The notes under the pieces: model-generated | Seen by the model: only the letters and a program-made list of their open reading frames with translations | Databases searched by the model: none | What the model was told of the DNA's origin: nothing | IMG/VR virus record: IMGVR_UViG_3300040815_003288 | Location: 1 to 21,853 of that record | Strand: one strand, 5' to 3' | DNA: 21,853 nucleotides | Source of the DNA: a virus | Made by a program: the position numbers and the translations under genes | Shown here: piece by piece, positions 1-21,853 of the stretch | Position numbering within the stretch: the stretch's first letter is position 1 | How the letters are laid out: the number at the start of each line of letters is the position of its first letter

Positions 1-224
1 GAGCAACAGGAGGTGATTATTGGTATGGATTTAATTTAGCTGAAGAAGATTTCTGTGATATGAGAGAAATTGGAGTAATTGATCCAGCTAAAGTAACCCG
101 TACAGCACTTGAAAACGCAGCTTCAGTCGCTGGTACTATTTTGTTAACAGAAGCTGTTGTAGTTGACAAACCAGAAGATAAAAAAGAAGACGCTGGTTTT
201 GGTGACATGATGGGAATGATGTAA
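1..224 (+). CDS. groEL: GroEL-type chaperonin, C-terminal end (5' truncated by window)
   Basis: The last 73 codons of a group I chaperonin (60 kDa Hsp60), read from base 3 to the TAA at 222-224. The segment contains the diagnostic equatorial-domain end: [21 protein letters not shown], followed by a TEAVV stretch, a charged linker and a Gly/Met tail ending GDMMGMM, like the GGM-repeat tail of GroEL. Chaperonins fold client proteins in a double-ring cavity with the GroES lid. The neighbouring genes are phage replication genes, so this is most likely a phage-borne groEL, as reported for some large phages, perhaps serving capsid, tail or polymerase folding. No groES lies downstream; whether one lies upstream cannot be seen. 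Identity is secure; phage versus host origin is inferred from context. Confidence 0.93.
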
Positions 225-227
225 ACT

Positions 228-485
228 ATGCAAACAGAAATTGTAGAAAAATTAGTTGAAATTGCAGACCGAATGCCACCAGGCGATAAGTGGAAGGTTA
301 AGGGGGTTGAAGAAATTCAATCTTCCTTAACTGACGCTCTAGAGGCATGGTTTCAAGTAGCAACAGTTAAACCTAAAGCGTTTCGACTAGGTTTGGCTGA
401 GGGTAAATTATATGCTATATTAACATCCGAACAAGAAATCAAAGAACCAGAACCAAAGAAATTTAGCATATATGGCGATTACTAA
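228..485 (+). CDS. hypothetical protein, 85 aa
   Basis: Starts three bases after the groEL stop and overlaps the clamp-loader start by 14 bases, so it is very likely co-translated with it. It is a small soluble protein with an amphipathic N-terminal helix (residues 1-15), a mixed centre and an acidic, Pro-rich C-terminal tail (KEPEPKK region). No cysteines, membrane segment or motif is recognised. Its position directly before gp44 hints at a replication-linked role, but nothing in the sequence proves that. Confidence 0.75.
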   Translation: MQTEIVEKLVEIADRMPPGDKWKVKGVEEIQSSLTDALEAWFQVATVKPKAFRLGLAEGKLYAILTSEQEIKEPEPKKFSIYGDY

Positions 486-1410
486 AAGAGAACATTCATT
501 GTGGGTTGAAAAATATCGTTCTAATGATCTTTCTACATATGTAGGAAACGAACAAATAAAGGGTACTATTTCTAAGTACCTAGAACAAAATGATATCCAA
601 AATTTTATTTTCTATGGTCCAGCCGGAACTGGCAAAACTACTCTTGCTAAACTCATTGTTAATAATCTTGACTGCGATTTTCTCTATATTAATGCTTCCG
701 ATGAACGTGGTATTGATACTATTAGGGATAAGGTCCAGGGTTTCTCGTCTGTGGCGTCTTTTAAGCCACTCAAAGTTGTCATCTTGGATGAGGCTGATTT
801 CCTTACTATTCAAGCTCAGGCGTCGTTAAGAAACATTATTGAGACATTTTCCCGCACAACAAGATTTATATTGACGTGTAATTATATTGAAAGAATTATA
901 GATCCACTTCAATCACGTTGTCAAGTACTTAAAATTGTTCCTCCATCTAAACAAGACATTGTTTGGCATCTCGTAGACATTCTTAATAAAGAAAACATTA
1001 GTTGTGGAGCAGATGATTTTAAATTAATTGTTAATCAATTCTACCCCGATGTACGTAAAATGCTTAACTCATTACAAATGAGTGTAGTAGAAGATAAAAT
1101 TGTTATAGACAATAGTGTATTAGTATCTAGTAATTATAAAAATCAAATTCTTAAAGAGTTATGTAAACCAACTTCTAAATCATTTAATAACATCAGACAG
1201 ATTATAGCTGACTCTGGAGTTAGTGATTTTGAAGAACTATTTAGATTTTTATTTGAAAATGTGGACAAATATACCTCTACTGAAGCAGGTATGGTTATTA
1301 TCTATATTGAAGAATATCAATATCATTCTAATTTTAGGATTGATAAAGAAATCAATATAATGGCTCTTATTTCTCGAATATTATCTGTTATTGAAAAAAG
1401 AGTATTATGA
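472..1410 (+). CDS. 44: sliding-clamp loader ATPase, T4 gp44-like
   Basis: AAA+ ATPase of the clamp-loader family (phage T4 gp44, archaeal/eukaryal RFC small subunit). It loads the sliding clamp onto primer-template junctions using ATP. At 312 aa its size matches gp44 (about 319). Visible motifs: the N-terminal WVEKYR signature (residues 11-16), Walker A GPAGTGKTT (49-57), Walker B VILDEAD (103-109), sensor-1 TCN (135-137) and the SRC arginine-finger motif (148-150), all intact. The C-terminal part (from about 230) is the more divergent collar domain. It overlaps the upstream ORF by 14 bases and the next gene through ATGA. The partner small subunit is encoded at 1823-2242. The clamp itself is not in this window. 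Identification is strong from motifs. Confidence 0.95.
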   Translation: MAITKREHSLWVEKYRSNDLSTYVGNEQIKGTISKYLEQNDIQNFIFYGPAGTGKTTLAKLIVNNLDCDFLYINASDERGIDTIRDKVQGFSSVASFKPLKVVILDEADFLTIQAQASLRNIIETFSRTTRFILTCNYIERIIDPLQSRCQVLKIVPPSKQDIVWHLVDILNKENISCGADDFKLIVNQFYPDVRKMLNSLQMSVVEDKIVIDNSVLVSSNYKNQILKELCKPTSKSFNNIRQIIADSGVSDFEELFRFLFENVDKYTSTEAGMVIIYIEEYQYHSNFRIDKEINIMALISRILSVIEKRVL

Positions 1411-1604
1411 GACAATTTCTAAAGTTCACTACAATTTGGATTAGCCAAAACTTAGCCATACCTTTCTGGATGGTAGGTCATGTCCATTTGATGACAACTG
1501 TGTATCAAGATATACATGAAATCATTATGAGTATGGGTATGAATATTGTAGTAGCAATAGGATTTATTTTAGACTATAAACAAAACAAAAACAATGAAAA
1601 ATAA
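1407..1604 (+). CDS. small predicted membrane protein, 65 aa
   Basis: Begins with ATGA overlapping the clamp-loader stop. Two hydrophobic stretches are visible, about residues 7-30 and 38-55, separated by a polar HEII region, and the protein ends in a Lys/Asn-rich tail. This suggests a two-pass inner-membrane protein. It interrupts the gp44-gp62 pair. The function is not recognised. Confidence 0.65.
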   Translation: MRQFLKFTTIWISQNLAIPFWMVGHVHLMTTVYQDIHEIIMSMGMNIVVAIGFILDYKQNKNNEK

Positions 1605-1836
1605 TCAAATGAACATTAACTTAGATTTATCTAAGACAACAACTGTAGAAACTTCAACAGGTAAAAAAGTATGGAGCCAAGGAGTTATTATCCGTAAAGT
1701 ATCTCGCTTTGTAGTTGGAGCAGATGAAGATGCTTTAGTACCAATCCCAGTATTTTATGACGCTGAAACAGGAGAAATTTTGACTGAGACTTTACCTAAG
1801 GAGTTAAGAGAAGAATATACAAATGTCAATCTTTGA
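1594..1836 (+). CDS. hypothetical protein, 80 aa, possible cysteine-less zinc-ribbon relative
   Basis: Short soluble protein that overlaps the genes on both sides. The start at 1594 could equally be the in-frame ATG at 1609. The core reads VIIRKVSRFVVG, then ALVPIPVFYDAETGEI. From memory, phages carry small zinc-ribbon proteins with a similar core (LRKVSK followed by a PIPVF segment) flanked by two CxxCG knuckles. Here the equivalent turns are STGK and ETGE with no cysteine at all, so if the relationship is real, metal binding has been lost. That relationship is a weak inference; the gene itself is supported by tight packing and typical codon use. Confidence 0.7.
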   Translation: MKNNQMNINLDLSKTTTVETSTGKKVWSQGVIIRKVSRFVVGADEDALVPIPVFYDAETGEILTETLPKELREEYTNVNL

Positions 1837-2242
1837 TTGGTTAAAACAAATTACAACTGATAAAAAACCTTGGTCATCTTTCACAAAAGATCAACAAGAA
1901 TCATTCAATTCTTACATGGTTCATCGGTTTGTAAGTATGTATGAGGGATACACTGAGGTCGCTAATCATGGCCAAAGAATCCCATATCCTGAAAAGGAAA
2001 AAACCTACAAGTACTACTGCACCATGTTACCTAAAAGAAATATATTCCTCAAGTATGTTAAGTCTTCTCAAAAAAGACCAAGCAAAGATTTATTACAATA
2101 CATAGCTGATTACTATGTTGTGTCTCTAGGAGAAGCTGAAGATTTTATTTATCTTCTAAAACGAGAAGGAATAGAACACGTTCTTGAAAAGTCAGGAGTT
2201 GACAATAAGGAAATTAAAAGGTTATTAAAAGAAATTAAATGA
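1823..2242 (+). CDS. 62: sliding-clamp loader small subunit, T4 gp62-like
   Basis: The non-ATPase subunit that joins four gp44 subunits to form the phage clamp loader. It resembles T4 gp62 in the segment from residue 65 onward: MLPKR (68-72) and LKYVK (76-80) line up with the AVPRGKRYGKWAKLV stretch of T4 gp62. These are followed by a helical region in both proteins (LLQYIADYYVVSLGEAEDFIYLLKREG here), ending in a Lys/Glu-rich helix. At 139 aa it is shorter than T4 gp62 (187), lacking mainly N-terminal sequence. Its position two genes after gp44 supports the call. The gp62 family is very divergent, so identification relies on both alignment by eye and context. Confidence 0.75.
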   Translation: MSIFDWLKQITTDKKPWSSFTKDQQESFNSYMVHRFVSMYEGYTEVANHGQRIPYPEKEKTYKYYCTMLPKRNIFLKYVKSSQKRPSKDLLQYIADYYVVSLGEAEDFIYLLKREGIEHVLEKSGVDNKEIKRLLKEIK

Positions 2243-2442
2243 GAGAAAAAATTATTAAAGCTTTAAAATCACATGCTCAAGGGCATATTGATAAACATTT
2301 AGCCAATGTTGAAGTATACCTTTCTAATCCAGTTGGAGTAGGTGAACATCCTGATATTATTGAAGCAATTGAAATTGAATTAGAACAAGTAGCTAAATAC
2401 CAGGATCAACTTGACATTATTGAAAAATATTTAAACAAATAA
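2239..2442 (+). CDS. conserved phage hypothetical protein, 67 aa
   Basis: Overlaps the gp62 stop through ATGA. It is predicted almost entirely helical: residues 1-30 and 40-66 form two helices separated by a loop with NPVGVGEHPDI. The pattern (helix, NVEVYL, NPVGxGEHPD, acidic helix) resembles small uncharacterised proteins I recall from marine T4-like phages. The function is unknown. In T4, regA follows gp62, but this sequence shows no resemblance to RegA. Confidence 0.75.
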   Translation: MREKIIKALKSHAQGHIDKHLANVEVYLSNPVGVGEHPDIIEAIEIELEQVAKYQDQLDIIEKYLNK

Positions 2443-2445
2443 GTT

Positions 2446-2733
2446 ATGACAAAAAATAGTGATGTTTATGGAGTTACACATGCTGATTCCTTTATCAAAG
2501 CCTTAGAGAAATCTAAACAACAATATGAGAAACAAACAGGATTTGTTCCTGACTCAATTGTTAACTCTGTTATTAATAAATTTAATGTTCGTGCTAAACA
2601 AGGTTACGAAAAATATAACAACACTTTAGATAGAGATGACTTTACAGTACTTGAGTGGATTGAAAATGCTCAAGAAGAACTAATGGATGGAATTCTCTAT
2701 TTAGAAAAGTTGAAAAAAACATTAGGTGGCTAA
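2446..2733 (+). CDS. MazG-like all-alpha nucleotide pyrophosphohydrolase-type protein, 95 aa
   Basis: The C-terminal half carries the acidic pattern of the MazG/dUTPase-like all-alpha NTP pyrophosphohydrolase superfamily: E70 followed by E77-E78 and D81 (EWxxxxQEELMD). It is preceded by a KQGYEKYNNTLDRDD segment typical of phage members. The usual EExxE helix is not cleanly present upstream, so only half of the metal-binding set is obvious. Such proteins hydrolyse (d)NTPs or alarmone-like nucleotides during infection. It sits four bases after the preceding stop, and its end overlaps the nuclease start. Family assignment is moderately confident; activity is uncertain. Confidence 0.65.
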   Translation: MTKNSDVYGVTHADSFIKALEKSKQQYEKQTGFVPDSIVNSVINKFNVRAKQGYEKYNNTLDRDDFTVLEWIENAQEELMDGILYLEKLKKTLGG

Positions 2734-3682
2734 AAAGAAAAAAATACCTGCTATTGTAAAGCAGATTAAGCAGCATAACTTAAGAGAAGTTAACTATGCT
2801 TTTGAAAAATCAATTTCATACAGCCAGTTCTCAATGTTTACTGCTTGTCCTCATAAGTGGAGTCTCCAATATAAAGACGGTTATTACCACTCTGAATCGT
2901 CTATTCATATGACATTCGGAACTTCGTTACACGAGGCGTTACAACATTATATAACGACTATATACGATGTTAGTGGCGCTGAGGCAGACCGTATCAATAT
3001 AGAGGAGTATTTTGAAGAACGTTTTAGAGAAAACTATTTAAAAGATTATAAATCAAATAAAAATGTTCATTTCTCTGATTCAATTCAAATGAGGGAATTT
3101 TTTGAAGATGGATTAGCCATTATAAATTTTATTAAAAAGAATCGAGGAGGTTATTTTGGGAAACGAGGATGGTATTTAGTAGGATGTGAAGTTCCTATTA
3201 CATTAAATCCTCACTCAAACTATAAAAACATATTCTATAAAGGATATTTAGATGTAGTTTTATATCATGAACCAACTAATAAATTTAAAATTTTAGATAT
3301 TAAAACATCTACTAAAGGTTGGGATGATTATAATAAAAAAGATGAAACTAAACAGATGCAATTGATTTTATATAAAAAGTTTTTTGCCCAACAATTTAAT
3401 GTTTCTGAAGATGATATCGATGTAGAATTTTTTATAGTAAAAAGAAAAGTATGGGAAGACTCACCTTACCCTATATCCAGGGTTCAAGAGTTTAAACCAG
3501 CAAGTGGTAAAGTAAAAATTAATAAAGCAACTAAAGCAATTACTTCATTTATAGAAGAAGTATTTAACTATGATGGATCTTATAAAGACAAAGCATATGA
3601 ACCTAATCCTTCTAAGTTTAATTGTATGTTTTGTCCTTTTAAAGAAGATAAAAATCTTTGCGATAAAGGTTTAACCTTATAG
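2726..3682 (+). CDS. PD-(D/E)XK exonuclease, Cas4/RecB-type, with Fe-S cysteine set
   Basis: A 318-aa RecB/Cas4-family nuclease beginning with GTG at 2726, overlapping the previous stop. The N-terminus has SYSQFSMFTACPHKW with C41. Next comes GTSLHEAL (H69, E70), then the catalytic core D176 (GYLDVVLY) and D191-I-K193 (ILDIKTS), and the QLxLY motif (Q212). Three C-terminal cysteines, C300, C303 and C312, with C41 complete the four-Cys pattern that binds a [4Fe-4S] cluster in Cas4 and AddB. All key residues are present, so it should be an active single-strand DNA exonuclease or endonuclease, perhaps for recombination-dependent replication or host DNA turnover. It is longer than Cas4 (about 200 aa), and no CRISPR genes are near, so a CRISPR role is unlikely. 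Confidence 0.9.
   Translation: MAKKKKIPAIVKQIKQHNLREVNYAFEKSISYSQFSMFTACPHKWSLQYKDGYYHSESSIHMTFGTSLHEALQHYITTIYDVSGAEADRINIEEYFEERFRENYLKDYKSNKNVHFSDSIQMREFFEDGLAIINFIKKNRGGYFGKRGWYLVGCEVPITLNPHSNYKNIFYKGYLDVVLYHEPTNKFKILDIKTSTKGWDDYNKKDETKQMQLILYKKFFAQQFNVSEDDIDVEFFIVKRKVWEDSPYPISRVQEFKPASGKVKINKATKAITSFIEEVFNYDGSYKDKAYEPNPSKFNCMFCPFKEDKNLCDKGLTL
3666..3678. repeat. 13-bp odd palindrome before the RHH gene, possible operator
   Basis: AAGGTT-T-AACCTT, perfectly symmetrical around base 3672, lies in the last codons of the nuclease gene. It is 13 bases upstream of a TATATTTA box and about 46 bases upstream of the ribbon-helix-helix gene. Its position suits an operator for that regulator, but one short AT-rich palindrome could occur by chance. 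Confidence 0.3.
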
Positions 3683-3698
3683 AATCCACATATATTTA
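3670..3698 (+). promoter_or_regulatory. candidate promoter, weaker match
   Basis: TATATTTA at 3691-3698 is identical to the -7-like box of the stronger promoters further downstream in the window. The upstream element is TTTA (3670-3673) at 17 rather than 20 bases, so the -33 match is poor. It lies in one of the window's longer gaps, directly before the regulator gene and the long glycan operon, where a promoter is expected. The start codon is 26 bases past the box. Confidence 0.4.
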
Positions 3699-3724
3699 TA
3701 TACGTTATCAAATAAATAAAAGCT

Positions 3725-3919
3725 ATGACAAATAAAAAAGATATGACATTAACCTCTGTGAAAGTACAGAGTGAGTTATTTGACAATTTCAAAATTGCTT
3801 GTGTTAAGTACAAATTTTCTTTACAAAAACTTGCTGACCGAACAATTCATTTGTATCTTACAGATGAAGATTTTAGAAAAAAAGTACACAGTCACAACAA
3901 TTTAGAAATTAAAGATTAA
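3725..3919 (+). CDS. ribbon-helix-helix-like DNA-binding protein, 64 aa
   Basis: The pattern fits a MetJ/Arc-type ribbon-helix-helix protein. A short beta strand (about residues 8-14, TLTSVKV) is followed by helix 1 (16-28, ELFDNFKIACVKY) and helix 2 (31-45, SLQKLADRTIHLYL), then a basic tail. RHH proteins dimerise and insert the paired strands into the major groove. It sits alone between a promoter-like box and the glycan cassette, two bases before the first glycosyltransferase, so it is likely co-transcribed with the cassette and may control it or itself. The fold is inferred from pattern only. Confidence 0.65.
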   Translation: MTNKKDMTLTSVKVQSELFDNFKIACVKYKFSLQKLADRTIHLYLTDEDFRKKVHSHNNLEIKD

Positions 3920-3921
3920 AA

Positions 3922-5358
3922 ATGGAATCACGTTTTGAATATCTTCCTCCAGAAAAAAGGAAGAAGATTGTTTTTATCTCTGATGATTTAAGAGTTCATT
4001 CAGGTATTGCTACTGTAGCAAGAGAAATAGTGACCCATACTGCCCATCATTTTAATTGGGTAAGTATTGGAGGAGCTGTTAAACATGAAGATGAAGGTAA
4101 GAGATTAGATTTATCTCAAGCTACAAATCAAATGAATGGATTAAAAGATTCATCAGTTATTATGTATCCTGTAAGTGGATATGGAAATCCTGACTTCTTA
4201 AGACAATTAATGGAATTTGAAAAACCAGATGCTATAATGATGATCACTGATCCTCGTTATTATGTTTGGTTATTTCAAATGGAAAATGAGGTTAGAAGAA
4301 AAATTCCTATTGTTTACCTTAACATTTGGGATGATTACCCAGCACCAATGTATAATAAACCTTATTATGAGGCTTGTGATTTATTGATGGGTATTTCAAA
4401 ACAAACAGTAAACATTAATAGACTTGTATTAGGAGATAAAGCTGATAAGAAACTTCTTAAGTATATTCCTCATGGTTTAAATCATCAAATATTTAAACCT
4501 TTGGATAAAAATGATCCTAAATTAATTGAGTTTAAAAAATCAATATTCAAAGGAAAAGATTATGATTTTGCTTTATTGTTTAATTCTAGAAATATTAGAC
4601 GTAAACAAATTCCTGATACTATTTTAGCTTATAGATATTTCATTGATCAGTTACCTAAGGAACAAGCTAAAAAATGTGTGTTAATTCTCCATACTGAAAG
4701 AGTATTAGATCATGGTACTGATTTGGAAGCAGTAATCGAATTACTATTAAACGAAGATCATTACAATGTTGAATTTACTGATGCTAGATTTAACCCAGAA
4801 CAAATGAACTTACTATATAATAGTACAGATGCTCAAATTTTATTAACATCAAATGAAGGTTGGGGATTAAGTATCACAGAAGCTATTTTAGCAGGTAATT
4901 TGATTATTGCTAATGTGACAGGTGGTATGCAAGATCAAATGCGTTTTGAAGATGAGAATGGAGAATGGTTTACCCCAAGCGCTGATATTCCTTCAAACCA
5001 TACTGGTAAATATAAAAAACATGGTGAATGGGCTTATCCAGTATTTCCAACTTCAAGAACATTAGTAGGTTCACCACCAACCCCTTATATTTGGGATGAT
5101 ACATGCCGTCCTGAAGATGCAACTAAACAAATTATGGCTGTATATTCTTTAACTAAAGAAGAAAGACAAGCCAAAGGTTTAAAAGGTAGAGAATGGGCAA
5201 CAAGTGAAGAAGCAGGATTTACATCTTATCATCAAGCAGAAAGAGTAATAGATGCTTTAAATGAGTTATTTGATACTTGGGAACCGAGAGAAAAATATGA
5301 ATTGATAAATGTAAATACTTATCCTGACAGAGTTATAAACCATAAATTATTATATTAA
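3922..5358 (+). CDS. GT-B glycosyltransferase (GT4-like)
   Basis: A 478-aa retaining-type GT-B transferase expected to move a sugar from a nucleotide donor to a glycan. The N-terminal Rossmann domain begins at KKIVFIS with an acceptor-side loop (SGIATVAREIV, residues 27-37). The linker PHGLNHQIF (183-191) is typical of the domain hinge. The C-terminal donor domain holds the EX7E motif E312-GWGLSIT-E320, whose second Glu binds the donor ribose. A long insertion after the motif (about 340-395, Pro/Trp-rich) precedes the C-terminal helix. No signal peptide or membrane segment is present, so it acts in the cytoplasm. It shares a base (TAATG) with the next transferase gene. The donor and acceptor cannot be told from sequence. 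Confidence 0.9.
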   Translation: MESRFEYLPPEKRKKIVFISDDLRVHSGIATVAREIVTHTAHHFNWVSIGGAVKHEDEGKRLDLSQATNQMNGLKDSSVIMYPVSGYGNPDFLRQLMEFEKPDAIMMITDPRYYVWLFQMENEVRRKIPIVYLNIWDDYPAPMYNKPYYEACDLLMGISKQTVNINRLVLGDKADKKLLKYIPHGLNHQIFKPLDKNDPKLIEFKKSIFKGKDYDFALLFNSRNIRRKQIPDTILAYRYFIDQLPKEQAKKCVLILHTERVLDHGTDLEAVIELLLNEDHYNVEFTDARFNPEQMNLLYNSTDAQILLTSNEGWGLSITEAILAGNLIIANVTGGMQDQMRFEDENGEWFTPSADIPSNHTGKYKKHGEWAYPVFPTSRTLVGSPPTPYIWDDTCRPEDATKQIMAVYSLTKEERQAKGLKGREWATSEEAGFTSYHQAERVIDALNELFDTWEPREKYELINVNTYPDRVINHKLLY

Positions 5359-6665
5359 TGAAACCGTTATTCGCAATAAGTTCTGCTTTTGATACCTATT
5401 CTGGCTATGGCGCCCGTTCAAGAGATTTAATTAAAGCCATTATTGAAACTGATAAATACGATGTAGTTTTGCTTTCACAACGTTGGGGCAATACACCATT
5501 TGGGTTCTGTAAAGACAATCCAGAATGGAGTTTTTTACTAGAAAAATTACTTCCTAATAATCAATTAACTAAACAACCTGATATTTGGGCTCAAGTAACT
5601 GTACCTAATGAATTTCAAAGAGTAGGCAAGTTTAATATTGGTTTCACAGCTGGTATTGAAACAACTGTTTGTGCTGCTGAATGGATTGAAGGTTGTAATA
5701 GAATGGACCTAAATATCGTCTCATCAGAACATTCTAAAAATGTATTCTTAAATTCAAAATTTGAAAAAAGAAACAAACAAACTAATGCTTTAGAAGGTAC
5801 AGTTGAATTAACTAAACCTATAGAAGTATTATTTGAAGGAGCAGATTTAAATATTTACAAACATCTTAGTTATGGTACTTATGAAGATAATTTATCTGAA
5901 TTAAGAAACATTAAAGAAAAATTTGCTTACTTATTTGTAGGACATTGGATTCAGGGTGACTTAAATGAGGATAGAAAAAATGTAGGCTTACTAGTTAAAG
6001 CATTTTTTGAAGTATTCAAAAACAAATCTAATAGACCAGCATTAATCTTAAAAACATCTCAAGTAGGTTCATCTTATTTAGATAGAGAAGAAGTAATTAA
6101 AAAAATTAAAAAGATAGCTAAAACTGTAAACTCTAAAAACTTACCTAATGTCTATGTACTTAATGGTGAATTAAGCGATTCAGAAATGAATGAACTTTAT
6201 AACCATCCTAAAGTAAAGGCAATGGTTAGTTTAACTAAAGGAGAAGGTTTTGGACGTCCATTACTTGAGTTTACTACAAGTAAAAAACCACTCTTAACTA
6301 CAGGATGGTCAGGTCATATGGATTTCTTAGATCCTAAATTTACTACTTTACTTAATGGTGAATTAAAAAATGTTCACCCAAGTGCTGCTAATCAATTTTT
6401 ACTTCCTGATTCACAATGGTTTAATCCTGACCATCAACAAGTTGGTTTCTACTTAAAAGATATTTTTGAAAATTATAAAAAATATACTGAGGGAGCTAAG
6501 AAACAAGCCCATAAAACAGAAACAGAATTTAGTTGGGATAAAATGAAAGAAAAAATAGATAATATTTTAACTAAAAATATTCCTGAGTTTCCTAAAGAAG
6601 TAAAATTAGAGATACCTAAATTAAATAAAATACAATTACCTAAATTACAAAAAATAGATGGATAA
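5358..6665 (+). CDS. GT-B glycosyltransferase (GT4-like) with Lys/Pro-rich tail
   Basis: A second GT-B transferase of 435 aa. The N-terminus has FDTYSGYGARSRDLI (residues 11-25), the glycine-rich acceptor-side loop. The hinge is VLFEGADLNIYK (157-168), and the EX7E motif is E296-GFGRPLL-E304. An insertion around 196-207 (WIQGDLNEDRKN) precedes the donor domain. The last 25 residues form an unusual tail with three Pro-Lys units (FPKEVK, IPKLNKI, LPKLQKI), perhaps for membrane or partner contact. It begins on the last base of the preceding stop and overlaps the zinc-ribbon gene by 8 bases. It may act in series with its neighbour on the same glycan. Confidence 0.88.
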   Translation: MKPLFAISSAFDTYSGYGARSRDLIKAIIETDKYDVVLLSQRWGNTPFGFCKDNPEWSFLLEKLLPNNQLTKQPDIWAQVTVPNEFQRVGKFNIGFTAGIETTVCAAEWIEGCNRMDLNIVSSEHSKNVFLNSKFEKRNKQTNALEGTVELTKPIEVLFEGADLNIYKHLSYGTYEDNLSELRNIKEKFAYLFVGHWIQGDLNEDRKNVGLLVKAFFEVFKNKSNRPALILKTSQVGSSYLDREEVIKKIKKIAKTVNSKNLPNVYVLNGELSDSEMNELYNHPKVKAMVSLTKGEGFGRPLLEFTTSKKPLLTTGWSGHMDFLDPKFTTLLNGELKNVHPSAANQFLLPDSQWFNPDHQQVGFYLKDIFENYKKYTEGAKKQAHKTETEFSWDKMKEKIDNILTKNIPEFPKEVKLEIPKLNKIQLPKLQKIDG

Positions 6666-7113
6666 TTTAATAACATGTGAACGTTGCGGGTCAGATGCCT
6701 GTTACGTAGATGAAGTAAACGCTGATATCAAAACATATTTTTGTTATGGATGCGGTTTCCAGACTAATTCATTAATGATTGAAGGTGAAGATTTTTTGGA
6801 ACAACAGAAAGAAAATTTACCCGAACTCTATAAAGACCTATTCCAGAAAGATGAATCAGGAAAATATTGGATGCCCTCAGCAGTTAATGTACCTAGTAAA
6901 GGAATGATATTTGCTAATGGTTCCAATACTAGAGATTGGTATTGGAGTGCTGTAAAAGCCATTCCAGTAACAGAGGAAGAAAAAGAAAAATATCCTATCC
7001 CAGGAAAAAAAGATCAATATTATGAATGGAGAATGGATATGAGTACAATTAAAAACTTCCCTGAACGTGAGTTTATGGATGCCTTGAGTTATGTAGGATT
7101 ACTCCCAGAATGA
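6658..7113 (+). CDS. zinc-ribbon protein, 151 aa
   Basis: The N-terminus carries a C4 zinc ribbon: C7-x2-C10-G and C29-x2-C32-G, spaced 18 residues apart. It is followed by an acidic helical region and a C-terminal domain rich in Trp/Tyr (DWYWSAVKA, then YYEWRMDMS). It contains no glycosyltransferase motifs. Similar zinc-ribbon proteins are, as I recall, found in T4-like marine phages without known function. It is embedded between two glycosyltransferase genes with overlaps on both sides, so it belongs to the same transcript. A role as a nucleic-acid-binding or accessory protein is possible but unproven. Confidence 0.75.
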   Translation: MDNLITCERCGSDACYVDEVNADIKTYFCYGCGFQTNSLMIEGEDFLEQQKENLPELYKDLFQKDESGKYWMPSAVNVPSKGMIFANGSNTRDWYWSAVKAIPVTEEEKEKYPIPGKKDQYYEWRMDMSTIKNFPEREFMDALSYVGLLPE

Positions 7114-7718
7114 TTAGTATAGCAATTACAGTTTGTAATGAACATGAGGAATTAGAGACTCTGTTAGATTATTTATCTGACAGAGCTCTTTCTCCTGAAT
7201 ATGAAATTGTTGTTCAAATAGATAAAGATAATCATACTGATGATGTTATTAGTGTGATTGTTGGTAGGGGAATTAAACATTGGTTTCATCCTCTAAATAA
7301 AGATTTTGCTAGTTATAAAAATGAATTAGCAAACCACTGTGAAGGAAAATATATCTTCCAAATCGATGCTGATGAATTACCCTCAGTAGAATTACTTGAT
7401 ATACTTCCTAGTATATTAGAAAGTAATCCCGAAGTGGATGTATACTTAGTTCCTCGAATTAATACTGTAAGTGGTATCACCGAGGAACATATCCTTAAGT
7501 GGGGTTGGAGATATGAAAATGATAGAGTAAATTTTCCTGATTATCAATGGAGAATTTATCGCAATGATAAATCCATTAAATGGAAAAATAAAGTTCATGA
7601 AGTATTAGAAGGATATAAACAATATGCTGCTTTGCCTCCTGAAGATGAGTTTTGTTTAATTCATCCTAAAACTATTAAACGACAAGAAAAACAAAACGAG
7701 TTTTATAATACAATATGA
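7110..7718 (+). CDS. GT2 family glycosyltransferase
   Basis: A 202-aa GT-A fold inverting transferase. The N-terminal strand ISIAITVCNE (2-11) is the GT2 nucleotide-binding start. Next comes the EIVVQIDKDNHTDD donor loop and the metal-binding DxD at D86-A-D88 (FQIDADE). The later segment with NFPDYQWRIYRNDKSIKWKNKVHE resembles SunS/WaaE-type beta-glycosyltransferases. It is compact, lacking any membrane segment. It overlaps both neighbours through ATGA junctions. Donor specificity is not predictable. Confidence 0.9.
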   Translation: MISIAITVCNEHEELETLLDYLSDRALSPEYEIVVQIDKDNHTDDVISVIVGRGIKHWFHPLNKDFASYKNELANHCEGKYIFQIDADELPSVELLDILPSILESNPEVDVYLVPRINTVSGITEEHILKWGWRYENDRVNFPDYQWRIYRNDKSIKWKNKVHEVLEGYKQYAALPPEDEFCLIHPKTIKRQEKQNEFYNTI

Positions 7719-8527
7719 AAATAAAAACAGCTCACTTTGATGCTAAGGTTTTTGAGGATAAATTACAACATTTATCTCATTTAGATTTTTCTTTATTTAT
7801 AGATACTGCTCCTCAATCTCAAGAGGATTTATCTTCAATTAATATTATTTCTTTTCAAGAACCAAATGAATATTTTGGTCTTCATGATTGGACAATCCAA
7901 AACAAAGATCTATTTAATATCATTCTAACCCAGAGTGATAAAGTATTAAATAATTGTGATAATGCTATTTTTCAACCATTTGGACATACATGGTTAAAAC
8001 CAGATCAATATAGTAAGGAACATAGTAAAGAATTTAAATTAGCTCATTTACAAGGTAAATTACTTAAAACATATGGTCACTCTTTAAGACACCAAGTAAC
8101 AGCTAGAAAAAATGAATTAACTATTCCTACTAAGTTTTATGAAACCTATGGAGATAGAAACAATATTGATGATGCTCGTTTAGGTAAAGAATTTATATTT
8201 GGTGATTCACAATTTGGAGTAGTAATTGAAAATACATCAAGTAGAGGTTACTTTACTGAAAAAATACTAGACTGTTTTTTATTAAAGACTATTCCTTTAT
8301 ATTGGGGTTGTTCGAATATAGGAGATTATTTTGATATAGACGGTATAATAACGTTAAATAACGTAGATGATTTGATTTATATATCAAATAATTTAACTAA
8401 TGATTATTATGAATCTAAAAAAGAAATAATTAATAAAAATTGGAACTTAGCTTTAAATTACGTACATTACGAACAAAACATAGTTAATACAATAACAAAT
8501 ATTTTTAAACACAATAAGCTTATATGA
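7715..8527 (+). CDS. GT10 alpha-1,3-fucosyltransferase-like protein
   Basis: The C-terminal half carries the GT10 signature: FGVVIENTSSRGYFTEKILDCF, with E172-N173 and the Y179-F-T-E-K183 segment, then KTIPLYWGCSNIGDYF with P194 and G198. In characterised GT10 enzymes this region binds GDP-fucose and transfers fucose to the 3-position of GlcNAc or Glc. The N-terminal half (residues 1-155) is divergent and smaller than in Helicobacter FucT; total length is 270 aa. No heptad repeats or membrane anchor follow. GDP-fucose synthesis genes are absent here, so the donor would come from the host. Family membership is well supported; the sugar actually transferred could be another 6-deoxyhexose. Confidence 0.85.
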   Translation: MKIKTAHFDAKVFEDKLQHLSHLDFSLFIDTAPQSQEDLSSINIISFQEPNEYFGLHDWTIQNKDLFNIILTQSDKVLNNCDNAIFQPFGHTWLKPDQYSKEHSKEFKLAHLQGKLLKTYGHSLRHQVTARKNELTIPTKFYETYGDRNNIDDARLGKEFIFGDSQFGVVIENTSSRGYFTEKILDCFLLKTIPLYWGCSNIGDYFDIDGIITLNNVDDLIYISNNLTNDYYESKKEIINKNWNLALNYVHYEQNIVNTITNIFKHNKLI

Positions 8528-9666
8528 AAAAAATATGGTATGCTCCTTACAAGTTTGAATCTTATGGAGAAGAAGAAATTAAAGCAGTAGAGGAATCACT
8601 TCGCTCAGGATGGCTAGGAGGTCAAGGACCTAAATCAATTGAGTTTGAAGAAAAAATAGCTAAACATTTTGGTAAAAAATATGGTGTATTTGTTAATTCA
8701 GGTTCATCAGCATGTTTGCTTGCTTTAGCTAGTTTACAATTACCTAAAGGCACTAAAGTTATTACACCAGCATGTACATTCTCAACTACATTAGCTCCTA
8801 TGGTTCAATTAGGTCTTGATCCTGTTTTTGTTGATGTTGGATTAAATGATTATGTAGCTGATATTAATCAAGTAATTGAAGCAGTCACTCCAGAAGTAAA
8901 AGTTATTATGTTGCCTAATTTGATTGGTAATAAACCAAATTGGAAAAAGCTTAAAAGTGACTTGAAATATATGGGTAGAAAAGATATTATCCTAATTGAA
9001 GACTCAGCGGACACAGTAACCCATACTCCAGAATCAGATATCGCCACTACTAGTTTTTATGCCTCTCATGTTATCACAGCAGGTGGCTCAGGTGGAATGG
9101 TAATGTTTAACGATAAAAAATTAGTTAATGTTTGTCTTCAATTTAGAGATTGGGGTAGATTAGGAGGTGATTCTGAAATTATGGATGAACGTTTCAATCA
9201 TAAAGTAGATGGTATTCCATATGATCATAAATTTTTATATAGTGTTCTAGGATATAATTTTAAATCATCTGAAATGAATGCTGCTTTTGGTTTAGTTCAA
9301 TTAGACCGTTTTAAGAACTTTGAACAAATTAGAAGAGCAAATATTGAACGTTATATTGAAAATTTAAAAGATGTAGAAGAAATATTATTGCCTGATGATT
9401 CAATTAAACCAAATTGGTTAGCCATTCCATTACAAACTAAAAAACGTTTTGAGTTACTTACTTTCCTAGAAAATAATAATATTCAAACAAGAGTAACATT
9501 TGCTGGAAATGTAACTCGCCATCCAGCTTATAGAGAATACTTACAAGAATTTACCAATTCAGATATTATTATGGAAAATGGATTTTTGTTAGGTGCTCAT
9601 CATGGAATGACTATTGATGATGTAGATTACGTTTGTGATAAAATTAAAGAATTTTTTAGTAAATGA
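8524..9666 (+). CDS. DegT/StrS-fold sugar-nucleotide 3-dehydratase (ColD/E1-like, His in place of Lys)
   Basis: A PLP enzyme of the DegT/DnrJ/EryC1/StrS fold, 380 aa. Visible elements: G30-W-LGGQGP start, the phosphate-binding VNSGSSA (58-64), the PLP-ring Asp in LIEDSAD (D160), and the motif SFYASHVITAGGSGG. Aminotransferases of this family have Lys at the residue before VITAGGSGG; here it is H182. The same Lys-to-His change defines GDP-4-keto-6-deoxymannose 3-dehydratase (ColD) and CDP-4-keto-6-deoxyglucose 3-dehydrase (E1/RfbH). The enzyme should therefore remove the 3-hydroxyl rather than transaminate. It is followed immediately by a ThDP enzyme and an SDR, which fits synthesis of a branched 3,6-dideoxysugar. 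Whether it is ColD-like (using glutamate) or E1-like (needing an E3 reductase, not seen) is open. Confidence 0.88.
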   Translation: MKKIWYAPYKFESYGEEEIKAVEESLRSGWLGGQGPKSIEFEEKIAKHFGKKYGVFVNSGSSACLLALASLQLPKGTKVITPACTFSTTLAPMVQLGLDPVFVDVGLNDYVADINQVIEAVTPEVKVIMLPNLIGNKPNWKKLKSDLKYMGRKDIILIEDSADTVTHTPESDIATTSFYASHVITAGGSGGMVMFNDKKLVNVCLQFRDWGRLGGDSEIMDERFNHKVDGIPYDHKFLYSVLGYNFKSSEMNAAFGLVQLDRFKNFEQIRRANIERYIENLKDVEEILLPDDSIKPNWLAIPLQTKKRFELLTFLENNNIQTRVTFAGNVTRHPAYREYLQEFTNSDIIMENGFLLGAHHGMTIDDVDYVCDKIKEFFSK

Positions 9667-11450
9667 TAAAAGTAAGTGATGTAGTTGCTGAATTTTTAAA
9701 ATATAAAAAAATTGATACTGTTTTTGGTATCATAGGTTCAGCTAATTCTCATATTTTTGATTCAATCCAAAATTTAGGATATACAAAAATCATATGTACA
9801 CATCATGAACAAGCAGCTATTATGGCCATGGCTGCTTATTATAGAGCCTCAGGTAAACCATCAGCTGCTTTAGTAACAGCAGGAGCGGGAGCGAGTAATG
9901 CCATTACTGGGGTAATTAGTAACTGGGCAGATTCTATTCCAGGTATAATCATTTCAGGTCAAGAACCCTCAAGATATTTAAGTCAACATAAAGACTTAAG
10001 AATGTATGGAACTCAGGGTTTTAGTTCATATAAAATGGTTGAGGATGTCACTAAATGTAGTGATGTTTTGTTAGATGGAGACCGCATATATTCATTTTTA
10101 GACAAACATTATAATCAAAGCACATCAGGCAGACCAGGCCCTACTTGGTTAGAAATTCCTTTAGACATTCAGGCCCAAAAAGTAGAAGTTAAAGAGTTTA
10201 ATAACTATTCATCAAAATCAATAAGAATAACAGATGCTTATAGTTATGCTAATGAAATTATTCGCTTAATTAATGATTCTAAACGTCCTGTTATTTTAGG
10301 AGGTATGGGAATAAAATTAAGTGGAGCTAAAGATAAATTTAAACAATTAGTAAATCAAACAAATATCCCAACCATGCTAAGCTGGTCAGGGGCGGATTTA
10401 TTACTTACTAGCCACAAATCAAATTTTGGACGATTTGGATTATATGGTCAACGAGCCGCTAATTTTATTATACAAAATTCTGATTTAGTAATTGTATTAG
10501 GTAGTAGAATGGCTTTACCTCAAGTTGGATATGATTTTAGTCAATTTGCTAGAAATGCTCTAATTGTTCAAGTCGATATCGATGAATCAGAATTAAACAA
10601 ATATGATAGAGTTCTTAAATACTATCATGATGTGGACATGGTTTTAGAAAAAATGTTAGAAAAAATATCTAATATTAAGCCAAATATAGACCAATGGATA
10701 ACTAAATGTAATTATTATAAAACTAAATATCCTATTATTGATGATAATTATAAAAATGATAAGTATGTTAATTCATATTCATTTGTAAATAAACTAACCC
10801 AAAAGTTAAACGATAATGAAATTATTGTTACTGATATGGGTACTGGTTTATTAAGTGGACATCAAGCATCTGATTTAAAAGAAGATCAGATGTTATTCAC
10901 TAGTCAGGGGCTAGGAGAGATGGGTGTAGGATTACCTTATGCTATAGGAGCATCATTCGCTGCTCCAGATAAACCTATTACTTGTTTAAATTGCGATGGG
11001 GGTATTATGATGAACTTACAGGAATTGCAAACTATTGTTCAACATAATTTACCTGTTAAAATATTCATCTTTAATAATGATGGGTATTTAATGATTAAAC
11101 ATACTCAAAAATTATTTTTCCAAGGTAGATATGCTTCTGTAGATAAAAACACAGGTATAGTACTCCCAGAATTTGAAAGATTAGCTTATGGTTTTAATAT
11201 TCCTTATTATAAAATAGATAAATTAGAAGATTTAGATAATATGGAGTTTAAAAATGATGGGCCCTCTATTATTGAGGTATTTATGGATCCTGAACAAGAT
11301 TTTATTCCTAAAGTTAAAGGAGCTGTTACTAAAGATGATTTAATTATTCCTTCCCCATTAGAAGAAATGTCTCCATTATTGCCTTTTGAAACAATTGAAA
11401 AAGAAATGATCATAGGTGTTAGTGAAAAATCAAAACAAATCAAAAGATGA
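9663..11450 (+). CDS. ThDP-dependent acetolactate-synthase-like enzyme, candidate YerE-type sugar acetyl transferase
   Basis: A 595-aa enzyme with three thiamine-diphosphate-family domains in order. The Pyr domain (1-170) has catalytic Glu E49 in THHEQAA. The central domain (about 195-330) follows, and the PP domain (about 370-545) has the cofactor motif C444-D-G-G, 24 residues, N471-N472. The canonical first Gly of GDG is Cys here. It resembles acetolactate synthase, but no regulatory subunit or other amino-acid genes are present. Its place between a 3-dehydratase and an SDR matches YerE, which adds a two-carbon acetyl unit from pyruvate to a 3,6-dideoxy-4-keto sugar nucleotide in yersiniose A synthesis. 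The ThDP family is certain; the sugar substrate is inferred from gene order. Confidence 0.85.
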   Translation: MIKVSDVVAEFLKYKKIDTVFGIIGSANSHIFDSIQNLGYTKIICTHHEQAAIMAMAAYYRASGKPSAALVTAGAGASNAITGVISNWADSIPGIIISGQEPSRYLSQHKDLRMYGTQGFSSYKMVEDVTKCSDVLLDGDRIYSFLDKHYNQSTSGRPGPTWLEIPLDIQAQKVEVKEFNNYSSKSIRITDAYSYANEIIRLINDSKRPVILGGMGIKLSGAKDKFKQLVNQTNIPTMLSWSGADLLLTSHKSNFGRFGLYGQRAANFIIQNSDLVIVLGSRMALPQVGYDFSQFARNALIVQVDIDESELNKYDRVLKYYHDVDMVLEKMLEKISNIKPNIDQWITKCNYYKTKYPIIDDNYKNDKYVNSYSFVNKLTQKLNDNEIIVTDMGTGLLSGHQASDLKEDQMLFTSQGLGEMGVGLPYAIGASFAAPDKPITCLNCDGGIMMNLQELQTIVQHNLPVKIFIFNNDGYLMIKHTQKLFFQGRYASVDKNTGIVLPEFERLAYGFNIPYYKIDKLEDLDNMEFKNDGPSIIEVFMDPEQDFIPKVKGAVTKDDLIIPSPLEEMSPLLPFETIEKEMIIGVSEKSKQIKR

Positions 11451-12223
11451 GTATTCTCATAACAGGGTCTAATGGTTATATAGGAAAATCTTTATATAAT
11501 TCTTTAAGACTTCATCATAAAGTACTTACAATATCTAGGCAAGAAGTAGATTTGACAAACAGTGAGTCTGTTAGAAATTACTTTAAAGATAAATATTTTG
11601 ATACAATTATCCATTGTGCAGTGTCTGGAGGAAATAGAACCAAACATGATACATCAGAAGTGATAGACAATAATTTAAAAATGTATTATAATTTATTAGA
11701 TAATAAAAAACATTTTAATAAATTTATACACTTTGGTTCAGGGGCTGAGATACATTTTAAAGATACTCCTTATGGTTTAAGCAAACATGTAATAAGAGAA
11801 TCTATTTTAGGTCAAGATAATTTTTATAACTTAAGAATATTTGCTGTTTTTGATGAAAATGAATTAGAAACTAGATTTATAAAAACAAGTATAAAAAAGT
11901 ATTTAGAAAATCAATCTATTGAAATTTTTAAAGACAAACGTATGGATTTTCTTTATATGCCTGATTTGATTACTTTAGTAAACTATTATTTAAATAATAA
12001 TGATTTACCTAAGGAAATAGATTGTAAATATAATTATACACCCACCTTATTAGATATAGCTGAAATTATAAATGGTTTAGATAATTATAGAGTACCAATT
12101 AAATTTAATTCAACAATTAATGATAAAGCATATATTGGTAAATTTCATAATTTAGGTTTAAATTTTATTGGTTTAGAACAGGGAATAATAAACACATATA
12201 ATAAAATAAAGAATGAATATTAA
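11447..12223 (+). CDS. NAD(P)-dependent SDR sugar-nucleotide reductase (RmlD/YerF-like)
   Basis: A short extended-type SDR of 258 aa. It has the nucleotide-binding GSNGYIG (7-13), VDLTNSE then FDTIIHCA (51-58), GSGAEI, and the catalytic Y109-GLS-K113. The order and short length are RmlD-like (a reductase of 4-keto sugars) rather than 4,6-dehydratase-like, since those enzymes are usually longer than 300 aa. Following a YerE-like enzyme, it could reduce the acetyl-branch ketone, as the SDR YerF does in yersiniose synthesis. It overlaps both neighbours by a few bases. SDR family is secure; the specific reduction is inferred. Confidence 0.82.
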   Translation: MSILITGSNGYIGKSLYNSLRLHHKVLTISRQEVDLTNSESVRNYFKDKYFDTIIHCAVSGGNRTKHDTSEVIDNNLKMYYNLLDNKKHFNKFIHFGSGAEIHFKDTPYGLSKHVIRESILGQDNFYNLRIFAVFDENELETRFIKTSIKKYLENQSIEIFKDKRMDFLYMPDLITLVNYYLNNNDLPKEIDCKYNYTPTLLDIAEIINGLDNYRVPIKFNSTINDKAYIGKFHNLGLNFIGLEQGIINTYNKIKNEY

Positions 12224-13127
12224 AATAGCTAGCCATATAATGCCTTGGGACATTGACTATGCTCTACTATTGTTTACCCAATTAAAAAAATCCAAATATT
12301 ACCTATCAGAGGATATAAACATTACTGTTGATGTTAATTTAAATCTATCTGACTATATTATAGATTGGAATAAATCAAAATTACCTAAGTCTTATTTTAT
12401 TTCTAAATTTAATACATTATTAGATTTATTAGAAGATTATAATGTTGATAAATTAATTTATGAAGGAAATAATCTTTATGGTCATTTAGATCAACAGCGT
12501 TCTATTATATCTCCTGAAACTGATTATTACATAAGTATATGCCCCGATATCTATTTCAGCGAACATACTTTATACTACTTAATAGAATCAGCTCAACTAA
12601 TAAAAAATAAATATTTTGTTTTAAGTCCTCAACATAGAAAATTAACAGACGAAAGTTGGGATCCTACTACAGATGAAAACTACTTAAACATTCCTTATGA
12701 AAAATGTAATGACTTAAGTATTTTTGATATAAGACATAATAACAAACAAAAAGATAACATAGCAGTTCAGCCAGTTCAAATACCTAAATTTGCGGGGTGG
12801 TGTGATTTGTATAGTAAATCTTTTTATGAAGAATTAGTTCCTATCCATGATGAATGGAATGGTTATGGACCTTGGGATTGGTATAGTATGATTCTTATTA
12901 ATTATGTTAAAAAATTTAATATTGACTTCCAGCAATATACTTTAAAAGGACCTACTGTAGGAGACTATTGGATTGGTAAATGGAAAGATAAAGAAGGATT
13001 ATCTGGGTATTATAAAGATTTAATAGTGAAAAAAGACATACCAAACCAAAGATCAACTTTTGAAGCAAATTTGGAAAACTACGTGAGGAAAGGTATATTA
13101 ATGTTACAAGAAAAAGGTATCATATGA
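12213..13127 (+). CDS. probable GT-A-like glycosyltransferase
   Basis: A 304-aa protein with an N-terminal IKIASHIMPWDIDYALLLFTQL stretch typical of GT2-like proteins that begin with a strand and a helix. The mid-protein TDYYISICPDIYFSEHTL segment has D112 after a beta strand, at the place of the DxD metal site. A later EWNGYGPWDWYSMILINYVKKF segment resembles the acceptor-side aromatic and acidic region of GT-A enzymes. No membrane segment is visible. It overlaps the SDR by 11 bases and the next gene by ATGA. It is assigned from pattern and from its location among transferases; the exact family is not recognised. Confidence 0.65.
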   Translation: MNIKIASHIMPWDIDYALLLFTQLKKSKYYLSEDINITVDVNLNLSDYIIDWNKSKLPKSYFISKFNTLLDLLEDYNVDKLIYEGNNLYGHLDQQRSIISPETDYYISICPDIYFSEHTLYYLIESAQLIKNKYFVLSPQHRKLTDESWDPTTDENYLNIPYEKCNDLSIFDIRHNNKQKDNIAVQPVQIPKFAGWCDLYSKSFYEELVPIHDEWNGYGPWDWYSMILINYVKKFNIDFQQYTLKGPTVGDYWIGKWKDKEGLSGYYKDLIVKKDIPNQRSTFEANLENYVRKGILMLQEKGII

Positions 13128-14485
13128 TTAAACTAATTATATTTGATTTAGACGGTGTATTAGTTGAGGCTAAAAAAATACATTATGACGCCTTGAATAA
13201 AGCATTAGGTAAAACATACTCCATCAATTGGGATGAACATTTATCAGTTTATGATGGTTTGAAAACAAATCAAAAACTAGAAATGTTAACTGAACGTAAA
13301 GGTTTACCTGTTGGATTACATTCTGAAATTTGGGATAAAAAACAAAAATATACTCTACAGGCACTTAATGAGCTTAACCCAAATCAAACACTACAATCAG
13401 TAATGTCTGCGTTAGTAGAAGATGGTTATAAGTTGGCTGTGTGTTCTAATTCAATTCGTAAAACAGTATTAACTGTACTTTCTAAATTAGGGATTATTGA
13501 GTTTATGGATTTAATTATCTCAAATGAAGATGTTAAAAATAGTAAACCTCATCCTGAAATGTATTGGAAAGCTATTTCAATGATGAGTTGTCTCCCAGAA
13601 GAAACACTTATTGTTGAGGATTCACCTTATGGTTTATTAGCAGCATCTAGAAGTAAATCACATATTTTAAGAGTAAAAAATCCTAAAGAAGTAACTTATA
13701 GTAATATATTTAAAAAATTAACTGAAATAGAAATGGGTGAAACAATTAAATCTCCTGCTTGGAGAGATAAAAATTTGAATGTATTGATTCCAATGGCGGG
13801 TGCTGGTTCTAGATTTGAACAGGCAGGTTATACATTCCCTAAACCGCTTATTGATGTTCGAAACAAACCTATGATTCAGGTTGTAGTAGAAAATCTTAAT
13901 ATTAAAGCTAATTATATTTATATTGTTCAAAAGAAACATAGAGAAAAATATAATTTAGATACTTTACTTAATTTAATCACTCCAGATTGTAAAATTGTAG
14001 AAGTAGATGGATTAACTGAAGGCGCTGCTTGTACAGCATTATTAGCTAAGGAATTTATTAACAATGATCAACCTTTATTCTTTGCCAACTCAGACCAGTT
14101 TGTAGAATGGGACTCAAATGAATTCCTTTATAAAATGAATGAGACAGAGGCAGATGGTGGTATTGTTACTTTTAAAGCAACTCATCCTAAATGGTCGTTT
14201 GCTAAAGTAGATGAAAAAGGATTAGTAACTGAGGTAGCCGAAAAAAATCCAATTTCAGATATTGCAACTGTAGGATATTATTATTGGAAACATGGTTCTG
14301 ATTTTGTAAATTACGCAGAACAAATGATTGAAAAAAATATTCGAGTAAATAATGAATTTTATGTTTGTCCTGTATTTAATCAAGCGATTGAAGATGGAAA
14401 ACAAATTCGTACTTTTGATATTAAACAAATGTGGGGGTTAGGTACTCCTGAAGATTTAAAATATTATTTAGAAAATTACAAATGA
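13124..14485 (+). CDS. HAD hydrolase-sugar nucleotidyltransferase fusion
   Basis: A two-domain protein of 453 aa. Residues 1-205 form a beta-phosphoglucomutase/GPH-type HAD domain: nucleophile D8 and D10 in FDLDGV, motif II S108-N109, motif III K141 in KPHPE, and motif IV E165-D166 in VEDSPYG, all intact. Residues 216-453 form a sugar-phosphate nucleotidyltransferase: LIPMAGAGSRF (221-231) and K240 in FPKPLID, then FFANSDQFVEW as the Asp motif. The HAD half could be a phosphatase or mutase that handles the sugar phosphate, and the second half would activate a sugar-1-phosphate with NTP. Fusing consecutive steps is common in bacterial surface-glycan loci. The sugar is not predictable. It probably supplies a donor for the cassette transferases. 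Confidence 0.88.
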   Translation: MIKLIIFDLDGVLVEAKKIHYDALNKALGKTYSINWDEHLSVYDGLKTNQKLEMLTERKGLPVGLHSEIWDKKQKYTLQALNELNPNQTLQSVMSALVEDGYKLAVCSNSIRKTVLTVLSKLGIIEFMDLIISNEDVKNSKPHPEMYWKAISMMSCLPEETLIVEDSPYGLLAASRSKSHILRVKNPKEVTYSNIFKKLTEIEMGETIKSPAWRDKNLNVLIPMAGAGSRFEQAGYTFPKPLIDVRNKPMIQVVVENLNIKANYIYIVQKKHREKYNLDTLLNLITPDCKIVEVDGLTEGAACTALLAKEFINNDQPLFFANSDQFVEWDSNEFLYKMNETEADGGIVTFKATHPKWSFAKVDEKGLVTEVAEKNPISDIATVGYYYWKHGSDFVNYAEQMIEKNIRVNNEFYVCPVFNQAIEDGKQIRTFDIKQMWGLGTPEDLKYYLENYK

Positions 14486-14907
14486 TATTAATTAGCCATA
14501 GAGGAAATATTAACGGAAGAATTCCTGAACAAGAAAATCACCCTGACTATATAATTGAAGCATTAAGTCAAGGTTATGATGTTGAAGTAGATGTTTGGTA
14601 TGTTAATGGTGAATTTTATTTAGGCCATGATGAACCTCAATATAAAACAAATAAAATATTTTTGAGTCATAATTGTTTATGGGTACATTGTAAAAATGTT
14701 GAGGCACTTGATAAGTTTAAGTTTGATAACATTAATTACTTTTGGCATGAGAATGATACTGTCACTCTAACCTCAAAAAGAAATATTTGGGCCTACCCAG
14801 GGAAACAACCTATTAAAGGTAGTGTAGCAGTGTTACCTGAACTTTATAATGATAATGTAGAAGGATGTTATGGTGTATGCTCTGACTATATAGAAAATTA
14901 TAAATAA
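14482..14907 (+). CDS. GDPD/PI-PLC-like phosphodiesterase domain protein, 141 aa
   Basis: Carries the glycerophosphodiester phosphodiesterase signature: H6-R7-G near the start, E35 and D37 in GYDVEVDVWY, H49-D50 in LGHD, and K71 in WVHCKN. These correspond to the catalytic His pair and the metal-binding Glu/Asp of GDPD. At 141 aa it is short for a full TIM barrel (about 240 aa). I recall a group of proteins of this size with the same NYFWHENDxxTLTS continuation encoded in bacterial polysaccharide loci, so it may be complete for its group. It could hydrolyse or transfer a phosphodiester-linked glycan decoration. It overlaps both neighbours. Family call is good; role is open. Confidence 0.75.
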   Translation: MILISHRGNINGRIPEQENHPDYIIEALSQGYDVEVDVWYVNGEFYLGHDEPQYKTNKIFLSHNCLWVHCKNVEALDKFKFDNINYFWHENDTVTLTSKRNIWAYPGKQPIKGSVAVLPELYNDNVEGCYGVCSDYIENYK

Positions 14908-15608
14908 TGCAAGGAGTAATAATACAAGGACCAACTAACTATGCTTCCCAAATAATAGAATCATATAAGGGAATTAGTAATGTTGTTTGGTCAACTTGGA
15001 TTGATGAACCTAAAGAAAATATATCCTTAATTAAGGAAAATGGAATAGAAGTAATACAAATAGATAAACCTACAGTAGCAGGGCATATAAATGTTAATTT
15101 TCAAACATTAAGTACCTATGCTGGGATTGATTATTTAAAAAATAAAGGAGTAAATGAGGCTTTAAAAGTAAGAGGTGATATGAAAATAAATAATCCTAAA
15201 TTACTTTTAGAAGTATTAAAAGGTAAAAAAATATCTTTTTTATCCATTTGTAAACCTAACATTAGACCTTTATATTATGAACTAGTTTATAGACATAATA
15301 GCTTTGATTTCCCAGGTGACTTATTATTATATGGTGAATTAAATGAGTTAGAAAAATGTTTTAATTTCCAAGTTGAAGATAATAATCCTATACCTCCTGA
15401 AGCATTAATAGCTTATAGTTATTTAACCCAATCCAATATTGATTTTAATCTTAATTATAACCACTTTATTAATTCAGGAATTAGTTTTTTTGCTCAGGAA
15501 TGCTTAGATAATAAAATAGAAATTGATTGGTTAAAAAGAAGTACAGAAGAACCACTTTGGAAAAACATTTTAAACCATTCAGCAGATAAAACTTTATATA
15601 ACTATTAA
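14907..15608 (+). CDS. WavE-like lipopolysaccharide glycosyltransferase
   Basis: Resembles the WavE lipopolysaccharide-synthesis family. It starts VIIQGPTNYA, has VVWSTWIDE (S29-T-W31), then N64-FQTLST, and the core ALKVRGDM with K87, R89 and D91, which matches the YVLKxRxD signature of the family. WavE (Vibrio cholerae LPS core) proteins are presumed GT-A-like transferases. Length is 233 aa, smaller than WavE (about 300), with no membrane segment. It starts at the last base of the upstream stop codon and ends two bases before the next gene. The family call is from motif recall. Confidence 0.7.
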   Translation: MQGVIIQGPTNYASQIIESYKGISNVVWSTWIDEPKENISLIKENGIEVIQIDKPTVAGHINVNFQTLSTYAGIDYLKNKGVNEALKVRGDMKINNPKLLLEVLKGKKISFLSICKPNIRPLYYELVYRHNSFDFPGDLLLYGELNELEKCFNFQVEDNNPIPPEALIAYSYLTQSNIDFNLNYNHFINSGISFFAQECLDNKIEIDWLKRSTEEPLWKNILNHSADKTLYNY

Positions 15609-15610
15609 AT

Positions 15611-16513
15611 ATGATTTCTTTAATTATACCAACAACAACTAAGAATAGAAATTATACTAATAATATCTTACAAAACATTAGAGAAATTTATCCTAATATT
15701 GAAGTTATTATTGAGGAAAATGATGATGTTACTCTAGGTGTAAATTATAATAATGCTGTTTCTAAAGCCACAGGTGATAAAATTATTTTACTCCATAATG
15801 ATATGTTTATTAAACCTGGTTTTATTGAAACTATGGATAAACATATTACCAAGGGAAGAATAACAACATATACAAGAATAGAACCACCTATTTATACAGA
15901 CACTTACCCAGGTAAAGTAATTTTAGATTGTGGGAGTGATTTAGAAACATTTAATAAAGATAAATTCAATAATTTTAATATTGAAGAAAAATTAGAGGAT
16001 GGAGGTTCACAATTGTTTTTTGGATGTATGAAAGAAGATTATATAGGAATTGATGGTTATACATTTCAAATGTTTTGTGAAGATGATGATTTGCATTTAA
16101 GATATAAATTAGCAGGGTTTGAACATAAAGTAAGTTCTGCTCATGTTTATCATTTTGTAAGTAAAACTTCTAGAGCAGGAAGTTATAAAGAAGTTGAACA
16201 ACAATCAAATTTTAACTTTGTTAAAAAATGGGGTTTTAGAATGTCTCATTACAATGTTGTTTATAATAAAAGGTATGTTATTAAAAACGATAATAGACAG
16301 TTAAATGAGACTTTAAAATGGTGGTTTAATGATGGTGATGATATACTTGTTGAAATTGATGGTCAAACATTTACAGATCAAGATTATATGTATATCCAAC
16401 AGTTAAATGATATTGTAAAAGATAATAATGAATTAGGTACCTTTGAATTAGGTAATTTAAAAATAACAGTTAATAGTTTAGAAGAACAACAGCATAATTT
16501 AATTAAAATATGA
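15611..16513 (+). CDS. GT2 family glycosyltransferase
   Basis: A 300-aa GT-A transferase. It begins ISLIIPTTTKNR (2-13) with a donor-site ENDDVTLGVNYNNAVSKATGD stretch. The metal site is HND (H62-N63-D64) before MFIKPGF, where family members usually have a D-x-D-D. A second acidic cluster, E157-DDD-L, precedes LRYKLAGF and matches the catalytic EDxDL region of GT2. The last 100 residues after the VSKTSRAGSYKE segment are an extension rich in Asp/Asn, not assigned. It is the last transferase of the operon and overlaps the small ORF at 16510 by ATGA. Confidence 0.88.
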   Translation: MISLIIPTTTKNRNYTNNILQNIREIYPNIEVIIEENDDVTLGVNYNNAVSKATGDKIILLHNDMFIKPGFIETMDKHITKGRITTYTRIEPPIYTDTYPGKVILDCGSDLETFNKDKFNNFNIEEKLEDGGSQLFFGCMKEDYIGIDGYTFQMFCEDDDLHLRYKLAGFEHKVSSAHVYHFVSKTSRAGSYKEVEQQSNFNFVKKWGFRMSHYNVVYNKRYVIKNDNRQLNETLKWWFNDGDDILVEIDGQTFTDQDYMYIQQLNDIVKDNNELGTFELGNLKITVNSLEEQQHNLIKI

Positions 16514-16668
16514 TATTTGGATTTTATAATAGGAATGATAAGATGGAAGAACTTGTTGGACGTACAGTAGGAACATCTAGACTTAAAGCAGCTAAATATT
16601 TTGCTGCTAGAAAACAATTACCGTTAAAAGAATTTCTAAAAATATTTGGGATAAAACAAGTAATATGA
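16510..16668 (+). CDS. small basic protein, 52 aa
   Basis: A 52-codon ORF that opens with ATGA on the stop of the preceding transferase and closes with the same ATGA overlap on the next gene, so it is almost certainly translated. An Arg/Lys-rich amphipathic helix (residues 18-50, containing TSRLKAAKYFAARKQLPLKEF) suggests nucleic-acid or protein binding. An internal ATG at codon 12 is an alternative start. It has no recognised family, and it marks the transition from the glycan cassette to general phage genes. Confidence 0.65.
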   Translation: MIFGFYNRNDKMEELVGRTVGTSRLKAAKYFAARKQLPLKEFLKIFGIKQVI

Positions 16669-17063
16669 TTGATATGAAAGGTTTTGGAAAAAATTTAAAT
16701 TTAAAATTACGTAACGAAAACAAATCATTTGGAAACAATAAAAAAACATTTGTTAAGTTAGTAGATACTTTTGATCAATTAGTTCAACGAACTTATTCTA
16801 TTGAAGAAGAAGTAGGTATTATTATGGAAAAATATGAAGAACCTTTCTTTATATTGATTGAAAGTTTATTTTATTTAAACTATGAAGACTGGAAAGCTGA
16901 ATTAGTCATGTGGTATGTTTATGATAGATGGGACGATGAAGGTGAATTATCTCCTCTTAATATAACAGATATAGAAGCAGGAACAGAAGAAGATATCATC
17001 ATTAATACACCAGGTGAATTATATGATTTATTAAAACGTATAGATAAAAAAGGAAAAAAATAA
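16665..17063 (+). CDS. hypothetical protein, 132 aa
   Basis: Coupled to the upstream ORF through ATGA; an in-frame ATG at codon 4 could also be the start. The N-terminus is basic and Asn-rich (KNLNLKLRNENKSFGNNKK), the centre hydrophobic and acidic (EEPFFILIESLFYLNYEDWKAELVMWYVYDRWDDEGE), and the end basic. It is a soluble-looking mixed protein without cysteine. No family is recognised. A 20-base gap follows. Confidence 0.75.
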   Translation: MIDMKGFGKNLNLKLRNENKSFGNNKKTFVKLVDTFDQLVQRTYSIEEEVGIIMEKYEEPFFILIESLFYLNYEDWKAELVMWYVYDRWDDEGELSPLNITDIEAGTEEDIIINTPGELYDLLKRIDKKGKK

Positions 17064-17083
17064 AAGTTATAATATTTAAAGTT

Positions 17084-17383
17084 ATGAAATGTATTAAATG
17101 TGGAGAATTAATTCCTGAAGGTAGATTAAAAGCACTACCAGGAACCAAAACATGCACAGCATGTTCAAATGCTAAAATGAAAGGAGTAGTTACAGTAATG
17201 AAAGGTGAAGGAGATCATACCTGGATTGAAACTATTCATTTAGAACATGATGAACATCAGAAATATATGGAAGCAGAAAATCGCCTCCGTAAACAAGGTA
17301 ACATACCATCTGATAAATCAGATTCACCTAGTGAGGTTCCTCATGGATTTAAAGAAACTAAATTAAATAAAAAAGAAGAATAA
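17084..17383 (+). CDS. DksA/TraR-type zinc-finger protein, 99 aa
   Basis: The N-terminus has C3-x2-C6-GELIPEGRL and C24-x2-C27, the DksA/TraR zinc-finger pattern (CxxCGxxIxxxRLxAxPxxxxCxxC). The rest is an acidic linker and a Ser/Pro/Lys tail with low complexity. DksA-like proteins act in the RNA polymerase secondary channel, but here the long coiled coil with the Asp-Ala tip, which is N-terminal in DksA, is absent, so it is a finger-only relative. It may bind RNA polymerase or act as a simple structural finger. It overlaps the next gene by one base (TAATG). Confidence 0.8.
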   Translation: MKCIKCGELIPEGRLKALPGTKTCTACSNAKMKGVVTVMKGEGDHTWIETIHLEHDEHQKYMEAENRLRKQGNIPSDKSDSPSEVPHGFKETKLNKKEE

Positions 17384-18024
17384 TGCCTAAAGCTAGACCA
17401 CTCAGTAAAGAGGAAATTCTAGCAGCTATGTCTAAAACCAAATCAGTACGTAGCGCTGCTAGGTATCTGAATTGTTCCTATCAACATCTTAAAAAATGGA
17501 TGAAACTATATGATGGGAGTAATGGTCAAAGTTTATTTGAAGAACATAAAAACCAATCGGGTAAAGGCATTCCTAAATTTTTAAGTAATTCTCCTTTTGG
17601 GAAAAAAGAACCTGCTATATTAGATATTATAAATGGTGTAGTAGATGCTTCTAATTTTAATCCTCAAAAAATTAAATATAGACTTATAGAAGGAGGTCAT
17701 TTAAAAGAAGAATGTTATAACTGTGGATTTCATGAAAGAAGAGTATTAGATTATAAAATGCCTTTAATACTCCATTTCAAAAATGGTAACAAACAACATT
17801 ATAGATTAGATAATTTAGAAATGCTTTGTTATAACTGTTACTTCCTTTCAGTTGGAGACTTATTTACTGGCAAACAAGTTGAGCAAATGGAGGATCATGT
17901 CCCAAGCAAAGAAAAAGAACCAGATTGGGAAGTAGATGACTACACTCAACAACGACTAAAAGAATTAGGATTATATGACTCTAAACCAGATGATGATCCT
18001 TATGATTTAGTATCTAAACTTTAA
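17383..18024 (+). CDS. HTH plus degenerate HNH zinc protein, 213 aa
   Basis: Residues 8-45 form a helix-turn-helix (EEILAAMSKTKSVRSAARYL, then CSYQHLKKWM). Residues 111-155 show the frame of an HNH nuclease: C111-x2-C114, then H131-F132-KNGN, N144-L, and C149-x2-C152-Y153. Active HNH proteins have H-H before the DGN turn and a His after the last CxxC. Here the general-base position is Phe and the final His is Tyr, while the four zinc cysteines are kept. It therefore looks like a zinc-structured DNA-binding protein that has lost nuclease activity, perhaps a regulator. The C-terminal tail is acidic (WEVDDYTQQR, DDDPYD). Confidence 0.75.
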   Translation: MPKARPLSKEEILAAMSKTKSVRSAARYLNCSYQHLKKWMKLYDGSNGQSLFEEHKNQSGKGIPKFLSNSPFGKKEPAILDIINGVVDASNFNPQKIKYRLIEGGHLKEECYNCGFHERRVLDYKMPLILHFKNGNKQHYRLDNLEMLCYNCYFLSVGDLFTGKQVEQMEDHVPSKEKEPDWEVDDYTQQRLKELGLYDSKPDDDPYDLVSKL

Positions 18025-18031
18025 ATATTTA
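18024..18031 (+). promoter_or_regulatory. possible -7-like box
   Basis: AATATTTA lies at the end of the previous gene, five bases before the GTG at 18037, and resembles the TATATTTA box of the stronger sites. No TTTG occurs 20 bases upstream, so support is weak. Confidence 0.2.
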
Positions 18032-18036
18032 TAATA

Positions 18037-18195
18037 GTGAAAAAGAATAAAAAGCACAACAAGTTGGTCAAGGATTATGATAAGCAGAAAGAGAGACATC
18101 TTGAGAAATTAGCAACTAAAAAGCTTAAAGACCAAGATAAAATAGACCACTTACGTACAAAATATATTGATACAGATTTTTTAAATTTATTTTAA
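18037..18195 (+). CDS. small Lys-rich protein, 52 aa, GTG start
   Basis: An open frame from GTG at 18037 to TAA at 18195 that fills the gap between two genes exactly, two bases before the next ATG. The product is highly basic and predicted to be one long helix (KKNKKHNKLVKDYDKQKERH and following), ending in a hydrophobic DTDFLNLF tail. No in-frame ATG gives a credible longer or shorter product. Heptad-like Leu spacing suggests a coiled coil. The function is unknown; similar basic peptides are frequent in large phages. Confidence 0.55.
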   Translation: MKKNKKHNKLVKDYDKQKERHLEKLATKKLKDQDKIDHLRTKYIDTDFLNLF

Positions 18196-18197
18196 TT

Positions 18198-18503
18198 ATG
18201 GCAGGAGAAATAACAGTTAACAACACTGATGAATTCCAGGAGATGATAGACAGAAAAGATTTTAGAATAGCTAAAGCTATTGTTGAGTCTATTTTAAGTA
18301 ATATGGAAAACAAAAAACGAAATGTTCATATATTATCAGTCGCCTGTGTAGAAGACCAAGCCATATATGATTTGACTTTAGATAGAAAGTTTTTTGTAGA
18401 TACTTTAGAAGAAAATCTAAAATATTTTATTGAACAAGAACGCTATGAACAATGTCAAGAAATAGTAGAGGCAATAAAGAAATTAAAAAAGAAAACAAAA
18501 TAA
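18198..18503 (+). CDS. hypothetical protein, 101 aa
   Basis: An all-helical acidic-then-basic protein. The repeated pattern of helix pairs (residues 10-35, 65-80 and 82-98) with a VACVEDQAIYDLTLDRKFF centre is reminiscent of short TPR-like or phage-conserved proteins. It ends in KKLKKKTK. It contains two Cys without a metal motif. No function recognised. Its stop is directly followed by a strong promoter match. Confidence 0.75.
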   Translation: MAGEITVNNTDEFQEMIDRKDFRIAKAIVESILSNMENKKRNVHILSVACVEDQAIYDLTLDRKFFVDTLEENLKYFIEQERYEQCQEIVEAIKKLKKKTK

Positions 18504-18504
18504 A

Positions 18505-18536
18505 TTTGGTCTCATAACTTACTAATGTTATATTAA
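18505..18536 (+). promoter_or_regulatory. Bacteroidota-type promoter for the glucosaminidase gene
   Basis: TTTG at 18505-18508, exactly 20 bases, then TATATTAA at 18529-18536; the start codon is 17 bases further on at 18554. This matches the -33 TTTG / -7 TAnnTTTG arrangement of Bacteroidota primary promoters, apart from the end of the -7 box. The -7 box sits within GTTAT-ATTA-ATAAC, a small inverted repeat that could be an operator. Confidence 0.65.
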
Positions 18537-18553
18537 TAACAAAAATAAAAGTT

Positions 18554-19120
18554 ATGTTTTATAGGTTTGACAGAGAACAATTAACGTTTACTAAAGACCA
18601 AAAGAAATTGAGAAGGGTTTTATTATTTATTGTAGTATTATTATTATGTACCTTTGCAATTGGTCGTTACATGCAGTTCAAAACATTGGACAAATATGAA
18701 AAACAACTCATTGTCCTTAATTTAGAAAAAGAAAAAAATCAATTTACAGAAGAAAAATTTATTGACTTAGTTAAAGAACTCAATATGAAATTTCCTCATA
18801 TTGTCTATGCCCAAGCTAGAATTGAATCAGGTAATTTCAGATCAGCAGTTTTTAAACAAAATAATAATTTGTTTGGTATGAGAGAAGCTAGAGTCAGAGT
18901 TAACACTGCTAAAGGAACTAATTTAAACCACGCGTATTATGATAATTGGAAAGAATCAGTTTATGATTATGCTTTTTATCAATGTCGTTATATGAGTAAT
19001 GCTAGTACAGAAGCTGAATATTATCAAGCACTAGATGCTTCATATGCTGAAGTAGGAGGCACTTATTCAAAAGCATTAAAGAATTTAATTAAAAGAGAAA
19101 ACGTTAAAGAAAAATTTTAA
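18554..19120 (+). CDS. membrane-anchored GH73-like glucosaminidase (muramidase)
   Basis: A 188-aa protein with a basic N-terminal end, one hydrophobic membrane segment (about residues 22-38, VLLFIVVLLLCTFAIG) and a lysozyme-fold domain. The latter shows AQARIESGNF, with catalytic Glu E91, and NNNLFGMRE (103-111), the FlgJ/GH73 signature. A late Tyr-rich stretch (YYQALDASYAEVGGTY) corresponds to the active-site Tyr region. GH73 enzymes cleave the GlcNAc-MurNAc bond of peptidoglycan. The N-in single anchor would place the catalytic domain in the periplasm, suitable for lysis or for local wall opening. A signal-anchor-release endolysin is possible, but the segment looks too hydrophobic to release easily. 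It has its own promoter. Confidence 0.88.
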   Translation: MFYRFDREQLTFTKDQKKLRRVLLFIVVLLLCTFAIGRYMQFKTLDKYEKQLIVLNLEKEKNQFTEEKFIDLVKELNMKFPHIVYAQARIESGNFRSAVFKQNNNLFGMREARVRVNTAKGTNLNHAYYDNWKESVYDYAFYQCRYMSNASTEAEYYQALDASYAEVGGTYSKALKNLIKRENVKEKF

Positions 19121-19144
19121 TATCAAGACCATGTATTTATTGAC

Positions 19145-19297
19145 ATGGCAGCAAAGAAAAAATCAACATCAGTAAGTGCTTCAACTTTGTATAAGGAGAA
19201 GCCAAAAAGAAGAAGAAAAGGCGTTCATGCGAAAACTAAAATTAGCAAGTCTAAAAATTCAACCAATTATAAAAAATTATCAGTAGGACAAGGCTAA
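19145..19297 (+). CDS. small basic phage protein, 50 aa
   Basis: Starts at the ATG after the 24-base gap following the muramidase; TAA at 19295. Very basic and Ser-rich, with KPKRRRKGVHAKTKISKSKN followed by a NYKKLSVGQG end. I recall small phage proteins with a near-identical layout (RRKGVHAKTKTSKxKxSKNYKKxYxGQG) in T4-like phages. The conserved block points to a nucleic-acid-binding or virion-internal role, but none is demonstrated. Its stop is one base before the next ATG. Confidence 0.65.
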   Translation: MAAKKKSTSVSASTLYKEKPKRRRKGVHAKTKISKSKNSTNYKKLSVGQG

Positions 19298-19298
19298 T

Positions 19299-19415
19299 AT
19301 GAGTAGAACATCACGCTATACTAGAAGTAGGAAGCAACAAAAGAAATTTGAAAAAAGAATAAAAGAAAATAATAAAGTTTTAAATCAAGCAAAAGTTTAT
19401 GAGCAAAACAAGTAA
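19299..19415 (+). CDS. very small basic protein, 38 aa
   Basis: An open frame of 38 codons, one base after the previous stop. Its end overlaps the next gene by 17 bases. The product is Arg/Lys/Gln-rich (SRTSRYTRSRKQQKKFEKR) and predicted helical. No family recognised. Support comes from the tight coupling on both sides. Confidence 0.5.
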   Translation: MSRTSRYTRSRKQQKKFEKRIKENNKVLNQAKVYEQNK

Positions 19416-19548
19416 CCACCAGAAATTAGCAGTTTTAAATGTTTGGATTGACGATGTCAAAAAGAATAGTCGATACCGTAAACAAATGAAAAAACAACCT
19501 AAGTGGCTTATTCAAGCATTAAAAGAATTAGATTCAGATGAAGATTAA
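19399..19548 (+). CDS. small protein, 49 aa
   Basis: A 49-codon frame beginning inside the previous small gene. The sequence goes from a basic centre (VKKNSRYRKQMKKQPKW) to an acidic end (LDSDED). Overlapping its neighbours by 17 and 11 bases keeps the run continuous. Function unknown. Confidence 0.5.
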   Translation: MSKTSNHQKLAVLNVWIDDVKKNSRYRKQMKKQPKWLIQALKELDSDED

Positions 19549-19732
19549 CGGAGGGGCTCTTGAATTTTTTGAGAGTCTCCCTGATGATATATTAGTAAAA
19601 ATAGCTGAGTATGATTGGGAGGCTTTAGAACGTTTATGTAACGCTCTCACTTTAGACTTAGAATTACTTAGACAAGAACAAAAATACTTTGATGAACGAA
19701 TGAGGCAGGTTAAAAAGGATTTGGCCTCCTAA
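19538..19732 (+). CDS. hypothetical protein, 64 aa
   Basis: Starts 11 bases before the upstream stop. Acidic and predicted helical, with ALEFFESLPDDILVKIAEYD then a heptad-like segment (LTLDLELLRQEQKYFDERM) suggesting a coiled-coil dimer. The last codons (GAT TTG GCC TCC) contain the TTTGG of the next promoter, so the C-terminal residues may be constrained by it. Function unknown. Confidence 0.65.
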   Translation: MKINGGALEFFESLPDDILVKIAEYDWEALERLCNALTLDLELLRQEQKYFDERMRQVKKDLAS

Positions 19733-19751
19733 ATTACCTTACTTATATTTA
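19720..19751 (+). promoter_or_regulatory. Bacteroidota-type promoter before the SWIM-protein gene
   Basis: TTTG at 19720-19723 in the final codons of the preceding gene, 20 bases, then TATATTTA at 19744-19751 and GG. The ATG is 15 bases on. Downstream of the box, TATAAT at 19755-19760 offers an alternative sigma70-like -10. Identical in element and spacing to the site at 21400. Confidence 0.7.
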
Positions 19752-19769
19752 GGTATAATAAAGGTTATG
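19739..19769 (+). repeat. 31-bp exact direct repeat, copy 1 (promoter, leader and ATG)
   Basis: The bases from the end of the spacer through TATATTTAGG, the AATAAAGG leader and the ATG are identical to 21419-21449. Bases on either side differ (C versus G upstream; G versus A after the ATG), as do the two genes. A shared promoter-leader module is the simplest reading. Confidence 0.9.
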
Positions 19770-20237
19770 GCATTACACGAAGTAATAGAAAAACACAAAG
19801 TAACTATTCTAGGTCAGGAAATTAAATATACTAACAAGTATATTACATATACTGAAGGCACAATCCGTAGTTATAAACCATCACCAAGCATGTATAGTTG
19901 TTCTGGTAGGTTATTTAAGTATGAATATGTTCATCCAAATATGGGCCCTACATTATATGTTAATCCTAAAGGTGAAAAATTTATCACTCCTACTTTTCAA
20001 AAAGTTCATCCTCAAACCACTTACAAGGACATTGAATGGATTAGGCCTGAGAAAGTAGAGGAAAAATTAGAAAAAGGAACTTGGAAATTTGAATCTAGTT
20101 CTGAGAAAGGAATCTTTTATAAAGTAAAACAAAATGGAGATAAGTTCACTTGTAACTGTTCTGGATTTTGGAGAGTAAAAGATAAATCTAAAGGTTGTAA
20201 ACATATCCAAGAAGTCAAAAAACAATTATCAAAATGA
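19767..20237 (+). CDS. SWIM-type zinc-finger protein, 156 aa
   Basis: The C-terminus has the SWIM arrangement C129-N-C131, 12 residues, C144-K-H146, within KFTCNCSGFWRVKDKSKGCKH. SWIM fingers bind DNA or proteins and occur in helicase-, recombinase- and transposase-associated proteins. Residues 1-115 are a beta-rich domain with many Tyr and Pro and no recognised motif. The gene opens after a strong promoter and the 31-bp repeat, and overlaps the next gene by four bases. Function unknown beyond metal binding. Confidence 0.8.
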   Translation: MALHEVIEKHKVTILGQEIKYTNKYITYTEGTIRSYKPSPSMYSCSGRLFKYEYVHPNMGPTLYVNPKGEKFITPTFQKVHPQTTYKDIEWIRPEKVEEKLEKGTWKFESSSEKGIFYKVKQNGDKFTCNCSGFWRVKDKSKGCKHIQEVKKQLSK

Positions 20238-20449
20238 TAAAAGAGAAAGAACAAAGTAAGTATATTGAGATTGACTTAACAGGTCCTCAAGGTAACGCTT
20301 TTTACTTATTAGGTACAGCTAAAAGTTTAAGTCATCAATTAGGATTAGATTGGGAAATTATTCAAGCTCAAATGACTGAAAGTGATTATGAATGGTTGCT
20401 TCAAACATTTGATCATTATTTTGGGGATTTAGTAGTGATGTATCGATAA
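20234..20449 (+). CDS. conserved phage hypothetical protein, 71 aa
   Basis: Overlaps the SWIM gene (ATGA) and shares a base with the next start (TAATG). The centre reads IEIDLTGPQGNAFYLLGTAKSLSHQLG, then a Trp-containing helix (DYEWLLQTFDHYFGDLVVMY). I recall small proteins with this GPQGNAF layout in tailed phages and prophages, without assigned function. It looks soluble, with an alpha/beta arrangement. Confidence 0.7.
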   Translation: MIKEKEQSKYIEIDLTGPQGNAFYLLGTAKSLSHQLGLDWEIIQAQMTESDYEWLLQTFDHYFGDLVVMYR

Positions 20450-20673
20450 TGGCTAGAGAAAAATTATATGTTAATGATCCTGTTGTTATAGTATTTAAAA
20501 CATCAAATAGGTCAAATGCTCAAACTAAAATGAAAGTATTTAAAAGTAAAACTATTGATGATGTGATTAACCCAAAAACAAAATTACCAGGCATTCCTGA
20601 CACAGCAGTATTTTTATCTGTTGGGTTAGGTGAAATTTTTATTAAAGACTTTAAATTAAAATACAAACTATAA
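20449..20673 (+). CDS. hypothetical protein, 74 aa
   Basis: Begins on the last base of the previous stop. Basic, beta-strand-rich sequence (DPVVIVFKTS, then TAVFLSVGLGEIFI) with a Lys-rich end. No cysteine, no membrane segment and no recognised family. Confidence 0.65.
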   Translation: MAREKLYVNDPVVIVFKTSNRSNAQTKMKVFKSKTIDDVINPKTKLPGIPDTAVFLSVGLGEIFIKDFKLKYKL

Positions 20674-20679
20674 TATTTA
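20650..20679 (+). promoter_or_regulatory. candidate promoter, weaker match
   Basis: AATATTTA at 20672-20679, with TTTA at 20650-20653 18 bases upstream, lies in the end of the previous gene and the 16-base gap before the ATG at 20690. It resembles the promoter family of this window, with one mismatch in each element and a shorter spacer. Confidence 0.3.
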
Positions 20680-20689
20680 TAATAAAATT

Positions 20690-21211
20690 ATGTTAAAGAG
20701 AAAACCAACATTCAGAGTAGGAACAATAAACGACTCTTATTATAACATCAAAAACCAAATCGATAGGTTAGAAGATGAAGGAGAAATTATGGTTAAACAT
20801 ATAACTGATTCTCCAGATGGAAAAGTAACTAATGAATTTCTAATTATACCATATGATCCAGAATTAGAAGAATTTTCCATTTATGATTATAAATTTGGGT
20901 TTGATCCATCTGATGAAGAACATTACCAAGAAGAATATCCATTTAGTGTAGGAGGTACAGGTAAAGATTCTGTAAGAAGCGCTGAGGTTTTATTATTTGA
21001 TGTTGAAAGATACTTAGAAGAAGATAAAGATAAAGTAGTAGCTAAAGGTGATGGGATTGAAATCACTCAAGCCATGATGGATAAATTACATGCTGGTCAA
21101 ACAGTTAAATTACCAAATGGTAGTACTTTAACTTTTGTTAAAGAAGAAAAAGAGGAAATTGAAGAACAATTCATTAATAAAATGAAACACCGCGCCGGTA
21201 TTATTAAATAA
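20690..21211 (+). CDS. hypothetical acidic protein, 173 aa
   Basis: Rich in Glu/Asp with an aromatic beta-strand pattern in the first half (IIPYDPELEEFSIYDYKFGF, then a PFSVGG turn). A C-terminal segment of alternating Lys/Glu follows DGIEITQAMMDKLHAGQTVKLPNGSTLTF, which looks like a small beta-hairpin domain. The protein is soluble. No family recognised. It ends 19 bases before a strong terminator, so it is probably the last gene of its transcript. Confidence 0.75.
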   Translation: MLKRKPTFRVGTINDSYYNIKNQIDRLEDEGEIMVKHITDSPDGKVTNEFLIIPYDPELEEFSIYDYKFGFDPSDEEHYQEEYPFSVGGTGKDSVRSAEVLLFDVERYLEEDKDKVVAKGDGIEITQAMMDKLHAGQTVKLPNGSTLTFVKEEKEEIEEQFINKMKHRAGIIK

Positions 21212-21230
21212 GACCCTACCTTGTCAAGAT

Positions 21231-21262
21231 AGAAGGGGTTTGGCTTCTGCCAAACCCTTTCT
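21231..21262 (+). terminator. strong hairpin, likely intrinsic terminator, overlapping the next promoter
   Basis: AGAAGGGGTTTGGC (21231-21244), loop TTCT, GCCAAACCCTTTCT (21249-21262): a 14-bp stem with one G-T wobble. The following TATATTTA is T-rich though not a pure run, so it should terminate moderately well. It closes the gene at 20690-21211. It is the strongest hairpin in the window. Confidence 0.75.
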
Positions 21263-21270
21263 TATATTTA
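21239..21270 (+). promoter_or_regulatory. Bacteroidota-type promoter inside the terminator
   Basis: TTTG at 21239-21242 lies inside the 5' arm of the terminator stem; 20 bases later comes TATATTTA at 21263-21270. The ATG at 21275 is only four bases from the box, so the transcript may start at or within the start codon. Confidence 0.6.
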
Positions 21271-21274
21271 TAGT

Positions 21275-21412
21275 ATGGTGAAAGAGGATAAATTAAACGG
21301 TTTAAGTAAAGGTCAAGTGAAACAAATCATTAGACGTAATATGATTACTAAAGTCAAACCTAGTAAAAAGGTCTATTCTCGCAAAAACTTAAAAAAAGGT
21401 TTGGCTTTTTAA
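21275..21412 (+). CDS. small basic protein, 45 aa
   Basis: An open frame from ATG at 21275 (GTG at 21278 is the alternative) to TAA at 21412, filling the space between two promoters. Basic: GLSKGQVKQIIRRNMITKVK, then PSKKVYSRKNLKKGLAF. The short distance from the -7 box to the start favours a leaderless or near-leaderless message. The last codons contain the TTTGGC of the next promoter. Function unknown; it resembles other tiny basic phage proteins. Confidence 0.55.
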   Translation: MVKEDKLNGLSKGQVKQIIRRNMITKVKPSKKVYSRKNLKKGLAF

Positions 21413-21431
21413 AACAAGTTACTTATATTTA
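21400..21431 (+). promoter_or_regulatory. Bacteroidota-type promoter before the last complete gene
   Basis: TTTG at 21400-21403, 20 bases, TATATTTA at 21424-21431; ATG at 21447 is 15 bases on. The arrangement, the TTTGGC element and the leader match the site at 19720. The TTTGGC lies in the final codons of the previous gene. Confidence 0.7.
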
Positions 21432-21449
21432 GGTATAATAAAGGTTATG
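21419..21449 (+). repeat. 31-bp exact direct repeat, copy 2
   Basis: Identical to 19739-19769. It again spans the TATATTTAGG box, the leader with AATAAAGG, and the start codon of the following gene. Confidence 0.9.
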
Positions 21450-21764
21450 ATAGAAAATAAAGATATATTCCAAGAATTGTTCAACGTGTTAGAATCAAAT
21501 AACATTGATATTGAACGTGACTGTGCTTTCATTAATGGTAAATTTATCACTACTAACTCTCCAGATGTTAGATCAGGTTATTATGGTGGTGTTAATGGTT
21601 TCTATTTCAACAAATCTGATTATGGTTTCTTTAATAAAGAACAAGTTGCATCATTATTTCCAATGAACATTCAAGGTAAAGAAATTGAATTGGTTGATGT
21701 TTCTGATATGGAAGTAGATGATGACCGTATGTGGAAATCAAGTATTAGTTTTATTATTAAATAA
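21447..21764 (+). CDS. hypothetical protein, 105 aa
   Basis: Opens within copy 2 of the 31-bp repeat, after a strong promoter match. It is acidic and aromatic-rich, with the segment SGYYGGVNGFYFNKSDYGFF and an IELVDVSDMEVDDD stretch. It appears soluble. No recognised family. The next gene starts four bases after the stop. Confidence 0.7.
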   Translation: MIENKDIFQELFNVLESNNIDIERDCAFINGKFITTNSPDVRSGYYGGVNGFYFNKSDYGFFNKEQVASLFPMNIQGKEIELVDVSDMEVDDDRMWKSSISFIIK

Positions 21765-21767
21765 GTT

Positions 21768-21853
21768 ATGAAAAAAACAAATGTTATAACACCTATGTGG
21801 CTACAATGCCAAGATGTTCTCAAGTCAGGAGATCTAGAAATAGCAGATGAGAA
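21768..21853 (+). CDS. unidentified gene, 5' end only (runs off the window)
   Basis: ATG at 21768, four bases after the previous stop, with the leader AAGTT common before starts here. 28 codons are readable (MKKTNVITPMWLQCQDVLKS and on) before the window ends. Too little remains to identify it. Confidence 0.55.
   Translation, partial: MKKTNVITPMWLQCQDVLKSGDLEIADE

Follow-up and report, generated by a model that had tools for sequence, protein, structure and literature searches.

What does a T4-like phage do with a glycan cassette of about 12.6 kb, and to what are its sugars attached? The cassette occupies positions 3922-16513 of the window (the whole stretch of DNA analysed here, 21,853 nucleotides) and consists of 13 coupled ORFs on one strand; neighbours overlap, or lie apart, by no more than 14 bases, and T4-type replication genes bound the cassette on the left and an HNH/endolysin block on the right (Table 1). 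A preliminary description had reported a glycan cassette of this extent in a T4-like genome; it was borne out, all 13 ORFs lying at the coordinates it gave. Its placement of the cassette between replication and lysis/accessory genes was likewise confirmed, by gp44 and gp62 PHROGs on the left and the HNH/endolysin genes on the right. In the right flank, the DksA/TraR zinc finger was assigned by PF01258 and the HNH protein by HNH PHROGs, and T4-type gp23 is present in the relatives with long contigs. The whole window gave no megablast match against phages, and no tRNA or Rfam element was found in it. The T4 late-promoter octamer TATAAATA occurs 8 times in the window against 7 expected, which is uninformative, and a scan of the window for sigma-70-like promoters yielded fewer than in shuffles.

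Table 1. Features of the cassette and its flanks in the window.
Feature	Position	Strand	Evidence or remark
T4 gp44-like clamp loader	472..1410	+	phrog_168, E 2e-77; left context
T4 gp62-like clamp loader subunit	1823..2242	+	phrog_225, E 4e-15; left context
PD-(D/E)XK nuclease, conserved left flank	2726..3682	+	PF12705, E 9e-18; 98% identity in L095
64-aa protein, left border	3725..3919	+	no confident family
Core GT-B1, phage-specific, GT4-like	3922..5358	+	PF00534; AF2 pLDDT 88; Foldseek GT-B
Core GT-B2	5358..6665	+	phrog_2170, E 2e-25
Core zinc-ribbon-like protein	6658..7113	+	CxxC-CxxC in sequence; no confident family
Core GT2	7110..7718	+	PF00535, E 1e-8
GT10-like (fucosyltransferase-like) glycosyltransferase	7715..8527	+	alpha1,3-fucosyltransferase 2nzw, E 2e-7
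DegT-fold enzyme, RfbH/E1 3-dehydratase-like	8524..9666	+	3bcx, E 7e-59
ThDP-dependent carboligase, JanthE/YerE-like	9663..11450	+	8rph (JanthE), E 1e-168
SDR nucleotide-sugar epimerase/reductase	11447..12223	+	PF01370, E 4e-23
GT-A-fold protein, probable glycosyltransferase	12213..13127	+	AF2 pLDDT 90; Foldseek to GT-A enzymes, E ~1e-7
HAD phosphatase/phosphomutase and sugar-1-phosphate nucleotidyltransferase fusion	13124..14485	+	PF13419, PF00483
Small phage protein	14482..14907	+	phrog_34507, E 9e-31
Possible WavE-like glycosyltransferase, tentative	14907..15608	+	motifs only
Terminal GT2	15611..16513	+	PF00535, E 5e-8
Right flank: 52-aa ORF, 132-aa ORF, DksA/TraR zinc finger, HNH protein	16510..18024	+	

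At least 61 contigs, whose selection took no account of the glycosyltransferases in the locus, have this locus within the same borders, as does an isolated phage, Flavobacterium phage immuto (Immutovirus, MW353175). The search of related phages proposed in the preliminary description thus recovered both borders in dozens of contigs. Two independent assemblies (L085 and L007) have the gene order of the window, and the former aligns over both window borders with 81-86% DNA identity. That phage ends were chimerically assembled with a bacterial sugar locus is extremely improbable, as separately assembled contigs and the genome of an isolated phage show the same order and borders; a chimera or bacterial chromosome was rejected, both junctions recurring across contigs. 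In immuto, the PD-(D/E)XK nuclease, small ORF, zinc-ribbon-like protein, GT2, variable genes, and DksA/HNH genes are all in place, and its GT-B1 and GT-B2 are 54 and 58% identical to those of the window, whereas its variable genes are a methyltransferase, an acetyltransferase, and other transaminases. The immuto locus is annotated in the record, but no paper describing it was found in the literature searched. The T4-like phage group carrying the locus is large and probably infects Bacteroidota.

Four core genes, specifying GT-B1, GT-B2, the zinc-ribbon-like protein, and GT2, are present in all 29 complete cassettes. The variable part of these cassettes comprises 98 further families, 53 of them singletons, and none occurs in more than half of the cassettes. 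Among the flank and core genes, the 64-aa border protein is the most conserved (median identity, 89%). One relative (L095) shares 93-99% of its flanking DNA sequence with the window, and its right-flank proteins are, in order, 100, 99, 91, and 100% identical, yet the two have no variable family in common and their core GT-B enzymes are only ~72% identical. Identity falls at 3.9 kb and climbs again at ~16.5 kb; the two phages differ by a swapped cassette whose borders coincide with the positions assigned in the preliminary description. Further phage pairs combine flank identities of at least 93% with gene-content Jaccard values of no more than 0.14. Recombination in the conserved flanks would exchange entire variable blocks, so that phages nearly identical beside the locus would bear different glycans.

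Six of the about seven glycosyltransferases originally counted are supported, whereas the seventh, called WavE-like, is not: its ORF has no match in Pfam even at E 1, and the label is therefore based on motifs alone. The terminal GT2 carries a C-terminal extension of ~50 aa that is common to terminal glycosyltransferases in other cassettes. The best Foldseek match of the GT-B1 model is chlorovirus B736L (3oy2), a weak match with 17% identity when structurally aligned, and its best PDB match by sequence is likewise a chlorovirus glycosyltransferase. GT-B1 was found in none of 395 Bacteroidota genomes, while the positive control in phages matched, indicating that it is not host LPS machinery on loan.

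The variable block of the window appears, from the enzymes encoded, to make a C-branched deoxysugar. In the first step, the 3-hydroxyl of a 4-keto-6-deoxy sugar nucleotide would be removed by the RfbH-like dehydratase; C-4 would next receive an acyl unit, donated by an alpha-keto acid, through ligation by the JanthE-like ThDP enzyme, and reduction or epimerization by the SDR would yield a C-branched dideoxy sugar. In the DegT-fold enzyme, His replaces the PLP lysine (SFYASHVITAGG), as in full-length phage relatives of this type, and the RfbH NCBIfam model scores 275 bits, under the cut-off of 423. The ThDP enzyme carries the CDG motif (CLNCDGG), a variant of the YerE-like class, and its bacterial relatives adjoin RfbH-like genes. 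The arrangement resembles the YerE/JanthE pathway (PMC12247030, PMC12188165), in which a CDG-motif ThDP enzyme likewise adjoins an RfbH-like dehydratase gene, but the window dehydratase lacks the [2Fe-2S] cysteines of E1 (present in the relative L099) and no RfbF or RfbG was identified in the window. Neither a 4,6-dehydratase nor a clear cytidylyltransferase is evident in the window, and synthesis of the sugar would therefore need host or off-window steps.

The likeness to a bacterial LPS or capsule locus noted in the preliminary description holds for gene content and variability, since O-antigen and capsule loci also combine nucleotide-sugar genes and several glycosyltransferases with conserved flanks and block swapping. 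It does not extend to export: the cassette has no Wzx, Wzy, ABC, or initiating membrane enzyme. A hydropathy count identified no polytopic membrane protein (at least two TM segments) among the 729 cassette proteins of the window and its relatives, and hence no flippase, polymerase, or exporter; the same counter gave nine segments for rfbX and six for wbbH of E. coli K-12. The lone match with at least two TM segments lies far downstream of the cassette (in L003), and a small DUF2061-like protein at one contig end (L094) scores fewer than two. The absence of membrane families rests on this count because the Pfam tally covers the best 25 of its 98 families. With coat-export machinery missing, the sugars are most likely placed on the phage's own proteins.

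We accordingly favour a serotype-like system that operates in the cytoplasm and glycosylates proteins of the virion, and give this reading about an even chance of being correct. Unusual nucleotide sugars would be made by soluble enzymes in the cytoplasm. From these, glycosyltransferases acting in relay, the two phage-specific GT-B enzymes and GT2 invariably among them, would build a short glycan on at least one structural protein before or during assembly. The constant glycosyltransferases may form the linkage or invariant inner sugars and the variable genes may supply the outer sugars, with receptors, grazers, or host recognition as the presumed selective forces. The glycosyltransferases encoded are soluble and the phage's own, as such a system would demand. 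To our knowledge, mycobacteriophage systems involve one to a few glycosyltransferases and no large nucleotide-sugar cassette. Mycobacteriophage glycosyltransferases do glycosylate capsid and tail-tube proteins of the phages that encode them (Freeman 2023, as described in PMC12363180); phage-encoded enzymes and the virion as proposed acceptor are thus shared, but according to that description protein glycans are demonstrated there, whereas in the present system they are predicted from the genes. The cassette is placed after replication genes rather than virion genes, which counts against virion glycosylation.

It also weighs against a virion acceptor that soluble glycosyltransferases might add to host lipid A-core or lipid-linked acceptors at the cytoplasmic face and leave export to the host. 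Glycosylation of the host LPS core or a lipid-linked acceptor on the cytoplasmic face, followed by export through host flippases, would exclude other phages or mask the receptor from progeny. The O-antigen-like sugar enzymes and the RfbH-like neighbours of bacterial ThDP relatives fit such remodelling, and glycosyltransferase islands of pelagimyophages have been read likewise (PMC7029224). Nevertheless, we consider it rather unlikely, given that the 729 cassette proteins include no flippase, polymerase, or membrane modifier and that GT-B1, absent from the Bacteroidota genomes, is not borrowed LPS machinery. Moreover, the serotype-converting systems known to us are those of temperate phages and rely on polytopic membrane glycosyltransferases. 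That the product is a decoy glycan, soluble or secreted, or that the enzymes divert metabolism with no fixed acceptor, is very unlikely: genes for export or polymerization are missing and the glycosyltransferase core is obligatory and co-conserved. Of the three roles originally suggested, virion glycosylation is thus favoured, host-surface remodelling is retained as a lesser candidate, and the secreted decoy is unsupported.

Another potential acceptor is DNA, if the glycosyltransferases place varied glycans on a hydroxylated base of phage DNA against restriction or CRISPR and swaps track host nucleases. Phage glycosyltransferase clusters hypermodifying DNA with diverse glycans are on report (Pyle 2024, as cited in PMC12619734), the cassette adjoins replication genes, and next to the locus in Mel-JY01, a distant relative, lies a gene of the C5-methyltransferase family. 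This family (PF00145) is, however, absent from 14 of 15 records, most of them fragments but including the complete immuto genome, and in seven relatives the PF00303 proteins have the Asn (in GLPFN) of true thymidylate synthases. No T4-type dCMP hydroxymethylase (Asp for Asn) was found in the relatives, the window itself being a fragment. The T4 AGT family (PF11440) was found in none of nine records in a search without a responding positive control, and Tet/JBP-type dioxygenases (PF12851) gave no match, again without a positive control and mostly in fragments. A 7-deazaguanine DNA pathway is among the annotations of the immuto record; a TGT family search missed the DpdA annotated there and says nothing on other records. 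The gene content is, as originally remarked, far more than base glucosylation needs. We consider a DNA acceptor unlikely.

Taken as a widespread lineage, these T4-like phages may display antigenic-variation-like virion glycans, an invariant, phage-specific glycosyltransferase core being combined with exchangeable cassettes, some for C-branched sugars, to give O-antigen-like serotypes among virions that are nearly identical in other respects; we put this somewhat short of an even chance. Phage glycan genes have mostly been reported as scattered AMGs, whereas here, across many contigs, they are gathered in a single locus that is obligatory, constant in its core, and exchangeable in the rest of its content, so that acceptor, selective pressure, and recombination can be tested in the isolated immuto. 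The host recognition cluster of pelagimyophages (PMC7029224) is also a hypervariable glycosyltransferase island in T4-like aquatic phages, but its place is between VrlC and gp14 and it includes tail fibres, whereas the window cassette is beside gp44/gp62 and HNH/endolysin genes without tail fibres. Moraphages, by description only, are alike as large aquatic phages with predicted Bacteroidota hosts and four widespread glycosyltransferase families as core; the passages of PMC12619734 consulted describe neither a cassette swap nor a locus. Should the glycans sit on the virion, the phages would fall into serotypes just as bacteria do, which would matter for adsorption, grazing, and neutralization. 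Unusual sugar enzymes can be drawn from the locus as well, among them the JanthE-like ThDP ligase and, in relatives, PanB and AroB-like enzymes.

The window, a 21,853-base virus fragment from IMG/VR, carries its glycan cassette between the neighbours listed in the table. About seven glycosyltransferases (GTs) had been counted in the preliminary description; six are backed by families, structures or both, but the WavE-like call is unsupported. The leaders of the window ORFs contain no Shine-Dalgarno sequence, consistent with the Bacteroidota host that we infer for this phage.

Features of the glycan locus in the window
Feature	Position	Strand	Remark
Left neighbours			gp44-like and gp62-like clamp-loader genes, PD-(D/E)XK nuclease
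64-aa protein	3725-3919		left border; possible regulator, without confident family
Glycan cassette	3922-16513	+	thirteen ORFs, overlapping or almost abutting
GT-B1	3922-5358		core
GT-B2	5358-6665		core
Zinc-ribbon-like protein	6658-7113		core
GT2	7110-7718		core
DegT-fold enzyme	8524-9666
ThDP enzyme	9663-11450
WavE-like ORF	14907-15608
C-terminal extension	16358-16513		terminal GT
Right neighbours			DksA/TraR zinc finger, HNH protein, glucosaminidase-type endolysin

At least 598 relatives of GT-B1 were found in viral contigs, and a gene-by-gene comparison covered 80 loci, the isolated Flavobacterium phage immuto and Mel-JY01. A second set was gathered through the left-flank nuclease, so that sampling was not biased toward the cassette; of its 61 members followed by 1.5 kb or more of sequence, 60 have GT-B1 within 3 kb of the nuclease and the remaining one has it at 3.6 kb. 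The immuto locus shares the borders of the window locus. T4-type gp23 was detected in 6 of the 13 long records searched, including immuto and Mel-JY01; the other records are mostly short fragments. One contig (G005, 268,739 b, containing locus L016) has two gp23-type capsid genes ~200 kb apart, which could be explained by duplication, by a second capsid protein or by a join made during assembly. In Mel-JY01, the GT-B1 homologue (L003:19998-21489) is split into two ORFs, and a DNA C5-methyltransferase-family gene (PP395634.1:80521-81189) adjoins the nuclease and GT locus on the left.

The 29 complete cassettes, a few near-identical contigs among them, range from 5.8 to 15.8 kb and from 7 to 20 genes. 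GT-B1, GT-B2, the zinc-ribbon-like protein and GT2 occur in every one of them. Their non-core genes sort into 98 families; 53 are singletons, and no family occurs in more than half of the cassettes. The 64-aa left-border protein, at a median identity of 89%, is the most conserved product among the compared flank and core genes. A C-terminal extension of ~50 residues recurs in the terminal GTs of different cassettes and may serve for docking or mark a recombination site.

Exchange is evident when the window is aligned with L095 (contig 3300007540_005056). On the left, DNA identity is 93-99% for most of the flank as far as position 3900; it then falls to about 70-80% in the core GTs, is undetectable between 7.7 and 16.4 kb and recovers to about 95% at 16.5 kb. 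The proteins of the flanks are 91-100% identical, those of GT-B1 and GT-B2 71-72%, and the two cassettes have no variable family in common; L095 instead encodes a different transaminase-family protein, methyltransferases, a PhyH-type dioxygenase and other GTs. Further such pairs (flanks ≥93% identical, gene-content Jaccard ≤0.14) are L028/L093 and L043 with L096-L098, the latter three being near-identical and scored as one.

In the window, the DegT-fold enzyme has CDP-4-keto-6-deoxyglucose-3-dehydrase (3bcx, E 7e-59) as its nearest match; the PLP lysine is replaced by His, the Fe-S cysteines are absent, and it scores under the RfbH cut-off. The ThDP enzyme matches JanthE (8rph, E 1e-168), a YerE-like ligase bearing a CDG motif (PMC12188165, PMC12247030), and contains NCDGG. 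Its best bacterial relative (55%) is from a Flavobacteriaceae MAG, and bacterial relatives often adjoin RfbH-type genes and ORFs matching RfbF/RfbG by length only. Because of the RfbH-like enzyme, the JanthE-like enzyme and these neighbourhoods, the product is likely a C-branched dideoxy sugar. Elsewhere, the L099 cassette encodes a GDP-fucose synthase-like SDR, a true RfbH and a DAHP synthase-like enzyme, and that of L092 an AroB-related phospholyase. The L007/L085 cassette has PanB adjoining a different ThDP enzyme; in L007 this ketopantoate hydroxymethyltransferase (17532-18464, above cut-off) may provide an unusual alpha-keto acid as donor.

No export machinery was detected in the cassettes: by a simple hydropathy rule, not one of their 729 proteins is predicted to cross the membrane twice or more, although the rule could miss an initiating enzyme that is single-pass or monotopic; the positive control, E. 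coli K-12, gave 6 segments in wbbH and 9 in rfbX. DNA, host surface and virion were weighed as acceptors. Against DNA, thymidylate-synthase relatives in related phages are true synthases, a 7-deazaguanine pathway is annotated in immuto, and a C5-methyltransferase is missing from 14 of 15 records, mostly fragments (two DNA-handle searches lacked a positive control). The host surface is a possible acceptor even in the absence of phage flippases, provided that the enzymes act on host acceptors, but none of the 395 Bacteroidota genomes searched contains the core GT-B, with a model that detects even distant phage copies. The virion ranks first, at roughly an even chance, on indirect grounds: the enzymes are soluble, the core is phage-specific, the variation resembles that of serotypes, and GT-B1 is weakly similar to a chlorovirus GT.

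GT islands are already known from pelagimyophages (PMC7029224), core GTs from moraphages (PMC12619734) and glycosylated virions from mycobacteriophages (PMC12363180). An obligatory constant core with wholesale sugar-gene exchange at fixed borders, and a phage-encoded JanthE-like branched-sugar enzyme, appear new in the open-access literature, though an earlier account may exist.

A candidate Bacteroidota-like promoter, TTTGG-N18-TTATATTTA, occurs three times upstream of accessory genes (19720, 21239 and 21400, + strand; 0.04 expected), with a weaker copy at 18504 ahead of the endolysin gene. Similar motifs in relatives number 29 outside and 3 inside cassettes, and 8 on the reverse strand.

Follow-up and report, generated by a model that had tools for sequence, protein, structure and literature searches.

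A stretch of viral DNA of 21,853 nucleotides (IMG/VR record IMGVR_UViG_3300040815_003288; here called the window) probably carries, to judge from its sequence, a phage-encoded and swappable pathway for a C-4-branched 3,6-dideoxy sugar, placed within an island of glycosyltransferase genes. At its centre (8524-12223) are three intact consecutive ORFs, as originally predicted, for a DegT-fold protein, a ThDP enzyme and a short SDR, which overlap by a few bases with one another and with the flanking genes, a pattern as in co-translated genes. The evidence covers protein families, active-site residues, phylogeny, co-inheritance and cassette exchange, and we infer the substrates, products, nucleotide, donor and target of the pathway. 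Among IMG/VR records, 80 loci (185 confirmed stretches) were retained as close relatives of the DegT protein and 30 as close relatives of the ThDP protein, the nearest having a gene order identical to that of the window; given so many relatives and this conserved order, the three-gene set is not a product of chance. A promoter scan gave fewer matches than in shuffles. The features discussed are as follows.

3922-7718, + strand: upstream island with two GT4-type glycosyltransferases, a Zn-ribbon-like protein and one GT2
7715-8527, + strand: GT10-like (fucosyltransferase-family) glycosyltransferase (family profile against H. pylori alpha1,3-FucT, 8e-12)
8524-9666, + strand: DegT-fold NDP-4-keto-6-deoxysugar 3-dehydratase, predicted to be [2Fe-2S]-free (380 aa; Pfam, PDB, AlphaFold/Foldseek)
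9067-9069, + strand: codon of His182, at the site of the aminotransferase Lys (alignment with E1 and ColD)
9663-11450, + strand: predicted ThDP-dependent YerE-like (JanthE-type) carboligase with CDG motif (595 aa; PDB, identity, tree)
9807-9809, + strand: codon of Glu49, the ThDP-activating Glu (HHEQ; sequence)
10992-11000, + strand: C444-D445-G446 codons, where the ThDP/Mg motif takes its CDG form (sequence)
11447-12223, + strand: short SDR, probable NDP-ketosugar reductase (Y109xxxK113; 258 aa; Pfam, AlphaFold, Foldseek)
12213-13127, + strand: conserved protein, fold unknown (no relative found in Pfam or PDB)
15611-16513, + strand: GT2-like glycosyltransferase closing the island downstream (PF00535, 5e-8)

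The DegT protein is most likely a 3-dehydratase, ColD-like in its predicted mechanism and closest to E1/RfbH in sequence. It belongs to the DegT/DnrJ/EryC1/StrS family (PF01041, 6e-72), its first PDB match is E1 (3bcx, 7e-59) with ColD next (3e-41), and E1 is also the top Foldseek match of its AlphaFold model (pLDDT 86), in which ColD ranks 7; Pfam, AlphaFold and Foldseek thus agree on the DegT/ASAT fold of an NDP-sugar 3-dehydratase. Residue 182, within SFYASH, is His in the alignment column of the catalytic His of E1 and ColD, so that the reported replacement of the aminotransferase Lys, and its reading as the signature of a sugar 3-dehydratase, are borne out by PDB matches, alignment and Foldseek alike. 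Indeed, of 113 phage homologues 111 have His at this site, among them every one examined from the window's clade, and D160 and S177 are invariant. The four-cysteine [2Fe-2S] motif of E1/RfbH is lacking, every E1 cysteine in the aligned region being replaced or deleted; the alignment shows these cysteines to be missing from phage enzymes of the window type and kept in bacterial RfbH partners. Absence of the motif is a ColD-like trait, unlike E1/RfbH proper (PMC8987622), and because the E1 cysteines are lacking the enzyme should act alone, as ColD does, without a reductase partner. It shares with ColD, a GDP-4-keto-6-deoxymannose 3-dehydratase, the His for Lys, the absence of [2Fe-2S] ligands and the expected stand-alone PMP/glutamate mechanism, yet is only 28% identical to it (Foldseek) and lies outside the ColD branch of the tree, beside RfbH (SH-aLRT 89). 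E1/RfbH, a CDP-4-keto-6-deoxyglucose 3-dehydratase, is nearest in sequence and fold and has the same His, but the window protein lacks all the E1 cysteines of the cluster region and its score against RfbH, its top NCBIfam model, is 275 bits, below the curated PRK15407 cut-off of 423 bits.

The ThDP protein is supported by its sequence as a YerE-like carboligase, not an acetolactate synthase, with predicted acyl transfer to a ketone. It has the Pfam TPP_enzyme N, M and C domains (best 2e-32), and its first PDB match is JanthE (8rph, 1e-168), followed by 5ahk (2e-76), which we take to be PpYerE. Identity to JanthE is 45% over the full length, as against 26-32% to acetolactate synthases and 5ahk. 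In the tree it falls in the JanthE clade, far from IlvB/IlvI and not with the acetolactate synthases, a grouping that would have told against the original prediction; the JanthE placement is firm, while that of 5ahk, on a long branch, is unsure. Glu49 is present as described, but the cofactor motif, described as intact, is the variant CDG found in JanthE, the canonical form being GDG; clade, E49 and CDG together match a YerE-like enzyme. The Arg of the AHAS motif RFDDR binds the acceptor, and the window protein has Pro in place of the Arg found in the AHAS sequences compared, so that neither the IlvB/IlvI clustering nor the acceptor Arg of an acetolactate synthase is seen. PHROG 11199, which has no known function, matches the protein at 321 bits, and a collection of 50,697 annotated phage records held no close CDG-ThDP relative, the best matches (~30% identity) being to acetolactate synthases.

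JanthE (Janthinobacterium sp. HH01; PDB 8rph, 8rpi and 8rpj) is a YerE-like carboligase that couples keto acids to ketones, and its physiological substrate is unknown (PMC12188165). Equivalents of its M406, Y297 and K567 are conserved in the window protein, and most of its clade occurs with linked DegT-His genes. Unlike JanthE, the window gene comes from a phage, has no adjoining aldolase or aldehyde dehydrogenase gene in its group, and encodes three substitutions of that group (A to G395, Y to V422 and L to F485) at sites near-constant in all other CDG enzymes; these lie in the ThDP-binding half, close to ThDP-binding segments.

The SDR is probably an NDP-ketosugar reductase of the GDP-fucose synthase fold type, judging by its model (pLDDT 93.8), whose top Foldseek matches are GDP-keto-heptose reductase and GDP-L-fucose synthase; the reductase fold originally proposed is thereby upheld. 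It matches the Epimerase and RmlD families (Epimerase, 4e-23) and has the extended-SDR fold with YxxxK, Y109 and K113 being invariant in 12 homologues. Like the DegT protein, it scores below every NCBIfam cut-off, and in named phages only distant epimerases (25-27%) were found.

The source of the window is probably a Flavobacterium-type phage, its closest cultured relative being Flavobacterium phage immuto (vB_FspM_immuto; Immutovirus). In immuto a glycosyltransferase island likewise follows a PD-(D/E)XK nuclease gene, the first glycosyltransferase being 54% identical and the second glycosyltransferase, small protein and GT2 standing in the window's order, which is kept in most relatives too; by contrast, the stretch of immuto read encodes an aminotransferase of the Lys type and lacks a CDG-ThDP gene. 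The L017 homologue of the GT10-like protein exceeds the Pfam GT10 cut-off, and no named phage was found to have the L036 homologue. The GT10-like neighbour and the GDP-fucose-synthase-like SDR raise the possibility that the nucleotide is GDP and not CDP.

The dehydratase stays constant across some 80 related phage loci, and the gene downstream is either an RmlD-like reductase or a carbon-carbon ligase cassette of one of several kinds. Reductase and ligase occur together in one of 74 loci (Fisher 3e-13, a value that overstates independence because the counts come from related contigs). With the same caveat on Fisher values, the short SDR accompanies 34 of 42 ligase loci versus 2 of 32 reductase loci; none was seen within the genes examined in four GDG+PanB loci and some others. 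Both the GT10-like gene and that at 12213-13127 are absent from every reductase-type island among the phage loci compared. Since related phages exchange the branch-forming enzyme, the locus looks like a swappable kit for unusual surface sugars.

Bacterial CDG-ThDP genes lie mostly inside rfbG/rfbH clusters, and in the two clusters checked RfbG and RfbH scored far above cut-off. Among 60 bacterial loci that have a CDG-ThDP gene and span at least 15 kb, a DegT-His gene is present in 46, an aldolase in 45 and an aldehyde dehydrogenase in 38, all three together in 33; the aldolase and aldehyde dehydrogenase often adjoining the ThDP gene are makers of 4-hydroxy-2-oxo acids. This co-clustering, with the phage cassette associations, agrees with the pathway logic of the original prediction. 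The 4,6-dehydratase that it proposed to seek was found neither in the window nor in related contigs of 128, 72 and 47 kb, which may be incomplete (best 15 bits); these window-type records likewise yielded no aldolase, and no keto-acid-supply gene adjoins the ThDP genes of the window's group. The host or missing sequence must therefore supply part of the pathway.

On the most probable reading the DegT protein, through H182, would act as a PMP-dependent 3-dehydratase removing the C3 hydroxyl of an NDP-4-keto-6-deoxyhexose, PMP being regenerated from glutamate as in ColD with no reductase partner needed. The CDG-ThDP enzyme would then decarboxylate an alpha-keto acid and transfer its acyl unit to the ketone at C4, which becomes a tertiary alcohol bearing an acyl branch. 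The SDR would reduce a ketone, in the simplest case the one in the branch. In the window's phage group the 4-keto-6-deoxy substrate and keto acid would be supplied by the host, and the flanking GT10-like, GT4 and GT2 enzymes would place the sugar on a phage or host glycan.

The nature of the branch admits two readings. It is possible, though somewhat doubtful, that the carboligase uses a 4-hydroxy-2-oxo acid, or some other keto acid of the host, to form a longer branch in an erwiniose- or caryophyllose-like sugar: the closest phage and bacterial CDG relatives have an aldolase plus acetaldehyde dehydrogenase, JanthE accepts 4-hydroxy-2-oxovalerate with benzaldehyde (PMC12188165) and ErwE prefers 4-hydroxy-2-oxo acids (PMC12247030). 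However, the window and its nearest group lack these supply genes, and residues near the ThDP-binding segments differ in this group. It is unlikely that pyruvate donates a two-carbon branch to a CDP-3,6-dideoxy sugar and that the product is yersiniose or something close to it. The window and yersiniose pathways share the proposed reaction type, in which a keto acid is joined at C4 to a 4-keto-3,6-dideoxy sugar nucleotide, YpYerE combines pyruvate with CDP-3,6-dideoxy-4-keto-glucose (PMC12247030), G395, V422 and F485 are consistent with an altered donor pocket, and the lack of aldolase and aldehyde dehydrogenase genes in the window's group would make a host metabolite such as pyruvate a simple donor. 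Against this, the CDG clade as a whole adjoins 4-hydroxy-2-oxovalerate aldolase genes, pointing to longer, hydroxylated branches; the GT10 neighbour and the SDR hint at GDP, not CDP; the window has no CDP-glucose pathway genes, including the 4,6-dehydratase and the E1/E3 pair of the yersiniose pathway; and 5ahk, at ~32% identity, has GDG where the window enzyme has CDG. The 'yersiniose-type' label of the original prediction is accordingly not retained, nor is its assignment of branch reduction to YerF, yersiniose ketoreduction being stated as uncharacterised in a 2016 paper (PMC4753412).

It is very improbable that the DegT protein is instead an aminotransferase, a PLP enzyme of another kind or simply inactive: it reaches no NCBIfam equivalog cut-off and its model is poor at residues 214-243, close to where E1 has its cysteines, but the conserved His, invariant D160 and S177 and nearness to E1 and ColD speak against this, and alignment and model (poorly defined at 214-243) gave no sign of another Lys serving PLP, which would have counted against a dehydratase. 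An ordinary acetolactate synthase or other decarboxylase of auxiliary (amino-acid) metabolism with no tie to the sugar genes, suggested by its top NCBIfam models, which are acetolactate synthases (337 bits, under every cut-off), can be dismissed on tree position, CDG motif, the missing AHAS Arg, identity, tight linkage to the dehydratase and SDR genes, and absence of an adjoining small-subunit gene in the window.

Returning to the branched-sugar pathway, a broader reading is plausible, if tentative: large aquatic phages may possess a combinatorial system in which one 3-dehydratase is combined with interchangeable C4 modules to decorate virion or infected-cell surfaces with several sugars. The modules would be CDG-ThDP with a host keto acid or with 4-hydroxy-2-oxo acids, GDG-ThDP with PanB-hydroxymethylated keto acids or with HpcH/DHQS-like enzymes, split-transketolase hydroxyacetyl transfer, and plain C4 reduction. 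If so, phages switch sugars, some probably new, likely under selection by receptors or host defence, which suggests that they diversify exotic sugars as bacteria diversify O-antigens. YerE-like sugar branching has been described from bacterial surface polysaccharides, and viruses were named in a review as an unexplored source of such enzymes (PMC12247030); our literature search found no paper on phage-encoded branched sugars. What is new here is the phage examples, their minimal three-enzyme form with a dehydratase expected to work without a reductase partner, and natural sets that keep one dehydratase and exchange the carboligase together with its presumed donor-supply enzymes. Such sets make donor specificity testable by in vitro comparison of natural cassettes, and the finding also offers new tertiary-alcohol-forming biocatalysts.

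A role for the sugar in glucosylated 5-hydroxymethylcytosine DNA was considered and rejected. The Asn of GLPFN or GLGFN separates thymidylate synthase from the 5-hydroxymethylcytosine-type enzyme, and the PF00303 matches in the relatives keep it; they look like ordinary thymidylate synthases and so lend this reading no support. The immuto relative carries genes of the 7-deazaguanine type instead.

All three genes of the module proposed in the original prediction are intact and lie at the positions given there, and they are chained to one another and to the flanking genes by short overlaps within a glycosyltransferase island of the 21,853-base IMG/VR virus record, whose genes lie nearly all on the + strand (GC content about 30%).

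Glycosyltransferase island and overlap chain in the window
3922–16513, glycosyltransferase island, 3' of a PD-(D/E)XK-type exonuclease gene
7715–8527, GT10-like gene, upstream flank of the chain
8524–9666, DegT-fold dehydratase
9663–11450, ThDP enzyme
11447–12223, short SDR
12213–13127, conserved gene, downstream flank of the chain

The nearest named match of the island's first glycosyltransferase is in Flavobacterium phage immuto (54% full-length), whose annotated genome shows a matching island, likewise after a PD-(D/E)XK nuclease gene; this makes a Bacteroidota host likely. The immuto aminotransferase, however, retains its Lys (SLQAIKH). Positions 13124–15608 hold a HAD-phosphatase/nucleotidyltransferase fusion, a 141-aa gene in which the eye sees part of a glycerophosphodiesterase, and an unknown of 233 aa, a trio present in only about nine examined loci. 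A small cysteine-containing (Zn-ribbon-like) protein at 6658–7113, with no family match above cut-off, adjoins a glycosyltransferase pair in most relatives.

The dehydratase has E1 (7e-59) and ColD (3e-41) as its best solved relatives, and the predicted Lys-to-His signature is borne out, H182 lining up with the catalytic His of each; the same position is His in 111 of 113 phage homologues and in 52 of the 62 DegT-like proteins encoded in the bacterial neighbourhoods. C3 dehydration is the established activity of this family, from which it follows that the window enzyme would remove the oxygen at C3. In the main phage type all E1 cysteines in the aligned region (we take the four [2Fe-2S] ligands to be C193, C251, C253 and C261) are replaced or deleted; the bacterial RfbH proteins of CDG-ThDP clusters retain the cysteines. 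E1 and SpnQ require a [2Fe-2S] cluster on four cysteines, whereas ColD functions without one, its PMP being regenerated from glutamate (PMC8987622). The window clade forms a separate cysteine-free branch beside RfbH, apart from ColD (SH-aLRT 89), and the AlphaFold model (mean pLDDT 86; 214–243 poorly defined) finds E1 as first structural match and ColD at rank 7. We infer a stand-alone mechanism for this enzyme.

The cofactor motif of the ThDP protein, predicted to be intact, is present at 444–446 but as the variant CDG. Among solved structures, JanthE (8rph; 1e-168, 45% identity) is by far its closest relative, followed by 5ahk (2e-76), which we equate with PpYerE (PMC12247030). When 84 sequences are placed in a tree, in which 5ahk sits unsurely on a long branch, the protein falls in a viral clade within the CDG/JanthE group, away from IlvB/IlvI, in agreement with the expected YerE-like grouping. 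The acetolactate synthases compared carry Arg in RFDDR, where the window protein and JanthE carry Pro; with the tree, this rules out an acetolactate synthase. Equivalents of JanthE M406, whose role is reportedly dealt with in the JanthE structure paper, Y297 and K567 are retained (numbering one off from that published). JanthE itself is YerE-like, joins keto acids to ketones and is unusual in its CDG motif; its physiological substrates are not known (PMC12247030, PMC12188165). One homologue (L088:18026–19816) has ADG instead of CDG/GDG. A CDG-ThDP gene on a Flavobacteriaceae MAG contig (L111:9992–11782), beside rfb-like genes, lies inside the viral clade, possibly reflecting phage–host gene traffic.

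Among 80 sampled bacterial loci with CDG-type relatives, neighbours were counted in the 60 of at least 15 kb: a DegT-His gene is present in 46 of them, a 4-hydroxy-2-oxovalerate-aldolase-like gene in 45 and an acetaldehyde-dehydrogenase-like gene in 38, all three occurring together in 33. In two checked clusters both dehydratases exceed their cut-offs: the 4,6-dehydratase is RfbG, at 507 and 475 bits against 278, and the other is RfbH, at 745 and 706 bits against 423. Judged by these neighbours and scores, the CDG-ThDP enzymes have a genuine link to 3,6-dideoxy-4-keto sugar nucleotides; the donor they normally use is probably not pyruvate but, like that of ErwE, a 4-hydroxy-2-oxo acid.

In related phage contigs one of several alternative modules comes after the dehydratase.

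Modules following the dehydratase in phage loci
Reductase type, RmlD-like reductase of about 230 aa, 32 loci
Type A (the window's), CDG-ThDP without donor genes, 10 loci
Type B, CDG-ThDP with aldehyde dehydrogenase (310 bits; cut-off 282) and 4-hydroxy-2-oxovalerate aldolase (326 bits; cut-off 286), often a 4,6-dehydratase-like SDR, 8 loci
Type C, GDG-ThDP with PanB (280 bits; cut-off 208), 4 loci
Type D, other GDG-type ThDP enzymes, mostly with HpcH-like aldolase and/or DHQ-synthase-like enzyme, 9 loci
Type E, split transketolase of 201+156 aa (Transketolase_N, Transket_pyr), 15 loci

Gene linkage, like the sequence facts and phylogeny, is directly observed. Reductase and ligase are mutually exclusive: the 74 phage loci with enough downstream sequence comprise 26 with reductase only, 41 with ligase only, one with both and six with neither (Fisher 3e-13); the short SDR accompanies ligases (34/42 vs 2/32), and neither the GT10-like gene nor the family of 12213–13127 occurs in any of the reductase-type loci. 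The dehydratase tree requires at least 18 changes of downstream module, although the modules group on it more than expected at random (mean of 41.6 changes after shuffling); because the loci are related, partly near-copies, and many forks are weak, P values and change count are indications only. In our reading, modules are swapped while the first step stays constant, and this also favours a common substrate for reductase and ligases, the C4 ketone produced by the dehydratase.

Split transketolases, lacking a C-terminal domain, lie between dehydratase and short SDR in L033 (11143–12215), L035, L036, L037, L040, L044 and L102; such enzymes have been proposed to branch antibiotic sugars (PMC12247030). 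In L039 (11147–13865), L041 and L043, PanB (ketopantoate hydroxymethyltransferase; above the NCBIfam cut-off) directly follows GDG-ThDP, which suggests a hydroxymethylated keto acid as donor. In L049 (11816–15965), L085 and L086, an HpcH-like aldolase, an SDR, a DHQ-synthase-like enzyme (best model TIGR04425, below cut-off) and GDG-ThDP intervene between dehydratase and short SDR.

We infer all substrates and products of the three-gene pathway, and its biological role. Neither aldolase nor 4,6-dehydratase was found in the window-type phage records of 128, 72 and 47 kb, which are incomplete. Window-type ThDP proteins form a single clade on a long stem, with substitutions at otherwise nearly constant positions: G395 (A in 58/58 others), Y to V422 and L to F485, all close to ThDP-binding segments, and H to Y363 and A to G510. 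These would be consistent with a different donor, which may be a common keto acid of the host. Three features hint at a GDP sugar: the GT10-like neighbour (profile match 8e-12 to H. pylori FucT), the fold matches of the short SDR (GDP-keto-heptose reductase, GDP-fucose synthase) and GDP-mannose-dehydratase-like genes in some relatives; against it stand the CDP cluster of the bacterial relatives and the fact that other phages have dTDP-type dehydratases. That the genes sit among glycosyltransferases implies that the sugar is passed on to a glycan, and virion proteins or host surface polysaccharide could be the target; no sign was seen of use on hydroxymethylcytosine DNA.

Each of the three enzymes is of a known kind; what is new is the phage setting, a CDG carboligase paired with an iron-sulfur-free dehydratase, and the swapping of different carbon–carbon ligase modules. 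Limited searches found no report of such a phage system in the literature and no close CDG-ThDP relative among the annotated phages of the collection. Two phage contigs, L010 (167 kb) and L012 (66 kb), encode a 437–438 aa RfbH-type dehydratase (459 bits in L012, above cut-off), 4,6-dehydratase-like SDRs, CDG-ThDP, aldehyde dehydrogenase, aldolase and short SDR, close to a whole pathway within one phage.
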